Below, in pieces: positions 1-64,000 of a stretch of 64,000 nucleotides of DNA; the stretch's first letter is position 1; each line of letters begins with the position of its first letter. Position numbers and translations under genes: made by a program. The notes beneath the pieces are model-generated. The model saw only the letters and a program-made list of their open reading frames with translations. It had not been told where the DNA came from and ran no database searches. Source of the stretch: a virus. Location: IMG/VR virus record IMGVR_UViG_3300047560_000604, positions 62,001-126,000 of that record. One strand, written 5' to 3'.

Positions 1-1
1 T

Positions 2-556
2 GAGCAAAATCCAGCATACTTGAAACTAGTATTCATGGAGCAAGCTCTATCTCACCACTATGGTGAATTGAAAGCTCTTCCAATGTACAACACACGCATG
101 GTTGTAGAAAACGAGCAAGTTGAGAAATCACAAGTTATCTTGGCTGCACAAGAAATGGTAGATGCTATGCAAAAGATGATTGAGCAAGTATCTGACATGT
201 TAGTTAAGGAACTTCCAGCTGTCGTTGACGGAGTTAACTCAGAAGTTGGCACAAACGAAGGTGAACAATTCCAACAACAAGTTTCAGAAGCACTAACATC
301 ATTGCAAGCTGCATTGAGCCAATCACAAGGCACTATGAAATCTGCTTTAGGTACAATCACTGGTCAAGGCGGTGGTATGGAAGGTGGTATGGACATGGGC
401 GGCGATATGGCCGGTGGCATGGGTGACGAAATGGGCGACATGGGCGGTATGGGTGATGAGCTAGGTGGCGAACAACCAGACACAGAGTTACCAGAGCTTC
501 CATCTGAGCCAGACGAATCATTGCCAGTAGGCGGTGCAGGACGTTCAGTACGTTAA
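2..556 (+). CDS. C-terminal part of a virion/prohead-type protein, Gly/Met-rich tail (5' end outside window)
   Basis: The reading frame is open to the left edge, so the gene starts before the window; 184 codons are visible. The visible part has a helical, Gln/Glu-rich middle that looks coiled-coil-like, followed by a long low-complexity tail of Gly, Met and Asp (roughly nt 375-470) and an acidic Pro/Glu end. The stop lies 1 nt before the next ATG at 558, so the two are co-transcribed. I do not recognise the family. A head-core or other structural role is plausible from the T4-like context and the low-complexity tail, but this is inference. A similar Gly/Met/Pro tail ends the protein at 34890-35522. 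Confidence 0.7.
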   Translation, partial: EQNPAYLKLVFMEQALSHHYGELKALPMYNTRMVVENEQVEKSQVILAAQEMVDAMQKMIEQVSDMLVKELPAVVDGVNSEVGTNEGEQFQQQVSEALTSLQAALSQSQGTMKSALGTITGQGGGMEGGMDMGGDMAGGMGDEMGDMGGMGDELGGEQPDTELPELPSEPDESLPVGGAGRSVR

Positions 557-557
557 T

Positions 558-893
558 ATGAAACTGTTCGAATTTGCCGATAATGATCCGTTGCGTGTTA
601 AGCTGGTTGCAGTAACTAACCAGCTCAAAGAACGTCTTGCAGGTCAGTCGGCTACAATGAGTACAGATGAGTTGTTAAACTTCTTAAAGCAAAACAACGT
701 TGTACTTGACAAATCAGATTTATTTGATATCGTAAAAAAAGATCCGTTGAAAAACATTATTCACAATGTTAATAAAGATGAAGTAGTCTTTAAGGGTCAA
801 GAAGGCGCAGAAGAAATGGGTTCAGAGCCCGGGGCTGACGAAAATGAAAAGATTCGACAGCAGTTAGCAAGTAAGCAAACTTCTAAACTTTAA
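558..893 (+). CDS. Small conserved T4-like phage protein, function unknown
   Basis: This is a 111-residue protein. I chose ATG 558 because an upstream in-frame start at 534 would lie inside the previous gene, whereas 558 follows its stop directly, and the N-terminus MKLFEFADND looks like a natural start. It has a helical N-terminal half, then a short segment ending near VVFKGQ, and a Glu-rich, charged C-terminus. My recollection is that similar small proteins occur in marine T4-like phages without assigned function. It is translationally linked to the preceding Gly/Met-rich protein. Confidence 0.75.
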   Translation: MKLFEFADNDPLRVKLVAVTNQLKERLAGQSATMSTDELLNFLKQNNVVLDKSDLFDIVKKDPLKNIIHNVNKDEVVFKGQEGAEEMGSEPGADENEKIRQQLASKQTSKL

Positions 894-902
894 CCAAAAG
901 AG

Positions 903-930
903 TTGTACTACGAAGAAATTTGTAGTACAA
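903..930 (+). terminator. Inverted repeat, possible terminator or attenuator
   Basis: Arms TTGTACTAC (903-911) and GTAGTACAA (922-930) pair perfectly over 9 bp with a 10-nt loop and are followed by a short TTT. The element fills the gap between the genes ending at 893 and starting at 938. The T-run is short, so it may act as an attenuator or as a structure near the start codon of the nuclease gene rather than as a full terminator. Confidence 0.45.
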
Positions 931-937
931 TTTCCAT

Positions 938-1624
938 ATGTACAATCCCACTAAATTTAACTATGTCCCAATGTCTCGTGTAGAGATTGATGGGAAACGA
1001 AGATATGCCACACCCGATGGTGAAAAACTCCCGAGTGTAACTACTATCTTAGATGCAACTAAATCAGAAGATTCTAAGAAAGCTCTTATGGAATGGCGAA
1101 AGCGTGTTGGTCATCAGAAAGCGCAAGAGATAACAACAGAAGCCGCAGGACGAGGAACTCGTATGCACAAGTGGCTTGAGGATTATATCAAGACAGGAGT
1201 CTTAGGTGAACCAGGATCAAACCCATACTCAGTACAAAGTCATCGAATGGCTTATTCAATTATCAAGCAAGGTCTTAGCAACTGCGCTGAGTTCTGGGGT
1301 ACAGAAGTACCTCTTTATTTCCCTAAAGTCTATGCTGGAACGACTGATTTGGTCGGTGTGCATGATGGTAGTGAATGTATTATGGACCATAAACAGACTA
1401 ATAAGCCCAAGAAACGTGAGTGGATTGATGACTATTTTGTTCAACTTGCGGCTTACGCAACAGCACATAACGAGCTACATGGAACCAAAATCCGTAAAGG
1501 AGTCATTTTTATGTGTGATCCAAACGCTGTATATCAAGAGTTCATACTAGAAGGTGAAGAGTTTGACAAGTATGTTGACTTGTGGTTTCGTAAAGTAGAA
1601 CAGTACTATATGCAGTTCATCTAA
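938..1624 (+). CDS. PD-(D/E)XK superfamily (RecB/Cas4-like) nuclease
   Basis: This 228-residue protein has the ordered motifs of the RecB-type PD-(D/E)XK exonuclease family: a His in the segment RGTRMHKWLEDY (H77), an Asp in AGTTDLVG (D137), the D-x-K pair in IMDHKQ (D150, K152) and a QxxxY motif in QLAAY (Q169, Y173). The family cuts DNA in repair, recombination or host-DNA degradation using two metal ions. Many T4-like cyanophages carry a stand-alone nuclease of this kind. No Fe-S cysteine cluster is visible, so it is not a classical Cas4. Its exact substrate cannot be read from the sequence. Confidence 0.82.
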   Translation: MYNPTKFNYVPMSRVEIDGKRRYATPDGEKLPSVTTILDATKSEDSKKALMEWRKRVGHQKAQEITTEAAGRGTRMHKWLEDYIKTGVLGEPGSNPYSVQSHRMAYSIIKQGLSNCAEFWGTEVPLYFPKVYAGTTDLVGVHDGSECIMDHKQTNKPKKREWIDDYFVQLAAYATAHNELHGTKIRKGVIFMCDPNAVYQEFILEGEEFDKYVDLWFRKVEQYYMQFI

Positions 1625-1629
1625 AACAT

Positions 1630-1637
1630 GATAAATA
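1630..1637 (+). promoter_or_regulatory. T4-type late promoter box (GATAAATA) overlapping an inverted repeat
   Basis: GATAAATA matches the T4 late-promoter consensus (TATAAATA, read by the gp55 sigma factor with gp33/gp45). A perfect 10-bp inverted repeat runs from 1635-1644 to 1651-1660: the left arm begins inside the late box and the right arm contains the start of ATG 1659, with loop TAACGG. A read-through RNA would fold the start codon into a stem; an RNA started at the late promoter would lack most of the left arm. Confidence 0.75.
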
Positions 1638-1658
1638 GTATAATTAACGGATTATACT

Positions 1659-2987
1659 ATGGCAATCGTACAAATATCAAAAATCATTCACCGCACTGGC
1701 GCAAACGTAGACTTACCTCAACTAGATATCGGTGAGATAGGTTTTGCAACAGATGAGCAACGAGTCTTTATCGGCAATGATCCTGAGATTGTTCCCCCAG
1801 TCGCAGTTGGGGCAACTACACAAACAGAAATTTTAACTCAAGCATCATCGCTTGACTTCTCACGTTTAAATGGTTCTAGCAACGCTACATTAGAATTAGC
1901 GGATGTAGCTACTGGTCAACTATTAGGAATCAACGTAACAGGTGACGTTACTAAAGTAATTAACGTTGGTGGTAATGTCGGTGGTCAAATCACATTAGGC
2001 AACATCAGTGATGTTAAGGCTACAGGTGGTGTCAATGGTTTTGTATTACAGACTGACGGTACGGGCAACTTGTCTTGGACAACTAACGGAACATTAGCAT
2101 ACAAGATTCAGGGTTTCTCTGAGGCTTATTCAGGTAATCTAGTAGTAACAACAAGCACCCCTCATTACTTCGGTACTGGTACATTAGTAACTATTTCAGA
2201 TGTGTTACCGACAGGTACAATTAAGAATTACATTGATAGTGCGGGTGTTGGTGGTACCAATCAATACTATACATACCGTCGTTCGAGTACAACTTTTACT
2301 ATCCATGATGATGCTGCATATAGTGTTGTGGCATATGAATCTTATTTGTCAGGATATACTGCTAACAGTGCAACTATCGTAGGTCAAATTAGTCCTACAG
2401 GCAATGCAGTACCGGGTGGCGCAAATACACAAGTTCAATTCCAAGACACTAGCGGTGCGTTTGGTGGTGATGCCAATCTTACTTTTAATAAGTCAACATC
2501 AGTGTTAGCAGTTACAGGTAACGTTAACGCTACATACTTTAACGGTAGCTTTCGTGGCCCATTGAATGGTGTTATCGGTGCAACTACTGCAAACGTGGCG
2601 ACATTCTCTAGTGTCACGATTAACAACACACTATCAGTTACCGGTAATGTAACTGCTAATAATGTTATCGCAGGATCTAATGGTTCTGGTACTAATTATA
2701 AAGTCGGTGATGATGCTTATATTGGTGATATCAACATATCAAATACCATTCGTATTAAAGGTGTAGAAGATTCTGCAAACGCATATATCGTATTCGGTAC
2801 AGGTGATACTAGTGCATTGGGTAGAGCAGGTACAGGCCCATTAACGTATGAGGGTGATTTCGAAGCTGATAACGTAACAACCGGCAATGTTAATTTAAAC
2901 ACATGGTCAATCTTTGGAAACGTTGATGGCTTGTATGCCACTGACGGTGTTGATACATACCCAATCACACTTGGTCCTGCAGTTTAA
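1659..2987 (+). CDS. Tail-fibre or similar virion surface protein
   Basis: This 442-residue protein starts with a segment containing LDIGEIGFATDE, similar to the short N-terminal module of many phage fibre and receptor-binding proteins. The rest is rich in Asn, Thr, Gly and Val, with repeated short strands such as TGNV and GNVNATYF, typical of beta-rich fibre shafts; similar phrases recur in the 949-residue protein at 23773. It follows a late promoter. The role is probably virion surface or host contact, but neither the position in the virion nor the ligand can be told from sequence. Confidence 0.6.
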   Translation: MAIVQISKIIHRTGANVDLPQLDIGEIGFATDEQRVFIGNDPEIVPPVAVGATTQTEILTQASSLDFSRLNGSSNATLELADVATGQLLGINVTGDVTKVINVGGNVGGQITLGNISDVKATGGVNGFVLQTDGTGNLSWTTNGTLAYKIQGFSEAYSGNLVVTTSTPHYFGTGTLVTISDVLPTGTIKNYIDSAGVGGTNQYYTYRRSSTTFTIHDDAAYSVVAYESYLSGYTANSATIVGQISPTGNAVPGGANTQVQFQDTSGAFGGDANLTFNKSTSVLAVTGNVNATYFNGSFRGPLNGVIGATTANVATFSSVTINNTLSVTGNVTANNVIAGSNGSGTNYKVGDDAYIGDINISNTIRIKGVEDSANAYIVFGTGDTSALGRAGTGPLTYEGDFEADNVTTGNVNLNTWSIFGNVDGLYATDGVDTYPITLGPAV

Positions 2988-2989
2988 TT

Positions 2990-2997
2990 GATAAATA
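2990..2997 (+). promoter_or_regulatory. T4-type late promoter box (GATAAATA)
   Basis: GATAAATA lies directly after the stop of the upstream gene and 86 nt before ATG 3083, leaving an unusually long leader for this genome. It is the expected late signal for the structural gene that follows. Confidence 0.7.
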
Positions 2998-3010
2998 CTT
3001 ATTCGATACA

Positions 3011-3045
3011 CTCTCATAGTGAGAGTTTACGCGGTAAACCACCGC
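3011..3045 (+). promoter_or_regulatory. Structured 5' leader with alternative hairpins
   Basis: Three inverted repeats are packed together: CTCTCA/TGAGAG (3011-3016 with 3020-3025), GTTTAC/GTAAAC (3025-3030 with 3034-3039) and GCGGT/ACCGC (3031-3035 with 3041-3045). The last two share bases and cannot form together. The leader ends with a strong ribosome-binding site, AGGAG, before ATG 3083. It may stabilise the messenger or control translation of an abundant virion protein; this is inference. Confidence 0.5.
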
Positions 3046-3082
3046 GCAGTGGCTAGAACCCACAAATTACAGGAGAAATAAA

Positions 3083-4201
3083 ATGGTTGGAAAATTAAAA
3101 ATAGTTAAAGTCAATGCAGCCGCTGATCCATCAGGTTTAGTTGACTCTGGATTCAATAATCCAATTGGTTCAAGCAACACATACGGTGTTGTTGGTGGAA
3201 CAACTGGTACAACTGGTCAACAAGTGTTGCCTGTAGTTGCTATCGGTAAACCAGCTGCTGGTACAATTTACACCACTAGTGGTAGCAATGTAGCATATGG
3301 TATGGTAACTAGCATGTCAGATTTGAGTGCAAACAGTGCGCTTGCAACTCGCGGCAATGGCTCTAACGTAGACATTGGTCTTGTTGACGCAGTTGAATCT
3401 GGTATTTTGTTAGCCATTACTAACACAATAGCTACTGGTTCATTTATCAAAACATCAGGTAATATTGAAACTTCAGGTGGCGAAGGTACACCAGTATGGT
3501 TCGATACAGCATTCAGTACGATTGCAGTCAATACACCATACTACATCAAGAGTATTGCTAACGCAACACACTTTACAGTATCTACTTCATTAGGTGGAGC
3601 AAATGTTGCAGTTGGCACTGTTAACGGTATTACTGCTAACTTGAATCAACAGGCTGTTACTTTAGTTGCAGATGCTACAGCAACTTACACAAATCAAGAT
3701 TTCCAATACGCTGATGGCGCAGCTGGATATATCTTGCGTCAAAAAGGCAAGCGTAAGTTCTTAGTTGCAGATAGCACTACACTTCAAGACGAAGATATCG
3801 TTGCAGGATTAACATATAGAATCACTTCAGTAAGCGGTACTGACTGGACACAGTATGGTGCAGGTCCAGATGCTGCTGTTGGTAAAATCTTTACTGCAAC
3901 TATCAATGGTTCAGATGCAGTACTAGACGACGGTACTGTAAACTTAGTTGGAACATGTAAGACTGCTAACTTGGCTAACACTAGCTTGACAGTTAACACT
4001 ATGAACTTGGTAGCAACTAAGGATCCTTCTGGTACAGTAAACTTGGATAGCATGACAAGTAAACACGCTATTGACTTTACTGCTGCTGCAGGTGTTAATG
4101 ATAACGCAGGAACACACTACTATGCATCTACTAACGGTGCTGTAGCTGCTGATGCTTCTGCTGGTATCAAGTACATGGTTGTAGACGTAAGAACATCTTA
4201 A
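3083..4201 (+). CDS. Virion structural protein, family not recognised
   Basis: This 372-residue protein is rich in Ala, Thr, Val, Gly and Asn, without membrane segments or recognisable enzyme motifs, as expected for a beta-rich capsid, decoration or fibre component. A good ribosome-binding site (CAGGAG) precedes the ATG, and the gene has its own late promoter, a long structured leader and a downstream terminator. It is thus a single-gene late unit, which suggests strong independent expression. I cannot tie it to a T4 gene; a head decoration protein or fibre subunit are the main options. Confidence 0.6.
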   Translation: MVGKLKIVKVNAAADPSGLVDSGFNNPIGSSNTYGVVGGTTGTTGQQVLPVVAIGKPAAGTIYTTSGSNVAYGMVTSMSDLSANSALATRGNGSNVDIGLVDAVESGILLAITNTIATGSFIKTSGNIETSGGEGTPVWFDTAFSTIAVNTPYYIKSIANATHFTVSTSLGGANVAVGTVNGITANLNQQAVTLVADATATYTNQDFQYADGAAGYILRQKGKRKFLVADSTTLQDEDIVAGLTYRITSVSGTDWTQYGAGPDAAVGKIFTATINGSDAVLDDGTVNLVGTCKTANLANTSLTVNTMNLVATKDPSGTVNLDSMTSKHAIDFTAAAGVNDNAGTHYYASTNGAVAADASAGIKYMVVDVRTS

Positions 4202-4217
4202 TATTAAATTAAGTAAC

Positions 4218-4245
4218 AAAAAAGCCGCTTTATGCGGCTTTTTTT
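4218..4245. terminator. Bidirectional intrinsic terminator
   Basis: AAAAAAGCCGC pairs with GCGGCTTTTTT around a short loop, with A-run and T-run on both sides. It sits between convergent genes (plus-strand gene ending at 4201, minus-strand Nudix gene ending at 4230) and can stop both. The last codons of the Nudix gene lie inside the stem. Confidence 0.9.
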
Positions 4246-4655
4246 ATGAGGTCTTGAAGTTTACTTTGAACTACATCAAAGTTGATTGTGTTAAACAATC
4301 CGGGATGAAGAGGTTTGGGGTAATGGTTGTATTCTACCCAACAATACCCTGAATGTTCTTCATTTAGCTTCGGTATGAACTCATTCTCAATGAAACAGAA
4401 GAACGTATGATAAGTGAAGGTATTGTTGATAAACTTCTGTATAGGAATTAACTTAGCATTTGTTGGAAAGAAATTTAATTCTTCTATACATTCACGTTCT
4501 ATCCCTTCAAATAATGTTTCATTCGATTCAACTTTACCACCAGGGATCCCCCAGTTACCTGGGTTCCTATCATCATTCCGTAGCAAATATAAGAATCTTT
4601 TAGTGTCTTGTGCATAGAAGAAAACCCCGGCACTAGTATTAGGAATAGTGTTCAT
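4230..4655 (-). CDS. Nudix hydrolase
   Basis: This 141-residue protein has a complete Nudix box at about residues 40-62: G, five residues, E46, seven residues, R54-E55, then E58-E59. The usual Gly near the end of the motif is replaced by Asn (N61). Nudix enzymes hydrolyse nucleoside diphosphates linked to another group; phage members act on damaged dNTPs, ADP-ribose or capped RNA. The preceding NWGIPGG motif is also typical. The substrate cannot be assigned. It is the last gene of a minus-strand run that begins with gp14 and gp15. Confidence 0.85.
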   Translation of the reverse strand: MNTIPNTSAGVFFYAQDTKRFLYLLRNDDRNPGNWGIPGGKVESNETLFEGIERECIEELNFFPTNAKLIPIQKFINNTFTYHTFFCFIENEFIPKLNEEHSGYCWVEYNHYPKPLHPGLFNTINFDVVQSKLQDLIKKAA

Positions 4656-4685
4656 ACAATCATTTATCTGAGTACGAACACAGTA

Positions 4686-6221
4686 TTAAATTACAATAGA
4701 GTAATCACCCTGGTCGTACCAACCTTCATAACTCTTCATCCAAACACCTTCAGCGTAACGATATTGAACACCGGATGTTAGATTAGTTACGTATTGTACA
4801 TCAGTTAATAGTGTGCTGTCAAATGCAACTACCCAGATTCCGGCTAATGCAAATGTGTCATCTGGTAACTTGATAACTTGTAAGTCTACACACTCAATGA
4901 TATCGTTAGCGACTGCAACAACATCTCCCCATGCCATTGATGGGTCGGTGTTAGTTTCGCTACCGATACCTTCCACTAACAAATAACGTTGACCCACTTC
5001 TGCTTCTGATAAGCCATGTGTTATCAAACCATTTGCACCTGCGATGGGCTCGTAATTGTTAATATCATACTCGTCATAACCTAAAGGTAAGTCAGGTAAT
5101 GGAGTTAATAATCTAGTAGATGGTCCCTTTAACAATGGGTTGATGATACTGTCTACTTTAGTCAACGAATCTTCTGGCAATGTATCGGGATCGATGTTAA
5201 AAATCAACAATCTATCATCAGTTGGGTTGAATGCCACAGACCCTACAATTTCAGTATTCATGTATGGGTTTTGCAACCAAATCTGACTCACACCAGGGGT
5301 GAATGATGATGAGCTACCTTCTCTTACTGTACCATATACGTTTAACACAGCTTGCCAATACACATCAGTGTTTGGATTCTCTGGTAAATCTAATGAGGGA
5401 TTGCGAGGACTAAAATCTTGATTAGCCGGTAATATTTGTAGACTGTTACCTACTAGTAACAACTTGTATCCGTAAGGTGTAATCTTTTGTCTAGTACCCA
5501 ACAACAAGTCATCATCTTTCATATCTGTAAGAGCATTGCCTTGGAAGATACTTGCAATAATCTTGTGAATAACACCCAGCTTTTTAATCTTAGCACTAGA
5601 ACTAATCCAGATAGGCATGTAGAACTTCCATGACATGATATCAATTGGATTACCTGATCCCATTGGAATAGTTCTACTAGAGAATGTAAGACCGTCTTGA
5701 TATACAACAGACAATGATGTCCAATCAACGAAGTTATCGGTGCTTTGGATTTCCATAGATGGGTTAAACAAGACACCGAGTTGTTCAATCAATTCTAATT
5801 TTTGATTGTAGTTAGTTGTCCAGAAGTCAACGGTGATTCTTAAAGTGTAGGGTACTGGCATTACACGTTCTACTGTAAATGCTTGTCCTTGTGTTTGTTG
5901 ATATGTACCCGTGTTCTGGTCAAATGAACGTTGACGTACAGAAAGTTTATCAATGAAGTATGGATCCTGTGTTCTCTTTTGGTCGTATTCCAATCCACTG
6001 ATATAATATGTAATCATCGGTGCACTAGGTAAACTACTAGCACTGTTGTTCGCAATGATACTACTAGCCATACGAGAACCGTCACCGTATTGAATAGGCA
6101 CACGGATAATAATGTCGTTACCTGCAGGATCTTTACCTTTAGTTACTTCCCAGTTACTAAAGATTCTAGCAAATTGTATAAGAAATCTGCGTATCTGATT
6201 GTCATAGAAGAATTTTGCCAT
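4686..6221 (-). CDS. gp15: Tail completion / sheath stabiliser protein gp15, with long C-terminal extension
   Basis: The first ~260 residues follow the T4 gp15 plan: an N-terminal FYDNQIRRFLIQFARIFSNW segment, a VPIQYGD segment, then ELIEQLGVLFNPSMEI and a late MPIWIS strand. In T4, gp15 forms the hexameric ring that caps the finished tail and binds the neck. T4 gp15 is 272 residues; this protein is 511, so about 240 residues are added at the C-terminus. The added part contains repeated short motifs on presentation of values and a WMKSYEGWYDQGDYS end, without a recognised domain. It lies 8 nt downstream of gp14 on the minus strand. Confidence 0.78.
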   Translation of the reverse strand: MAKFFYDNQIRRFLIQFARIFSNWEVTKGKDPAGNDIIIRVPIQYGDGSRMASSIIANNSASSLPSAPMITYYISGLEYDQKRTQDPYFIDKLSVRQRSFDQNTGTYQQTQGQAFTVERVMPVPYTLRITVDFWTTNYNQKLELIEQLGVLFNPSMEIQSTDNFVDWTSLSVVYQDGLTFSSRTIPMGSGNPIDIMSWKFYMPIWISSSAKIKKLGVIHKIIASIFQGNALTDMKDDDLLLGTRQKITPYGYKLLLVGNSLQILPANQDFSPRNPSLDLPENPNTDVYWQAVLNVYGTVREGSSSSFTPGVSQIWLQNPYMNTEIVGSVAFNPTDDRLLIFNIDPDTLPEDSLTKVDSIINPLLKGPSTRLLTPLPDLPLGYDEYDINNYEPIAGANGLITHGLSEAEVGQRYLLVEGIGSETNTDPSMAWGDVVAVANDIIECVDLQVIKLPDDTFALAGIWVVAFDSTLLTDVQYVTNLTSGVQYRYAEGVWMKSYEGWYDQGDYSIVI

Positions 6222-6229
6222 TGTTTACC

Positions 6230-8131
6230 TTAATCTGGTTGAATTGTCAACAATGTTGACAATGGTTGTTGTTGCGGAATAACTGTTCCATCAGTCAATG
6301 TAGTTGTTTCAGTGTTATTGATGAACGAACCTAGTAGTGTCTGATCGGAAGATGTTACATCACCTTCTGCTCTTACGTTAGCACTGATTCTGACCCATAA
6401 GCTGCCATCCCAACGATACAATAGCTGCGGTAGATAGTCTGTGCGTAAGAAGTAATCACCCACACTCGGTGCAGATGGGAATACAATTCCTGATCCTACT
6501 GGTAATCCATTAGGTGCAGTGCCATCGCCGATCATGTAACCATCAGTGTATCCAAATCCTTGAGGAGTAGTACGTGTGATGAATTGGAATCTTGGGTCAC
6601 AGTCAGCACGGAAATCCATTTGCTGTGTAACTGTGCCGGTGAAACTAGGAGCGACTGTAATTCCTGTACCAATTGGCATACTCGCTAACGTTGGACGATC
6701 CACGACAAATGTGTTGTTAATTCTATCTACTGAAACAACTAATGTACCGGATGCAAAGACTTCAAATCTAGTGCCACTTTGTGATATAACATGTGCACCT
6801 ACATCGATACCTGGAACTAAATCCTGTGTCACATCAACTACGCTAATAGTAGTGACACCCGCTTGTACTTCAAGCGAAGTGATAGTAAATGATGGGAACT
6901 GGTCAGCAGTAGAGTATGTGTTGTCAGCAGTACCATATGGCCCTGTGATAGCTCCTACGGCTTTAGCAGTCAATACTAAAGTACCATCTACTTGTCCTGA
7001 ACCTGATTCAGTTCTTTGAGGAGCAAGTTTTGCAGTTTGCAAACTCATTGAAATATACTGACGTAACGCATCAGCATCAGATGAAGTTAATTCAAATAGT
7101 TTCTTTCTAGCTTGTGCACCAATTCTAATCACCGGACTAGGGTTTCTATAGTTAGCACTTTGAAATAGTTGTACTACTGCACGAGTGGGTACAGGGTTTC
7201 CAGGTGGCACAAGTACGTTGACTGGCAATGCAGGTTCACCGTCGAATGTAGGCACAACATACAGTTGACTTCTATCGTAACCTGTCTTAGGTACAAGTCT
7301 AGCAGCCTCTTCAATTGCTTTATCATTGATTGCAATGTTAGTGTTGTATCTACTAAGAACATCTTGCAATGTATCAAGTTTGTCATTGTCTGGATCAGAC
7401 AGTTCCCAATATGCTGGATCTGTTGGAGCTATACCTGCAGGTACATCTTGTATTGGGGTGTATAGTTTATTACCGTACATGACCGTATAGCCAGGAACAT
7501 ACGTTTTACTTTGATCCCAATCTCCTAGATAGTTTTCTTGTTCTAACGGTGCAGAAAGGATGTTACTGAATTCTTGACTATCTACTAATGGCTCACACTT
7601 GATACGCCACAAGTGCGGGTACCATGTTTGACTGAAACCCTCACTCGCAAAGTTAGCGTCAGTGATTTGATAGTATCTACGAAGTCCTACTGGAATCTTA
7701 TCATTCAATGGATGATAGTCAGTTAAGTGAGGTAACTCAAATACGTCACCAACCATCAATTTTCTACCTATCAATTCTATCATTTCATTATAATGAACAG
7801 TGACGAAAATAATGTCATTGTTTAAGAATAGACCAAACTGACTTAGGTCAAAGTCTAAATTTTGTACGTTATAATGCCCACGGATTCTATAGATGGAAGT
7901 GTCGTATTTTCTATCTCTGTTTTCCAAGAATAATATGTCTTGGATGTTTGTTGGGTCTAAACTGTCATAGACGGGTAATGTCTTGTCCTTAGTTCCAGTT
8001 GGGTTGTTTACACCGACGTATTTGTGAATGTACAAATCGGTTCCACCGACGGAAAACAATTCCTTGATGTTTCTATCTAAGAATTTGTAATCGTTTGTCT
8101 TTTCGGAACGATATAATGAGAGTCTTGCCAT
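6230..8131 (-). CDS. gp14: Neck protein gp14, enlarged
   Basis: The N-terminal ~200 residues resemble the gp14 neck protein of T4-like cyanophages: a DLYIHKYV start, an extended MVGDVFELPHLTD segment and a YYQITD...HLWRIKCEPL segment. gp14 joins the head to the tail with gp13. T4 gp14 is about 256 residues, but this protein has 633. The extra part contains a carbohydrate-binding-like W-x-S-x-x-x-Y motif (about residues 205-245, WDQSKTYVPGYTVMYGNKLY), which is typical of small chitin-binding-type modules on phage surface proteins. Together with gp15 it forms a minus-strand pair, while gp13 is on the plus strand at 11732. Confidence 0.68.
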   Translation of the reverse strand: MARLSLYRSEKTNDYKFLDRNIKELFSVGGTDLYIHKYVGVNNPTGTKDKTLPVYDSLDPTNIQDILFLENRDRKYDTSIYRIRGHYNVQNLDFDLSQFGLFLNNDIIFVTVHYNEMIELIGRKLMVGDVFELPHLTDYHPLNDKIPVGLRRYYQITDANFASEGFSQTWYPHLWRIKCEPLVDSQEFSNILSAPLEQENYLGDWDQSKTYVPGYTVMYGNKLYTPIQDVPAGIAPTDPAYWELSDPDNDKLDTLQDVLSRYNTNIAINDKAIEEAARLVPKTGYDRSQLYVVPTFDGEPALPVNVLVPPGNPVPTRAVVQLFQSANYRNPSPVIRIGAQARKKLFELTSSDADALRQYISMSLQTAKLAPQRTESGSGQVDGTLVLTAKAVGAITGPYGTADNTYSTADQFPSFTITSLEVQAGVTTISVVDVTQDLVPGIDVGAHVISQSGTRFEVFASGTLVVSVDRINNTFVVDRPTLASMPIGTGITVAPSFTGTVTQQMDFRADCDPRFQFITRTTPQGFGYTDGYMIGDGTAPNGLPVGSGIVFPSAPSVGDYFLRTDYLPQLLYRWDGSLWVRISANVRAEGDVTSSDQTLLGSFINNTETTTLTDGTVIPQQQPLSTLLTIQPD

Positions 8132-8183
8132 ATTTAAATCCGTTTTATCTAGTATTTAGTACAAAAGTTTTACCTTTCATCTA

Positions 8184-8212
8184 TTGACAATAAATGGGTT
8201 ATGTTATATAAT
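8184..8212 (+). promoter_or_regulatory. Early sigma70-type promoter
   Basis: TTGACA (8184-8189) and TATAAT (8207-8212) match the consensus perfectly with a 17-bp spacer. A ribosome-binding site (AGGAG) follows before ATG 8236. It points away from the minus-strand gp14 gene and would be used by unmodified host RNA polymerase. Confidence 0.92.
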
Positions 8213-8235
8213 AATGACTGTTAATAGGAGAAAAC

Positions 8236-9423
8236 ATGGCCACACGTAAACCGAAGCGCACAGACGATCACTTTGTAAAAGCACTGAATCCACGTGACGC
8301 AGACACTAAGTATTTGGGTGAAGAACCCTTCTTCCCATTGCAACCAGACAGCGACCAGCGCACAGTTGCGTTGACCCGAGGCTTTACTTGGTATAATCGT
8401 TTCTATGGCAAGAAGGATGCCCGTGAGCTTTTGTGTCAATATCTTGACCATTACAATCGCACTGACGAAGCAAAAGCCTTACGTAAACTCCCTGAATCTG
8501 AATTTTTGATGACATTGTGCTGGTTGGCACGTATGAATTTGCGAGGTCTTGAGTTGACTGAGCATGAGGAACTGACATTAGAAAACGAAATTTCACGACT
8601 GCATGTAGCATTGGCAAAGCCCGAAATTACAGTAAGCCAAACTGCGGGCGAACAAAAGACAGAGCCTGAAGTTACACGTCCTAACATTCAAGAAATCATG
8701 CGTGACAAAGCACGTGAAGCCGCCGGTGAACTTGAGGGTATGTTCGATGAATTCATTTTAGAGGGTGCAAAAGCATCTACTAAGTTGAAGCCAATGGATG
8801 AAGTTGCTAAGAAAAACGTTCTGCCCGGACATATCAGTATGCTAACTGATGTGTGGAAGAAAAAGCAACGTGAGTTTGAGGAAGTGTTAGAAGCCAAAGA
8901 TAGCCAATTAGTTCAAGCATATCAACACTTGACTAAGACACAAATTAAGAATATACTTAAGTTTATTGATGTTGTGATCGGTGACTTGAACGCATACGTT
9001 TCAGTCAAGAAAGCCTCAAAAGCACCACGTAAGCATAAGCCTGTACCAGTTGAGAAGATTGTTAAGAATCTCAAGTACTTGAAGGAATTCAAAGATGCAG
9101 TCAACAAAATTGATTTGGTATCAGTACACCCAACAAAACTTCATGGTGCAAGCGAGGCGTGGGTCTACGATACTGCCAAACGAAAACTACATCACTACAT
9201 TGCGGATGAGTACTCAAAATCGTTCACAGTTAAAGGTAACACTATCTTGGGTTTTGATACAAATGCTTCCGAAATTAAAACTCTACGTAAGCCCGGAGAA
9301 CAAATTAAAGAGGTTATGGGTAGTAAGCCAGCCGCACGTAAGTATTTCAAAGACATTAAAGCGGTCGCTACAACACCTAATGGACGATTCAACGAAAATA
9401 TGCTAATCCTGCGATGCTTTTGA
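8236..9423 (+). CDS. Conserved T4-like phage early protein, function unknown
   Basis: This is a 395-residue, Lys/Glu-rich soluble protein. It contains a helical middle with a probable coiled coil (about residues 190-240) and a basic patch, KKASKAPRKHKPVPVEK (about 255-270), followed by a highly conserved-looking C-terminal half with HPTKLHGASEAWVYD and ARKYFKDIKAV. I recall similar proteins in marine T4-like phages with no known function. The consensus early promoter and strong ribosome-binding site imply expression on infection. Basic patches suggest nucleic-acid binding, but this is only inference. Its last 21 nt overlap the minus-strand homing endonuclease gene. Confidence 0.8.
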   Translation: MATRKPKRTDDHFVKALNPRDADTKYLGEEPFFPLQPDSDQRTVALTRGFTWYNRFYGKKDARELLCQYLDHYNRTDEAKALRKLPESEFLMTLCWLARMNLRGLELTEHEELTLENEISRLHVALAKPEITVSQTAGEQKTEPEVTRPNIQEIMRDKAREAAGELEGMFDEFILEGAKASTKLKPMDEVAKKNVLPGHISMLTDVWKKKQREFEEVLEAKDSQLVQAYQHLTKTQIKNILKFIDVVIGDLNAYVSVKKASKAPRKHKPVPVEKIVKNLKYLKEFKDAVNKIDLVSVHPTKLHGASEAWVYDTAKRKLHHYIADEYSKSFTVKGNTILGFDTNASEIKTLRKPGEQIKEVMGSKPAARKYFKDIKAVATTPNGRFNENMLILRCF

Positions 9424-10029
9424 TTTGTGTGGTCCTCTAGGACCCCTCATCTTAGCTAGAGATTCTTCACTATGCTTGAATTTACCCTTCATCGGTGAGG
9501 GTCCTCTTTTAGGGCTAATTCGTTTAACTTTGAGAGGACCTCTTGGTCCTCTCATATTAGCTTTATGTTCCTCAGAGAGATTTTTTCCTAGCTTAGATTC
9601 ACTAATTTTTTTTCGCCATTCCTCATCAAATACCCTTCCGGTTAGTTTTTCACTGAGCAACTTCTTACTTTCTTCACTGCGCTTTTTACCTTTATTGAGT
9701 TGTTTTCCAAAGTGTCCGTTTTTAGAACCAGTGCAACCTGCATGTCCAACTGGAGCTCCGGCACTACCGTTTTCTTCAATCAAGTTAGCCCAGAGAGCCG
9801 AGGTTACAATATTGTTATCTTTTGAGAATTTTAATGCAAATGGAGTACATTCTTCTAATGTTTGAAATTCCCAAACCTTTAGAGTTTTTACATACTCAGT
9901 TCCGTGTTTCTTGATATGCTGTTGCCAGTATTTACCCGAACCGTGATATCGGTTAACATTACGAGTGGTTTTGCCAAAATATTTTAATTTGGTTTTAGTA
10001 TGAATCTTGATATACAAGTAAATAGTCAT
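9403..10029 (-). CDS. GIY-YIG homing endonuclease (Seg-like) with NUMOD3 motifs
   Basis: This 208-residue protein starts with a GIY-YIG-type segment (YLYIKIH and KYFGKTT, about residues 4-20), followed by RYHGSGKYWQQHIKKHG, as in T4 Seg enzymes. The C-terminal half carries repeated SEESKKLLSEKLTG-like helices (NUMOD3-type DNA-binding motifs) and three RGPRGP repeats. I chose ATG 10029 because an AAGGAG ribosome-binding site lies 9 nt upstream; a longer frame to 10107 would include non-family residues. Such genes are selfish elements that cut related phage DNA near their own site. It lies antiparallel between two early genes. Confidence 0.85.
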   Translation of the reverse strand: MTIYLYIKIHTKTKLKYFGKTTRNVNRYHGSGKYWQQHIKKHGTEYVKTLKVWEFQTLEECTPFALKFSKDNNIVTSALWANLIEENGSAGAPVGHAGCTGSKNGHFGKQLNKGKKRSEESKKLLSEKLTGRVFDEEWRKKISESKLGKNLSEEHKANMRGPRGPLKVKRISPKRGPSPMKGKFKHSEESLAKMRGPRGPHKSKASQD

Positions 10030-10100
10030 GCTGATGCTCCTTTTCAAAATGACAGCATTAGAGTCCCTGGGTTTGTGGTGAACCGCGAGGGACATTTTTG

Positions 10101-10129
10101 TTGACACAATAATCTATGTGTGCTATACT
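10101..10129 (+). promoter_or_regulatory. Early sigma70-type promoter
   Basis: TTGACA (10101-10106) and TATACT (10124-10129) are separated by exactly 17 bp. It drives the small early operon 10163-11197. Its position rules out the upstream in-frame ATG at 10118 as the translation start. Confidence 0.9.
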
Positions 10130-10162
10130 TATTTATCTAAACATGATTATTTTAAAGGCTTT

Positions 10163-10393
10163 ATGAACGAACGAATTCAAAAACTTAAACAACAGGCTAT
10201 AGACTATGCGTGGAATCTTCGTAATGAAGGCAACTCGGCAAGTTTAGACAACCTCTTCCAAGAAAAGTTCGCCGAGTTGCTTGTGCAGGAATGTGCTAAG
10301 ATTGTAGAGGACAGCACATGGAACCTTCCGCATGGATATAAGGCAGTGGATCAGGCTAACTTGGTTAAGAAACATTTCGGAGTTGAAGAATGA
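10163..10393 (+). CDS. Small early protein, unknown
   Basis: This is a 76-residue, mostly helical, acidic protein (starts MNERIQKLKQQA). ATG 10163 is chosen because the alternative ATG at 10118 lies inside the promoter. The C-terminal codons (KHFGVEE) are nearly identical in DNA to the end of the next gene: a 24-nt direct repeat at 10370-10393 and 10531-10554. The stop overlaps the next ATG (ATGA). The family is not recognised. Confidence 0.7.
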   Translation: MNERIQKLKQQAIDYAWNLRNEGNSASLDNLFQEKFAELLVQECAKIVEDSTWNLPHGYKAVDQANLVKKHFGVEE

Positions 10394-10554
10394 ATGAGGA
10401 AGATGAAATCAAACTGTTAGAAGGTCGAGTTAAAAATCTATTGATTCTTAATGAATCTTTAGAAAGAGGCATTGCTCGGCGTGATGAACGGATTGAAACA
10501 TTGGAATCATTATTGGCAAAATATAATCCAAAACATTTCGGAGTTGAAGAATGA
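10390..10554 (+). CDS. Small coiled-coil early protein, unknown
   Basis: This 54-residue frame begins with MNEEDEIKLLEGRV and continues as a heptad-like Leu/Glu/Arg-rich helix, so it is probably a coiled coil. It fills the space between two genes with ATGA overlaps on both sides, the usual layout of a coupled operon, which is strong support for a real gene despite its size. Its last 24 nt repeat those of the preceding gene. Confidence 0.65.
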   Translation: MNEEDEIKLLEGRVKNLLILNESLERGIARRDERIETLESLLAKYNPKHFGVEE

Positions 10555-10793
10555 AAATTTTAGGTGTACGCTGGTTCGCAGGTAGAAACTGCATCGGCAT
10601 TGTGCAATACATCGAGGATGAGGAAGTGTCACTATATCGTCAAACAGGTGACGCCGATTACAAATACTACATTGGTATGGGTAAAGGACATGACGAAAAA
10701 GAAGATATGCAAACCATCGCTGATTGGGGCAGTACTTTTGACAAGGCTGCAGGCGATGTGTTATTTAAAGTTTATAAAGGAGAACCCATATGA
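10551..10793 (+). CDS. Small early protein, unknown
   Basis: This is an 80-residue protein (starts MKILGVRWFAGRNCIGIVQY) with an N-terminal beta-rich half and a Lys/Asp-rich second half; the family is not recognised. It overlaps its neighbours by 4 nt on each side, so it belongs to the same early operon as the MazG-like gene. Confidence 0.7.
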   Translation: MKILGVRWFAGRNCIGIVQYIEDEEVSLYRQTGDADYKYYIGMGKGHDEKEDMQTIADWGSTFDKAAGDVLFKVYKGEPI

Positions 10794-11197
10794 GTAAAAT
10801 TGATTTAAACAAGTATCAGGACTTTGTCCAAGCAGTTACTAGTCAGCCAAGTAATGACCTAGAAACATTGATTACCCGAATGCGTGAAGTAGAAGCACAG
10901 GGTGTTAATGTGTCATTATTATTAACCGGGGGAATTGGTCTAGCAAGTGAAGGTGGTGAGTTTAACGAAATCGTCAAAAAGATTTTGTTCCAAGGCAAGC
11001 CATTCAATGAAGAAAATCGCTTTCACATGAAGCGTGAGTTGGGTGACATTGGTTGGTACTGGATCAACAGTTGCCGAGCATTGAACTATGACCCCAATGA
11101 AGTCTTGCTAGAGAACGTTTCTAAGCTAGAAGCACGTTATCCTGGTGGCAGTTTTGATGCCCACTATTCAGAGAATCGCAAAGAAGGCGATCTATAA
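10790..11197 (+). CDS. MazG-like nucleotide pyrophosphohydrolase
   Basis: This 135-residue protein has the all-alpha NTP pyrophosphohydrolase signature: GLASEGGEFNEIVKK (an E-x-x-E-type metal site, about residues 46-60) and, one helix later, MKRELGDIGWYW (E-x-x-D, about 83-94). MazG-type enzymes cleave (d)NTPs to NMP and pyrophosphate; in cyanophages they have been proposed to tune host nucleotide pools or ppGpp. It is the last gene of the early operon and overlaps the preceding gene by 4 nt. Confidence 0.85.
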   Translation: MSKIDLNKYQDFVQAVTSQPSNDLETLITRMREVEAQGVNVSLLLTGGIGLASEGGEFNEIVKKILFQGKPFNEENRFHMKRELGDIGWYWINSCRALNYDPNEVLLENVSKLEARYPGGSFDAHYSENRKEGDL

Positions 11198-11204
11198 TAT
11201 AAAT

Positions 11205-11244
11205 CCCCGCATTGTAGCGTAATTTTTAACGCACCAATGCGGGT
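11205..11244 (+). terminator. Long hairpin after the early operon
   Basis: CCCGCATTG (11206-11214) pairs with CAATGCGGG (11235-11243), with an inner GCGT/ACGC helix and an A/T-rich loop. It lies 8 nt after the MazG stop. There is no clear T-run after it, so it may be a 3'-end stabiliser or the first element of the structured stretch that follows, not a strong terminator. Confidence 0.5.
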
Positions 11245-11700
11245 TAAGTAATAGATTATTGGTTTATAGGTGTCCCGCTACCTCAAAATGTGGCGATATC
11301 CCGTCCTCATTGTGGTGCGACGGTAGTAGTGAGACCAACACAAATTTATGGGACTACCCTTTGATGCTTAAACGTCTACCCTCTGCGTAGAAACGTTTCC
11401 CATATCTTAATAGTTGAAAGTTTGCCGGGTCATAGTAATTGCGATAGAGGGCCCGGGCTGTGTGTAGAATCCTGATGAATATACCTACACTTTAACAGCG
11501 AATACGGAAAAGTCCCTTCATGGGTTAGTGAGACATAGACAATCCTCCACTGTAATCTTTTAATTCATCATCGCCTCAGTTCCTCAAGAATGTTTTTTGG
11601 CTTGTAGATTTTATATCTACTCGCCATTGCCTAAGAATATCAATAACAGATACCAGCAAATAACCCACAGAAATCCCGAATACAAAACCCATAGACATTT
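11245..11700 (+). other. Non-coding stretch, possible structured RNA
   Basis: No convincing plus-strand gene is present here. Several inverted repeats stand out, the clearest being AAACGT-CTAC paired with GTAG-AA-ACGTTT (about 11369-11398). A CCCGGG-containing segment near 11452 is another. I found no tRNA-like acceptor/T-loop pattern. It separates an early operon from the late gp13 gene and could encode an RNA or hold DNA sites; I cannot say which. Confidence 0.35.
11576..11698 (-). CDS. Possible 40-residue single-pass membrane protein
   Basis: On the minus strand an ATG frame (MSMGFVFGISVGYLL...) encodes a hydrophobic segment of about 18 residues followed by a basic tail, which is the layout of a small inner-membrane protein. 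The ribosome-binding site is weak and the neighbours are on the other strand, so this remains a candidate only. Confidence 0.25.
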   Translation of the reverse strand: MSMGFVFGISVGYLLVSVIDILRQWRVDIKSTSQKTFLRN

Positions 11701-11702
11701 CC

Positions 11703-11710
11703 GATAAATA
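11703..11710 (+). promoter_or_regulatory. T4-type late promoter box (GATAAATA)
   Basis: The late box lies 22 nt before ATG 11732 (gp13). A 6-bp inverted repeat, TAATAT/ATATTA (11709-11714 with 11723-11728), starts in the box and encloses the ribosome-binding site CCGGAG in its loop. Confidence 0.75.
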
Positions 11711-11731
11711 ATATATCCGGAGATATTACAT

Positions 11732-12487
11732 ATGGCTAGTTTAGACGAATTGAAAGAAGATTTATTTGCGGGTTTAAGACTACGATTAGGCGATGGTATC
11801 GTTGATGTAGAATTAGATCCAGCGCATTACGAAGTGGCATACAGATATGCTATCAGAACATACCGCCAAAGAGCACAAAACGCTACCACTGAATCCTACA
11901 CATTATTGACAATGCACAAGGATCAAAATTCATATACTTTGCCTAGCGAATTTATCAATGTACGTCAAATATTTCGTAGAACTATCGGTCTTGACACAGG
12001 GCCAAGTTCTAGTTCATTTGACCCGTTCTCTAGTGCTATCCTAAACACATATTTGTTAAATTACAACTATGCAGGTGGTCTAGCAACTTATGATTTCTAC
12101 GCAGGTTACATTGAATTGGCTGCACGTATGTTCGGCGGCTACGTAATCTATACATTCAATCCGGTGACTAAAGAGATTAAACTTGTTCGTAACCCTAAAG
12201 GTGATGGTGAACAAGTTTTAATATGGGCGGACATCCAACGCCCGGAAATTGAACTATTACAAGATCCATACGCTGGAGTTTGGATCGGTGACTGGACACT
12301 TGCGACTTTAAAGAACACTTTGGGTGAAGCACGTGAAAAGTTTGCTAGTATTGCAGGCCCGGGTGGCGGCACCACGTTAAATGGAGCAGCATTGAAGGGC
12401 GAAGCTAAAGCAATGCAAGAACAATTGATTGATGAATTGAAGCGTTATGTAGATGGTTCACAACCATTAACTTGGATCATTGGTTAA
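11732..12487 (+). CDS. gp13: Neck protein gp13
   Basis: This 251-residue protein matches gp13 of T4-like phages in length and plan: an N-terminal helix pair (ELDPAHYEVAYRYAIRTY), a middle with YTLPSEFINVRQIFRR, and a C-terminus ending in IDELKRYVDGSQPLTWIIG. gp13 and gp14 form the neck that closes the DNA-filled head and accepts the tail. It has a late promoter and a CGGAG ribosome-binding site. Confidence 0.85.
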   Translation: MASLDELKEDLFAGLRLRLGDGIVDVELDPAHYEVAYRYAIRTYRQRAQNATTESYTLLTMHKDQNSYTLPSEFINVRQIFRRTIGLDTGPSSSSFDPFSSAILNTYLLNYNYAGGLATYDFYAGYIELAARMFGGYVIYTFNPVTKEIKLVRNPKGDGEQVLIWADIQRPEIELLQDPYAGVWIGDWTLATLKNTLGEAREKFASIAGPGGGTTLNGAALKGEAKAMQEQLIDELKRYVDGSQPLTWIIG

Positions 12488-12519
12488 TGAGAGCAACTGT
12501 CTGGGAAAATAGAAAATAA
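12487..12519 (+). pseudogene. Orphan 10-codon frame beginning like the packaged-protein genes
   Basis: ATG 12487 overlaps the gp13 stop (TAATG) and reads MRATVWENRK then stop. The first codons (ATGAGAGCA) are identical to those starting five genes at 52-59 kb. It may be the trace of a lost or displaced gene of that family, or chance. Confidence 0.25.
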
Positions 12520-12532
12520 CGGGTAGACTTTC

Positions 12533-13213
12533 ATGCAACTAAGTAGTTGTATGATTCTAGGCGTAACAGGACTGATAGGCTCCGGAAAAGACACTATCGC
12601 AGATTATTTGGTTACTGAGCATGGCTTCAAGCGAGTTTCATTCGCAGCCAGCTTAAAAGATGCTGTAGCAGCCGTATTTGGTTGGGACAGAGAAATGTTA
12701 GAAGGCACATCTAAACAAAGTCGTCAATGGCGTGAAGAAGTTGACACTTGGTGGGCTACTAGATTAAACATGCCTCAGTTGACACCAAGATGGGTATTGC
12801 AGAATTGGGGAACGGACGTTCTTAGAAACAATTTTCATACTGATATATGGGTTGCATCATTTGAAAACAAACTTAGACAGACTGAGGATAATGTTGTTAT
12901 CACTGATTGCCGTTTCGGTAACGAAGTAGACGCCATTAAAAACGCAGGTGGTACAACTTGTAGAGTATTCAGGGGTCAGCATCCCGACTGGTATCAGGCA
13001 GCAATTGACTACAACAGAGGGCCTAACGGAAATGAAGTCTGGGCATTGAGTAAATTGAAACTAGACAGAGCAAACGTTCATGCTAGTGAATATAGCTCAG
13101 TAGGATTGAAGTATGACCACTTTGTTCAGAATGACGGCACGATAGATGAGTTACATGTACAAGTCAATCGACTTCTAAATCTCCCCGGCGCCAAGTTACA
13201 TTCTTTCGTTTAA
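12533..13213 (+). CDS. gp1: Deoxynucleoside monophosphate kinase (T4 gp1-like)
   Basis: This 226-residue protein has a P-loop, GLIGSGKDT (about residues 13-21), followed by features of the dNMP kinase family including FKRVSFAASLKD and a central WVLQNWGTDVLR segment. T4 gp1 phosphorylates dGMP, dTMP and hydroxymethyl-dCMP to diphosphates for phage DNA synthesis. ATG 12533 has no strong ribosome-binding site; ATG 12551, just before the P-loop strand, is an alternative. The 3' end overlaps the antiparallel gene at 13164 by 50 nt. Confidence 0.88.
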   Translation: MQLSSCMILGVTGLIGSGKDTIADYLVTEHGFKRVSFAASLKDAVAAVFGWDREMLEGTSKQSRQWREEVDTWWATRLNMPQLTPRWVLQNWGTDVLRNNFHTDIWVASFENKLRQTEDNVVITDCRFGNEVDAIKNAGGTTCRVFRGQHPDWYQAAIDYNRGPNGNEVWALSKLKLDRANVHASEYSSVGLKYDHFVQNDGTIDELHVQVNRLLNLPGAKLHSFV

Positions 13214-13511
13214 CAACCTCAACACAGTTTAAACATATTGTCCTGAGATTCACATACTCATTGTTCTCTAAGTTCCCGTCTACATTATAGACCATCATTT
13301 GAGTAGGGAACAAACTCTTAAACCCACATATATCACATGTGGGTTTTTTCTTGTATCCCGCAGCTTGCCAACTAGGAACTCTTGGCTTAGACCTTTTTTG
13401 CTTTTTACTTCCACAATCATCACATATCCTACGATAGTATGTTTTTCCGTTGCGCTTGTAATTAACAGCACAGAAGTTTTTGTTGCATTCTTTGCATATA
13501 GGTCTCATCAA
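13164..13511 (-). CDS. Zinc-ribbon protein, HNH-like
   Basis: This 115-residue protein contains four C-x-x-C pairs: CKEC (about 6-9), CDDC (about 30-33), CDIC (about 59-62) and a CLNC near the end. The second half (CGFKS...VYNVDGNLENNEY...LRTICLNC) resembles HNH/zinc-ribbon phage proteins that often occur as free-standing small genes in marine T4-like phages. Two zinc sites are likely. Endonuclease activity is possible, but the His and Asn of a full HNH site are not clearly placed. The basic composition suggests nucleic-acid binding. Confidence 0.7.
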   Translation of the reverse strand: MMRPICKECNKNFCAVNYKRNGKTYYRRICDDCGSKKQKRSKPRVPSWQAAGYKKKPTCDICGFKSLFPTQMMVYNVDGNLENNEYVNLRTICLNCVEVVKRKNVTWRRGDLEVD

Positions 13512-13569
13512 GTATTTAATCTATAAAAACCTTTAAAGGCATGCTTATTGGTGCTTTTTGTAAATTTTC

Positions 13570-13577
13570 GCTAAATA
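13570..13577 (+). promoter_or_regulatory. Candidate late promoter box (GCTAAATA variant)
   Basis: This variant (C in place of A at the third position) lies 54 nt before the sheath gene. The same CTAAATA variant occurs before 29453 and 52080. A short GGG-cgttaa-CCC hairpin and the ribosome-binding site AAGGA follow. Strong late expression of the sheath gene is expected. Confidence 0.45.
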
Positions 13578-13630
13578 TTAATACGAATTAGGGCGTTAAC
13601 CCTCACAATCATAACATAAAGGAAAACAAA

Positions 13631-16600
13631 ATGGCATTAGTATCACCAGGCGTACAAGTAACGATCATCGACCAAAGTCAATATCTACCTGCAGCCTCAA
13701 ACTCAGTTCCTCTAGTTGTATTAGCAACAGCAACAAATAAAGCTAATGCTGCAGGAACTGGTGTAGCAGCGGCGACAACCGCAGCAAACGCAAACAAATT
13801 ATATCAAGTAACAAGTCAACGTGACCTAGTTAACTTGTTTGGTTCACCATTCTTCTACAAGACAACTAATGGTACAAGCATTCATGGATATGAATTAAAC
13901 GAATACGGTCTATTGGCTGCTTATTCATTGTTAGGTGCAACAAATCGTTGCTATATCTTACGTGCTGATATCGACTTAGGTTCTTTAGTTGGTACATTGA
14001 GCCGCCCAGTAGGTGATCCAGAAGACGGTACATACTGGTTGGATACTACCAATACATCTTGGGGTATCTATTCATTCAACTTAAGTACAGGTAAGTTCAC
14101 GCAAGTTGAACCAACTGTAATCACCGACAGTCAGTATATCACTGGTGAATTGTCTGATAACTATCCAGTAGACAGCTTCGGCATAATTGGCTCATATGCA
14201 GTAATTGCTAACCCAATCGGTACTGATGGTGTTTACAATCAAGGTACATTCTTCTACAAGACATACGATAACGTATGGGTTAAGGTTGGTTCACCTGATT
14301 GGAAGAAAGCTATCCCTGCAGTAACAGGTACAGTTTCATTCCCAAGTTTAAACATCGGTGACAAGTTTACTATTAACGTCAACGGTGATTTCTCTCGTCA
14401 ACTTAACATTGATACAGGTTCTATCACTGACGTTAAAGACAGTCTAATGTCATTGGGTATTTCTGATTTGAACGTTAGAGTAGTAGACGGTAAGTTGTCT
14501 ATTGCATACGGTATGCCAGGTTCTGGTAAATATATCGCATTGTCTAATGACGATGGTACTCCATTGACTGATATGGGTATTACAGCAGGTACATACTATG
14601 CTGCGGAAGTAGTATATGCACCAAGCTCTGGTATGCCATTATGGTCTAGTCAACAACAAAAACCACATCCAACAGGCAGTATCTGGATCAAGACTAGTAT
14701 TGCAGGTTCAGGTATGGACGTTAAAATGTCTTCATACAGCGCAACAACTGGTACTTGGGTCAGTTCTACTGTTTCTAAGTATAGCTCAGCCGTTGCTGCC
14801 ATCGGTGATCTAGATAGTTCAGGTGGTAAGTCAATTCCTACTGGTACATTGTTTGCTCAAGTAGGCGATGCATCTGGATCTGTAGTTACTCCTGATTTAG
14901 GAATTCAACTATACAAGCGTACAGCAACTGGCACAATGGTAAAAACTGGTGCAGTTTCTGATTTTGTAACATATCCTATCACTGTAGGTAAAGCATTAGT
15001 TATCACTGTTACTGTTCCAGGACAAGCAACAACAACTTCTAATTACTACACATTAGTAACTGCAGGTACAACTGCTGAAAGTTTTGTCACTGAGTGGAAC
15101 GGTTTAGATATTCCTAACACAGTTGCAACAATCACAACTTCTGGTGCAATTCAACTAGAGCACACAGCAGGTGGCGACATTTATCTAACAGATATTCCAC
15201 CAGGAACTTACACACCTGATTCAAATAACACACCTGGTCAAAGTAACGGTTTGTTAGCTGAGATCGGTTTCTCTGCAACTGACGGCACAATGCAAGTTGG
15301 TGCAGTTGTTCCTTTCGTGGCAACTAACGTAACTCAATCAGAGTCTAGCGGTTCAGGCACAGGCGCAGTATTGACAGTTACTAATCGTGGTACATGGTAT
15401 GGCTTCTCCGTAACTACTAACGGTTCAGGCTATGTAGTCGATGATACAATTACTATTGACGGTGCTGATATCGGTGGTGCAAGTGGTGCAAACGACTTAG
15501 TATTAACGGTTGAGTCATTATCTCCATTGAAACTTGCTTACTTGTCAGGTACACCTAGAGTAAACTACTCAGTTGCGGCAAGTAACTGGGAAATCTTAGA
15601 CTATGTTGCTAACGAAGGTGCTCCAGCAACTAACCCAGCAAATGGTACAAACTGGTTCTTCTCAACAGCAACTCAAGTTGATATCATGGTTAACCAACAA
15701 GGTTCATGGAAAGGTTATAAGAACGTAAACTTTGACTCTGATGGTCACCCATCAGCAACAGGTGTTAACTCTACTGATCCATTAGGACCAATCATCGCAA
15801 CTACTGCTCCAACAACTCAATCTGATGGAACAGCATTAGTAACTGGTGATTTGTGGTTAGATTCAAGTGACTTAGAAAACTATCCAAAACTAAGCCGTTG
15901 GCAATTAGTTGATGGTGCAGAACAATGGGTTGCAATTGATAACGCTGACCAAACAAGTCAAGCAGGTATCGTATTTGCTGATGCTCGTTGGGCCAACTCA
16001 GGTACAGTTGATCCAGTAAGTGATCCTCTAACAAGTATCACTACATTGTTGACAAGCAACTACTTAGATTTAGATGCACCTGATCCAGCACTATATCCAC
16101 AAGGTATGTTGTTGTTTAACACACGCCGTTCAGGTTATAACGTTAAACAGTTCACAACTAATTATTTCACAGCAGCTAAGTATCCAGATGCTTATCCAGC
16201 GAATGATTCAAACCCAGCACACGTGCCAAAACTTCCAGCATACACATATACATGGGTATCTGTAAGCGGTTTGCAATCTAACGGTGCAGCATACATGGGT
16301 CGTAAAGCACAACGTAATTTAGTTGTTCAAGCGATGAAGGCAGCAATTGGTACTAATCAAAGTATCCGTGAAGAAGATACATTCTTCAACTTGATTTCTG
16401 CTCCTAATTACCCAGAGCTACAACCTGATATGGTTACATTGAATAATGACCGTAACAACACAGCTTACATCATTGGTGACACCCCATTGCGCTTACCAGA
16501 TCAAGCAACTGACTTGACTAACTGGGCTACAAACGCAGCAGGTGCAACAAGCACAGGTGAAGCAGGTTGGGTCACACGTGACGAATACATGGGCGTATTC

Positions 16601-17242
16601 TACCCAAGCGGTATTACTACTGATTTGACAGGTGCAGAAGTAGTTGTTCCAGCATCACATATGATGTTGCGTACATTCTTACGTAATGATACTGTTGCTT
16701 ATCCTTGGTTAGCACCAGCTGGTACACGCCGTGGTACTATCGACAATGCTACAAACATTGGTTACTTAAACGGTGCAACTGGTGAATTCCAAACAGTTAA
16801 GAATCGTATGAGCATCCGTGATGTATTGTATACAAACCAAATCAACCCACTAGCATACTTCACAGGTATCGGTTTGTTGAACTATGGTAACAAGAACAGT
16901 AAAGATACACAAAGCGCATTGGATCGCATCAACGTTGCAAGACTTGTTTGCTACATCCGTGAACGTCTACAAGTTTCTTCTCGTCCGTTCGTATTTGAAC
17001 CAAACGATGCATTAACTCGTGGTGAGATTACTGGTGTAGTTCAATCATTGTTTATCGACTTAGTTGCTAAACGTGGTTTGTATGACTACTTGGTGGTTTG
17101 TGACGAAAGTAACAACACACCAGCTCGTATTGACCGTAATGAATTATGGATTGACGTTGCTATTGAACCAGTCAAGGCAGCTGAATTCATCTACATCCCG
17201 GTTCGTGTTATGAACACAGGCGAGTTGGCAGCAACGAAGTAA
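13631..17242 (+). CDS. gp18: Tail sheath protein gp18, greatly enlarged
   Basis: The start (MALVSPGVQVTIID) and the last ~250 residues (from about YIRERLQVSSRPFVFEPN to WIDVAIEPVKAAEFIYIPVR) are the conserved sheath ends that form the contractile core and inter-subunit arms. The sheath is the contractile outer tube of the tail. T4 gp18 is 659 residues; this protein is 1203, so roughly 500 residues are inserted between about residues 120 and 780. The insert includes beta-rich Ser/Thr/Gly domains and a GSGYVVDDTITIDG segment like modules found in other sheaths. The inserts probably face outwards and may bind the host or decorate the tail. Confidence 0.9.
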   Translation: MALVSPGVQVTIIDQSQYLPAASNSVPLVVLATATNKANAAGTGVAAATTAANANKLYQVTSQRDLVNLFGSPFFYKTTNGTSIHGYELNEYGLLAAYSLLGATNRCYILRADIDLGSLVGTLSRPVGDPEDGTYWLDTTNTSWGIYSFNLSTGKFTQVEPTVITDSQYITGELSDNYPVDSFGIIGSYAVIANPIGTDGVYNQGTFFYKTYDNVWVKVGSPDWKKAIPAVTGTVSFPSLNIGDKFTINVNGDFSRQLNIDTGSITDVKDSLMSLGISDLNVRVVDGKLSIAYGMPGSGKYIALSNDDGTPLTDMGITAGTYYAAEVVYAPSSGMPLWSSQQQKPHPTGSIWIKTSIAGSGMDVKMSSYSATTGTWVSSTVSKYSSAVAAIGDLDSSGGKSIPTGTLFAQVGDASGSVVTPDLGIQLYKRTATGTMVKTGAVSDFVTYPITVGKALVITVTVPGQATTTSNYYTLVTAGTTAESFVTEWNGLDIPNTVATITTSGAIQLEHTAGGDIYLTDIPPGTYTPDSNNTPGQSNGLLAEIGFSATDGTMQVGAVVPFVATNVTQSESSGSGTGAVLTVTNRGTWYGFSVTTNGSGYVVDDTITIDGADIGGASGANDLVLTVESLSPLKLAYLSGTPRVNYSVAASNWEILDYVANEGAPATNPANGTNWFFSTATQVDIMVNQQGSWKGYKNVNFDSDGHPSATGVNSTDPLGPIIATTAPTTQSDGTALVTGDLWLDSSDLENYPKLSRWQLVDGAEQWVAIDNADQTSQAGIVFADARWANSGTVDPVSDPLTSITTLLTSNYLDLDAPDPALYPQGMLLFNTRRSGYNVKQFTTNYFTAAKYPDAYPANDSNPAHVPKLPAYTYTWVSVSGLQSNGAAYMGRKAQRNLVVQAMKAAIGTNQSIREEDTFFNLISAPNYPELQPDMVTLNNDRNNTAYIIGDTPLRLPDQATDLTNWATNAAGATSTGEAGWVTRDEYMGVFYPSGITTDLTGAEVVVPASHMMLRTFLRNDTVAYPWLAPAGTRRGTIDNATNIGYLNGATGEFQTVKNRMSIRDVLYTNQINPLAYFTGIGLLNYGNKNSKDTQSALDRINVARLVCYIRERLQVSSRPFVFEPNDALTRGEITGVVQSLFIDLVAKRGLYDYLVVCDESNNTPARIDRNELWIDVAIEPVKAAEFIYIPVRVMNTGELAATK

Positions 17243-17243
17243 A

Positions 17244-17270
17244 AATAACTCCCCCGGCAACGGGGGATTA
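17244..17270 (+). terminator. GC-rich hairpin after the sheath gene
   Basis: CCCCCG-gcaa-CGGGGG forms a 6-bp GC stem, extended by AATAA/TTATT-type pairing. No strong T-run follows. It lies immediately before the late promoter of the tube gene and may end or stabilise the sheath messenger. Confidence 0.65.
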
Positions 17271-17275
17271 TTTAA

Positions 17276-17283
17276 GATAAATA
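17276..17283 (+). promoter_or_regulatory. T4-type late promoter box (GATAAATA)
   Basis: The late box lies 20 nt before ATG 17303 (tail tube), with the ribosome-binding site AGGAG between. It separates tube expression from sheath expression. Confidence 0.78.
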
Positions 17284-17302
17284 ATATATAGGAGAATAAA
17301 AT

Positions 17303-17932
17303 ATGGCAACAGCCTCACAATCACTGTTTAATATGACCGTAGCAGCGGACAATGGTACCAATGCACAAGGTCTATTAATGCCTAAACTACAATATCGTTT
17401 CAGAGCTTTGTTCTTGAACTTTGGTGTAGGTGGTTCTACACAAGAACTTACAAAACAAGTTATGGACATCACACGTCCTCAAGTTTCATTCGATGAAGTT
17501 ACATTAGACGTTTATAACTCACGTGTGTATCTAGCAGGTAAGCACTCATGGTCTGAAACAACTATCAACCTACGTGACGATGCACAAGGTAATGTTACTA
17601 AGTTGGTTGGTCAACAAATTCAGAAACAAATGGACTTCGTTGAACAAGCATCAGCAGCTACAGGACAAGATTACAAATTCCAAATCAATTACGAAGTACT
17701 TGATGGTGGCAATGGTGTATTGACTCCTACTGTATTAGAAACATGGGAACTTTATGGTTGCTTCATTAAGACAGTTAACTATAATAACATGGACTATAAG
17801 ACAAGTGATCCAGCAACTATCCAGTTGCAAGTTCGCTTTGATAACGCAGTTCAGTCCCCATTGACTTCTGGTATCGGTACTAACGTCGGTCGTGCATTCG
17901 GCGGCGCGGCAGTAACTGGCATCGGCGGCTAA
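17303..17932 (+). CDS. gp19: Tail tube protein gp19
   Basis: This 209-residue protein has the gp19 layout: a conserved strand KLQYRFRALFLNF (about 30-42), a central SFDEVTLDVYNSRVYLAGKH segment with WSETTINLRDD, and a C-terminal GCFIKTVNYNNMDYKTSD segment. gp19 rings stack to form the inner tube that is driven through the host envelope. T4 gp19 is 163 residues; the extra length is spread over the N-terminus and the Gly-rich C-terminus. The last base of the stop is the first of the next ATG (TAATG). Confidence 0.9.
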   Translation: MATASQSLFNMTVAADNGTNAQGLLMPKLQYRFRALFLNFGVGGSTQELTKQVMDITRPQVSFDEVTLDVYNSRVYLAGKHSWSETTINLRDDAQGNVTKLVGQQIQKQMDFVEQASAATGQDYKFQINYEVLDGGNGVLTPTVLETWELYGCFIKTVNYNNMDYKTSDPATIQLQVRFDNAVQSPLTSGIGTNVGRAFGGAAVTGIGG

Positions 17933-19113
17933 TGTCAGGATTCTTCCAGAATCTTTTATCAGACGCTGGAAAAGCATTTTTCGGCAATGAATACTTGCGT
18001 GATTACACTCACGCAAGTAAAACCTTTGTTACTAATGCGTATAGTTACGCTCCCAAATATAAGTTCTTATTTCATGTCTATTTTGACATTAATAAGGACT
18101 TAATCGGTGCTACAAAAAATTGGCCAACTGACCAAAACTTCGGTCTGGCTGTAAAGAACATTCAACTACCCAAATATTCATTTGATGTGCATACATTGAA
18201 TCAATACAATCGTAAGCGTGTAGTTCAAACAAAATTAAAATACGATCCTATTAACATTGCATTCCATGATGATAATAGTAATTTGATTCGTAAAATGTGG
18301 TATACATATTATACCTACTATTACAAAGATGCAACTCAACAAGACAGTAACTCAGGATTACCAGCAGATACGTTTGGTGACGGTGGTTACGGTAATCGTT
18401 ATAACTTGAATCATAGAAACATATATGATGCTAGTATCAACGGTAGCGATGATTGGGGTTATATCGGTGAAACAGGTAAATCCCCTGCAACTAATACAGC
18501 GGCATCATTGGGCGTTTCTAAAGCTCCATTCTTTAAAGCGATCAACATTTATGGTTTCAATCAACACAATTTTGCATTGTATAGATTGATAAATCCCATG
18601 ATTGAAAGTTTCTCACACGATACATATGACTATGCTCAGGGTAACGGCGTGATGGAAAATCAAATGACACTTCAGTATGAAACAGTAAAGTACTATGAAG
18701 GTGCATTGAATGGTAAGAAGCCAGACGACTTAGTTAAGATGTTTGGTACAGAAGACCATTATGATAGAACTCTAAGTCCTATAGCTCGCCCGGGCTCAAA
18801 CGCATCAATTCTTGGTCAAGGTGGTCTTGTTGATGCAGCCGGTGGTATCTTCAGCGATTTAGAATCAGGTAATATCTTGGGTGCGATTCAAAAAGCTGGC
18901 GCAGCTAAGAACACATTCAAAAACCCACAGAACATTTTGCAAATTGCTAAAGGTGAAGCACTTGGTGCTGCAACCAACGCATTAGCCGGCACCCCAAACA
19001 GAAACACAATGTTCGGCTTTCCAGTAAATGCGGCAACTGTGATTAAGAACACTTCGGATTCAATCAACGGCGCATTTAAGGGTGTCGTGTCTGGTCCTAA
19101 GAAGGTCGGATAA
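17932..19113 (+). CDS. Tail-tube-like protein, possible tube initiator or baseplate-tube component
   Basis: This is a 393-residue protein. The first ~120 residues repeat the tube theme: KYKFLFHVYFDINKD, then KNIQLPKYSFDVHTLNQYNRKR and PINIAFHDD, parallel to the tube gene just upstream. This suggests a tube-fold paralogue. In T4 the initiator gp54 is tube-like and about 320 residues, so this is one candidate. A virion protein of other position is also possible. The C-terminal third is Ala/Gly-rich and low in structure. It overlaps gp19 by one base. Confidence 0.6.
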   Translation: MSGFFQNLLSDAGKAFFGNEYLRDYTHASKTFVTNAYSYAPKYKFLFHVYFDINKDLIGATKNWPTDQNFGLAVKNIQLPKYSFDVHTLNQYNRKRVVQTKLKYDPINIAFHDDNSNLIRKMWYTYYTYYYKDATQQDSNSGLPADTFGDGGYGNRYNLNHRNIYDASINGSDDWGYIGETGKSPATNTAASLGVSKAPFFKAINIYGFNQHNFALYRLINPMIESFSHDTYDYAQGNGVMENQMTLQYETVKYYEGALNGKKPDDLVKMFGTEDHYDRTLSPIARPGSNASILGQGGLVDAAGGIFSDLESGNILGAIQKAGAAKNTFKNPQNILQIAKGEALGAATNALAGTPNRNTMFGFPVNAATVIKNTSDSINGAFKGVVSGPKKVG

Positions 19114-19118
19114 CCAAA

Positions 19119-19126
19119 CATAAATA
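19119..19126 (+). promoter_or_regulatory. T4-type late promoter box (CATAAATA)
   Basis: The late box lies 18 nt before ATG 19144, with a GAGG ribosome-binding site between. Confidence 0.72.
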
Positions 19127-19143
19127 CTTCAAAGAGGTAGCTT

Positions 19144-19506
19144 ATGGCACAATCACTAGACCAACCAAGATCCAATTTAGATAGTACAGTAAGAGTATTT
19201 GATAGATTCTATGACTTTGACTTAGTTGTAGACGCAAATCAATATGAGATTGTATATTCTTATTTTTATGACATGTCAAAGAGTAAAGTTATTGCTAGAA
19301 ACTTTACAACAATTATTTTCAGAATCGCCAACATCACCGGTGAAAGTGCAATGCGTGTCATGGAAGACGTAAAAGGAACAACAAAGTTTGAAACCAATGC
19401 GATTCTTACATACTATTTGAATAGTATCAGAAGTAAGAGTACATTGTTCGGCATAGGCGTTATCCCATCGCCTAATCAAAGCATACAACGAAACGTGGTA
19501 ATCTAA
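19144..19506 (+). CDS. Conserved T4-like virion-region protein, unknown
   Basis: This 120-residue protein has a conserved RFYDFDLVVDANQYEIVYSY start and a C-terminal ILTYYLNSIRSKSTLFGIGV segment. I recall small proteins with this pattern near the tube and portal genes of T4-like cyanophages, where their role is not established. It is coupled to gp4 by a one-base stop/start overlap (TAATG). Confidence 0.68.
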   Translation: MAQSLDQPRSNLDSTVRVFDRFYDFDLVVDANQYEIVYSYFYDMSKSKVIARNFTTIIFRIANITGESAMRVMEDVKGTTKFETNAILTYYLNSIRSKSTLFGIGVIPSPNQSIQRNVVI

Positions 19507-19943
19507 TGGCTAATTGGGCTCAGGGGATATTCACACCTAAAAATTCTGAGAAATATATAGGTAATCACAAGCCCAAGTATCGCAGTGGTTGGGAACTAAC
19601 GTTCATGCAATTCTGCGACACTAACAAGAACGTATTGAAATGGGCTAGTGAATCTATTGTAATCCCCTACAGAAGCCCATTAGACGGCAAGATTCACAAT
19701 TATATCCCAGACTTCTTTGTAGTGTATCAAAACAAACACGGCAAGCAACTAGCTGAAATCGTAGAAATTAAACCCAAAAAACAAAGTCTAATCGAAAGTC
19801 GCACTGCTAGTGCCAGGGATAGAATAGTAGTGGCAGTCAACCACGCAAAGTGGGCTAGTGCAAAAGCATATTGTCAAGCTAATGGATTTACGTTTAGAGT
19901 TATCACAGAAGATGACCTTTTCTACAAGGCAAGTCGCAAGTAA
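19506..19943 (+). CDS. gp4: Head completion nuclease-like protein gp4
   Basis: This 145-residue protein matches T4 gp4 (head completion, also called gp50). It has the TnsA-like PD-(D/E)XK order: E30 in SGWELTF, D69 in YIPDFFV, then E87-x-K89 in VEIKPKK. In T4 this protein acts after DNA packaging to finish the head so that the neck can join; a trimming role on DNA ends has been proposed. The three active-site positions are intact here. Confidence 0.85.
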   Translation: MANWAQGIFTPKNSEKYIGNHKPKYRSGWELTFMQFCDTNKNVLKWASESIVIPYRSPLDGKIHNYIPDFFVVYQNKHGKQLAEIVEIKPKKQSLIESRTASARDRIVVAVNHAKWASAKAYCQANGFTFRVITEDDLFYKASRK

Positions 19944-19949
19944 TAAATA
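19942..19949 (+). promoter_or_regulatory. T4-type late promoter box (AATAAATA) with inverted repeat
   Basis: The late box overlaps the 3' end of gp4. An 8-bp inverted repeat, ACTATTAT/ATAATAGT (19952-19959 with 19963-19970), ends exactly at ATG 19971, and the AGG of the ribosome-binding site is in the loop. Confidence 0.72.
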
Positions 19950-19970
19950 CTACTATTATAGGATAATAGT

Positions 19971-20456
19971 ATGACAAAGAAACTCAACGAATTGTTTGAA
20001 CTACCTGAAGATGAAGATATTGGTAGTGATAATGTTTCATTAGAGGAAGCACAAGAAGTTACGCAGGAAGCGTTTGAAACTCTAGATAAAATTGAGAACG
20101 CATTACCACAAGTGCGCGGACTTGAAGCCAGCGACAATGAAATGGACGAGTTAGCAAATCTAGCTACTGAGAGCTACAAAGACTTGATGGATTTGGGAAT
20201 GCAAGTAGATAGTCGTTTTGCAAGCGAAATTTTCAATAGTGCTAGTTCATTCCTAGGTCATGCTATCACATCAAAGACTGCAAAAATCAACAAAAAATTA
20301 AAAATGCTAGACTTACAATTGAAGAAAGCTGCAATGGATCATAAGATTGCTACTAGCAAAGGACCAGAAGAAATCGAAAATACGCCATTAGGTGAAGGAA
20401 GTTTAGTAGATAGAAACGAACTTCTGAAACAGATTCTTGGAAGTAAAAAAGAGTAA
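19971..20456 (+). CDS. gp16: Small terminase subunit gp16
   Basis: This 161-residue, acidic, all-helical protein matches the gp16 plan: an acidic N-terminus, a DKIENALPQVRG helix, and a long central/C-terminal coiled coil ending in KINKKLKMLDLQLKKAAMDHK. gp16 forms the ring that recognises DNA and regulates the gp17 motor during packaging. The large subunit gp17 is not in this window. Confidence 0.78.
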   Translation: MTKKLNELFELPEDEDIGSDNVSLEEAQEVTQEAFETLDKIENALPQVRGLEASDNEMDELANLATESYKDLMDLGMQVDSRFASEIFNSASSFLGHAITSKTAKINKKLKMLDLQLKKAAMDHKIATSKGPEEIENTPLGEGSLVDRNELLKQILGSKKE

Positions 20457-20460
20457 AAAG

Positions 20461-20468
20461 CATAAATA
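20461..20468 (+). promoter_or_regulatory. T4-type late promoter box (CATAAATA)
   Basis: The late box lies 5 nt after the gp16 stop and 20 nt before ATG 20488. Confidence 0.72.
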
Positions 20469-20487
20469 ATATAATAGGAATAACATA

Positions 20488-21093
20488 ATGAAAAGCCTTC
20501 GTCACTACCTAACAGAATCAGTTAGAACATATCGTTACACTATCAAAATCGCAGGCGATGTTGATAAGAACTTTTTAGATATGTTTAAACACAACCTTTC
20601 TAAATTCGATCCAGTAAAGATTGAAGAACCAAAGACTACTCCAATTCAAAAGAACCCATATGGTTTCCCTGACTTAGAGAATGAGTCGATTACAATTATC
20701 AATGCTGAATTCAAATATCCAGCAACAGAGCCAATGATTCAACAAATTGTTCAATTATTGGGCAAGAACATCAACAATGTACGTGTCGTTACTTCTGATT
20801 ACAATGATACAATCAACGCAGAGAATGACAAGTATGCAAACGAAGCAGAACATTCACCAATCTTACTTAATAATGAGTTATCAGATGACGGTGGCAAAGC
20901 AGCTAAAGAATACGCAAATCAATACTTAGATAAAGTTCTTCCTAAGAAACCTAGTATTGATATTCCTTACGCAAGCAAACAAACTCCAACTGCTCCTAAC
21001 AAGAGTAAAGAAGGTATTCAAACTAAGAGTCCTATGACTAAAATGACACGCCCTGATTTACCAGCTACAGGTGGCAAAGGATTTAGCAAATGA
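20488..21093 (+). CDS. Probable packaged (internal head) protein with capsid-targeting-like leader
   Basis: This 201-residue protein starts MKSLRHYLTES, a leader ending in L-x-E like the capsid-targeting sequences of T4 internal proteins that gp21 removes. The N-terminal half (about residues 12-110) is an alpha/beta segment containing YTIKIAGDVDKNFLDMFKHN and a second AEFKYPATEPMIQQIVQLLG, i.e. a ferredoxin-like repeat. The C-terminal half is Lys/Pro/Thr-rich and unstructured. It overlaps the next gene by 4 nt. Function unknown. Confidence 0.6.
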   Translation: MKSLRHYLTESVRTYRYTIKIAGDVDKNFLDMFKHNLSKFDPVKIEEPKTTPIQKNPYGFPDLENESITIINAEFKYPATEPMIQQIVQLLGKNINNVRVVTSDYNDTINAENDKYANEAEHSPILLNNELSDDGGKAAKEYANQYLDKVLPKKPSIDIPYASKQTPTAPNKSKEGIQTKSPMTKMTRPDLPATGGKGFSK

Positions 21094-21308
21094 TTGATTT
21101 TACAGCCAAACAATTAAGCTGGATTGTTATCAGTGCATGTGGAATTGGTGGTGGTGGCTACCTTACAATGGACAGTAAGATTAAAGAAGTTGATAACAAG
21201 CTAACTATCAACAGTGTAAGACAAGAAGCAATGAACGATAAACTAGCTGAGTTGTCAAAACAACTAGGTCGAATCGAAGATAAATTAGATAAAAGAGGAT
21301 CACGATAA
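21090..21308 (+). CDS. Small membrane-anchored coiled-coil protein
   Basis: This 72-residue protein has one hydrophobic helix at about residues 9-27 (WIVISACGIGGGGYL region), then a charged heptad-like coiled coil to the end. This resembles holin-accessory or spanin-like small proteins and is known in T4-like marine phages in similar layouts, but no function is established. It is coupled on both sides (ATGA upstream, TAATG downstream). Confidence 0.65.
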   Translation: MIDFTAKQLSWIVISACGIGGGGYLTMDSKIKEVDNKLTINSVRQEAMNDKLAELSKQLGRIEDKLDKRGSR

Positions 21309-23686
21309 TGGATTTTAGAAGCCTATTACATTCACTCACTTCTCTAAGTGAAGGTGAAACAAAAGAAACCGGCAAAGGTCGTGTTCATAAAGGTACTTAC
21401 GGTACTGAATATGACACTGACAAAGAAGGTAACGAAAAGAAAAAAGAAAAGCCAAAGGCTGAGAAAAAAGGTCGCGGTCGCCCTAAGAAAGAAGAAAACG
21501 ATGATACTAAAAAGTTTGATAGTTCAGCGTTAAATTCTGTATTCGGTGGCAAGAAGCCTAAGAAAGAAGTAGGTAAAGTATCTAAGAAGCACTCATTAAA
21601 AGAGTACATGGAATCTGTCGAAGATACTAAGAATGCTGAAGCCGTAATGGAAGGCATGTTCGGTGGCGTTGACCACACAAACGTTGCAGCTAACTTAGGT
21701 AAATTAGCAAAAGTTATTAAGTCGGTACAAACTCCAGAACAGTTCAAAGTTGCTCAAAAGTATGCTCAAAGAATGAGTGGTACTATTATGAAGCATCAAC
21801 ATGACAATTCAGGCTTTGGTTCAGGCTTGAGAGCTAACATCGCTGTTTCGAGAGCAATCCAAGACGACTTGAAGCGTAAGGCTGCTGAGTTAGGTATTGA
21901 TTATCAATCACTAGAAGAAACAGGTGGAGATCAAATCGAAATCAAACCAGCTTCACAGACACAAACTCAAGTTATTCAACAAGGTAACAAGACATTAGGC
22001 ACAGTTGACAATCCACAACTTGCACAACAGATTAAACAATCCATTGGTAAGGGTGAAATGTCATTTGCATCTGACGAACAAGGTATGTCTGAAGGTAAAG
22101 ACGAAGGTAAACCAGGTAAGAACTTTGCTAAGATTGCTAAGTCAGCGGGTCAAAAGTATGGTTCAAAAGCTGCCGGCGAACGTGTAGCAGGTGCTGTACG
22201 TAACAAATTAAAAGCACAAGGTAAACTTGAAGAAGCTAAACCAGATTTCTTAGACGTTGACAAAGACGGTAACAAGAAAGAAACTTTTAAGAAAGCCGTT
22301 AAAGACAAGAAGAAAGTAGCAGAGAGCATTCAGTTAAATGAAGGTTCAATGAAAGAATTAATGTTACGTCTATTTGATGATTTGAATGTAGGAGCTCAAG
22401 GTTACAATATCAAACCAGCAGTAGAATTACAAGACAGAGCACTAGCTACTCGTGTTATCGATAAGACATTAGCACATGATGATAGATATAGACGTTTATC
22501 ACACACTCTAAAGAGTCAATTACGAGATGCAGCATTAGAAGAATTCGGTTTTACTGATTTCGATTCTAGCTTAGAAGAAGCCAATGATGCGCCAGGTCCA
22601 GTTGATAGCATTAGACAGCATACTCAACATGGTTTAGATGCTAAGCCAAGTAGATTTGTAGCAGTAGATCCTAATCCACCGAAGACTCCGTGGAAAGTAG
22701 ATCCAATTGAGCGCACTACGCAAGAAATTGGTGCAGGCGCACGTAGAGCATTTGATTTTATCAGAGGCACAAAAGAATCAACATTTGAAGGTAAAAATAT
22801 GAAAGATATCCAAGTAGAAAGCTGGGAAAAGCAATTAAACGGTTTATTGACAGAAGGTATCACCGTATCTTCAAGTCAAGGTCAACAGGGTGCACCTGAT
22901 TCAGTAAGCGTTACCGCTACTGAAAATGATGCACAATCATTGATGTCAGTATTACGTAATGCAGGTATTGGTGGATTTGGTGCAGAACCAGCATCTCCTG
23001 AAATCGGCTACGGTGTAGCTCAAGGCGGTGAAGATGAACCAACAGGTACAGGTACAGAACCTCAACCGAGTCCAGACGTAGTTGGTGATGACGGTGATAT
23101 GTTAGACATGATTAAGAAAATGGCTGGTTTGGGTGGTGGCGATGCCGAAGTAGTTGCTATTGGCGGCGAAGAAGGTGGTCAAGACTATGAAGATGAAGAA
23201 GGTTCTGATGACCAAGGTGGTGAAGAACAATCTCAAACTCTAGAGCCAGCAGACAGTGATGAAGAAGGTTCGGATGAAGAATCTGATGATGAAGAATCAG
23301 AAGATGACGAAACAGAAACAACTGACGAAGGTAATGCTTTTGGCCAAGAAGTTCGTCAAAAGAAATCTGATAATATCCCTGATAGTCAACAAAAAATCAA
23401 AACAGGTGGTCAAAATCTACCAGTTAAAGAAGGTGAGCATGAGTGTAATGAGTGCGGTATGATGGAATCATCATGTGAATGCGATTCAGAGCAAGTGAAT
23501 GAGTTCGCAAATGACGCAGGTGGAAACGCTATGGGCGACACTGAATTAATGAAGCTAAAGGCTTTATTGTCAATGGGCGGCGATATGCACAAGTTAAAGC
23601 GTGACCAGACAGTCGGCAATCCGACTCAAGTATCAATGGCTGAGTCATTGGCACAATGGAAAAAGTTAAGCGGTATTAAAAAATAA
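21308..23686 (+). CDS. Large acidic internal-head/prohead-core-type protein with AT-hook
   Basis: This is a 792-residue protein of low complexity. The leader MDFRSLLHSLTSLSEGE ends in L-S-E, a gp21-type cleavage pattern. A highly basic Lys/Glu segment follows with an AT-hook core, GRGRPKK (about residues 55-61). Further L-x-E / x-E-G patterns (KVAESIQLNEGS, LEEAND) lie along the chain. The C-terminal third is strongly acidic (Glu/Asp repeats, about 620-690), then a Cys cluster, CNECGMMESSCECD (about 715), and a final helical segment. Acid-rich, cleavage-site-rich proteins of this kind serve as prohead core or internal proteins. The AT-hook suggests DNA contact inside the head. Confidence 0.6.
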   Translation: MDFRSLLHSLTSLSEGETKETGKGRVHKGTYGTEYDTDKEGNEKKKEKPKAEKKGRGRPKKEENDDTKKFDSSALNSVFGGKKPKKEVGKVSKKHSLKEYMESVEDTKNAEAVMEGMFGGVDHTNVAANLGKLAKVIKSVQTPEQFKVAQKYAQRMSGTIMKHQHDNSGFGSGLRANIAVSRAIQDDLKRKAAELGIDYQSLEETGGDQIEIKPASQTQTQVIQQGNKTLGTVDNPQLAQQIKQSIGKGEMSFASDEQGMSEGKDEGKPGKNFAKIAKSAGQKYGSKAAGERVAGAVRNKLKAQGKLEEAKPDFLDVDKDGNKKETFKKAVKDKKKVAESIQLNEGSMKELMLRLFDDLNVGAQGYNIKPAVELQDRALATRVIDKTLAHDDRYRRLSHTLKSQLRDAALEEFGFTDFDSSLEEANDAPGPVDSIRQHTQHGLDAKPSRFVAVDPNPPKTPWKVDPIERTTQEIGAGARRAFDFIRGTKESTFEGKNMKDIQVESWEKQLNGLLTEGITVSSSQGQQGAPDSVSVTATENDAQSLMSVLRNAGIGGFGAEPASPEIGYGVAQGGEDEPTGTGTEPQPSPDVVGDDGDMLDMIKKMAGLGGGDAEVVAIGGEEGGQDYEDEEGSDDQGGEEQSQTLEPADSDEEGSDEESDDEESEDDETETTDEGNAFGQEVRQKKSDNIPDSQQKIKTGGQNLPVKEGEHECNECGMMESSCECDSEQVNEFANDAGGNAMGDTELMKLKALLSMGGDMHKLKRDQTVGNPTQVSMAESLAQWKKLSGIKK

Positions 23687-23700
23687 TAAAACCGTATTTT

Positions 23701-23730
23701 AAATAGCTCACTTCGGTGGGCTATTTTTTT
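23701..23730 (+). terminator. Intrinsic terminator with UUCG tetraloop
   Basis: AAATAGCTCAC-TTCG-GTGGGCTATTT forms a long stem with the very stable C(UUCG)G loop, followed by a T-run. It ends the transcript of the 792-residue protein gene and lies just before a late promoter. Confidence 0.9.
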
Positions 23731-23743
23731 GGCTACTCGCTTT

Positions 23744-23751
23744 GATAAATA
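23744..23751 (+). promoter_or_regulatory. T4-type late promoter box (GATAAATA)
   Basis: The late box lies between the terminator and ATG 23773. A small TCTAT/ATAGA dyad (5-bp arms) follows with AAGG in its loop. Confidence 0.75.
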
Positions 23752-23772
23752 CTCTATAAGGTAGATAGAAAC

Positions 23773-26622
23773 ATGTCCCAGCAATTTATTGATTTTGGTA
23801 CTTTCCCTAATGATCCATCAGCGGATCCTATTAGAGCAGCGTTCCAGAAAATTCAAGATAACTTTAACGAGTTGTATAGCACTACGCTAGTATCCGGTGT
23901 AAGTAACGTTTACGTAGGTCCCGGTCTAGCACAGAATGATAACAGCGGTAACATCTTTATTACTGCGAACATCCCATATATCAAAATGCAAACCGCTAAT
24001 GGTTTGACAGTGGATCAAGGGTCATATAGTCCAACTAGCAACACTGCAAACGTTAGCGCAGCCGCAACACCTTTTGTTGTCGGTTTGTCTAATGCAATTT
24101 CGGCTAATAACGCTAACTTTTCCGGAAACGTAAGAATTGGTAGCTTGATTGCAACTAACGTAGGCTCTGGACTAACACCCAACGCTAACGTATCATACGA
24201 TCTGGGCACCCCATCTAGTCGTTGGAGAGATTTATACTTAAGCGGAAGTACGTTAGCGTTAGGTCCTCAAACAATCAGCGCAAACAGTGCTGGTGTTATT
24301 ATTTCTAACTTAATTGTATCTACAAACATTTCAGTGGGTAATGTTACTTTAACAGGTACATTGACGACTGCTAATATTTCTGCATCCGGTGTTGCTGCTG
24401 TCACTGGTACTGCAACAGTAGGTAATTTAACTACAGGTGGAAACATTGATGCTACTGGTTTGTTGAGTGTGGGTAGTAATGCATCTGTTGGCGGTAAACT
24501 AACAGTTACTGCCAATGCTAACGTAACAGGTAACGTAAACGTCACTGGTAACATTCGTTCTTCTGCTACTATATATGGTGAAATATCTGCTGGTAATATC
24601 GCAGCATCAGGTGATATAACTGGTACAGGTAACATTACTATTGGCGGAACTGCTACCATCACAGGAAATATTAGTGGTGCAAACTTACGTGCAGTAGGCG
24701 CAGCAAATATTACAGGTAACGCAAATGTAGGAGCTCATTTGACTGTTGTAGCAAATGCTACAGTCGGTGGATTGAGTGTCACATCGTATGTAAACACTGA
24801 CTTGTTACCGTATGGTAACGAGACCCAAGATTTAGGATCCCCAACACATAGATGGCGAGATTTGTTCCTAAGTGGCAATTCGTTGAAATTGGGAACCTCT
24901 ACTATCACATCTACTGGTGATGGTGGTATCGCAATTGACAGCGCAACAATCACCGGTAACTTAGACGTAGGGAATGTCACTGCTACGTATGTTCAAGGAA
25001 CATTGACTTCTTCTTCACAGCCAAATATCACTTCAGTGGGTATTTTAAGTAATCTTTCAGTTTCAGGGGATCTAAGTACAGGTAACATCTCGGTTGTAGG
25101 TGATTTAACTGCTGCAACTATGAATGTCACTGGCTCATTCAGTGCAACAACTATTACTGGTAACGTTGTAGTTCCCCCGGGTGGTGTAGTAGCTGCTCCA
25201 GGAAACACAACCCAACTATTATTCAATGATGACGGTAACACTGCTGCGGTTGCCGGCATGACATTTGATAAAGTTTCTAATCTATTAACTATTACAGGTA
25301 ACGTATCAGGTGGTAATATCGTAACATCAGGCGCAGTAGCGGCTGGTACAGGTGATATCACTACATTAAACTCTACAACTATCACTGCATCAGGTAATGT
25401 AACTGGTGCTAACTTGATTACTGCTGGTATCTTATCTGCATCAGGTAACGTATCAGGTGGCAACTTATCTACTAGTGGATTCTTGCAAGTAACCGGTAAT
25501 GCAAGTATGGGCAACATTACTGCTGTTAATTCTATTACCGGTAACGTTGTTTCTATCGCAGGCAATATTAGCGGTGCAAACCTAGTAGCAAGTGGAATAC
25601 TAAAAGTAGATGGTAATGCTAACGTTGGCAATTTGACAACGAACGAAGTAATCTCTGTAAGTGTAACATCAAGCGGAAACGTATCGGGTGGTAATTTAAC
25701 TACTGGTGGATTGATCTCAGCTACAGGTACTGTAACTGGTGGCAATTTAGTAACCAGCGGTGTATTGACAGCTACTGGAAACATTACAGGTGGTAACATT
25801 ACAACTGGCGGCGTGTTAAATGTAACTGGTAATGGTACATTTGGTAACGTATCAGGCGGAACATTCACTGCTACATTGTTTAGTGGTAATGGTTCTAGCA
25901 TCACTGGATTGAATATCTTAAATGCTAGTACAGTCGTGGCAGTTACAAGTGTAGCAGGTACTGGTTCTGTAGCAACATTAGGATTTAGTACACGCACTTT
26001 TGCACCATACTCAATTGGACAATCTATCACGATAGCAGGTGTCACACCTACTGGTTATAACGTAACTGCAACTGTAATAACATGTTCTGCATCAACTGTG
26101 ACATTCTCATGTACTGCAACTGGGTCTACTGGATTCGTTTCAGGTGTAGGTACTATTACTGGTGGAGCAAAGGCATCAGCGGCATTGCAAAGTGATACTG
26201 TAATATCAAGTAGTCAACCGAATATCACGAGTGTTGGTACGTTAACTGGACTAACATTGTCAGGTGGATTCACTGGTACTGATGTTACTTCAACTGGCTT
26301 CTTCTTAGCAAGTGTAGGTACTGGTGTCTCGGCAGCGGGTACTAATCAAGCCGGAGCGACACTATTGACTAAGCAGGTAAACGTGATTTCAACTGTTGCA
26401 ACAGGTATCAATGATGGTATTAAGTTACCGGCCCCAACAATTGGTATGCAACTTATCATTGTTAACACAACTGCATTCCCAGTGAAGATTTACCCTTCAA
26501 CTGGTGGAAATATTGATAGCTTGGCTACTAATGGATCATTCTCATTGGGTGCAGGCGCAAGATTGATGATTGTTGCTGCTACTGTAACTCAGTGGTACAC
26601 AATGGTCGGAGTTTATGGATAA
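23773..26622 (+). CDS. Long repetitive tail fibre protein
   Basis: This 949-residue protein is built of many imperfect repeats such as TGNVSGGNL and SGNVTGANLITAG, about 20 residues each, from about residue 170 to 640, which is the pattern of a trimeric beta-helical fibre shaft. The N-terminus (FIDFGTFPNDPSADPIRAAF) resembles a virion-attachment module shared by phage fibre proteins and by the proteins at 29453 and 27258. The C-terminus (FPVKIYPSTGGNIDSLATN) is a small conserved cap. It probably binds the host surface. The repeats make this region prone to recombination. Confidence 0.75.
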   Translation: MSQQFIDFGTFPNDPSADPIRAAFQKIQDNFNELYSTTLVSGVSNVYVGPGLAQNDNSGNIFITANIPYIKMQTANGLTVDQGSYSPTSNTANVSAAATPFVVGLSNAISANNANFSGNVRIGSLIATNVGSGLTPNANVSYDLGTPSSRWRDLYLSGSTLALGPQTISANSAGVIISNLIVSTNISVGNVTLTGTLTTANISASGVAAVTGTATVGNLTTGGNIDATGLLSVGSNASVGGKLTVTANANVTGNVNVTGNIRSSATIYGEISAGNIAASGDITGTGNITIGGTATITGNISGANLRAVGAANITGNANVGAHLTVVANATVGGLSVTSYVNTDLLPYGNETQDLGSPTHRWRDLFLSGNSLKLGTSTITSTGDGGIAIDSATITGNLDVGNVTATYVQGTLTSSSQPNITSVGILSNLSVSGDLSTGNISVVGDLTAATMNVTGSFSATTITGNVVVPPGGVVAAPGNTTQLLFNDDGNTAAVAGMTFDKVSNLLTITGNVSGGNIVTSGAVAAGTGDITTLNSTTITASGNVTGANLITAGILSASGNVSGGNLSTSGFLQVTGNASMGNITAVNSITGNVVSIAGNISGANLVASGILKVDGNANVGNLTTNEVISVSVTSSGNVSGGNLTTGGLISATGTVTGGNLVTSGVLTATGNITGGNITTGGVLNVTGNGTFGNVSGGTFTATLFSGNGSSITGLNILNASTVVAVTSVAGTGSVATLGFSTRTFAPYSIGQSITIAGVTPTGYNVTATVITCSASTVTFSCTATGSTGFVSGVGTITGGAKASAALQSDTVISSSQPNITSVGTLTGLTLSGGFTGTDVTSTGFFLASVGTGVSAAGTNQAGATLLTKQVNVISTVATGINDGIKLPAPTIGMQLIIVNTTAFPVKIYPSTGGNIDSLATNGSFSLGAGARLMIVAATVTQWYTMVGVYG

Positions 26623-26632
26623 AGGAAATTAA

Positions 26633-27256
26633 ATGATAACAGTAGATATTTTACAACAACTATGCCCTAAGACAAAACGTAGTGTCTTAGAACTATACGC
26701 AGTTCCATTACATGAGGTAGCTGAGTATTATGACATGTACGATAATATGCATCGTGCAGCAGCTTTCATAGCGCAAACAGCACATGAGTCGGGTGGCTTT
26801 CAATTCGTGAAAGAGAACTTAAACTACAGTGCTAAAGGGTTAATGGGGACCTTTAAAAAATATTTCCCCACAGAGGATCTTGCTAAACAATATGAAAGAA
26901 AGCCTGAAAAAATTGCTAATCGTGTTTATGCTAATCGTATGGGGAATGGAAGCGAGGAGTCTGGTGATGGATATCGTTTCTGTGGTCGCGGGCTTATCCA
27001 ATTAACCGGTAAGAACAACTATACTAAATTTGCAGAAGACTTGGGAATATCAGTGGAAGAAACAGTAGCTTACTTAGAAACACCCGCTGGAGCAGTTAGC
27101 TCTGCCGGTTGGTTCTGGGATAATAACAATTTGAATCAATACTGTGACAAAGATGATTTTGTTACATTGACAAAAAGAATCAACGGCGGTACGATTGGTT
27201 TAGAAGATAGACAACATCATTATCACTTAGCATTAGACTTATTGCAAGGTCATTAA
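26633..27256 (+). CDS. GH19 endolysin (chitinase/lysozyme fold)
   Basis: This 207-residue protein has the GH19 signature: the catalytic Glu in AQTAHESGGF (E52), a central segment with YANRMGNGSEESGDGYRFCGRG containing the second acidic site, and GLIQLTGKNNY. GH19 lysozymes cut the peptidoglycan glycan chain. There is no signal peptide, so as an endolysin it would need a holin. It sits between two tail-fibre-type genes, so a tail-associated lysin is another possibility. A second GH19 enzyme is at 58207. Confidence 0.88.
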   Translation: MITVDILQQLCPKTKRSVLELYAVPLHEVAEYYDMYDNMHRAAAFIAQTAHESGGFQFVKENLNYSAKGLMGTFKKYFPTEDLAKQYERKPEKIANRVYANRMGNGSEESGDGYRFCGRGLIQLTGKNNYTKFAEDLGISVEETVAYLETPAGAVSSAGWFWDNNNLNQYCDKDDFVTLTKRINGGTIGLEDRQHHYHLALDLLQGH

Positions 27257-27257
27257 T

Positions 27258-29432
27258 ATGTCACAACCAAATTGGATCACGCCAGCTGGCTCGTTGGGAT
27301 TATTCCCATCTGGACTAGCATTTAATGTCTCGTTCTTAGCACAGCCAGTTTCTCCTGCAGCTACGGTAAACTACTTATTATTGAATGGTACTTTACCTGT
27401 GGGTATGGACAGTGATCCTGTTAAGTTTTCTAATTTGGGTGTATTGTCGGGTACTCCCCAAAACGTAGCAGTAGAAACAATTCATACGTTTACAATCCGT
27501 GCTGTGGATAACATGGGTGGAATCAAAGATAGAACATTCTCAATAAAAATATTTGGTTCTGAGTGGGTTCACATCGAAACACAACCAGGCGAAATCTTAA
27601 ACATCATAGATAGTCAATATGTTGATTATACAATTAACGTAGCTAACCCTGTTATAGGTACTGATTATAGAGTAACACTAAGTTCAGGCATTCTCCCACC
27701 GGGATTATTCATGGATACAACTGGTAGAATTACAGGATATCCTGAGCCACCTATATTGTTAAACGGGTCGCCAACTACAAAGACATATGAGTTTAGTGTG
27801 CAACTGACTAGTCACTTAGGTATAGATAATAAAATATACTCTATCACAGTGAGAAACTTTAGTTTAAATCACCCACCAAACACAAGAGTACCTGCAATTA
27901 TTAACAACACACCGGTAGTACAGCCATTGGATCCTGAGGATCCATACTACGGATACTATTTACCAGAAGACAATATTATCCCTACAGTTCGTTCAGGTGA
28001 ATACTTCTCGTTCAAAGTCATTGGGTATGATTTTGATAGAAATAGAATAACGTATCAGTACAGTAAACTACCAACCGGCTTGACTGGAGATCCAAACACG
28101 GGATGGATTACGGGAACCCCTATTCTTCCTCCTGATAGTATTGCTAAATTTGATATAGCAGTGACAGTATCAAAGGCTATGAATACTAGTATCGTTAGCA
28201 GCCCTGAAGTATTTCAAATGACAATCACAAACGGTATAACCGAAGACATTGTTTGGAATACAGTCGCTAATTTAGGCACAGTAAATAACGGATCGATAAG
28301 TGAATTGTTCGTTAAAGCGACTTCTGCACAGACTATTGAATACAGATTATTAGATGGAGCTTTGCCACCTAACTTAGAACTACTATCTAATGGACAGATT
28401 GTAGGTAGAATTCCTAACCAACCAGACGTGAATGGTTTGTTGAAAGAAGGAACATCATCAACTTACACTTTTACTATTAGAGCATATAATCCTATATACC
28501 CGGTGGTAAGTAATGATAGAACGTTTACATTAACAATCTATCAAAAATACAAAGTACCTACAGAAAATCTGTACTTCAAAGCTACACCTAATGTTAAGGG
28601 AAGAACTATAATTCAATCTTTGCTCACTGATGATACATTGATACCTACTGAGTATCTATACAGAGCAGAAGATCCTTACTTCGGTAAAGCAACAGATGTT
28701 AGATATGTACATATCTATGGTATGGAACCTTATAACTTGTCAACGTACATCGAAGCGGTTGGTACTAGTCATTACAACCGAAAAGTTGTATTGGGTGAAA
28801 TTAAAACTGCTGTAGCAAGAGATAGTAATGGCAACATCTTGTATGAAGTAGTATATGCTGACATAGTAGACGATTTGATAAATGCAAACGGAGTCTCAAT
28901 TCCGCAGGAAATTATTTGGCCAAGAAGAATCCCATTAGACTTGGGTCCTTACTTTGTAACCAATAATCAACTCTTTGTATCATCGGGTACTATATATGAT
29001 AGTTTCACTGGTGGATTTGTTAGAAACTTAAATCCAGCTAGTACTACAAACATGCGTACTGAATTAACCGATAGACTTGTTCAAAATCAAAGTCAAGACA
29101 TACTACCATTATGGATGACAAGTCAGCAAATAAACGGTAACACATTGGGTTACGTACAAGCGTGGGTCATTGCATATACATTGCCAGGATACGCTGAGAC
29201 TATTAAAGACAACATTAACAATAACTGGGAGTATACTTTAAATCTAATAGATTTTTCTATAGACAGATTCAACGTAGACCGTAGCGGTACGTTTGACTAT
29301 AACACGAATCTCTATTCTGGTGCATGGACTAACTTACCTAGTGCAACCCCCACACCAGACCCGATGGATCAATACGACATTCCTGTACTGTTCCCTAGAA
29401 AAACTATTTTACCTAAGACAGTAGACTACTAA
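27258..29432 (+). CDS. Tail fibre / adhesin with Ig-like (He_PIG-type) domains
   Basis: This 724-residue protein has repeated domains of the putative-Ig (cadherin-like) type, each with a L-P-x-G-L pattern: GTLPVGM (about residue 45), GILPPGL (about 145), KLPTGLTGD (about 272) and GALPPNLEL (about 370), each followed by G-x-I/L-x-G and a TFTI(R) strand. Such modules make extended rods on phage fibres and bacterial adhesins. The last ~270 residues have no recognised domain and would include a host-contact tip. It starts 1 nt after the lysin gene. Confidence 0.75.
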   Translation: MSQPNWITPAGSLGLFPSGLAFNVSFLAQPVSPAATVNYLLLNGTLPVGMDSDPVKFSNLGVLSGTPQNVAVETIHTFTIRAVDNMGGIKDRTFSIKIFGSEWVHIETQPGEILNIIDSQYVDYTINVANPVIGTDYRVTLSSGILPPGLFMDTTGRITGYPEPPILLNGSPTTKTYEFSVQLTSHLGIDNKIYSITVRNFSLNHPPNTRVPAIINNTPVVQPLDPEDPYYGYYLPEDNIIPTVRSGEYFSFKVIGYDFDRNRITYQYSKLPTGLTGDPNTGWITGTPILPPDSIAKFDIAVTVSKAMNTSIVSSPEVFQMTITNGITEDIVWNTVANLGTVNNGSISELFVKATSAQTIEYRLLDGALPPNLELLSNGQIVGRIPNQPDVNGLLKEGTSSTYTFTIRAYNPIYPVVSNDRTFTLTIYQKYKVPTENLYFKATPNVKGRTIIQSLLTDDTLIPTEYLYRAEDPYFGKATDVRYVHIYGMEPYNLSTYIEAVGTSHYNRKVVLGEIKTAVARDSNGNILYEVVYADIVDDLINANGVSIPQEIIWPRRIPLDLGPYFVTNNQLFVSSGTIYDSFTGGFVRNLNPASTTNMRTELTDRLVQNQSQDILPLWMTSQQINGNTLGYVQAWVIAYTLPGYAETIKDNINNNWEYTLNLIDFSIDRFNVDRSGTFDYNTNLYSGAWTNLPSATPTPDPMDQYDIPVLFPRKTILPKTVDY

Positions 29433-29435
29433 ATA
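29428..29435 (+). promoter_or_regulatory. Candidate late promoter box (ACTAAATA variant)
   Basis: This box variant overlaps the stop of the adhesin gene and lies 18 nt before ATG 29453. The same variant is found upstream of 52080. Confidence 0.45.
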
Positions 29436-29452
29436 TATAACGGAATAACATT

Positions 29453-30256
29453 ATGAGCAACATAAACACAAACGCAATCGACACGACTTACCCTACTCCA
29501 GGTGTGAACAATAGCACACAGGGATTTAGAGACAATTTTACTAGTATTAAGCAAAATTTAAATGCTGCTGGTACTGAAATTTCAGATATCCAAAGCAAAG
29601 CAATAGTTAAGTCAGCATTGACCGGCACGTCACTTAACAATGATATGGCTAACACTTTGCTTAGTAATGCAGCGATACAAGGATTTCGTGCCAAGACGTA
29701 CAATTTAGGATCAAACTTAGCTGAGACTGTATTAGTAAACGTAAGCAAGGCTGATGTTCAATATGGTACTATTACTCAGAATACGGCTATTACTTTTGCT
29801 GCTTGGCCACCTAGTGGAACTCAAGCTAATGTTCAATTGATTTTGACTGTGGCAAATTCATCTGCTTATATTACATTCCCTACAACAACTGTTAACTCAA
29901 GCGGTAACATTGTAACTGGTATGAACCCTAGTGCTAGATTATTAGAAAACTATTCTAGCAACGGAGCCATTGTTGCTGATACTACCTACACTAATATGGT
30001 TAGTATTCCTAGCGGCGTCACGGAACTTCACTATAATTTCTCTACTATTGATTGCGGTGCAACTCTAGACGTAGAACCTACAAATAGAAACCAAAAAGCT
30101 GACCAAATTACTACTAGAACACCTACACGTACTGGCTTGCGCGGCGACATGCCCGGACATGTGTGTGCAGATGGTAGCTATATGTATGTTTGTGTGGGCA
30201 CATATGATGGTACGACTACTATTTGGGGTAAAGTGGCATTAACCGCTGTCAGTTAA
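29453..30256 (+). CDS. Virion fibre-associated protein
   Basis: This 267-residue protein begins with NINTNAIDTTYPTPGVNNST and GFRDNFTSIKQNL, a phage module found at the start of fibre proteins that count up from a set of samples; the 949-residue fibre at 23773 begins with a similar GFRDNF-like theme. The rest is beta-rich with a C-terminal GSYMYVCVGTYDGTTTIWGK strand pair typical of fibre tips. It follows the adhesin gene, so it likely belongs to the same surface structure. Confidence 0.6.
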   Translation: MSNINTNAIDTTYPTPGVNNSTQGFRDNFTSIKQNLNAAGTEISDIQSKAIVKSALTGTSLNNDMANTLLSNAAIQGFRAKTYNLGSNLAETVLVNVSKADVQYGTITQNTAITFAAWPPSGTQANVQLILTVANSSAYITFPTTTVNSSGNIVTGMNPSARLLENYSSNGAIVADTTYTNMVSIPSGVTELHYNFSTIDCGATLDVEPTNRNQKADQITTRTPTRTGLRGDMPGHVCADGSYMYVCVGTYDGTTTIWGKVALTAVS

Positions 30257-30290
30257 TTTTTCACTACGTTCAGATACATTAAATATCTGA

Positions 30291-30524
30291 ATGCAACATC
30301 CTTTCATCACAGACCTAAGCGACAAGTCTATGGAAGACTTGGTAACCATAATGGGTGACTTAACCAAAAAACTTAATTTTGCATATAGAATGCAAAATTC
30401 TGCCATGGTTGGTCAACTGCATATGATTATGGAAAGTTACAAGAACGAGTACAACAAACGCATGGACGCTCTCTATAAGAAACAAAATCTAAACAACAGT
30501 ATTAACATACAGGATAACAAATGA
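30291..30524 (+). CDS. Small helical T4-like protein, unknown
   Basis: This 77-residue protein, starting MQHPFITDLSDKSMEDL, is almost wholly helical, with a likely coiled coil in its C-terminal half (Met/Lys/Tyr-rich). I recall similar proteins in marine T4-like phages without function. An ATTAAATA variant late box lies at 30278-30285, only 5 nt before the ATG. It overlaps the next gene by 4 nt (ATGA). Confidence 0.65.
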   Translation: MQHPFITDLSDKSMEDLVTIMGDLTKKLNFAYRMQNSAMVGQLHMIMESYKNEYNKRMDALYKKQNLNNSINIQDNK

Positions 30525-31126
30525 CAGCAAGAATTAGTAGAAATTTTGAATTTATGGCTGGAGTAACATTCGATAACGAGTTCTATATGAACAGTTATGA
30601 TGTAACAACTACATTTACAGTAGAAACAGATTCAATCGAGGAACAAAACATTGCCCTTGAACGAATCAAATACTTATTGAACGAAGCACTAGAGCATTCT
30701 GTATTCTTACGTGACACTGATACTGAGGGTTTTGATAGGTTTACTGATGCAGGCATTAAAGTATGTACATTACCCGAAGATCCTTATGACCAAATCATCG
30801 GTATCATGTTGTTAGTAAAGATGAATGCTATATCTGAAGGTAGATTAGTAGCTAGTGATATCGAGATTACTTCACGCATGAGTGATGGTGTATATTGTAT
30901 GCACTCTATCGAAGAAAATATCGGCCCATTCAACAACAAGGGATGGTGGAACGATACTACTCCTAAAATCAATTCTATCGCACCAAAGTCTAGGGGTAAA
31001 AAGGTTGTTAAGCTAACCAAAACACCAAGTGCTTGGGATGAGTTGTCATTGGGTTGGGTTACTAAACCGATCGAACGCATAACAAATGAAGTTGTGTTTG
31101 CTAGTTTTGACAAATTGGACAAATAA
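30521..31126 (+). CDS. Unknown protein, possible T-fold
   Basis: This 201-residue protein starts ISRNFEFMAGVTF, then a strand YDVTTTFTVETDS, a helix pair, and LLNEALEHSVFL. Strand-strand-helix-helix order resembles the T-fold (QueD/6-pyruvoyl-tetrahydropterin synthase), but the zinc-binding His residues of QueD are absent. So an active QueD is unlikely. I give this as a weak structural resemblance only. It is coupled to the small gene upstream. Confidence 0.55.
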   Translation: MTARISRNFEFMAGVTFDNEFYMNSYDVTTTFTVETDSIEEQNIALERIKYLLNEALEHSVFLRDTDTEGFDRFTDAGIKVCTLPEDPYDQIIGIMLLVKMNAISEGRLVASDIEITSRMSDGVYCMHSIEENIGPFNNKGWWNDTTPKINSIAPKSRGKKVVKLTKTPSAWDELSLGWVTKPIERITNEVVFASFDKLDK

Positions 31127-31129
31127 GTG

Positions 31130-31158
31130 TTGCATTACATCTGATGTTGTGTTATCAT
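31130..31158 (+). promoter_or_regulatory. Early sigma70-type promoter, start codon near +1
   Basis: TTGCAT (31130-31135) and TATCAT (31153-31158) are separated by 17 bp. Transcription should start about 6-7 nt later, that is at or next to ATG 31165, giving an almost leaderless messenger. Confidence 0.7.
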
Positions 31159-31164
31159 TGATAG

Positions 31165-31674
31165 ATGCAAACTGATATTTACGGCAGACAGATTTTAAAT
31201 GAAGATGATTTGTGCAACCTTTTCTTACAAGACCCTACACGAATCATCAAACGTGCCTACGTAGACAAACAAATCAACTTTAATGATGCAATCGTTAACG
31301 TTGACAACGTTCCCAAACTTGAAGTGTACCAAGAACTGGATCTAACACTTGACCAATTCGATAAACATCAGCAGAACAAATGGTTAATGCCCACTGAGTA
31401 CGCTGAATTGGATATTGCCAAATACTTACTAGACTTGTGTACTACGGATCACGAATTACAGCGTGTGGGTGAAGAATTGTTATTGTTTCAAGAACGAGAC
31501 ATGTTCCCATTACTCTGTTACTGTAAGTACTTAGTTGATACAATGCGTACTAACAAGGTAATCTGGGGAGTAGGTAGAGGCTCTAGTGTGTCTAGTTACG
31601 TTCTATACCTGATTGGAGTACACCGTATAAATAGTTTGCATTATGACTTGTCAATAGACGAGTTTCTAAAATAG
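31165..31674 (+). CDS. DnaE-like fragment (Pol III alpha palm-region segment)
   Basis: This is a 169-residue protein. Its C-terminal ~60 residues (VIWGVGRGSSVSSYVLYLIG, GRGS at about 137-140, then HRINSLHYDLSIDEFL) match the GPGRGSAAGS...YGLLFERFL segment of bacterial DNA polymerase III alpha (DnaE), which precedes the catalytic aspartates. The catalytic residues and the rest of DnaE are absent, so it is not a polymerase. It could bind the host clamp loader, clamp or primer-template; this is inference. It precedes the replication genes gp31/gp44 region and is early by promoter. Confidence 0.7.
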   Translation: MQTDIYGRQILNEDDLCNLFLQDPTRIIKRAYVDKQINFNDAIVNVDNVPKLEVYQELDLTLDQFDKHQQNKWLMPTEYAELDIAKYLLDLCTTDHELQRVGEELLLFQERDMFPLLCYCKYLVDTMRTNKVIWGVGRGSSVSSYVLYLIGVHRINSLHYDLSIDEFLK

Positions 31675-31683
31675 GAGAAAAAA

Positions 31684-31998
31684 ATGGCAATACAAAGAAC
31701 TGCACAGGGAAAAATGGTAGATATGTCACAATTGGCTGCACGTAACGAAAAGGTTAGAGCAGTGGGTAACATGAACGTTAACGCTAGAGGTGACGTAGTT
31801 GATAGTCATAACAAAGTTATCACGGATAACACTAAACGAGTAAAGCCTAGCTATCAAAACGTAGTCAGTAAACCAGCAACTCAACAAGCCCCGGCGCCAG
31901 TGAAGCCAACACAACCAACAATTCAACCAGACGAACCCGTTGAATTGACCAAAGAAGAACAAGAACTTTTTGATGATGACGAGGATATTGTCAAGTGA
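31684..31998 (+). CDS. Small conserved T4-like protein, unknown
   Basis: This 104-residue protein has a conserved N-terminal half (NEKVRAVGNMNVNARGDVVD) and a Pro/Gln/Thr-rich, then acidic (EEQELFDDDED) C-terminus. My recollection is that similar proteins occur next to the gp31/gp44 region in marine T4-likes. It has a good AGGAG ribosome-binding site and overlaps the gp31-like gene by 4 nt. Unknown function. Confidence 0.65.
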   Translation: MAIQRTAQGKMVDMSQLAARNEKVRAVGNMNVNARGDVVDSHNKVITDNTKRVKPSYQNVVSKPATQQAPAPVKPTQPTIQPDEPVELTKEEQELFDDDEDIVK

Positions 31999-32375
31999 TT
32001 GAAGAAAAGAAACTATCTTTTGAACCTCACAGGTTCAACAAAGACCAATTCAAAGCAATTGGAGACCATGTTATCGTGTGTGATATGGATTTCGAAGAAC
32101 GTATTACTCACAGTGGTATCGTATTGCCAAATGACGATATGAAGTCGGCAGGTATTCGCCCACGATGGGCAAGAATCTATGCTGTTGGGCCTGACCAGAA
32201 AGACCCTGAACTAGTTGTAGGCAAGTGGATTTGGATTAGTCATGGTCGTTGGACTCGCGGTGTTAATATTGAAGATGAAGAGGGTAAAAAGACCATACGC
32301 AGAGTAGATAATAATGATATACTACTTGCATCAGATGAACCTGTACACGATATGACATGGAGTGATAAGATATAA
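31995..32375 (+). CDS. gp31: GroES-like co-chaperonin (T4 gp31-like)
   Basis: This 126-residue protein has a GroES-fold layout: FKAIGDHVIVCDMD, a mobile-loop region (about residues 37-50, HSGIVLPND), then RPRWARIYAVGPD and VGKWIWISHGRW, ending NDILLAS. T4 gp31 replaces GroES on host GroEL and enlarges the folding chamber so that the major capsid protein can fold. The mobile loop with the hydrophobic G-I-V-L is present. It is encoded just upstream of the clamp loader. Confidence 0.8.
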   Translation: MIEEKKLSFEPHRFNKDQFKAIGDHVIVCDMDFEERITHSGIVLPNDDMKSAGIRPRWARIYAVGPDQKDPELVVGKWIWISHGRWTRGVNIEDEEGKKTIRRVDNNDILLASDEPVHDMTWSDKI

Positions 32376-32734
32376 TGAAATGGTTTTTCAAGTGGTTGCG
32401 TAATGGCATCAATACAGTTGATAAAGAGGATAGAGAAGCTGAACAAAGAGCAGTCGAAACTATCACAATGCCCAAGATTAATATTGGATTAAAGACATAT
32501 AAAAATAGAAACGCTATTGCAGGTGCGACAGCATCAAGCGATGGGCACATCCATTTAAGTCAATCACCTATGAACTTTAGAATCTACCCAGCAACGGGTG
32601 GACATATCGTTGAGTATAGCTATTACAACGAACGTAAAGATACAAATGACCAAGCACTACATTTAATACCCAGTGATCTTGACTTAGGCACAGAACTTGC
32701 TAAAATTATGACTTTAGAGGCATTGAAACGATGA
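32375..32734 (+). CDS. Conserved T4-like protein, unknown
   Basis: This 119-residue protein starts with a short amphipathic basic helix (MKWFFKWLRN) and has a conserved MNFRIYPATGGHIVEYSYYN segment and a C-terminal helix. Proteins like this precede gp44 in other marine T4-likes, as far as I recall. It overlaps genes on both sides (TAATG upstream, ATGA downstream), so it belongs to the gp31-gp44 operon. Function unknown. Confidence 0.65.
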   Translation: MKWFFKWLRNGINTVDKEDREAEQRAVETITMPKINIGLKTYKNRNAIAGATASSDGHIHLSQSPMNFRIYPATGGHIVEYSYYNERKDTNDQALHLIPSDLDLGTELAKIMTLEALKR

Positions 32735-33654
32735 GAAATAATTTATGGGTTGAAAAATATCGCCCGAACTCAACATCTGATTATGTATTTGTTGACGACA
32801 GACAAAAGCAACAGGTAGAAGGCTGGATTCAGTCTGGAACTATCCCTCACTTGTTGTTATCAGGTGATGCAGGCACAGGTAAGACTACTTTAGCTAAAGT
32901 TCTCATCCATGAACTTGGTATTGAAGAATACGATGTTATGGAAATCAACGCAAGTCGTGAGGGGCGCATTGAAGATGTGCGTGAGAAAATTAATGGCTTT
33001 GTATCAACGATGCCATTCGGTAAGTTCAAAGTCTTATTGTTAGACGAAGCCGACTATCTATCACGTGATGCACAGGCTGCGTTGCGTAATGATATGGAAG
33101 CATACGCTGATACAGTTCGTTATATTCTAACATGTAACTATATTCACAAGATTATTCCAGCGTTGAAGTCTCGTTGTCACGAATTTCACATTGCTAAGCC
33201 AGACGTGAATGATTTCTTGATTCGAGTAGCCACTGTATTATCAACAGAAGGGATCGAAGCAGACCCAGATACATTAGATAGCTATGTTCGTGCTACGTAT
33301 CCTGACTTGCGTAAGTGTTTGAATCAAGTTCAAGTAAATAGTAGTACAGGTAAATTGTTACCACCTGTCAGTCAGGGCAACGGTGAAGAAGAATTATTAA
33401 TCGAAGCCGCAACTTTGTTCAAACAAGGTAAGATTACTGAAGGTCGTCAGCAGTTACTACAATTCTTGGGACTATATCCAACACGCATTGAAGAAGTGTA
33501 TCGTTGGATGTATAACAACTTAGATTTGTGGGGCAAAGACAATGAACGCAAGGATGCAGCAATCATTATTATTCGTAATGGTCTAGCAAACTTGAGTCTT
33601 GTTGGAATCCCAGAGATTTGCCTAGCGGCAACTATCATTGAATTAACAGGATAA
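32731..33654 (+). CDS. gp44: Sliding-clamp loader ATPase subunit gp44
   Basis: This 307-residue AAA+ protein has Walker A GDAGTGKTT (about residues 45-53), Walker B LLLDEAD (about 99-105), and the sensor-1/arginine-finger region ILTCNYIHKIIPALKSRC typical of clamp loaders. gp44 opens the gp45 ring and loads it at primer ends together with gp62. T4 gp44 is 319 residues, so the length fits. A gp62 homologue is not evident; the 84-residue gene downstream is much shorter than T4 gp62. Confidence 0.93.
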   Translation: MRNNLWVEKYRPNSTSDYVFVDDRQKQQVEGWIQSGTIPHLLLSGDAGTGKTTLAKVLIHELGIEEYDVMEINASREGRIEDVREKINGFVSTMPFGKFKVLLLDEADYLSRDAQAALRNDMEAYADTVRYILTCNYIHKIIPALKSRCHEFHIAKPDVNDFLIRVATVLSTEGIEADPDTLDSYVRATYPDLRKCLNQVQVNSSTGKLLPPVSQGNGEEELLIEAATLFKQGKITEGRQQLLQFLGLYPTRIEEVYRWMYNNLDLWGKDNERKDAAIIIIRNGLANLSLVGIPEICLAATIIELTG

Positions 33655-33657
33655 AAT

Positions 33658-33912
33658 ATGAGATACTTACTAATTACGTACTTACGTAAACCAAACGGAC
33701 AAATTGATGAACAAGTGGAACTTTCACGCAATGTAAAGCCTAAAGACCATCAAGTTTGCAACGCCATCTTAGACTTTAAGGATAAAAAGGTTCTTAAGTG
33801 TGTGATTGAAGGTAAAGCAATGGAGACAGACTGGGATCAGTTGTCTGGTTATTACAAACAAGTCTATCCATCAGTGATAGAAAGACTAGAAAAAGAAGCT
33901 AGTGAAGAATGA
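33658..33912 (+). CDS. Small protein after gp44, unknown
   Basis: This 84-residue protein is a beta-rich N-terminus (MRYLLITYLRK), a helix and an acidic C-terminus. It lies 3 nt after gp44, in the position where gp62 occurs in T4, but T4 gp62 is about twice as long and the sequence is not clearly related. Its role in clamp loading is therefore uncertain. Confidence 0.65.
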   Translation: MRYLLITYLRKPNGQIDEQVELSRNVKPKDHQVCNAILDFKDKKVLKCVIEGKAMETDWDQLSGYYKQVYPSVIERLEKEASEE

Positions 33913-33936
33913 AAAAGGGGCGTTAAGCCCCTTTTC
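33912..33936. terminator. Bidirectional intrinsic terminator
   Basis: AAAAAGGGGC-gttaa-GCCCCTTTT has a GC-rich stem with A-run and T-run, at the convergence of the gp44 operon and the minus-strand PhoH gene. Confidence 0.92.
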
Positions 33937-34758
33937 TTATGAGTACAGTTTAAGTACATGCTCAATGATTCTATGTCTTTGAACATCTTTTAGTTCAAAA
34001 TGGCATAGTTGCAACCCTGGAATCACCCCCTTTCTCAATCGATTTTGTAAGTCTAGTAGCCCATTGTCGGCTGTTTTTCTATCGGCTTGTTCAATGTCAC
34101 CAGTAATTACAATCTTACTGTTAACGCCGATTCTAGTCATAATCATTTTGAGTTGACCAGGTGTTGCATTTTGAGCTTCATCTAATATGATCCAGCTGTT
34201 CTTAAAGTTTCGACCTCGACAGAATGCTAGGGGTGCAATTTCCACTATCTGTTCTTCTAGCATGTGGGCGATATCCGCTGCTGTATAATACTCTCTCAAT
34301 ACATCAAGCAAAGGTCTTGTCCATGGTTCCATCTTTTGATTAATATCCCCCGGTAAGAACCCGTGTTGTTCATCTTCTACTCCGATAGCAGGTCTAGACA
34401 AGATGATACGGTCACATTCACCTGACTTTAGAGCCTTAATAGCTGCTAACATAGCCAGATAAGTTTTACCTGTTCCTGCTGGTCCACCGACGACTACGAT
34501 ATCTGTATTCTCGTCAGTAAGTGCTAGGATGTATTTCTCTTGGTTAACCGATTTTGGAATCAAATTGATAGGTTTCTTATCAAGTTTGAATCTTGCTTGG
34601 TCAAAGTTGATTGTTTTTGATTCTTTCACATAGAATGTCTGTGTATCATGTTTTTTACTGTGTGCGTAACGTGTATCTTGTTCCTGTTTGCGTAAAGCGC
34701 CTGTTTTTCTCTTGCTCAAAGCATTCTCCTTTTGTCGAGCCGTGTTCTCATAAAACAC
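33937..34758 (-). CDS. phoH: PhoH-like ATPase
   Basis: This 273-residue protein has the PhoH domain: Walker A GGPAGTGKT (about residues 91-99), LSRPAIGVEDEQHGFLPGD, Walker B WIILDEAQN and KIVITGDIEQAD. PhoH-family proteins are ATPases, sometimes with RNA helicase or ribonuclease modules; their role in phages is unsettled. The first ~80 residues are basic and outside the ATPase. The only start at the beginning of the frame is GTG 34758; a variant late box, TTTAAATA, lies just upstream on this strand (34764-34771). Confidence 0.9.
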   Translation of the reverse strand: MFYENTARQKENALSKRKTGALRKQEQDTRYAHSKKHDTQTFYVKESKTINFDQARFKLDKKPINLIPKSVNQEKYILALTDENTDIVVVGGPAGTGKTYLAMLAAIKALKSGECDRIILSRPAIGVEDEQHGFLPGDINQKMEPWTRPLLDVLREYYTAADIAHMLEEQIVEIAPLAFCRGRNFKNSWIILDEAQNATPGQLKMIMTRIGVNSKIVITGDIEQADRKTADNGLLDLQNRLRKGVIPGLQLCHFELKDVQRHRIIEHVLKLYS

Positions 34759-34818
34759 AAAGATATTTAAATCATGTTAAACCACGCAATGTAGTGTACT
34801 TTAAACGCAAAAAAATAT

Positions 34819-34826
34819 GATAAATA
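34819..34826 (+). promoter_or_regulatory. T4-type late promoter box (GATAAATA), first of a pair
   Basis: The first of two late boxes upstream of 34890, 56 nt before the second. Confidence 0.6.
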
Positions 34827-34874
34827 TTAAGCTAACCCCAAAGTTCCTTAATTGCTTCTTATCGTTGCAACAAT

Positions 34875-34882
34875 GATAAATA
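34875..34882 (+). promoter_or_regulatory. T4-type late promoter box (GATAAATA), start codon near +1
   Basis: The box ends 7 nt before ATG 34890. With T4 spacing, transcription starts at about 34888, so the messenger has almost no leader. No ribosome-binding site is present. Confidence 0.7.
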
Positions 34883-34889
34883 CTAAACT

Positions 34890-35522
34890 ATGAGCAATCC
34901 TTCAGACGAATTTTTCAATGACATTGACTACCCTAGTATCATTGATACTATTAAGGGAATTTACACCAGCGACGGAACAATGAACACGTTGCTAGATTTT
35001 GAACGTGTATTAGACGAATCAGATTTGTATGCCTACCGCAACTGGGAACTAGGTGAACTTGTCGCAGGCCCTGACGTTAGACGCTACGATGTATCTTGTA
35101 CATTCATGTATCCGTTGAAACTTATGCCCGATCCAAGCGGAGCAAAGAGACTACTGAGTGTTGGTTGCGACATTAAATTCAAAAAGACAAAGATTAAAGT
35201 TCCCGTAGAGATTAAAGATCCAGGCGACTATAAACCCGGAACACATTACCCAAAGATGGTAGAGCGTGAAGTTTGGTTAGTTCGTATCGAAATGCCAAAA
35301 GAATTGATGAATGATATTCGTGAGGGATCAATCGACTTAGCTGGTCAGACAATTGACTTATCTGACTTAGATACAGCTTACGATGATGATTTAGATAAAG
35401 AAAGTAACGAGACTGAGGACAACCAAGAAGGCGGAATGCCAGGTCCTGATATGGGAATGGGCAGCGGAATGCCACCAGCACCAGGCGGCGGAATGCCACC
35501 AGCACCCGGAGGGATGATGTAA
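34890..35522 (+). CDS. Conserved T4-like virion-region protein with Pro/Gly/Met tail
   Basis: This 210-residue protein has a conserved central segment (LYAYRNWELGELVAGPDVRR and YDVSCTFMYPLKLMPDP) that I recall from marine T4-like phages, where the function is unknown. The last ~35 residues are a repeat of Gly, Met and Pro (GGMPGPDMGMGSGMPPAPGG type), similar to the tail of the first gene in the window. It overlaps the next gene by one base (TAATG) and is driven by two late boxes. Confidence 0.68.
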   Translation: MSNPSDEFFNDIDYPSIIDTIKGIYTSDGTMNTLLDFERVLDESDLYAYRNWELGELVAGPDVRRYDVSCTFMYPLKLMPDPSGAKRLLSVGCDIKFKKTKIKVPVEIKDPGDYKPGTHYPKMVEREVWLVRIEMPKELMNDIREGSIDLAGQTIDLSDLDTAYDDDLDKESNETEDNQEGGMPGPDMGMGSGMPPAPGGGMPPAPGGMM

Positions 35523-36061
35523 TGACTAGACTATTACTTGAAGGGTTTGATTACCATGATCTAGTAGGTCAATTGGTGCCCGAGATTACAGTTGACGAGT
35601 ATGCTGCTAAAATGGGCTCGGATGATGAAATTGTCACACTTGCGTTTACTGTAAAAGGTAGACAAGTAGGTGAAGACTTAGTTGACTGGTTAGAGCGCGG
35701 GTATGATTATGTACTTGATGCTCAAGTGTCAGAAGGTGAAATCAGTCCGGGTAAGTTCCTAGTGTTTGTTGAGTTGAATCGCAGAACTAGTGTACCTGAA
35801 AGAATCTGTGAAATGATTGAAGATTTAAAAACATTGACAGACATGCCCCTAAAGGATTGGACTGTAACTGTTAATGATGAAGACTATGATGCTGACGTAG
35901 ACCAACTAAAGTCAGTAATCATTTTAAGTCCACAGAAGTATAGAGAAGAAAAAGAAACAGACTTAAACGAAATGCGTGAGTTGTCTGGCGTCGGTGCAAA
36001 GAAAATGTATGGTGCACCAGACGCAGCATTGAAAGAGTTTTTAGCAAAGGCAGGATTATAA
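35522..36061 (+). CDS. Conserved T4-like virion-region protein, unknown
   Basis: This 179-residue protein starts MTRLLLEGFDY, which contains an L-L-E pattern like a cleavable leader. It has a central KFLVFVELNRRTSVPERI segment and a C-terminal Ala/Lys-rich helix ending FLAKAGL. I recall similar proteins in marine T4-like phages but no function. It lies between the Pro/Gly/Met protein and the holin candidate in one late operon. Confidence 0.65.
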   Translation: MTRLLLEGFDYHDLVGQLVPEITVDEYAAKMGSDDEIVTLAFTVKGRQVGEDLVDWLERGYDYVLDAQVSEGEISPGKFLVFVELNRRTSVPERICEMIEDLKTLTDMPLKDWTVTVNDEDYDADVDQLKSVIILSPQKYREEKETDLNEMRELSGVGAKKMYGAPDAALKEFLAKAGL

Positions 36062-36062
36062 T

Positions 36063-36680
36063 ATGGCAACAACATTAATGGCAAGAAAAGCAGGTCAAGA
36101 GAATCCAATCGCAACTGATGATGACCATCATGAAGCGTTGGCAGCCGATCCAGCAGTAACAGCCTTCCCGACAGGGAGTTCATTCGGAGCATCAAATGGT
36201 TTCAACACAGCAACAGCCGGCTCTTTCGGCACAACAACGCCAGCAACAGGAGGGGGTTTCGGATCTACTCCACCTGCAGGAGGTTTTGGCGGTGGAAGCT
36301 CAGGCTTTGGCGCTCAGACAACAGGAGCAACAACAATGTCTCAACAACCAAACCAAGCAGACTTACTAAAAAGTGGCGGTGGCGCAATGTCAGAGGGCGG
36401 TGAATCTACTGTAGCATTGGACAAAGACGCAACTGATTGGATCAACAAGAAATGGCGCCCAGTTATGGGTTGGGTGTACATGATGACATGTACATGTGAT
36501 TTTGTATTGTTCCCAGTATTATGGTCATTGTTACAAGCAATGACACACGGTAACGTTACAAGTCAATGGCAACCATTAACACTTCAAGGTGCTGGTCTAT
36601 ACCACATTGCAATGGGTGCTGTTCTTGGTATCGCTGCTTATGGCAGAACAAAAGAAAAAATCGAAGGCGCGGCAAAATAA
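36063..36680 (+). CDS. Holin candidate with FG-repeat N-terminus
   Basis: This is a 205-residue protein. The C-terminal ~75 residues start with WINKKWRPVMGWVYM and carry two strong hydrophobic helices (about 134-158 and 177-193), like the 3TM holins found in phages. The first ~110 residues are unusual: low complexity, with FG-type repeats (GFG, SFG, GGFGSTPP) separated by Thr, Gly and Ser, similar in composition to nucleoporin FG domains. A holin would make the membrane permeable for lysin release. A structural or membrane-anchoring role is an alternative. Confidence 0.55.
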   Translation: MATTLMARKAGQENPIATDDDHHEALAADPAVTAFPTGSSFGASNGFNTATAGSFGTTTPATGGGFGSTPPAGGFGGGSSGFGAQTTGATTMSQQPNQADLLKSGGGAMSEGGESTVALDKDATDWINKKWRPVMGWVYMMTCTCDFVLFPVLWSLLQAMTHGNVTSQWQPLTLQGAGLYHIAMGAVLGIAAYGRTKEKIEGAAK

Positions 36681-36683
36681 ATA

Positions 36684-36712
36684 TTGACTTAGCAGACTAA
36701 CTCTGCTATACT
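36684..36712 (+). promoter_or_regulatory. Early sigma70-type promoter, start codon near +1
   Basis: TTGACT (36684-36689) and TATACT (36707-36712) with a 17-bp spacer. Transcription should start about 7 nt later, at or next to ATG 36720; no ribosome-binding site is visible. It starts the dnaJ-clpA operon. Confidence 0.85.
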
Positions 36713-36719
36713 CAATATT

Positions 36720-37514
36720 ATGACTGACCACTATTCAACATTGGGGGTAGCCAAAAACGCTACCCCCGACGACATTAAGAAAGCCTATCGCAGGCTCGCA
36801 GCAATTCATCACCCAGATAAAGGTGGTGATACTGCTGAATTTCAAAAGGTACAAGCTGCCTACGAAACACTAAGCGACCCCCAAAAGAAACAAGAATACG
36901 ATAACCCAAATCCATTCAGTGGACAAGGTGGGATGCCCGGAGGGTTCCACTTCAACATGAATGGGTTCGACATGAACGACATTTTTGGGCAAATGTTTGG
37001 AGGACGCCCAGGTGGGTTTAGACCACAACCACCTAGCTATCGCACGACTGTTTGGGTAACGTTAGAACAAGCATTTAACGGAGATGAACAGGTATTGCAG
37101 TTTAATGACCATACTGGACCTAAGGTAGTTAAGATCCAAATCCCCCGGGGGGTTGAGAACGGTCAAACAATGCGCTATGACAACTTGATTCCGAATAGCA
37201 TCTTATTAGTAGAGTTTAGAATTCATCCACATGCAAAGTTTGAACGTGAGGGTCCTCATCTATACTCAGTACACGAGATAGACATTTTCGATTTGATTGT
37301 GGGTTCGAAGTTTGAGTTCACTACAATTTCGGGTAAAACGTTAGAAGTAACAGTACCGCCTAGAACACAACCTGGAAGCAAATTACGTTTACCGAAAAAC
37401 GGATTGCCAGTAAATGGTGATTTTGGTGACCAATATATCTTGCTAAAACCCTTCATTCCAGATATAATTGATTCTCGTATAACTGATAGCATTTTGCAAT
37501 CCAAATCAAAGTAA
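36720..37514 (+). CDS. DnaJ/CbpA-like J-domain co-chaperone
   Basis: This 264-residue protein has a J domain at residues 1-65 with the HPD triad (about 31-33), then a Gly/Phe/Met-rich linker (about 66-105) and a CbpA-type C-terminal substrate-binding region with RTTVWVTLEQAFNG and RIHPHAKFEREG. The Cys-rich zinc domain of DnaJ is absent, so it is CbpA-like. Through HPD it can recruit host DnaK. T4 itself has no J protein in this position. It shares an early promoter with the ClpA-like gene. Confidence 0.9.
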   Translation: MTDHYSTLGVAKNATPDDIKKAYRRLAAIHHPDKGGDTAEFQKVQAAYETLSDPQKKQEYDNPNPFSGQGGMPGGFHFNMNGFDMNDIFGQMFGGRPGGFRPQPPSYRTTVWVTLEQAFNGDEQVLQFNDHTGPKVVKIQIPRGVENGQTMRYDNLIPNSILLVEFRIHPHAKFEREGPHLYSVHEIDIFDLIVGSKFEFTTISGKTLEVTVPPRTQPGSKLRLPKNGLPVNGDFGDQYILLKPFIPDIIDSRITDSILQSKSK

Positions 37515-37538
37515 ACACCATTTTTAACAAGGAAATAC

Positions 37539-39815
37539 ATGAACACTCCTGAAATTGAAGCTATTATCGAACAAGCGGTAAATTTGGCTAAAGAACGCAG
37601 CCACGAATACTGCACGATAGAGCATTTGTTGCTATCACTAATGACACATGCACCGTTTAAGAAGTGTGTTGATACGTTTGGGGCAGACTCAGACACCTTG
37701 GTGAAAGAGCTTTCATTGTATGTGGACAACCTACATTCTATTGAAGCAAAAGACTTGCAAGGTCAAGAGATTCAACCTAAGAAGACGACAGGTCTTGAGC
37801 GTGTGATTAACCGATCAATTACGCAAGTATTGTTTACTGGTCGTAAGCAAGTAACTACTATTGACTTGTACCTGTCAATTGCCGCAGAAGGTAATAGTCA
37901 TGCACATTATTTCTTGTTGAAGTACGGTATCAGTAAAAATGAGTTCATCCCATTCTGGCAGAAACACTATAAAACTGATGAAACACACAGTAAGTTGTCA
38001 GAATCACAAGCAGACGACATTCTGGAAGAATACACAACTAACTTGTCAGAGTTGGCACGTACTTCTAAACTAGAACCAATGATCGGGCGTCACACAGAAG
38101 TTGACGAAATCGTTAACGTGTTGGCTAAACGATTCAAGAGTAACGTATTGATGGTGGGTGATCCTGGTGTAGGTAAGACTGCTATTGCTGAAGGTCTTGC
38201 ACAAAAGATCACCGCAGGTGAATGCCCAGAGTTCTTGAAAGACCACGATGTATACTCAGTTGAAGTGGGCGCATTGCTTGCCGGCTCTAAGTATCGTGGT
38301 GACTTTGAAGAAAAGATTAAAGCAGTTATCGAAGCACTTTCTACCAAGAAGAAAGCAATCTTATTCATTGACGAAGCACACACAATGAAGGGTTCAGGTA
38401 ATGCAAACAACGGTGGTGTTGACTTTGCTAACATGCTTAAGCCAGCTATCACAAAAGGTTACTTGAAAGTTATCGCAAGTACAACTTGGGAAGAGTACTA
38501 CGAATCGTTTGAGAAGGATCGTGCATTGATGCGCCGATTCTACAAAGTATCAATTGATGAACCTAGCAATGAGAATACGATTAAGATTCTTACCGGTCTA
38601 AGTACACGTTTGAATGACTTCCATGACGTTAAAATCACAGATGAAGCAATCAAAGCGGCAGTTGAATCTGCTACTCGTTATATTCATGACCGTAAGAATC
38701 CAGACAAGAGTATTGACTTGCTAGATGCGGCTTGTGCTAAACAACGTGTCGCTGGTAACAAAGGTGTTGATATCACTAAGGAACTTATCTACGAACAAGT
38801 TGAGCGTATCGCAGGTGTCCCTGCTGATAAACTTGACAATGACAGTTACGAACGTATCGAAAACCTTGAATCTAACGTTAAAGACAAGTTGTATGGTCAA
38901 GAAGAAACAGTCAACAAAGTGCTTGAACGTATCTATGTTAGTTTTGCAGGTATCAGTACGATGACTAAGCCATTAGCAAGTTTCTTGTTCTTGGGCCCAA
39001 CTGGTACAGGTAAAACTGAACTAGCACGTTTGTTGAGTGAGAATCTTGACATGCCATTACTCAAATATGACATGTCAGAATACAGTGAAAAGTTCAACGT
39101 AAGTTCATTGCTAGGTGCACCTCCCGGATATGTAGGTTACGGTGAAGGTAACTTAGGTGGTGGTAAACTCATCAACGACTTGAGTAAGAACCCACACAGT
39201 ATCTTGTTGTTTGACGAAGTTGAAAAGGCTCACCCAGATATCTTTAACGTGTTCTTGCAATTGCTTGACGACGGTAAAGTTACTGGAACTAACGGTAAAT
39301 CAGTTAATGCTAAGAACTGTATCATTATTATGACTAGTAACTTGGGTTCTGCTGATAGCGAAAAAGCAGTGATTGGTTTTGGTAGCAACGAACGCACAGG
39401 TGAAGATGACAAAGCGTTGAAAGAGTTCTTTAAACCTGAATTCCGTAATCGTATTGACTTGGTCTGTAAGTTTGGTAAACTAGACACATTGGCTATCAAG
39501 AAGATTGTGGTTAAGTTCACTGACGACTTGAAGAAGTCTTTGAAAGATGCTCACGAAATCACATTGAATCTGTCTGAACCAGTTGTTGAGTTCTTAGCAG
39601 ACAAAGGATATGATCCTAAGATGGGAGCACGTCCTCTGGCACGTAAGATTGATGAACTAGTCCGAGTACCGTTGAGTAAGAAGATTTTGTTCGAACGTAT
39701 AAAAAACTCTACAATCAATACACGTATTGAGAATGATGAAATCGTGTTTGACGTAGTACCAAAATTAGTAACGAAAGTTGGAGAAGATGGCATCATTGAA
39801 GTCGCATCCGAATAA
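37539..39815 (+). CDS. clpA: ClpA-like AAA+ unfoldase, with ClpP-docking loop
   Basis: This 758-residue protein has the ClpA plan: an N-terminal Clp-N repeat domain (about 1-145), AAA-1 with Walker A GDPGVGKT (about 207-214) and Walker B LFIDEA, and AAA-2 with GPTGTGKTE (about 485-493), LFDEVEKAHPD and arginine fingers. The loop before FKPEFRNRID carries VIGFGS (about 610-615), aligned with IGL of E. coli ClpA and matching the IGF of ClpX, the tripeptide that docks ClpP. No ClpP gene is seen here, so it could use the host ClpP. There is no ClpB middle domain. Length is the same as E. coli ClpA. Confidence 0.92.
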   Translation: MNTPEIEAIIEQAVNLAKERSHEYCTIEHLLLSLMTHAPFKKCVDTFGADSDTLVKELSLYVDNLHSIEAKDLQGQEIQPKKTTGLERVINRSITQVLFTGRKQVTTIDLYLSIAAEGNSHAHYFLLKYGISKNEFIPFWQKHYKTDETHSKLSESQADDILEEYTTNLSELARTSKLEPMIGRHTEVDEIVNVLAKRFKSNVLMVGDPGVGKTAIAEGLAQKITAGECPEFLKDHDVYSVEVGALLAGSKYRGDFEEKIKAVIEALSTKKKAILFIDEAHTMKGSGNANNGGVDFANMLKPAITKGYLKVIASTTWEEYYESFEKDRALMRRFYKVSIDEPSNENTIKILTGLSTRLNDFHDVKITDEAIKAAVESATRYIHDRKNPDKSIDLLDAACAKQRVAGNKGVDITKELIYEQVERIAGVPADKLDNDSYERIENLESNVKDKLYGQEETVNKVLERIYVSFAGISTMTKPLASFLFLGPTGTGKTELARLLSENLDMPLLKYDMSEYSEKFNVSSLLGAPPGYVGYGEGNLGGGKLINDLSKNPHSILLFDEVEKAHPDIFNVFLQLLDDGKVTGTNGKSVNAKNCIIIMTSNLGSADSEKAVIGFGSNERTGEDDKALKEFFKPEFRNRIDLVCKFGKLDTLAIKKIVVKFTDDLKKSLKDAHEITLNLSEPVVEFLADKGYDPKMGARPLARKIDELVRVPLSKKILFERIKNSTINTRIENDEIVFDVVPKLVTKVGEDGIIEVASE

Positions 39816-40524
39816 AAATGTCACTGGGGTTGACTACGTAGACGAGCGTAGCACCCTCTACTATGGTAAGTATAACTATCGAGCCAGACTGACTCTTGAG
39901 GGATTGAATCGCACATACTCAGTGAAGACATTCCCTGAGTTCAAGAAGTTGATTGCAAAACAGTCAATGTATTCAGGAAATCGTGGTAAACGAATCAAAG
40001 AAGAAATTGACAAGATTGACTTACCTAGTATTGAGCGTTATCTAGTATACAAACAAGCTAACGCTAAGAATAATGTTAGTTTTCGAGTCGAAGATGGAAC
40101 TGCTGCGGTATTCAGTAACGACTTGAATCTGCTTAAGGAACTTGAAAATATTGCACCGGGAATTGGTAAAGTAGATTATACTGAGATTGACCAGTCAATC
40201 CCTCAGGGTACGAAATACTATGTCAAAAAACCACCGCATAACTATCGTGTTTACCTCAAAAGCAAACGAATTGACGAAAACACAAAAGATGGGTTGCGTA
40301 GGTTCATTGACAGATACAAAGATACAGGCACAGTTGTTGTCCCTAGCAACTCATTCAGTATTTGGTTAAACCCCGGTCAAAAGTCAACTTGGTACTGGAA
40401 TGCTTTGTATATGTCTAGTCATTATTACATTGATTTTGACGAAGAAAGCACAGATACATTGTTTTCTATTATGTTTGGGGACTTGATTCATCGCAGATAT
40501 AAACTTGAGAAACGTCCAGAATGA
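39787..40524 (+). CDS. Conserved phage protein, unknown
   Basis: This 245-residue basic protein starts within the end of the ClpA gene (overlap 29 nt). ATG 39787 is preferred over an upstream TTG because GGAG lies just upstream. It has a phage-like segment, YYGKYNYRARLTLEGLNRT, and a C-terminal WYWNALYMSSHYY region with many aromatics. I recall related proteins in marine T4-likes with no function. It probably is co-expressed with ClpA, so a link to proteolysis is possible but unproven. Confidence 0.65.
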   Translation: MASLKSHPNKNVTGVDYVDERSTLYYGKYNYRARLTLEGLNRTYSVKTFPEFKKLIAKQSMYSGNRGKRIKEEIDKIDLPSIERYLVYKQANAKNNVSFRVEDGTAAVFSNDLNLLKELENIAPGIGKVDYTEIDQSIPQGTKYYVKKPPHNYRVYLKSKRIDENTKDGLRRFIDRYKDTGTVVVPSNSFSIWLNPGQKSTWYWNALYMSSHYYIDFDEESTDTLFSIMFGDLIHRRYKLEKRPE

Positions 40525-40530
40525 TAAATA
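40523..40530 (+). promoter_or_regulatory. T4-type late promoter box (GATAAATA) with inverted repeat
   Basis: The late box overlaps the stop of the preceding gene and drives the small gene at 40552. A 7-bp inverted repeat, AATACTC/GAGTATT (40527-40533 with 40542-40548), overlaps the box and contains the ribosome-binding site GGAG in its right arm. Confidence 0.75.
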
Positions 40531-40551
40531 CTCTATTAATGGAGTATTTTC

Positions 40552-40719
40552 ATGGCAAAGATTGTAGAAGAAGTTGTAGTAATCAAACTAAGCAAATTAG
40601 TTAAAGAAAACACCGAACATACTGGTTTAATCGCCAGTAATGAAGTGTGTGAATCATTAGAGCAAGTTGCCCAAGAACTTGCCGGTGATGGTGTAGTTGT
40701 AGAAGTGGTACGAGCATAA
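40552..40719 (+). CDS. Small conserved-looking 55-residue protein
   Basis: This short frame (starts MAKIVEEVVVIKLSKLVKEN) lies in a gap otherwise empty and has its own late promoter and ribosome-binding site (ATGGAG). It is beta-strand then helix with a final VVVEVVRA strand. The stop shares a base with the next ATG (TAATG). I do not recognise a family, but layout and signals support a real gene. Confidence 0.7.
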   Translation: MAKIVEEVVVIKLSKLVKENTEHTGLIASNEVCESLEQVAQELAGDGVVVEVVRA

Positions 40720-41099
40720 TGTCACAATCAACTGTACAAATCCTATTACCACAGACTACAGTTACGTCATTAACTCGTGGCGATAAAAAGCCAGCTGCCG
40801 CTTATTATCTAGCTAATGCGGATTTGCAAACAGTTTCTTGGAGTGTTACTGGTATGACTGGTACTGTCACCATTCAAGCTAGTCTAGCAACAGACCCAGT
40901 ATTAACGAATGACAACGACTGGTTTAATGTATTCACATTCAATGCCAGCGCTGTAGTATCTTTGCCCAATCAACCATTACCTGCAACACAAGCAGGTACC
41001 CATTCTGGATTTCATAACTTGCCAGGTAACTTTATCTGGCTGAGAGCAGTAGTTACTGGTAGCTTGGGTGTAGTTCAATATATCAAGGTTAGCTACTAA
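40719..41099 (+). CDS. Small beta-rich virion-type protein
   Basis: This 126-residue protein is rich in Thr, Val, Ala and Ser without charged patches, like head-decoration or fibre-accessory proteins (LPQTTVTSLTRGDKKPAAAYY start; NFIWLRAVV and IKVSY end). It lies between two coupled genes in a late operon, with the giant packaged-type protein directly downstream. Function unknown. Confidence 0.55.
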   Translation: MSQSTVQILLPQTTVTSLTRGDKKPAAAYYLANADLQTVSWSVTGMTGTVTIQASLATDPVLTNDNDWFNVFTFNASAVVSLPNQPLPATQAGTHSGFHNLPGNFIWLRAVVTGSLGVVQYIKVSY

Positions 41100-44000
41100 T
41101 GAGTTTAATTGTCATCATGCCAGGGGGTTTTCACCCGTTTCACGCAGGACATATGTCATTGTACAACAGTGCAAAAGAAGCATTTCCTGGTGCTGAATTA
41201 TATGTAGCTGCTACAAATGATATGAGTGAAAGACCATTTCCTTTTAGCATCAAAGAAAAATTAGCTAAGTTAGCTGGAGTACAACCCGGGCATTTTATAC
41301 AAGTTAAGAGCCCGTTCCAAGCCAAAGAAATTACTCAGAATTTTAATCCTGAACAAGACGTATTAGTATTTGTTCGTAGTGAAAAAGATAAGAACGAAAG
41401 TCCTAAACCTGGTGGCATGAAGAAGGATGGAAGTCCCGCATATTTTCAGCCGTTAGAAGGTAACAAAGATAAGTTACAGCCATTCGGTAAACATGCTTAC
41501 TTTGCATATTTACCTACAGTGAAGTTTGGTCCTGGTATTACTAGTGCTACTGAAATTCGCAACGCATGGCCAACCTTAAATGAAAAACGCAAACTAGCAA
41601 TGGTTATGAGTTTGTATCCTGTTACTCAACAGAAGCCGCAACTTGCAAAGAATGTAGTTAAGTTATTAGATGCTGGTATGAGTGGTCAGCCACTGAGTGA
41701 ATCACTAGATGGAAAAAACATAGATAAAGCAAATCAAGTAGCATCTATGCTTTATGCAGTCAAACCAGAACTATTCAAACGATTCGGTGATGAATATGTC
41801 ATGGATAAAATTGAACAATGCGTAGCTCAATGCGGTCCAGATAGTGCATCTGCTCAAATTGCTACAGAAGTTGTGCGTAGTCTAATAGATGAATTAAAAG
41901 AAGCAATTCAGCAACCACAAAAACAGGACGACAGTGGTGGTTACATGAAGTATTTTGCTAAACCCAAAGAACCTAAACCAACCCCAGAAAAAAGATTTAA
42001 CAGTTGGGATGAATACGAACAATCAAAGGACGTTAAACAACCACAGCCTGAATTAGAAGAGGCACGTATCATGGATCGTGATGCGTTGATTAATGCTTTC
42101 TATGTCTCACCGGAAGGCAGGAAGCATAGAGTTGCAGAAAAGATTCCATACTATTTGCTAGACAAGTTAGTTGGTCTACTGACTAAGAAATACAATATCA
42201 CTATGAACGATATTGAAGTTCGTCCTGCCGATCAATCACAATATCGTAGAAGCACACAATTAGACGAATTCGCTCCAGACGAAGGTGGTGGATCACGTAA
42301 GTTTATTCCTTGGACAGAGTTTATTGAACAACTAAAACAAATCTTACACAAAGACTTTAACTGTGTAGAAAACATTGTTAAGTCTACAATCAAAGCACGA
42401 TTCGTTCCACACGATCCAATGGAGTTTGGTCCAACAATGCTTTACTCATACTATGAGACTAGAGCAGGTGGCCGCAACAAGGGTGCTATTAGCACACGCG
42501 GTAGTATTCAAGTCGGTAAGTATTTTACAGGTGGATTGTTTGGGCAAGAAGAAAAACGACTACTTACAAGTTTCAATTTGTTAAAAGGTCATCCTTTTGA
42601 GCGTCACTTTGATTTGACATTTGACAACATCTATAAGATTGCTAATATCATTCAAGGCAATACTGAAGGTGCTTTAGAGTTTCAGCCACAACAAAAAGTA
42701 AACGAATTCGCCCCGAGTCCAGAGTTTAATGGCGGTGACGATGAAGGTGATAAGGCTCCTAACTATGCCTATGATGATGGTATGGCAAAAGGTTTTGGAT
42801 TGAGCGATAACATGACTCTTGATAGAGCAATGAAAATCAATAGTTGGTCTGGTGAGCATGTTCCACATTTCATTGCTGGTTTTATCGAAGGTCGTCGTGC
42901 TAAGATTCGCATGGATAAGAAACAACATGGAATTGTTGGCAAGTTAATGAAAGATGGCAGCATCAAGCAAAAGCAACTAGACGAATTTGCTCCAAATGGA
43001 TTTGATGGCTTTGAAGATGACAACAGAGTTCCAATGCACTTTGTCGTTGAAAAAGAATTGTATAACCGTCGTAGTAAGTGGAAGAAGTCTAGAGATGCTG
43101 ATGGCGTTATCTTATTTGCTACTAAACAGGAAGCAATTCAAGCCGCAGAAAAGTTCAACAAGCTAGATCCAAATCGTGAATTTGCTTACGGTGGAACACA
43201 GATGGTTCATGTAGATGATGACTTAGATGAAAACACATCCGGTGTTAGCGTTAAGAAATGGGCTAATCAAGTTCGCAAAGAGCATGGCGCGGATGTTAAG
43301 TTTAGAAATCGCAAAGAAGGCGGCGGAGCAGTTGACAGTGTAATTGCTAAGAATAGTCAAGGTGAAACAGTGGGTGTGTATAATCGCAAGACTGGTTACC
43401 CCACTGTTTACGAACCAAAGCAAGGTTTAGAAGAAAATTTTGACGCACAAGAGTTTCACCGTCATATGGAAAAACTCAGAGCAAGAGAAGAATTGCGTAA
43501 GACTGATCCAATGAAAGCATTGGTGGGAGACTTGATTGATAAAGAGAACGAAAAGCGTACTCCTGCTAAAAAGCCGGAAGACGATTCAATCAACATCAAC
43601 GATCCTCGTCATCCTAGCTATGGTGCTTTACATAACCCATTAAGTGATTTGAATGAAGGTTCTGAAATTGCACAGCCAGGCCAACTTGTTTCAATTATTC
43701 AAGCTCCAAGAATCTTAGACTTGTTACCAGGTGAGACATTTGAAGTTCGTTCTAGTAATGAACAGGGTGTAACATTAAAGCATGGTATGGGAACAAAGTT
43801 TGACAACGTTATATTCCCACACGGGACATACAAGATTGTAAAAGCGCAAGGTATGAAAGAAAACATCGGACGTAGAGGTATTCTTAAAGGCTTAGGAGCA
43901 GCAATGGCCGCAGGTGCAGCAGGTAAAGCAAGTGCAATCGCGGGAGCTTTTCCAACACCAAGTCATCAAGCTGCAATGTACAAAGCAGCCGCTGATAGTA

Positions 44001-44407
44001 ACAGAGCACAAGCTCGTGCTGATGCTGCCGAGAAAGCAAAAGCTGATGCTGAACGTTTACAAAAGAACACTGACCAAGTTGACAAAGAGCAACGAATCAA
44101 CCATCACAAGTTAGACGAATTCGCTCCTGGCAACGGAGATGATGGTTTACCATACGCTGAGTATCAAGTATATCAATGTAACCCTGAAGACCAATTTGAT
44201 TGGATAGGTGGTCCATTATATCAAACAGATAGTATGGGTATGGCACACAAGTATGCTTATGAAAAGTATGTAAAGCATCGTCCAAAAGCGTTTATGGTTT
44301 GGCAAGAACGTAGTCAAGGCAGTCGTGGTAATTACGGTGTCAAAGGTCAATCAGACCATAACGAAGATGATATGACCGAAAACAGTGATTATCTAGACGA
44401 AAAATAA
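41099..44407 (+). CDS. Giant packaged-type polyprotein: nucleotidyltransferase plus repeated modules and Tat-like segment
   Basis: This is a 1102-residue protein. The N-terminus (MPGGFHPFHAGH, HAGH at 15-18) has the HxGH motif of cytidylyltransferase-like nucleotidyltransferases, with a likely catalytic domain to about residue 175. The rest is a chain of smaller modules joined by nearly identical linkers: LDEFAP or VNEFAP at about 388, 535, 626 and 1005, plus other L-x-E sites (LSESLDG, LEEAR, LNEGS, LEENF). These match the prohead-protease-type pattern. At about residues 922-945 there is a Tat-like segment: GRRGILKG followed by an Ala/Gly-rich hydrophobic run and an AxA-type end. The module functions are unknown. 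It has no leader at the very N-terminus. Confidence 0.72.
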   Translation: MSLIVIMPGGFHPFHAGHMSLYNSAKEAFPGAELYVAATNDMSERPFPFSIKEKLAKLAGVQPGHFIQVKSPFQAKEITQNFNPEQDVLVFVRSEKDKNESPKPGGMKKDGSPAYFQPLEGNKDKLQPFGKHAYFAYLPTVKFGPGITSATEIRNAWPTLNEKRKLAMVMSLYPVTQQKPQLAKNVVKLLDAGMSGQPLSESLDGKNIDKANQVASMLYAVKPELFKRFGDEYVMDKIEQCVAQCGPDSASAQIATEVVRSLIDELKEAIQQPQKQDDSGGYMKYFAKPKEPKPTPEKRFNSWDEYEQSKDVKQPQPELEEARIMDRDALINAFYVSPEGRKHRVAEKIPYYLLDKLVGLLTKKYNITMNDIEVRPADQSQYRRSTQLDEFAPDEGGGSRKFIPWTEFIEQLKQILHKDFNCVENIVKSTIKARFVPHDPMEFGPTMLYSYYETRAGGRNKGAISTRGSIQVGKYFTGGLFGQEEKRLLTSFNLLKGHPFERHFDLTFDNIYKIANIIQGNTEGALEFQPQQKVNEFAPSPEFNGGDDEGDKAPNYAYDDGMAKGFGLSDNMTLDRAMKINSWSGEHVPHFIAGFIEGRRAKIRMDKKQHGIVGKLMKDGSIKQKQLDEFAPNGFDGFEDDNRVPMHFVVEKELYNRRSKWKKSRDADGVILFATKQEAIQAAEKFNKLDPNREFAYGGTQMVHVDDDLDENTSGVSVKKWANQVRKEHGADVKFRNRKEGGGAVDSVIAKNSQGETVGVYNRKTGYPTVYEPKQGLEENFDAQEFHRHMEKLRAREELRKTDPMKALVGDLIDKENEKRTPAKKPEDDSININDPRHPSYGALHNPLSDLNEGSEIAQPGQLVSIIQAPRILDLLPGETFEVRSSNEQGVTLKHGMGTKFDNVIFPHGTYKIVKAQGMKENIGRRGILKGLGAAMAAGAAGKASAIAGAFPTPSHQAAMYKAAADSNRAQARADAAEKAKADAERLQKNTDQVDKEQRINHHKLDEFAPGNGDDGLPYAEYQVYQCNPEDQFDWIGGPLYQTDSMGMAHKYAYEKYVKHRPKAFMVWQERSQGSRGNYGVKGQSDHNEDDMTENSDYLDEK

Positions 44408-44415
44408 TTTGACCC

Positions 44416-44452
44416 CCTCTTTACTGTGTAAATATCTTTATCTTTAAAGAGG
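44416..44452 (+). promoter_or_regulatory. Hairpin that would pair the ribosome-binding site of the glycosyltransferase gene
   Basis: CCTCTTTA (44416-44423) pairs with TAAAGAGG (44445-44452); the right arm contains the ribosome-binding site of ATG 44458. It could hold translation low on read-through messengers. Confidence 0.45.
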
Positions 44453-44457
44453 ACCAA

Positions 44458-45444
44458 ATGGCAACAAAGAAAACAACACCAAGAGAAACTGCAAAAGTTA
44501 CCGGTAAACCAACTGGTAAGAAAACAGTTCCAGTAGAAAAAGTTCAGGAAATCGCTGAACAAGCACAACAAGACAAACAGGCTGTACCGGGCCCCGGACA
44601 AGTTCAAGTTGACGTAGATTATTTACGTACTACACGTGTGCATATCGCTATGCCATGCTACGGTGGCATGTTGACAGAATCTACATTCATGTCATTTATC
44701 AAATGGGCTAACACTGCTCGTCAATTGGGGATCGATTGGACATTAGAAACAATGGTCAATGAATCACTCATCTCACGTGCTCGTAACACACTAACAGCTA
44801 AGTTCTTAGAGCAACCTGAATCAACTCACCTGTTCTTTGTTGACGCTGACATTGGTTGGGAACCATGGCACTTGTTAGTTCTATTGAATCGTAACGTTGA
44901 CGTTATCGGTGGACTATACCCAATGAAGACTATGCCAATCAAGTGGGTAGTTAACGGCTTTGAAGGCGCAGAAGAAGGCGCTGACGGATTCCAAGAAGTA
45001 TCTAAAGCAGGTACTGGTTTCTTGTTGATGAAGCGTCATGTGTTTGAGAAGATGAACAGTCACCCAGCAGTTAAACCATACAAAAACGATATCGGTTTAG
45101 ATCCAAAATACGACAAACACTTGAAGACTTACTTCGACACCGCAGTGCGTCAAGGTCGTTACTACTCAGAAGACTGGACATTCTGTGAAAACTGGCGTGA
45201 TTTAGGTGGTAAGATTTACGTTGATAAACGTGTCTTATTGCGTCACTCAGGTGCTTATGTATTCTGTATGGAAAATCAAGACCATCTATTGAATACAATC
45301 GGACCTATGTACTTAGAAGAAGTTAAAAAGCGTCAAAATGCAGCATCAGCAAATATGCAACCTGTACCAGACTTAGCTACTCCCGCTAATCCACAAGCAA
45401 AAGCACCCGCAAAGAAAGCGGCTGCTAAGAAGAAAACAGCGTAA
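44458..45444 (+). CDS. GT-A glycosyltransferase-like protein
   Basis: This is a 328-residue protein. The core (about residues 58-280) fits a GT-A glycosyltransferase: HIAMPCYGGM start, a nucleotide-binding strand, the DxD metal motif in FFVDADIGW (129-131), and a conserved GLYPMKTMPIKW segment. It is flanked by Lys/Thr-rich N-terminal and Lys/Ala-rich C-terminal tails. It may glycosylate phage DNA bases, capsid proteins or host surface polysaccharide; T4 uses such enzymes on DNA, but the acceptor here is unknown. A terminator follows. Confidence 0.78.
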   Translation: MATKKTTPRETAKVTGKPTGKKTVPVEKVQEIAEQAQQDKQAVPGPGQVQVDVDYLRTTRVHIAMPCYGGMLTESTFMSFIKWANTARQLGIDWTLETMVNESLISRARNTLTAKFLEQPESTHLFFVDADIGWEPWHLLVLLNRNVDVIGGLYPMKTMPIKWVVNGFEGAEEGADGFQEVSKAGTGFLLMKRHVFEKMNSHPAVKPYKNDIGLDPKYDKHLKTYFDTAVRQGRYYSEDWTFCENWRDLGGKIYVDKRVLLRHSGAYVFCMENQDHLLNTIGPMYLEEVKKRQNAASANMQPVPDLATPANPQAKAPAKKAAAKKKTA

Positions 45445-45465
45445 TATACAAAACGCTTAAAAATG

Positions 45466-45489
45466 AGGCTGTCAATGACAGCCTTTTTT
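45466..45489 (+). terminator. Intrinsic terminator after the glycosyltransferase gene
   Basis: AGGCTGTC-aat-GACAGCCT with a T-run forms an 8-bp stem. An ATG inside it (45463) is thus not used as a start for the downstream gene. Confidence 0.9.
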
Positions 45490-45497
45490 CATAAATA
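45490..45497 (+). promoter_or_regulatory. T4-type late promoter box (CATAAATA), start codon near +1
   Basis: The box ends 4 nt before ATG 45502, so the messenger would start at about the A of ATG with no ribosome-binding site, i.e. leaderless. Confidence 0.7.
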
Positions 45498-45501
45498 CTC
45501 T

Positions 45502-46581
45502 ATGAACCTTACAGAATTACACAATTTCAATCTAGGTGACGCAATTTACTTTCATTCGGATCTAAACCAAGCAATATTTGACGGTGACCGCATGAACTCC
45601 GACGTCCGTCAACAACTATTATTGATAGCAGAAGATTTTATTGAACATCTAGGAATCAACCAGTTAGATGTTGCTGACATTACTATATCCGGATCTAACG
45701 CCGCATATACTTATACAAGACATTCCGATATAGACTTACATATCTTAGTTGATATGAGTAAGTTTGAAAATGACGATGTATACCGTGAGTTGTTTGACGC
45801 TAAAAAAGTCGTATATAATGACCAACATGACATTTACATCAACGATTATGAAGTAGAGTTGTATGTACAAGACACAAACACCCCGGTGGTTAGCTTGGGT
45901 GAATACTCAGTAATGAACGATCATTGGCTTAGACTTCCCAGAAAACGTAGAGCACACTTTGACCAAGCAGCTACAAAACTAAAATACGATAAGATTTACA
46001 AATTAGCTGAATTTGCATATAGAAGCAATGATATGGGTAAGATTCAAAACGTACTCAAAACTTTGAAGAAATATCGTCAAGCTGGTTTAGATTTGAACGG
46101 TGAATTCGGCCCAGAAAACTTAGCATACAAGGCAATCAAGCACAAAAATATCATAAGCAAGTTGTATGATAAGTTGAACAGTTTACACAGTGATAGATTA
46201 AGCCTACCTGAATCTAAATTATTAGATAAGCCAGAAATGTCTATCAGTCAACTAGCACATAAACATAAAGTAGACAAGAAACATATTCAAGACCAGTTGA
46301 GTAAAGGCATCAAAATTGAAATGGAACATACATCTAAGTATGATGTTGCGAAAGAAATTGCTTTGGATCATTTAGCTGAGGATCCTAATTATTACACGAA
46401 GTTAGACAAAGTTGGTTTAGAAGAATGCTCCGGGTACATTCCAAGCGAAAAAGAAAAGAATGATCCTCGTTGGGAACGTGCATTAAGTGTTGATGTAGGA
46501 CCTAACGCAATCAAAAAGAACGCAAAAGCATTTGGGTTTAAAGTAACTCGTGCAGGTATTCCCCCATTACTGAGAAAGTAA
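45502..46581 (+). CDS. Pol-beta-type nucleotidyltransferase with cleavable-leader-like start
   Basis: This 359-residue protein begins MNLTELHNF, an L-T-E leader. The NTase domain has GS (64-65) in ISGSNAAYT, the two metal Asp residues in SDIDLH (D76, D78) and a third acidic residue in VELYVQD (E119). Minimal NTases of this type transfer nucleotides to small molecules or proteins (MNT, Cca-like families). ATG 45502 is chosen because the earlier frame lies in the terminator. The C-terminus has SEKEKNDPRWERALSVDV, then a basic end; I recall this signature from other phage packaged-type proteins. Confidence 0.72.
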   Translation: MNLTELHNFNLGDAIYFHSDLNQAIFDGDRMNSDVRQQLLLIAEDFIEHLGINQLDVADITISGSNAAYTYTRHSDIDLHILVDMSKFENDDVYRELFDAKKVVYNDQHDIYINDYEVELYVQDTNTPVVSLGEYSVMNDHWLRLPRKRRAHFDQAATKLKYDKIYKLAEFAYRSNDMGKIQNVLKTLKKYRQAGLDLNGEFGPENLAYKAIKHKNIISKLYDKLNSLHSDRLSLPESKLLDKPEMSISQLAHKHKVDKKHIQDQLSKGIKIEMEHTSKYDVAKEIALDHLAEDPNYYTKLDKVGLEECSGYIPSEKEKNDPRWERALSVDVGPNAIKKNAKAFGFKVTRAGIPPLLRK

Positions 46582-46624
46582 GAAGATGGCAAAGACGGAT
46601 TTACCTTGACAATATTCTAAAAGC

Positions 46625-46632
46625 GATAAATA
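46625..46632 (+). promoter_or_regulatory. T4-type late promoter box (GATAAATA) with inverted repeat
   Basis: An 8-bp inverted repeat, TACATAAT/ATTATGTA (46631-46638 with 46647-46654), begins in the box and ends on the A of ATG 46654; the CGGA of the ribosome-binding site lies in the loop. Confidence 0.75.
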
Positions 46633-46653
46633 CATAATACACGGAAATTATGT

Positions 46654-49600
46654 ATGAAAATCAACAATCTTTTAGAAAATATCACCCCAACTTCAAATCC
46701 TGACCAAGGTCAAGGTGGACAAGCTCCTAAATTCAGACGCTCAGATAAAGTCCTAGAAGACGATAAAATTGAGGAAACTACTGCAGGTGCGATTGCTAGT
46801 GTTGCTAGTCCTGTAGGAAAAGTTCAACGTAGAGGTAAAGGCTCTATGCTGCAGGGTATTAAAACTAGTAGTAAGTTTCCTAACTCAAAAACAGTCAAAG
46901 AAGCAGGTATCGGTAGTGTGACAGTTGACATGCCAATCAGACCAGATGGTCATCAACAAGCATTAGATTTTCACAACAACGAAATAGATGACTTGGCTAT
47001 GCAAGCTGAGCCTGAATTCAAAGCATGGATTGAATCAGCAGAAGAACAATTAGTAGCAGCAGAATATGCTCGTAAAGACACTCATCATTTAGCCAAAGTA
47101 TTGAGTGCTCAACAAGTTAAAAAGTTTGGCAGTAGGACTCTAGGTCAACAACTAGGTAGCGTGGTAACGGGTTATAGTTATGCTTCTTACACACGAGAAA
47201 TTAAAGCCATCATGGATGGCCCAGTGAGAACTGCAGGTAATATCATTGCTCGTAGAACAGAATTAGAAAACAATATTGAGTTTGTAAAACAAACATGGGG
47301 CAGAATGTCCCGAGACGAGCGCCAACAATGGGCAGCTAGTGTTGGTATGACGTATCAACAATTAGAGCATGTTGTTAGAACTGGTAAAATGCCAGAGCCA
47401 CAAGCTGCTCAAGACACACAAGAAATTGAAGAAGGTTGGAAAGAAGATAGTCAGGCACATGAGGAATTCCTACAACATGCACGTGAACAACTTAGTGCGG
47501 CGAATCCAAGAGAAAGAATGGCTCTAGCGGTTCGTTTATCTAACTTAGAAAAGAAGCACTTCGGTGACGAAGTAGGGCAAGGATTTGATGCTAATACTGG
47601 AGTTAGTGCTACTAGTAATGGAATGAGTGCGGGAATTCAAGCTATACTATCATCAGTTGTAGCAGGTGATCAACCTAATAAACTAAACGCGGCACCATTT
47701 GGTAGTGCACCTGGATACAACAAACCAGGACCAGCAGTAGAATTACGTCCACAAGCATCATTACAGCCTAATAAGCCACTAAAGAGCATCTACCATCTAG
47801 ATGGAACTGATTTTATGGACGATGAAGTTGAACCAGGTGAACAACAAAAAGCACAAGATATTCTTAACTTGTATTACAATGCTGACGAAAAAACAAAAGC
47901 AGAATTAGAAGCTAGTCTTGTGAAGAACACAGGCTTGCCTTTAGAAGAAATCCTAGAGCGCATTAAAGAAATCGCTAGCGGTGACTTTTCTCGCATGAAC
48001 GACATAGCAGAAGGTAATCAGTTCCCAGAGCCAAGAAAGCCTCTTTCAGGTCAAATCCCTAGCAAGAGCGAAGTTCTAGGTAAAGATGGTTTAATCTATC
48101 ACTGGCGAGACCCACGTGCTAAACAAGTAGTTCAAGGTACAAACCTAAAGACTACAGGAAAAGCAGACTTGGGTAATAACCCAATGAATCTACCTGCAGG
48201 TTACGGTGATGTTGTTCAACCTCAAGGCATGAAAGAAGCTAAGAAAGCTAACACTAAAACTGCTAGAAAAGAGTTTGGTAAGCGTCCACCTGCTAAACTA
48301 AGCGATAAAGAACAAGAAAAGAAAAAATCTGAATCAGATAGATTGTGGGATATGTTACAAGCACATATTGCACAAGCCGAGAAAGAGAAAGTCAATGAAG
48401 TAGATCCTCACAACTATGATAGTGATGAAGATTATTATGATGCAGTTGAAGCAGATGATTTAAATCTTGACCAGTTCACCGGTGATTGGACAATTCCTGA
48501 TGAAATCGCAGTTTTGACAAATAGATTAAGATATGCAAAAAGTCAATATGAACGTGACTATATTAAAAATAGAATCAAGCGTTATGAGGACATCTACTAC
48601 GGTGATGACGACTTAGAAGAAGCCAGAGTTGGTAATCGCATGAGCGACATTAGTGTTGGCTCACCAAAGATTGTTAACTACAAAGGCAAATCAGTAGGTG
48701 AAGTTGGTATTGACCACGAACCAAGTCCAGGTAATGGCCCTTATTATTGGAAACATTATCTAACTGGTAAGTACATGGTTGGATATGATACTAAACAAGA
48801 AGCATTAGCAGATTTGAAATATCTTGTGATGCAAAATGAAGGTAGTGAATTAGAAGAAGGCGTCTGGGGAGATACAGCTAAACTAGTTGGCATTCCAGCA
48901 GTAGCAGGCGCATTAGCAGTTGGTGCTGGCCATTTAGATAAACAACAACCACATGTTGAAGTTGGTGGACAAAGTGCTAAGATTGTTCGTGCTGATACAA
49001 CAAAGATGCCACGTGATGCTATGTTACTAAAAGGTAAAGATGGTAAGATGTATCATGTGTGGATGACTAGAGGTACAGGTTCAGGACACACATTACTTGC
49101 TAGTCCGGCAGAAGAAGTTAAAGAAAATATCGGCGGTCGTCATCGTAGTGATGGTACTGCTGGTGAAAGAAGTGGTGGATTCAAATACCCTGGTTACAAG
49201 CCTGGCATGAGCGATAGAGAACTAGCAAAGTTGCTAGACAAAGGCGCGGAAAAGCGTAGACAAGCTGAAAAACAAAAACAGCAAGGTGTGGCGGAAGGCT
49301 CGGACGACAACGAACCGTTTGATTACGAAGAATGGAAGGCTTCTACTGTGAAACCTCGCAAGCCTCGTGGACACAAAGAGGCAGAATTTATGATTCAACA
49401 ACAGAAAGAAATAAATCGTAAACGCAAAGAGCAAGAGCAAGGTGTTGCGAAAGACGAATCTCAACCAACAAAGTATCGTGCTACAGTTGAGTATGGTCCT
49501 ACTGCGGCAGACGCACATTTCGTCACTGTAACAGCAAACTCAACAGAAGAAGCAGAAGCTAAAGTTGCTTCATGGTGTAAGAAGAAGGGTGTTCGCAACC

Positions 49601-50553
49601 CAATGATTACTATTAACGGCGCCGACCGCGGAACAATGGGCCTTAACGCTAGTTTAGAACAACATGCTGATGACAAGATGAAAGAATTAGGTCATAAATT
49701 CAAGGGTGTAAAAGAATCTAGCGAATCAGACCGCATCCAAGCATTGTATGACAAGTTAGAAAGAATGGAAGAGCGTTTAGGATATGATGATCCTAGAGTA
49801 AAAGCTATTCGTGATGAAATTCGTGGTATGAAAGATGAGTATCATGTAGTAGACGGCAACAAGTTAGATGAAAAGTCTAAGAGCCAAGCACAGTTCAGAA
49901 CAATGGCAGCAGTAGCACACAATCCAAAGTTTGCTAAGAAAGTTGGCATCAGTCAGAAAGTTGGCAAAGAGTTTCATAGTGCTGACAGAGGTGCAAACTA
50001 CAAGTCATTGCCAAAGAAGGTGGATGAAGCTGAAGTATCAGAAGATAAATTAGCTAGTGATTTGTATAAAGATTTTCAAATCTTTAAGAAGGGCGCTGAT
50101 AAAGATATCAGCAATAAAGCCAAAGATAAAGATATCGGTAGTAAGCCGAAAGATAAAGACATTATCAGTAAATCTGCTAAAATGACAAAAGAAGATAAAG
50201 ACCCATGCTGGAAAGACTACAAACAAATTGGCATGAAGAATAAAGGTGGAAAGAAAGTTCCTAACTGCGTTCCAAAAGAAAGTGTCGAAGAAGATTGGCA
50301 GAAAACTAACAAACAAGACAAGACTGACGGTATGAGTCCAAAAGCAGTTAAAGCATATCGTAGAGAGAATCCGGGTTCTAAACTACAAACTGCTGTGACT
50401 AAAAAGCCATCAGAATTAAAAGCAGGATCTAAAGATGCAAAACGCCGTAAGAGCTTTTGCGCTAGAATGAGTGGCAACAAAGGTCCAATGAAGGACGAAA
50501 AAGGTCGCCCAACTCCTAAGGCAAAAGCATTGAGCAGATGGAATTGTGAATAA
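46654..50553 (+). CDS. Giant packaged-type polyprotein, 1299 residues
   Basis: The leader MKINNLLENITP ends in L-L-E. Along the chain lie many x-E sites spaced 40-150 residues apart: EIEEGW, IAEGNQF, MKEAKKA, VNEVDP, LEEARVG, LEEGVWGD, VKENIGG, GVAEGSDD, VKESS, LDEKS, VDEAEV. The segments between them are different small domains, including a hydrophobic segment (VGIPAVAGALAVGAGHL), a KYRATVEYGPTAADAHF module and two Cys-containing C-terminal modules (DPCWKDYKQIGMKNKGG...VPNCVP and KSFCARMSGNKGP...RWNCE) that I recall from other phages. This looks like a polyprotein cut into packaged peptides by the prohead protease. No enzyme motif is evident. Confidence 0.7.
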   Translation: MKINNLLENITPTSNPDQGQGGQAPKFRRSDKVLEDDKIEETTAGAIASVASPVGKVQRRGKGSMLQGIKTSSKFPNSKTVKEAGIGSVTVDMPIRPDGHQQALDFHNNEIDDLAMQAEPEFKAWIESAEEQLVAAEYARKDTHHLAKVLSAQQVKKFGSRTLGQQLGSVVTGYSYASYTREIKAIMDGPVRTAGNIIARRTELENNIEFVKQTWGRMSRDERQQWAASVGMTYQQLEHVVRTGKMPEPQAAQDTQEIEEGWKEDSQAHEEFLQHAREQLSAANPRERMALAVRLSNLEKKHFGDEVGQGFDANTGVSATSNGMSAGIQAILSSVVAGDQPNKLNAAPFGSAPGYNKPGPAVELRPQASLQPNKPLKSIYHLDGTDFMDDEVEPGEQQKAQDILNLYYNADEKTKAELEASLVKNTGLPLEEILERIKEIASGDFSRMNDIAEGNQFPEPRKPLSGQIPSKSEVLGKDGLIYHWRDPRAKQVVQGTNLKTTGKADLGNNPMNLPAGYGDVVQPQGMKEAKKANTKTARKEFGKRPPAKLSDKEQEKKKSESDRLWDMLQAHIAQAEKEKVNEVDPHNYDSDEDYYDAVEADDLNLDQFTGDWTIPDEIAVLTNRLRYAKSQYERDYIKNRIKRYEDIYYGDDDLEEARVGNRMSDISVGSPKIVNYKGKSVGEVGIDHEPSPGNGPYYWKHYLTGKYMVGYDTKQEALADLKYLVMQNEGSELEEGVWGDTAKLVGIPAVAGALAVGAGHLDKQQPHVEVGGQSAKIVRADTTKMPRDAMLLKGKDGKMYHVWMTRGTGSGHTLLASPAEEVKENIGGRHRSDGTAGERSGGFKYPGYKPGMSDRELAKLLDKGAEKRRQAEKQKQQGVAEGSDDNEPFDYEEWKASTVKPRKPRGHKEAEFMIQQQKEINRKRKEQEQGVAKDESQPTKYRATVEYGPTAADAHFVTVTANSTEEAEAKVASWCKKKGVRNPMITINGADRGTMGLNASLEQHADDKMKELGHKFKGVKESSESDRIQALYDKLERMEERLGYDDPRVKAIRDEIRGMKDEYHVVDGNKLDEKSKSQAQFRTMAAVAHNPKFAKKVGISQKVGKEFHSADRGANYKSLPKKVDEAEVSEDKLASDLYKDFQIFKKGADKDISNKAKDKDIGSKPKDKDIISKSAKMTKEDKDPCWKDYKQIGMKNKGGKKVPNCVPKESVEEDWQKTNKQDKTDGMSPKAVKAYRRENPGSKLQTAVTKKPSELKAGSKDAKRRKSFCARMSGNKGPMKDEKGRPTPKAKALSRWNCE

Positions 50554-52022
50554 TGAAAATCAATAACTTACTAGAATCTAAAAAACTTCCAGGACAATTC
50601 GGGGCACAAATTATGTCTCCTGAAGAGTTCGTTGCTGCTGACGAAGCAGGCATTGATGTCGATCCTAACAAGATCGACCAAGAACATGAAGAAGTAGCAG
50701 AAGATAAACCACAACGTGATACAAATCGTTTGTGGCAAATGATTACTGACTATGAGCGTAGAGCTAAAAATTCAAGTAGTGATATTCGTAAGCAACACTA
50801 CATGAAGATGGCTGACGAATTACGTGCTAAGTTACCTACAAATGAAGCAACTGAACTGCCGGCTCCACAGAAAGAATTCGGAGATCAAGAGTTCCAAGAC
50901 TACATGAAACGTATAGTTGGCACACCTGATATCGATAAGAAAACAGGCTTGCCAAAGAAAGCTAAAGATAAGATTAGTAAGAAGACCGGTGAAGTTAAGC
51001 CGGGTGCTGAAAAGTATATCAGTGGTAAGACTAAATCTGACAAGTTCAAGATGCCTTACGTTCATCGTTCGAGCGTAGTAACTTACTACGATGCTGATGG
51101 TAAAAGATTCAGAGAAGAAGACGTTATTAACGCATTAAAAGTTCGTCCCAAATCGTTGTTAAAGCAAAACGAAAAGATGAAGCATTCAAACGGAGAGCTA
51201 GAACAGTTCTTCAACATTGGCTTCGCTGCATTGACAGGTATCGCTGTTGATGAATCTACAGGGAAACTAATCATTGTTAACACATGTCCTGGTGCTGGTT
51301 CATGTAAAGTTGATTGCTTTGCTATGAAAGGTGGTAAGGTTCAGTTTAAGAATGCTTGGCTAAGTGACGGTAAGATTCTTACATATCTATTGAATGATCC
51401 AAACGGATTCTTCAACCAATTATCAAAAGAGATTAGCAAAGAAGAAAAACTAGGCGACAAAGGTGGTTACACTGTGACTATACGTTGGCATGACGCTGGC
51501 GATTTCTTTAGCCCAGAATATTTAGACATGGCATTGAAGATTGCTGAAACACATCCGGGTGTTAAGTTCTATGCTTATACTAAGATGGCTAATGCAGCCT
51601 TAGCTAATAAGCCAGGTAACTTTATTATCAACTGGTCAGAAGGTGCTCACACTTCTCAAGAGAAACAAGTTAAGCAAGATGACCCTGAACTAGAGAAGAC
51701 AAAGAACAGTCGTATCGTTCCAGAGAAGTTATTCTATGACTTGTTGAAGAAAGATGCTAAGGGTAACTTAGATAAAGAAGGTGCTGATGCTGAAGGGGCT
51801 GGAGGACGTTGGGTAATGCGTGATCCTACTGCAACTAAAGAGTTGAAGCAACGTTTAGCTGATTACTACGGTATCAGTGCTAATAGTATTCTAAACTATG
51901 ACGAGTATACAAGTAAGCCAAAAGTTGCTGGCATGAAGTACAACGTAATTGTTGCGCCAGGTGAGGGTGACATTAGTGCTAACGATCCTAACGTATTAGC
52001 TACACTATTATTGAAGCACTAA
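50553..52022 (+). CDS. GP88-like protein with packaging-type leader
   Basis: This 489-residue protein begins MKINNLLESKKL, nearly identical to the leader of the preceding gene. The C-terminal two thirds contain NTCPGAGSCKVDCFAMKGG (three Cys, about residues 244-256), VTIRWHDAGDFFSPEYLDMALKIA and KFYAYTK, the pattern of the phage Gene Product 88 family, whose function is unknown. The first ~180 residues are Lys/Glu-rich and contain more L-x-E-like sites. It is coupled to the preceding gene (TAATG) and so to the polyprotein. Confidence 0.7.
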   Translation: MKINNLLESKKLPGQFGAQIMSPEEFVAADEAGIDVDPNKIDQEHEEVAEDKPQRDTNRLWQMITDYERRAKNSSSDIRKQHYMKMADELRAKLPTNEATELPAPQKEFGDQEFQDYMKRIVGTPDIDKKTGLPKKAKDKISKKTGEVKPGAEKYISGKTKSDKFKMPYVHRSSVVTYYDADGKRFREEDVINALKVRPKSLLKQNEKMKHSNGELEQFFNIGFAALTGIAVDESTGKLIIVNTCPGAGSCKVDCFAMKGGKVQFKNAWLSDGKILTYLLNDPNGFFNQLSKEISKEEKLGDKGGYTVTIRWHDAGDFFSPEYLDMALKIAETHPGVKFYAYTKMANAALANKPGNFIINWSEGAHTSQEKQVKQDDPELEKTKNSRIVPEKLFYDLLKKDAKGNLDKEGADAEGAGGRWVMRDPTATKELKQRLADYYGISANSILNYDEYTSKPKVAGMKYNVIVAPGEGDISANDPNVLATLLLKH

Positions 52023-52025
52023 ATA
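52018..52025 (+). promoter_or_regulatory. Candidate late promoter box (ACTAAATA variant)
   Basis: Overlaps the stop of the GP88-like gene and lies 55 nt before the Dps-like gene. Same variant as at 29428. Confidence 0.4.
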
Positions 52026-52079
52026 TATGGATAGAACAGTTTTTGAATTCTATTTGAAGTATAAGGGAAACCCACCAAA

Positions 52080-52520
52080 ATGTTGTCAGACAATTTAAAA
52101 GTATTATTAGCAAGCACCCAAAGTTTTGCTATCAAGTCACAAAACTTTCACTGGAACGTTGAAGGTAGTGATTTCCCTCAGTATCACGAATTCTTTGATA
52201 CATTATACGGAGATGTAGCTGGAACAATTGACAAGATTGCTGAGTACATTAGAATCTTAGGTCACTATACACCTGGCAGCTTAACTCGCTATGCTGAACT
52301 ATCAGTTATTCAAGACCAAACAAAGATCCCACGTGCTGAATTGATGTTCACTGAATCACTGCAAGATTGTGAAACAATGATTCAATTAGTAACACAAATG
52401 TTCGATGAGGCAGCAAATGAAAAACAACATGGTATAGAAAACTACATGGCTGAGTTACAAGATTTGTATGCTAAGAAAGCGTGGTTCATTCGTTCGATAT
52501 TAAAGAAAGCACGTGAGTAA
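52080..52520 (+). CDS. dps: Dps-like ferritin (DNA-binding/iron-storing)
   Basis: This 146-residue protein has all Dps ferroxidase ligands with family spacing: H24, H36, D40, D51, E55 (matching H31, H43, D47, D58, E62 in the Listeria protein). Dps dodecamers oxidise and store iron, detoxify peroxide and can bind DNA. Here the basic N-terminal tail that binds DNA in E. coli Dps is short. It is coupled to the amidoligase-like gene downstream (TAATG). It lacks the packaging leader itself, but is in the same block. It could protect phage DNA from oxidative damage. Confidence 0.9.
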   Translation: MLSDNLKVLLASTQSFAIKSQNFHWNVEGSDFPQYHEFFDTLYGDVAGTIDKIAEYIRILGHYTPGSLTRYAELSVIQDQTKIPRAELMFTESLQDCETMIQLVTQMFDEAANEKQHGIENYMAELQDLYAKKAWFIRSILKKARE

Positions 52521-54514
52521 TGAGAGCATCTCAGTTTACAGTCGAAAATACATTAGATGAAGCCCCAATGAATCCTACCGCTTTTGCTCAATCAATTGAG
52601 CAAGGTGAAAAGAAGGGTGTCTTAGTTGGGTACGAGTTTGAAGTATGTATTCCTCGTGCTACTATCAGTAACACGGGTGATAACTCAAAGGGGATCCTTG
52701 ATAAAATTGAAATCTACATGGAAGAATTCTTAGAATCAACAAACACTCAGGATATTTCAGTAGAAGAAATGTCTAAGTTGTTCCCTTTCAAGAAGCCAAT
52801 CAAAGGTTATGATAGTCTCAGTGATTATTATACAAAGGATCAAACTAATAGATTGCAAAAAGGCATTGAACTATTCAAAGAATTCCCAGAAGATATAAGA
52901 GCAAAGTTCATTCCTATCACTAAGCAGAGATTGAAAAGTTATTCTAATAAAAAAGCAGATCCCAAATCAATGTCATATCAAATTGCGTTTCTAGGTAGAT
53001 TTGGTAGAGACGTATATTCGAGCACTAGAGGTGAAATTGAATCCAAGGCGCATGATTTAATGGAGCTTTTGGATGGGAACGATTATTACTATGAAATGTT
53101 TGGCACACTAATCCCCCATACTGCATATGCAAACATGTTGAAATATTTCAATATCGATCCGGCGAGGGTGTGGAGTGCGATGCAAGACTATGTGTATGAT
53201 GAAGAAGATGATGATGGATATTATGCTGCTGCTTCTGGCGTATTGAAGCCTGCTCTTTCTAAGACAATGGGATCAGAAGTAATAATATTCAGCGACTACC
53301 ACGAAGATACAAAAGATTTAGACAAGTGGTACATAGAACCAGATGGTAGCTTATCAGCCGATGATGAAGATGATACTACTGCTGAGATAGTTAGTCCCCC
53401 ATTGCCAGCAATGAAAGCTATAGATGCATTGAAGAAATTCTATTCAATGGCATCAAGTTTAAATCTATATACTAACAACACTACAGGCTTACACATAAAT
53501 GTAAGTATTCCTGACACACTAGATGTAACAAAGTTAGCAGTGTTCTTGGGTGATGATTATGTGTTACAACAATATAACCGCGAAAATAACGGTTACGCAA
53601 AAGGAACAATGCAACGACTAAACTATGCAATGGTTAATAAATTAGATTCATACGCTCGTTCACCTATGCAAACTACTAACAGTAGAAGTAAAAAGCCAGG
53701 GGTATTTGGTCAACGTAAAACATCAAATCTACCTAACTACAAGATGCTGAATGATATTATTAAAAATCACACTGAAGGTCATACAGCTAGTATTAGTTAC
53801 AATGGTAAGTACATTTCATTTAGACATGCAGGCGGTGACTATTTAAGTGACTACAATAAGGTGTACAACACAGTTGGTCGCTTTGTTCGTGCGATGATTA
53901 TTGCTAGTGATCCAAACTTATATAAACGTGAGTACCAAGAAAAATTAGCCAAGATTGCTACTATGGGAGATCAACTACGCAACGTGCGTTTTGGTGACAC
54001 TAATAAAATGTTAACTATTATTCAGAAACATGGACTTCCTGTTATATCTGCACCAGTTGCGATTGTTAATCCTAAGTTTCCTATCGAATCTGTAATCAAG
54101 AGTTTTGGTAGAAATGAACAATGGTTCCCTGGTCCTAAAGCTGGTGCTGTAAAAACAAGACCTTCAACTGAAGCTGAGAAGCAATTATTAATTAGCAGGA
54201 TTCTTAACGCAGACACCAAACAGTTAGTTAATCAGGCTACTAGTTTTGTAACTGTAGATATTATTCCAAAGACTCCACAAATGGTAGGCATGATATTAGC
54301 TAATCCCGGTAACATGCTCAGAACAGTAGTGCAGCCAGTGTTCGGTAGAGGTAACAACGCACAAGCGTTCTTCACGACTTCAACCTCTACTTACCCATTG
54401 AATAGTCCAATCGCACAAGCTGCGATGAAAGCTATACTACAAGATAAGTGGGGTGCGATTAAGCCCGGTGCTAAAACGAAACCAAATGCCTCAAGGTTCT
54501 TAGACAAGCCATGA
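52520..54514 (+). CDS. Amidoligase-like (COOH-NH2 ligase) protein 1 with packaging-type leader
   Basis: This 664-residue protein begins MRASQFTVENTLDE, with V-E and L-D-E sites. The GS-like COOH-NH2 ligase pattern follows: GYEFEV (about 37-42), EPDGSLS, then AEIVSPPLP (about 288-297), TGLHINVSI (about 322) and ISFRHAGGDY (about 432). This order (GxExE...E(I/L)VSPPL...GxHxxV...FR..GGD) matches amidoligases described by Iyer and co-workers (2009), which make amide bonds between amino acids or peptides with ATP. It is a paralogue of the protein at 54948; the GGCT-like gene is between them. Substrates are unknown, and the assignment rests on motif order only. Confidence 0.62.
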   Translation: MRASQFTVENTLDEAPMNPTAFAQSIEQGEKKGVLVGYEFEVCIPRATISNTGDNSKGILDKIEIYMEEFLESTNTQDISVEEMSKLFPFKKPIKGYDSLSDYYTKDQTNRLQKGIELFKEFPEDIRAKFIPITKQRLKSYSNKKADPKSMSYQIAFLGRFGRDVYSSTRGEIESKAHDLMELLDGNDYYYEMFGTLIPHTAYANMLKYFNIDPARVWSAMQDYVYDEEDDDGYYAAASGVLKPALSKTMGSEVIIFSDYHEDTKDLDKWYIEPDGSLSADDEDDTTAEIVSPPLPAMKAIDALKKFYSMASSLNLYTNNTTGLHINVSIPDTLDVTKLAVFLGDDYVLQQYNRENNGYAKGTMQRLNYAMVNKLDSYARSPMQTTNSRSKKPGVFGQRKTSNLPNYKMLNDIIKNHTEGHTASISYNGKYISFRHAGGDYLSDYNKVYNTVGRFVRAMIIASDPNLYKREYQEKLAKIATMGDQLRNVRFGDTNKMLTIIQKHGLPVISAPVAIVNPKFPIESVIKSFGRNEQWFPGPKAGAVKTRPSTEAEKQLLISRILNADTKQLVNQATSFVTVDIIPKTPQMVGMILANPGNMLRTVVQPVFGRGNNAQAFFTTSTSTYPLNSPIAQAAMKAILQDKWGAIKPGAKTKPNASRFLDKP

Positions 54515-54951
54515 AGATAACTGACATCCTAACAGAAGCTGGTGAACAACCTATATACTATTTTGCATACGGTATGCTGACTGATCCTGAGATTATGGAT
54601 GGTATTCCATTAGTTGGTAAAGCAGAACTACCTAACTTTGAATTTGAAATGTTCATGTATGCAAATGTACTCCCCACACCAAGAAGTAAAGTTTATGGAA
54701 CTCTCTGGGAAGTTAACAGAGAAGTTATTAGTAGATTGGATCAAATTGAAGGCTACCCTCAGTTGTATGACAGAAAGATGGTTCCGGTCATATCTAATGG
54801 TAAACGATATGAAGCGTTCGTGTACACACTAACACCAGAATCAAGAGAAGAACTTGAAGGTTCTGAACCCAGCAAAAGTTACATAAATAAACTAATAAGG
54901 GGATATAAAAACGCAGGTGTTCCCCTAGAACAATTACAAAGAACACTATGA
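54511..54951 (+). CDS. Gamma-glutamylcyclotransferase (GGCT/AIG2)-like with packaging-type leader
   Basis: This 146-residue protein begins MKITDILTEAGE, with L-T-E. The GGCT-like fold follows: YYFAYGML (about 16-23), a conserved central GTLWEVNREVISRLDQIEGYP and YDRKMVPV. GGCT enzymes remove gamma-glutamyl groups from peptides or amines by cyclisation to 5-oxoproline; AIG2-like proteins are found with amidoligases in bacterial and phage operons. The acidic residue in the DQIEGYP segment is in the expected place of the catalytic Glu. It overlaps both amidoligase-like genes by 4 nt. Confidence 0.8.
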   Translation: MKITDILTEAGEQPIYYFAYGMLTDPEIMDGIPLVGKAELPNFEFEMFMYANVLPTPRSKVYGTLWEVNREVISRLDQIEGYPQLYDRKMVPVISNGKRYEAFVYTLTPESREELEGSEPSKSYINKLIRGYKNAGVPLEQLQRTL

Positions 54952-56864
54952 GAGCAATAGATTTTTTAGTAGAACAGCAGAGACTTGATGAAGTTAACAT
55001 GAGCCCACGCTCATTGAAGATGCTTGTTAAGAGCATCAATGCCACTGCTGGTATGGAATTTGAAATGGGTGTTCCTAATATTGAAGATCCAGACGAATAC
55101 GAATACGAAAACGACTACGATTCAGATGAACGTGCTAGTAGTTGGGGTAACATTGAAGATTTCTTTATGGGCGGCGACGGCAATAATAGTCGTAGTGACG
55201 TTCGTTCAATGATTGAATCCATGCAAGAACATTACAATGAGTGGTATTTTGAGCAAGAAGAAGAAGCATGGCGAGATGAAGGTCAAGAATTCTTAAAAGA
55301 CTATATTTTAGAAAATGATGAGTTTGACGAAGATGATGCAGAAGAACAAGCTAAACAAGAAATTCGTGAAGCAAACCCTGAACTACCAGAAGAATCACAT
55401 GACTTTGAAGAATTAGTAAGAGTTAGAAAAGACGAGATATTTGAAGAATTCGTACAAGACGAATGGGACAATGACGGTCGTATATATGATAGAGCCAAGG
55501 ATGAGTTTAGAGATAATTATAGCGTCCCGGATGAAGGTGATTGGCTGAGTGACAATTACGAATGGATGACTGACGTATACCATTCGTTTGGTAATAGACA
55601 TGATGTATTCTGGCCCTATCAAACTCGTTCAGGTGGTGAAGGTGATTTAGGTGATCTAGCTGACGAATTTAGTAGAGCAATCGGCAGAGGTGTGAACACA
55701 TATGCAGGTCACGGTGGTCCTAGAGAAGCAGGTGAATACACGATTGAAACTGACCCTAGTATTGATACTGATGATAGCGGCGATGCCGGATTAGAATTTG
55801 TTAGTCCACCGTTACCATTAACTGAATTAGTAGCCGACCTAGCTACAGTAGTTAAGTGGGCTAATGAGTATGGTTGTTATACAAACGATTCAACTGGGTT
55901 GCATATGAGTGTTAGTGTCCCTAATTATTCTATTGATAAGTTAGACTATGTTAAGTTAGCATTGTTATTAGGTGACGAGTATGTGTTACAACAGTTCGGT
56001 CGTCAATCAAATAACTATTGCCGTAGTGCTGTAAGCAAAGTTAAAGGGAAGCAACTATCACAAGAAGAATCTAAAAACATTCTAGACCAAATGAAGAACG
56101 GTTTATCGTTGGCAGCAAGTAAATTGATTCACACTGGCTTTACGGACAAGTATACAAGTATCAACACTAAAAATGGTTATGTAGAGTTTAGAAGTCCCGG
56201 TGGTGACTGGTTGAATGAAGATTTAGATAAGCTAACAAATACATTGTATCGTTTTGTTGTTGCATTGGATGCAGCATGTGACCCACAAAAGTACAAAGAA
56301 GACTACTATAAGAAGTTATACAAGATGTTGAATCCTGATGATTCAACTGATGATTATGGTAAGATGATTAATGATTTTAGTCAATATGCTACAGCAGTTG
56401 GTGGAGCCCCACAAAAAGTTGTTGCTAATTTCCGTAGATTAGCATTAGCAACATTGAAACAATCACAGGGCAAAGAATCTGGTCAATGGTGGTTTAACGT
56501 TGCTATCAATGGTCAACGAATTGAACTTGTTGCTGACAGCCCTGAACATGCATGGGAAGAAGCAGTAAAAGATAACCCACACTGGGGCAGAATGAACAAG
56601 AATGATGCTAAGATTACTAGATTGCGCCCATTTGTAGATACTAGACCAGCAAATGGTACAACAGCACAAGCAACAGCAGGGGAACCTCAACCGTTAAGTC
56701 AACCTCAACAGCAACAATATCAAATCTATCGCAAAGATTCAGGAACCACTATTACATCATTCATGGCTGCAGACGATGAGGATGCAATGCAAAGACTAGG
56801 GCACCATTTAGCATACGTGCCCTCACAAGCACACAACTTGTATGGTGTACGTAGGGCACAATAA
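54948..56864 (+). CDS. Amidoligase-like (COOH-NH2 ligase) protein 2 with packaging-type leader
   Basis: This 638-residue protein begins MRAIDFLVEQQRLDE, with L-V-E and L-D-E sites. The N-terminal ~200 residues carry GMEFEM (about 35-40) and then a very acidic Glu/Asp insert. The second half repeats the pattern of the gene at 52520: TDPSIDTDD, LEFVSPPLP (about 281-290), STGLHMSVSVP (about 316) and VEFRSPGGDW (about 414). Thus the two are paralogues. The C-terminal ~100 residues are Gln/Thr-rich plus a small YQIYRKDSGTT module. The motif for ATP/metal use is partial, so activity is uncertain. Confidence 0.62.
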   Translation: MRAIDFLVEQQRLDEVNMSPRSLKMLVKSINATAGMEFEMGVPNIEDPDEYEYENDYDSDERASSWGNIEDFFMGGDGNNSRSDVRSMIESMQEHYNEWYFEQEEEAWRDEGQEFLKDYILENDEFDEDDAEEQAKQEIREANPELPEESHDFEELVRVRKDEIFEEFVQDEWDNDGRIYDRAKDEFRDNYSVPDEGDWLSDNYEWMTDVYHSFGNRHDVFWPYQTRSGGEGDLGDLADEFSRAIGRGVNTYAGHGGPREAGEYTIETDPSIDTDDSGDAGLEFVSPPLPLTELVADLATVVKWANEYGCYTNDSTGLHMSVSVPNYSIDKLDYVKLALLLGDEYVLQQFGRQSNNYCRSAVSKVKGKQLSQEESKNILDQMKNGLSLAASKLIHTGFTDKYTSINTKNGYVEFRSPGGDWLNEDLDKLTNTLYRFVVALDAACDPQKYKEDYYKKLYKMLNPDDSTDDYGKMINDFSQYATAVGGAPQKVVANFRRLALATLKQSQGKESGQWWFNVAINGQRIELVADSPEHAWEEAVKDNPHWGRMNKNDAKITRLRPFVDTRPANGTTAQATAGEPQPLSQPQQQQYQIYRKDSGTTITSFMAADDEDAMQRLGHHLAYVPSQAHNLYGVRRAQ

Positions 56865-57349
56865 TGAGAGCAACTGAATTTATCTCTGAAGTATTTGAAC
56901 CCAATAAACAAAACTGGGAATGGGCTCGCCTTGGAAATAGCGAAGTAACCGCATATTTCAAAGTCGGTAAAAGAGATTATATTTGGCAAGCATTTACACG
57001 AAGTAGTAATCCCAAGAAGTGGGAAATACAATTTCGTTTAATGAGAGATTATGAAAACGATCCCGAAGAATTAGACTTGTTTGGTAAGACTGGTACAGGT
57101 AATTCAGCGGAAGTAATGTCAACTGCTGTGGATATTACAAGAGCATTCTTAAAAGAATACGGACTTGATAGAGTAGAAGAAATTACATTCAACGCAAAAG
57201 AAGATAGTCGCATTGGATTATATGCTAAGATGATTAAAAGACTATTACCCGATTGGGACTTGTATAGTAAAAAAGACCCAGTTGATGGAATGGTATTCTC
57301 TCTTACTGACCGTAGAGCGTATGACAAGCCTGAGAACAAGATTACATAA
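56864..57349 (+). CDS. Packaged-type protein of unknown function
   Basis: This 161-residue protein begins MRATEFISEVFE, with I-S-E. The rest is an alpha/beta fold with WQAFTRSSNPKKWEIQFRLM and NAKEDSRIGLYAKMIKRLLPDW, a pattern I recall from phage proteins with an acetyltransferase-like layout, but no catalytic site can be assigned. It is coupled to the preceding amidoligase-like gene by a one-base overlap. Confidence 0.58.
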   Translation: MRATEFISEVFEPNKQNWEWARLGNSEVTAYFKVGKRDYIWQAFTRSSNPKKWEIQFRLMRDYENDPEELDLFGKTGTGNSAEVMSTAVDITRAFLKEYGLDRVEEITFNAKEDSRIGLYAKMIKRLLPDWDLYSKKDPVDGMVFSLTDRRAYDKPENKIT

Positions 57350-57461
57350 GAACATGCCTTAGGACCGTGGTAGTTACTACCATGAAGGCGTCGGGCGGCT
57401 GCTGCCCTAGAACAAGCGATTCGCTACCGCAAGTTCTTTAAGTGAGCTTTTTCCTTTTATA
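57350..57461 (+). ncRNA. Candidate structured RNA with three hairpins
   Basis: Three hairpins lie in about 75 nt: TGGTAG-tta-CTACCA (57368-57382), GGGC/GCCC (57393-57407) and AGAAC-aa-GCG / CGC-aa-GTTCT (57409-57437), the last with a symmetrical internal loop. It is followed by a T-rich run. The stretch has no open frame and lies between two genes with the packaging leader. It may be a small RNA, an attenuator or the terminator of the preceding operon. Confidence 0.45.
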
Positions 57462-57469
57462 GATAAATA
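57462..57469 (+). promoter_or_regulatory. T4-type late promoter box (GATAAATA), start codon near +1
   Basis: The box ends 6 nt before ATG 57476; by T4 spacing, transcription starts at about 57475, making the metallopeptidase messenger leaderless. Confidence 0.72.
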
Positions 57470-57475
57470 TATATT

Positions 57476-58066
57476 ATGCGAGCCGAATCATTTATCCAAG
57501 AATCCGCTGTTAGAGAACTAGCAGACAAACTTCCAACCCTCAAAAGAACTGACTATGATGCAATCGACCGTTTAATGAAACGAGTTGGTATTAAACATAA
57601 TGTATCTTCTAAAAAGTTGCATAATCTATTTGTCAGTAAATACGGACATAGTCCAGATCACTGGGTAAAGCGCATCAAAAGTCGTTTGGGTGAGACCGAC
57701 GTAGATCCTACAGACGATAAATCTGCACAGATTGACAAATTTATTAAGTGGTCTTACAACGCATTGAACATACAAGAGCCCCTACCAAAATTCCATTTTA
57801 GTAGAGATACAGAAGAAGCACAGGATCAGCATCGTACTGGTTCACATGACAGCCAGGGCAATATTACAGTTTACATTGAGAATCGTAACTTAGTTGATAT
57901 CTTCCGCACAATATTCCATGAGCTTGTGCATCACAGACAAGACCAATTAAACATGATTAAAGATGGTGACAGTTATCCAGGTAGTCCTATCGAAGCAATG
58001 GCAGATATGATGGCTGGAAAGTACATAAAGATTTATGGCAAACAACATCCCGAAATCTTCCAATAA
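57476..58066 (+). CDS. Zinc metallopeptidase (HExxH) with packaging-type leader
   Basis: This 196-residue protein begins MRAESFIQESAVR, with I-Q-E. The middle has a helical DNA- or peptide-binding-like segment (RLMKRVGIKHNVSSKKLHNLF). The active-site motif HELVHH (about residues 148-153) is of the gluzincin/zincin type, with a Glu in SPIEAMADMMAG (about 172) as the likely third ligand. This points to a small intracellular-type peptidase. Target proteins are unknown. There is a late, leaderless-type promoter upstream. Confidence 0.8.
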   Translation: MRAESFIQESAVRELADKLPTLKRTDYDAIDRLMKRVGIKHNVSSKKLHNLFVSKYGHSPDHWVKRIKSRLGETDVDPTDDKSAQIDKFIKWSYNALNIQEPLPKFHFSRDTEEAQDQHRTGSHDSQGNITVYIENRNLVDIFRTIFHELVHHRQDQLNMIKDGDSYPGSPIEAMADMMAGKYIKIYGKQHPEIFQ

Positions 58067-58220
58067 AGTACAACAAAAGTTAAAAGAAGTCCCTGACGAT
58101 TTGTTCGAGAAGGGTAAAGACGACATTGATTTTAAAAGAGAAGTGATTAAAAGGCAGTATAATAAGGATCCTTTAAGTATCTTTACACTAATAAAGAGAA
58201 TGATTAATGAGAGCAAATGA
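58035..58220 (+). CDS. Small Lys-rich protein, probable
   Basis: This 61-residue frame (MANNIPKSSNKVQQKL...) starts within the end of the peptidase gene and ends overlapping the lysozyme gene at 58207 by 14 nt. It fills the ~140-nt gap between these genes. Composition is Lys/Asp-rich and helical. No ribosome-binding site is strong; a start further downstream is also possible. Confidence 0.45.
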   Translation: MANNIPKSSNKVQQKLKEVPDDLFEKGKDDIDFKREVIKRQYNKDPLSIFTLIKRMINESK

Positions 58221-58881
58221 ATTCGTTACCGAAGACATGTCACGTAGAGGATTTCTAGGTGCGCTAGGTGCAGGTGCAATGGCTGCATCAGGGGTTGCTC
58301 AAGCTAAAGTTAATCCAGTTGCTAACAATCCTAAAGTAGAATTGTTAATGAAGTGGGCTAAGAAGTTTATTACTAACCCATCGGAGTTAGCGGCATTCAT
58401 GGCACAATGCGCCCACGAAAGCGACAACTTTGCAACAATGGAAGAATATGGTTCACCTGAACGTTTTGCTAAGAAGTACGACATTCAACACAATCCAGAC
58501 AAAGCAAAACAACTAGGCAATACTAATCCAGGCGATGGCATCAAGTATCGTGGTCGTGGATATATTCAATTGACTGGTAAGTACAACTATCAAAAAGCAG
58601 GTGAGTGGGTATCCAAGTATATCAATCATCCAGTTGACTTTGTTAAGCAGCCTGATTTAGTTGCAACACCCACTGCGGCTGCGTTGAGTAGCATTTGGTA
58701 TTGGATGACATTCGTTCACCCTAAGGCAAAGAATTTCAGTAACACCAAACAAGTTACTAAGCACATCAACCCTGGGTTGAAGGGTCAAAAGAATCGTGAA
58801 CAGAAAGCTAAAGATTGGCAAGCTGCATTGAATGTTAAACCTATTAAGCCGGGTAAGTCATTTAAGGTAGCTTCAAGATGA
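58207..58881 (+). CDS. Packaged GH19 lysozyme with both a capsid-type leader and a Tat signal
   Basis: This is a 224-residue protein. It begins MRANEFVTED (V-T-E leader, residues 1-10), directly followed by a twin-arginine-type signal: SRRGFLG (12-18), an Ala/Gly-rich hydrophobic run, and an AQA cleavage site at about 31-33. The rest is GH19: catalytic Glu in AQCAHESDNF (E71), GIKYRGRGYIQLTGKYNY (about 115-130). Its parallel at 26633 lacks both signals. If the leader is cut off in the head, the Tat signal would become N-terminal. It could then be exported to the periplasm to cut peptidoglycan. That is an inference. Confidence 0.82.
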   Translation: MRANEFVTEDMSRRGFLGALGAGAMAASGVAQAKVNPVANNPKVELLMKWAKKFITNPSELAAFMAQCAHESDNFATMEEYGSPERFAKKYDIQHNPDKAKQLGNTNPGDGIKYRGRGYIQLTGKYNYQKAGEWVSKYINHPVDFVKQPDLVATPTAAALSSIWYWMTFVHPKAKNFSNTKQVTKHINPGLKGQKNREQKAKDWQAALNVKPIKPGKSFKVASR

Positions 58882-59414
58882 GAGCATTTGAACTAACTAA
58901 GAATAAATGGGAACTGCTTATATCTAATGCAGATAAGCATGAAGCTGGTTCTGAATTAGTTAACTTAGTTAAACATGCCTATTCCGTAACACCAAAAGGT
59001 TCGATGATCCAAAGTTTGCGTGATGTTATTCCTAGTGATTGGAATGTTATTGATTGGGACCAAGATCCTGACATTGACGCATGTGTGTTCTATCGTAAGA
59101 ATAGACCGAGTGAAGATTGGGTGGGAATTAAAATACAAGGTGTCGGGCATGATGGCACTAGACAAAGCAAAGACAAAGCAATCGGTAAAGTTTTGGAACT
59201 GTTACAGAAGCAAGGTGTTTGGATTGAATCCTCAGATGCCATGCGTCATGTCTTACATAAGTTAAATGCACCAAATGTTAAGAATGAACAGTTCTTACAA
59301 AATCTGTTCGGTGATCCAAACCTGCACATGGTTCAAGATGACACATATCGTAGAACTTTACAAAACGGTCAAGAGATTCAAGAAACCGTATTCGGTCATC
59401 CTAAGCTAAAATAA
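58878..59414 (+). CDS. Packaged-type protein of unknown function
   Basis: This 178-residue protein begins MRAFELTKNKWELL, like its neighbours but without an L-x-E site at the usual place. The middle (WDQDPDIDACVFYRKNRPSEDW and GIKIQGVGHDGTRQSKDKA) is a pattern I recall from other T4-like phages' proteins; function not known. It overlaps the lysozyme gene by 4 nt and is the last gene of the packaged-type block. Confidence 0.6.
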   Translation: MRAFELTKNKWELLISNADKHEAGSELVNLVKHAYSVTPKGSMIQSLRDVIPSDWNVIDWDQDPDIDACVFYRKNRPSEDWVGIKIQGVGHDGTRQSKDKAIGKVLELLQKQGVWIESSDAMRHVLHKLNAPNVKNEQFLQNLFGDPNLHMVQDDTYRRTLQNGQEIQETVFGHPKLK

Positions 59415-59427
59415 TTACGTAAAAAGT

Positions 59428-59456
59428 TTGACTTCTCTACGCAGTTCATATATACT
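59428..59456 (+). promoter_or_regulatory. Early sigma70-type promoter
   Basis: TTGACT (59428-59433) and TATACT (59451-59456) with a 17-bp spacer. A TTAGGAG ribosome-binding site follows before ATG 59481. It starts the DNA polymerase operon. Confidence 0.9.
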
Positions 59457-59480
59457 AACTACTTCTTTAGGAGATTATAT

Positions 59481-59741
59481 ATGACAGCAAAAATGTTTAG
59501 TGGCGACCAGAAAATCAAACTTACCCAACTTATCAATGAAGGCATGGCAGTTATGCACGAGATTGATACGTTGCAAGGTGGTTTAACTGACACTATCAAA
59601 GCAATCGCAGAAGAATTGGAAGTAAAACCTTCTGTACTCAAAAAGGCTATTCGTGTAGCGCACAAGGCTGCGTTGACACAAACTAACGCCGACAACGAAG
59701 AACTCAACACTATTTTGGAAACTGTAGGTAAGACTCTCTAA
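59481..59741 (+). CDS. DsbA-like small DNA-binding protein, probable
   Basis: This 86-residue all-helical protein resembles T4 DsbA in size (89 residues) and layout: a first helix pair, a central IKAIAEELEVKPSVLKKAIRVAH segment and a final acidic helix. DsbA binds double-stranded DNA near late promoters in T4. It is coupled to the polymerase gene by one-base overlap (TAATG). I regard the family assignment as probable, not certain. Confidence 0.55.
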   Translation: MTAKMFSGDQKIKLTQLINEGMAVMHEIDTLQGGLTDTIKAIAEELEVKPSVLKKAIRVAHKAALTQTNADNEELNTILETVGKTL

Positions 59742-62449
59742 TGTCATACGTTGATGCTATTCATTCCCGTGATGAAGACCGTATCTATGTAGTAGAGAGA
59801 ACCCCTGAGGGTAAAAGAGCATACAAAGAGTTTCCGGCAAACTATGTTCTTTACTACGAAGACCCAAAGGGTAAGCAACGAAGTATTTACGGTAAACCAG
59901 TAAGTAGATTCAGCACAAGAAAACGACAAGAGTTTGAAAAAGAACGTAGAATTCATTCTGGTAAACAACTTTACGAGAGTGACGTTAACGTTGTATTCCG
60001 TGCGTTGAGTGAAAACTACTTAGGTGTTGAGCCACCTAAACTTCACACATGCTTTTTCGACATTGAAGTAGACTTTGACCCAGTTAAGGGTTTCAGTCCT
60101 ACGAGTGATCCATTCAACCCAGTAACTGCTATCTCGTTGTATTTGGATTGGCAAGACACATTGGTAACATTGTGTATTCCACCTAAACACATGAGTAAAG
60201 AAACAGCAGAAGAAATTGCAGGCAAGTTTGAAAACACAATCATCTTTGATAATGAAAAGGATATGTTCGACACATTCTTTCAGTTGATTGAAGATGCTGA
60301 CGTTATGACTGGATGGAACTCAGAAGGCTATGATATTCCATACATGGTCAATAGAGTTACACGTGTAATGTCAAAAGACGACACTAGAAAGTTCTGTCTA
60401 ATGGGACAGCTTCCTAAGCCTCGTGAGTATGAACGATTTGGTAAAGTTGAAATGACTTATGACTTGATCGGTCGCATTCACATGGACTATTTACAGTTGT
60501 ATAAGAAGTACAACTATGAATCACGCCACAGTTACAAACTAGACTTCATCGGTGAGATGGAAGTCGGTGAGAACAAAACACAATACGAAGGTACGCTTGA
60601 CCAATTGTATAACAAGGACTGGTTTAAGTTCTTAGAATACAACAGACAAGATACCATGTTGTTGGTTAAGATTCACAACAAACTAAAATTCTTAGAGTTA
60701 GCTAATGCTTTGGCTCATGAGAACACGGTTTTATTGCCCACTGTTATGGGTTCAGTAGCTATGATTGAAATGGCTATTATGAACGAAGCACATGCACGTG
60801 GAATGGTAGTCCCAGACAAGAAAAGGAAGAAAGAAAATGAAGAAGATGTACAGCCAGCGGCAGGTGCCTATGTTGCTAATCCCCAAAAGGGAATGCATGA
60901 CTGGGTCGGAGCCGTCGACATTAACTCGCTCTACCCGTCAGTTATCCGCGCACTTAACATGGCGCCAGAAACCATCATTGCTCAGGTCAGACAGGACCTC
61001 ACAGACCAATACATGAAAGAAAAAGGTCAGCGCCTTGCTAAAGCTAAGAAGTTTTACAAAGAAGGCGATGACGATGTAACTGGTGCTATCTTGTGGGAAA
61101 ACTTGTTCGGTGCTTTAGAGTACACAGCAATTATGGAACAACAGAGAGGCACATTGCTTTGGGTTGACTATGAAGATGGTCGCTCTGTTCAAATGTCAGC
61201 AGCCGAGATTTGGAAGATGGTCTTTGACAGTCACAAGCCTTGGATGATTTCAGCGAACGGTACAATTTACACTTATGAAAAAGAAGGTGTGATTCCCGGA
61301 TTGTTATCTCGTTGGTACTCAGAACGTAAAGAGACACAAGCAAAAGCAAAAGAAGCATATGGCACTGACATGTACGACTATTACGATAAGCGTCAGTTGG
61401 TTCGTAAGATTCTATTGAACTCAGCTTACGGTGCGTTGTTGAACGAACACTGTCGTTTCTATGACAAACGTATTGGTCAATCAGTTACACTAAGTGGTCG
61501 TCAGATTACTAAGCACATGATGAGCCATATCAACGAGTGTATCGAAGGTGAATACAAACTTGATGGTCGTTCAATCGTATACGGTGACACTGACTCTTGT
61601 TACTTCACTGCTTGGCCCGCATTAAAGGATCAAGTTGCAAATGGTGAAATGAATTGGGACAAAGAAACTTGTATTGGATTGTATGATTCAATCGGTGAGA
61701 ACGTTAACGATAGTTTCCCTGCATTCATGGAGAAAGCATTTCATGCTCCTCGCAAGAATGGTGCAATCATTAAAGCTGGTCGTGAATTGATTGGTGATCG
61801 TGCAATCTTTATCGTTAAGAAGCGTTATGCTATCAACATCTTTGATAAAGAAGGTAAGCGTAAAGATAAAGACGGTGCTCTCGGTGACATTAAGGCTATG
61901 GGTCTAGATTTGAAACGTGCTGATACGCCTAAATACGTACAAGAATTCTTAATGGAAGTTCTTAGTATGGTTATTCAAAAGGGTAAGACACGTGAAGAAG
62001 TGATTGAAGTTATCAAAGACTTTAAGCGTATGCTATCTGAACAAGAATCTTGGACTAAAGGCTCACCTAAGTCAGTTAACAAACTAACTACTCATACTAA
62101 CAATTGGAAGAAGACAGGTAAGTGCGGCGTCGGTCATGCGATGGCAGCTATTAACTGGAACTATCTGCGTGAAATGAATAGCGACAACTATTCTCAAAAG
62201 ATTGTTGACGGTATGAAGATTGTAGTTTGTAAGCTAAAGCCTAACCCATTAAAGATGACCAGTGTTGCTTATCCAACTGATGAACTACGACTACCAGATT
62301 GGTTCAAAGAGTTACCATTCGATGATGACTTAATGGAATCAACATTGGTAGATGAAAAAGTTGACAACTTACTGGGCGTACTAGATTGGAAGATACGTGA
62401 GAACACAGACGTTAAATCTACGTTTAACGATTTGTTCTCATTCGGGTAA
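59741..62449 (+). CDS. gp43: Family B DNA polymerase gp43
   Basis: This 902-residue protein (T4 gp43 is 898) has the 3'-5' exonuclease motifs FFDIEVDFD (about 105), GWNSEGYDIPY (about 190) and YNRQDTMLL (about 302), and polymerase motifs DINSLYPSVI (A, about 390-400), KILLNSAYGA (B, about 555-565) and YGDTDSCYF (C, about 612-620). All catalytic Asp residues are present. It replicates the phage genome with gp45 and gp44/62. It is intact with no intron or homing insertion. It follows the DsbA-like gene in an early operon. Confidence 0.97.
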   Translation: MSYVDAIHSRDEDRIYVVERTPEGKRAYKEFPANYVLYYEDPKGKQRSIYGKPVSRFSTRKRQEFEKERRIHSGKQLYESDVNVVFRALSENYLGVEPPKLHTCFFDIEVDFDPVKGFSPTSDPFNPVTAISLYLDWQDTLVTLCIPPKHMSKETAEEIAGKFENTIIFDNEKDMFDTFFQLIEDADVMTGWNSEGYDIPYMVNRVTRVMSKDDTRKFCLMGQLPKPREYERFGKVEMTYDLIGRIHMDYLQLYKKYNYESRHSYKLDFIGEMEVGENKTQYEGTLDQLYNKDWFKFLEYNRQDTMLLVKIHNKLKFLELANALAHENTVLLPTVMGSVAMIEMAIMNEAHARGMVVPDKKRKKENEEDVQPAAGAYVANPQKGMHDWVGAVDINSLYPSVIRALNMAPETIIAQVRQDLTDQYMKEKGQRLAKAKKFYKEGDDDVTGAILWENLFGALEYTAIMEQQRGTLLWVDYEDGRSVQMSAAEIWKMVFDSHKPWMISANGTIYTYEKEGVIPGLLSRWYSERKETQAKAKEAYGTDMYDYYDKRQLVRKILLNSAYGALLNEHCRFYDKRIGQSVTLSGRQITKHMMSHINECIEGEYKLDGRSIVYGDTDSCYFTAWPALKDQVANGEMNWDKETCIGLYDSIGENVNDSFPAFMEKAFHAPRKNGAIIKAGRELIGDRAIFIVKKRYAINIFDKEGKRKDKDGALGDIKAMGLDLKRADTPKYVQEFLMEVLSMVIQKGKTREEVIEVIKDFKRMLSEQESWTKGSPKSVNKLTTHTNNWKKTGKCGVGHAMAAINWNYLREMNSDNYSQKIVDGMKIVVCKLKPNPLKMTSVAYPTDELRLPDWFKELPFDDDLMESTLVDEKVDNLLGVLDWKIRENTDVKSTFNDLFSFG

Positions 62450-62457
62450 ACTAATTG

Positions 62458-62486
62458 TTTACAAACGTAAAGACTTCCACTATAAT
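62458..62486 (+). promoter_or_regulatory. Early sigma70-type promoter
   Basis: TTTACA (62458-62463) and TATAAT (62481-62486) with a 17-bp spacer. An AAGGA ribosome-binding site precedes ATG 62527 of the sliding clamp gene. Confidence 0.9.
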
Positions 62487-62526
62487 ACGTACTAAGTATT
62501 CCTAAATACATTAACAAGGACATAAA

Positions 62527-63258
62527 ATGAAAGATACATTAAAAGATATTATTGAGCATACCTCAGCATTAGGCTTTATCGACCTAATCAAAGTTGCAGG
62601 TACCGACAAAGAAACAGTTATCACAGCGGTTGCAGAAGACCGTTCTGTTATCGTAACTGGTACATTGAAAGCACCTAACGCAGAATTCATCGGTACATTC
62701 GGTATGCCAAACTTGTCTAAATTGAAAACTATTCTTAGTTTCGATGACTATGATGACGAATCAATTATCACAGTTAACAAGACAAACGCAACTGACCCAG
62801 ATCAACCCACTATCATTCGATTTGAAACTAAAGACAAGTCATTCATTAACGATTATCGCTTGATGGGTAAAACTATCGTTGAAGAAAAAGTTAAATCTGT
62901 TATCTTCAAGGGTGCAGCATGGAACGTTGAAGTCGAGCCAACTGTAGCAGGTATTCAACGCTTGAAAAAGCAAAGCCAAGCTAACTCAGAAGAAAAGCAC
63001 TTTACTACAAAAGTAGATAACGGTGACTTGAAAATCTTCTTTGGTGATCCATCTACTCACAACGGTAACTTTGTGTTTCACTCAGGTGTTACTGGTCAAC
63101 TAAACAAGCCATGGCAATGGCCAGTTAGTCAAGTTATCAGCATCTTGAGTTTGCCCGGTGACAAGACATTTAAGATTAGCGACCAAGGCGCAACTGAAAT
63201 CACAGTTGATTCTGGTTTGTCAGTCTATCAATATCTAATTCCAGCACAAGCAAAGTAA
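62527..63258 (+). CDS. gp45: Sliding clamp gp45
   Basis: This 243-residue protein has the clamp layout (two similar halves, GTFGMPNLSKLKTIL and VEPTVAGIQRLKKQ segments, acid-rich FDDYDDES region, QYLIPAQAK end). T4 gp45 is 228 residues; it makes a trimeric ring that holds the polymerase on DNA and also activates late transcription with gp33 and gp55. This makes it central for both promoter classes seen here. It has its own early promoter. Confidence 0.92.
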   Translation: MKDTLKDIIEHTSALGFIDLIKVAGTDKETVITAVAEDRSVIVTGTLKAPNAEFIGTFGMPNLSKLKTILSFDDYDDESIITVNKTNATDPDQPTIIRFETKDKSFINDYRLMGKTIVEEKVKSVIFKGAAWNVEVEPTVAGIQRLKKQSQANSEEKHFTTKVDNGDLKIFFGDPSTHNGNFVFHSGVTGQLNKPWQWPVSQVISILSLPGDKTFKISDQGATEITVDSGLSVYQYLIPAQAK

Positions 63259-63259
63259 T

Positions 63260-63658
63260 ATGTTGAATGGAATCAACACAAGTGGAAGATACCTTCAGGT
63301 GACTGGAGGCACATCTTCTACGTATATCAGTAAAAGTTACAACTCTAATGCCAAGATGGTTGGAGATATGATGTACGACACTGATTCACAATGTATTAAA
63401 GTCTTTGATGGTAGTGCATGGCAACCGTTGTATGGTAGTCATGCTACGGTCGAACTAACTTACGAAGCTCAATCGTTATTAGATTGGGCACGTAAGAAAA
63501 AAGACGAGGAAATGCTGTTGGATAAACAAGCACAAGAAAACCCTGCTATCAAAGACTTAGTAGAACAAATCAAACAAAAACAGGAACAAGTCAAAATGAT
63601 TCAAACTCTTTTGAACAGTCCTGGTGACAACGGCATCAAGCCTTCAATGGTACCTTAA
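63260..63658 (+). CDS. Small protein with phage fibre-like start and coiled-coil end
   Basis: This is a 132-residue protein. Its first half (GRYLQVTGGTSSTYISKSYNS and GDMMYDTDSQCIKVFDGSAWQPL) resembles the short segments found in phage fibre/surface proteins, and the second half is a long coiled coil. It lies 1 nt after gp45 and shares a base with the next gene (TAATG). Virion or accessory role unknown. Confidence 0.6.
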   Translation: MLNGINTSGRYLQVTGGTSSTYISKSYNSNAKMVGDMMYDTDSQCIKVFDGSAWQPLYGSHATVELTYEAQSLLDWARKKKDEEMLLDKQAQENPAIKDLVEQIKQKQEQVKMIQTLLNSPGDNGIKPSMVP

Positions 63659-64000
63659 TGAATCAAGATAACTTATCGGCAAAACAACAAGACGATTGGG
63701 CATTGTTCTTACCAGCAGTTAGCAGTTTCTATATTGCTGGCTTAGGTAAACAACAAAATGGTGAAAACTATTTTGAACAATCTCGCATTCCTCAGCAATT
63801 CAACGGTGATGTTGAATGTTTAAACTTTCTTAACAGTAAAGAAGGTTTATATACATACAAGTGGGGTTTGTACTCTGCTGGTCATGCTAACTTAGATCCA
63901 ACGGATAACGATCCTAAAGAATGGGTAGTTCGTAATCGTGAAGAAGGAACATTTATGTTGGGTGACTCCGGTGGTTTCCAAATTCTAAAATGTCAGTGGC
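63658..64000 (+). CDS. tRNA-guanine transglycosylase-like (DpdA-like) protein, 5' part
   Basis: The frame starts at ATG 63658 (overlapping the previous stop) and runs off the window; 114 residues are visible. The last part contains FMLGDSGGFQIL, the motif of tRNA-guanine transglycosylase-fold enzymes (DSGGFQ, with the catalytic Asp of TGT). Phages encode related DpdA enzymes that place 7-deazaguanine bases in DNA to protect it from restriction. The family can be confirmed only with the missing C-terminal part, which carries the second catalytic Asp and the zinc site. Confidence 0.6.
   Translation, partial: MNQDNLSAKQQDDWALFLPAVSSFYIAGLGKQQNGENYFEQSRIPQQFNGDVECLNFLNSKEGLYTYKWGLYSAGHANLDPTDNDPKEWVVRNREEGTFMLGDSGGFQILKCQW

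Follow-up and report, generated by a model that had tools for sequence, protein, structure and literature searches.

In phage T4, IPI-III and Alt carry a short N-terminal leader with the motif EFIxE and a (L/I)xE cut, and unrelated bodies are found under this one leader; the biology of the capsid-targeting sequence (CTS) has been reviewed (PMC9026906). For IPIII, ten residues are enough for packaging, residues 4 and 7 being important for targeting and residues 8 and 10 for cutting (PMC9026906). A large packaged set with propeptides removed by a head protease is likewise found in phiKZ and SPN3US, which belong to another phage group and differ in that several propeptides exceed 100 residues and a short leader common to the set is lacking (PMC5694885). 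Polyvalent proteins are multidomain and are thought to be packaged and injected, and the relevant sections of their description mention no shared capsid-targeting leader (Iyer et al., 2017; PMC5512222). In the jumbo phage Atu_ph07, mass spectrometry identified 131 virion proteins, most of them encoded by CDS 31-76, 170-215, and 284-329, with 29 from CDS 31-76 (PMC6102473); the authors of that work refer to unique structural proteins.

The locus described here lies in a stretch of 64,000 nucleotides (the window, that is, the whole of this stretch) corresponding to positions 62001-126000 of a 133,466-base IMG/VR contig (IMGVR_UViG_3300047560_000604). Isolate phages gave no near match; its DNA polymerase shares 46-49% identity with the enzymes of three jumbo T4-like phages, Phosso, Vibrio 2.275.O, and Atu_ph07, and terminase- and tail-like genes were recognized on the contig by eye from translations. 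With a probability of roughly 0.84, the leaders in a block of the window are T4-type capsid-targeting sequences on protease-released cargo, in a greatly expanded form; packaging, cutting, ejection, and host function are inferred. Compared with the handful in T4, about a dozen leader genes, mostly for enzymes, are present on one partial genome. Multidomain precursors with many internal sites and a TAT-like segment after some leaders are further differences from T4. A difference from polyvalent proteins is that prohead protease-type sites connect the modules. What is new is the scale, the range of payloads, the polyprotein organization, and a common leader across an uncultured group. A search of the open-access literature (subscription papers and preprints were outside its scope) returned no description of such a leader-cargo system.

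The initial annotation had claimed at least nine genes with a near-identical leader ending in hydrophobic-x-E and followed by bodies of different families. The leader claim held for eight genes, and the bodies do belong to different families. The leader genes and leader candidates of the block are on the plus strand, and a slash here marks a putative cut or junction. Two open with MKINNLLE, namely 46654-50553, a 1299-aa multidomain precursor with a C-terminal DUF6321 domain, and 50553-52022, a 489-aa GP88 (PF17338) protein whose relatives start MNFKELFE, MKITELYE, or MKIRQLTE and keep the final E. They are followed by 52520-54514 (MRASQFTVE; second site TLDE/APMNP), a 664-aa amidoligase-like protein (PF12224), and 54511-54951 (MKITDILTE), a 146-aa gamma-glutamyl cyclotransferase-like protein (PF06094). 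The 638-aa product of 54948-56864 (MRAIDFLVE; second site RLDE/VNMSP) resembles an Atu_ph07 protein over ~190 aa and is likely a second amidoligase-like protein. A DUF6934-like domain with a predicted GNAT acetyltransferase-like fold is encoded at 56864-57349 (MRATEFISE). At 57476-58066 (MRAESFIQE), an N-terminal helical module and the site RLGE/TDVD precede an HExxH (HELVHHRQ) metallopeptidase-like domain, which in fold comparison matched minigluzincin and IrrE structures only weakly. The eighth gene, 58207-58881 (MRANEFVTE), continues with a TAT-like segment (MSRRGFLGALGAGAMAASGVAQA) and a GH19 endolysin-like domain.

The remaining two candidates are weaker. The leader of 58878-59414 (a 178-aa protein) is degenerate: MRAFELTKN keeps the MRAxEL start without the final E, so no cutting is predicted. 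MNLTE at 45502-46581, which encodes an NTP_transf_2 and DUF5661 protein, is a doubtful leader because its ATG is internal to an ORF from 45463 and a relative starting MQFKEL aligns continuously. As a separate observation, a hairpin followed by a T run at 45465-45485, just before 45502, suggests a terminator and favors 45502 over 45463 as the start. Two block genes lack the leader altogether, a Dps-like ferritin at 52080 and a 61-aa ORF at 58035. Beyond the block, leaders occur in the window at 20488-21093 (plus strand; MKSLRHYLTE, 201 aa) and at contig positions 7528, 24755, 32026, and 58359. Payloads across window and contig include GP88, amidoligase, gamma-glutamyl cyclotransferase, a GNAT-like fold, an HExxH metallopeptidase-like domain, GH19, and HD_4 phosphohydrolase. 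No Rfam match was obtained within 40000-62500, and none to a defence-system library among the block proteins scanned.

At the sequence level, the leader ends LVE, ISE, IQE, LTE, and LLE fit (L/I)xE, VTE and TVE fit more loosely, and 58878 has no such end. The pattern M[RK]x(1-7)[LIVF]xE, applied to the first 12 residues, matches 7/12 block ORFs vs 7/173 ORFs in the remainder of the contig (Fisher P 1.7e-6); within-protein shuffles gave 0.21 expected block matches and a maximum of 3 in 200 shuffles. A tightened leader-based regex, run on 83 phage T4 CDS, matches only IPII and IPIII, with no false positives. Both of these start MKTYQEFIAE, which shares EFIxE with MRATEFISE of the window, and T4 gp24 starts MAKINELLRE, which resembles MKINNLLE. 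The claim that five genes share leader codons also held, as ATGAGAGCA opens exactly 52520, 54948, 56864, 58207, and 58878. Across 177 MRAxEF[IL]xE leaders, all codons after the ATG vary synonymously; a pure nucleic acid signal is therefore excluded, and the leader is selected as a peptide.

The leader, some nine to ten residues long, recurs widely. A scan of IMG/VR for MRAxEFIxE returned at least 120 stretches, with 135/146 matches at ORF starts, vs 30 stretches and 3 matches at ORF starts for the control pattern MRAxKFIxK. The leader is found on ~40 unrelated bodies in related contigs; single linkage gives 48 families, 16 of which have at least two members and a few singletons of which are spurious. 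Payloads of the relatives include ADPrib_exo_Tox (L155), NUDIX (L035), M48 peptidase (L020), Fe/Mn superoxide dismutase (L162), and a sigma-70 region 4 match (L021), together with weak matches to ParB_N (L085) and GNAT (L035). A likeness to polyvalent proteins is limited to weak matches in relatives, all below curated cut-offs: ART-PolyVal (L124, E 4e-6), LPD22 (L122, E 0.006), and Kinase-PolyVal (L102, E 0.005). The window itself has no polyvalent-type domain match. Payloads turn over fast among relatives and the leader stays constant. The commonest leader protein of the relatives (a 52-residue query from L130) found no match in isolate phages.

As in T4, a gp21/gp22/gp23-type head cassette is present in the window's relatives, the large ones carrying it with a Peptidase_S77 protease, and 8/9 large leader-bearing contigs have both the S77 (gp21-type) protease and gp23. 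In 9/9 complete gp23 N-termini, the major capsid propeptide ends LLAE/, LKE/, LAE/, or LME/; all nine come from relatives and none from the window's contig, and the cut is inferred by homology to T4. The gp22-like protein of one relative (G002) has 20 LxE sites vs 6.8 expected. On the window's own 133-kb contig, neither gp21 nor a complete gp23 was found, only fragments matching gp23, probably because the contig is itself a fragment and not a complete genome. Upstream of the window, at contig 45.0-52.2 kb (L003/L004), lies an array of ~20 small ORFs, most ending ..WFxLRWx, two of which match T4 gp23 fragments (profile 4-48, E 1e-13; 171-198, E 7e-4); the same observation is listed for G003:C1:4632-4733 and G012:C1:57311-57394. 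Separately, the post-leader stretch of one cargo protein (L143:7403-7597; TASAGATTSGNIA) resembles the mature major capsid protein N-terminus (NASAGSTASGNIA), as does a stretch after an internal SLEE in L098. It is possible that these stretches mimic the mature capsid N-terminus.

Modules placed behind a leader in one protein turn up again within larger multidomain proteins elsewhere, and [LIVMF]xE directly precedes 37/51 internal module copies vs a 2.1% background, so that the leader's E marks a module boundary. The binomial P for this count overstates independence, as the module copies are related by descent. At DUF6321, the junction E/DW is present in 11/11 cases (VEE/DWQK in the window; VNE/, INE/, LSE/, and others elsewhere), including free-standing copies, in which the leader itself supplies the E (MRAREFINE/DWQK or MRAYEFINE/DWNK). 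In the metallopeptidase family, an LxE-type site lies a short way ahead of the catalytic domain in every member inspected (by eye, in alignment), and in L035, L163, and L072 the leader is joined straight to that domain at the place where others have the internal site. These boundaries support cutting at several sites, which remains inferred from sequence alone. On the same footing, the 1299-aa protein of 46654, with junctions KIEE/TTAGAIAS, DLEE/ARVG, ELEE/GVWG, KLDE/KSKS, and SVEE/DWQK, is likely a cargo polyprotein. For the 1102-aa cytidylyltransferase-like protein of 41099-44407 (plus strand), which has four [LV][DN]E-FAP junctions and more LxE sites and lacks a leader, such a role is possible. 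An excess of LxE in the two proteins was considered and rejected, as the count is not above shuffles, and the polyprotein claim therefore rests on site position. EFAP as a general junction word was likewise rejected, being mostly confined to the window protein.

A link to virions comes from Atu_ph07, at the level of gene clusters only; the presence of leader proteins in virions is inferred from this relative, and no virion data exist for a single leader protein. Leader-like starts are enriched in its three virion clusters (15/141 vs 5/187 ORFs, first 250 kb; P 0.003, a value inflated by tandem copies). Within the cluster of CDS 31-76, CDS 53-62 are arranged in tandem and start M[RK]WxQL[NTI]E or, in the case of CDS 53, MKWNDLNE. 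Atu_ph07 and other Rak2-group jumbo phages share T4-type head genes, leader-like starts, and a tandem array in a virion-protein cluster with the system described here, and they differ in having M[RK]WxQLTE instead of MRAxEFIxE and in the genome location of the cargo array. A possible assignment of the Atu_ph07 tandem family to ADP-ribosyltransferases would rest on conserved YRG, S, and E residues alone, as no Pfam or PDB sequence match was obtained. As a side observation, the 778-aa product of CDS 53 (L065:39484-41820, minus strand) contains a P-loop kinase domain of the zeta-toxin type (PF06414, E 1.5e-14).

That the block encodes T4-like proteins packed in the capsid and delivered with the DNA, as the initial annotation proposed, is well supported as a mechanism, with both analogy and several independent sequence tests speaking for it; packaging and delivery are inferred. 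In the proposed mechanism, leader proteins would be made late and attach through their N-terminal leader to the prohead's gp22-type scaffold core, and the gp23 shell would then enclose them. The gp21-type protease would cut after hydrophobic-x-E and release the mature protein within the head, from which it would pass into the next host together with the DNA. Cutting at several sites would split multidomain precursors (46654 and, probably, 41099) into separate basic or enzymatic modules, and payloads would be swapped beneath a constant leader.

The alternative that survives best also has the leader bind the prohead core and be cut there, and assigns most of the proteins to head assembly (core, DNA condensation, maturation) instead of effector functions in the next host. 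It is favored by several small, lysine-rich modules that resemble core or DNA-binding proteins, by the head assembly defects of T4 IPIII mutants (PMC9026906), and by the N-terminal similarity after the cut between the L143 cargo and the mature major capsid protein. However, most recognizable payloads are enzymes without an evident role in assembly (ADP-ribosyltransferase, NUDIX, M48 peptidase, superoxide dismutase, amidoligase, cyclotransferase, GH19), and payloads are quickly replaced between relatives under a leader that stays, making this alternative unlikely. A tag unrelated to the capsid (a localization or degradation signal, or a translation-start element) with a coincidental LxE likeness could appeal to the lack of any packaging experiment and to leaders on proteins able to act in the producing cell, such as the GH19 endolysin with its TAT-like segment, but it is very unlikely, given that synonymous codon variation rules out a pure nucleic acid signal and that coincidence would have to account for the T4 CTS match, the gp21-type protease, the LxE capsid cuts, and the LxE module junctions alike.

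If the preferred reading of the leaders as capsid-targeting sequences is true, the injected cargo of uncultured T4-like phages could be listed from sequence, without virion proteomics, and many unknown genes would become candidates for effectors of host takeover or anti-defence. The loading of proteins into phage heads could draw on ready-made leaders and on a natural polyprotein format, and the old question of the purpose of T4-type internal proteins would be directly testable in many phages. A bolder version holds that one peptide code provides plug-in loading of dozens of exchangeable enzymes and head-cut polyproteins in jumbo T4-like phages, some payloads bearing a second, TAT-type signal that cutting would move near the N-terminus for possible sorting to the periplasm after injection. 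The odds lean slightly against this extended version.

The TAT-like segment, which reads DMSRRGFLGALGAGA or differs little from it, comes directly after the leader in proteins with at least two unrelated bodies, namely GH19 (window, L009, L020) and M48 peptidase (L020), and L079 is a probable third. These segments fall short of the cut-off of the Pfam TAT model. Cutting after the E is inferred, on the sequence only, to place the twin arginines ~four residues from the new N-terminus; TAT-type export by the host is speculation.

T4-type late promoter cores (ATAAATA) lie upstream of 45502, 46654, and 57476, with CATAAATA 4 nt before 45502 and ATAAATA 21 nt before 46654 and 6 nt before 57476. Upstream of leader genes, TAAATA is no commoner than upstream of other genes. 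Two spacing classes of ATAAATA were observed, one of them 17-21 nt upstream of the ATG. In the other, absent from two T4 regions examined, the core is just 4-7 nt before the ATG (window 34890, 45502, and 57476; L002:9755, 10898, and 14058, that is, contig 24755, 25898, and 29058), and this short-spacing class is also found in relatives L006-L052. At such a distance the mRNA would begin approximately at the start codon, which would make these late mRNAs leaderless.
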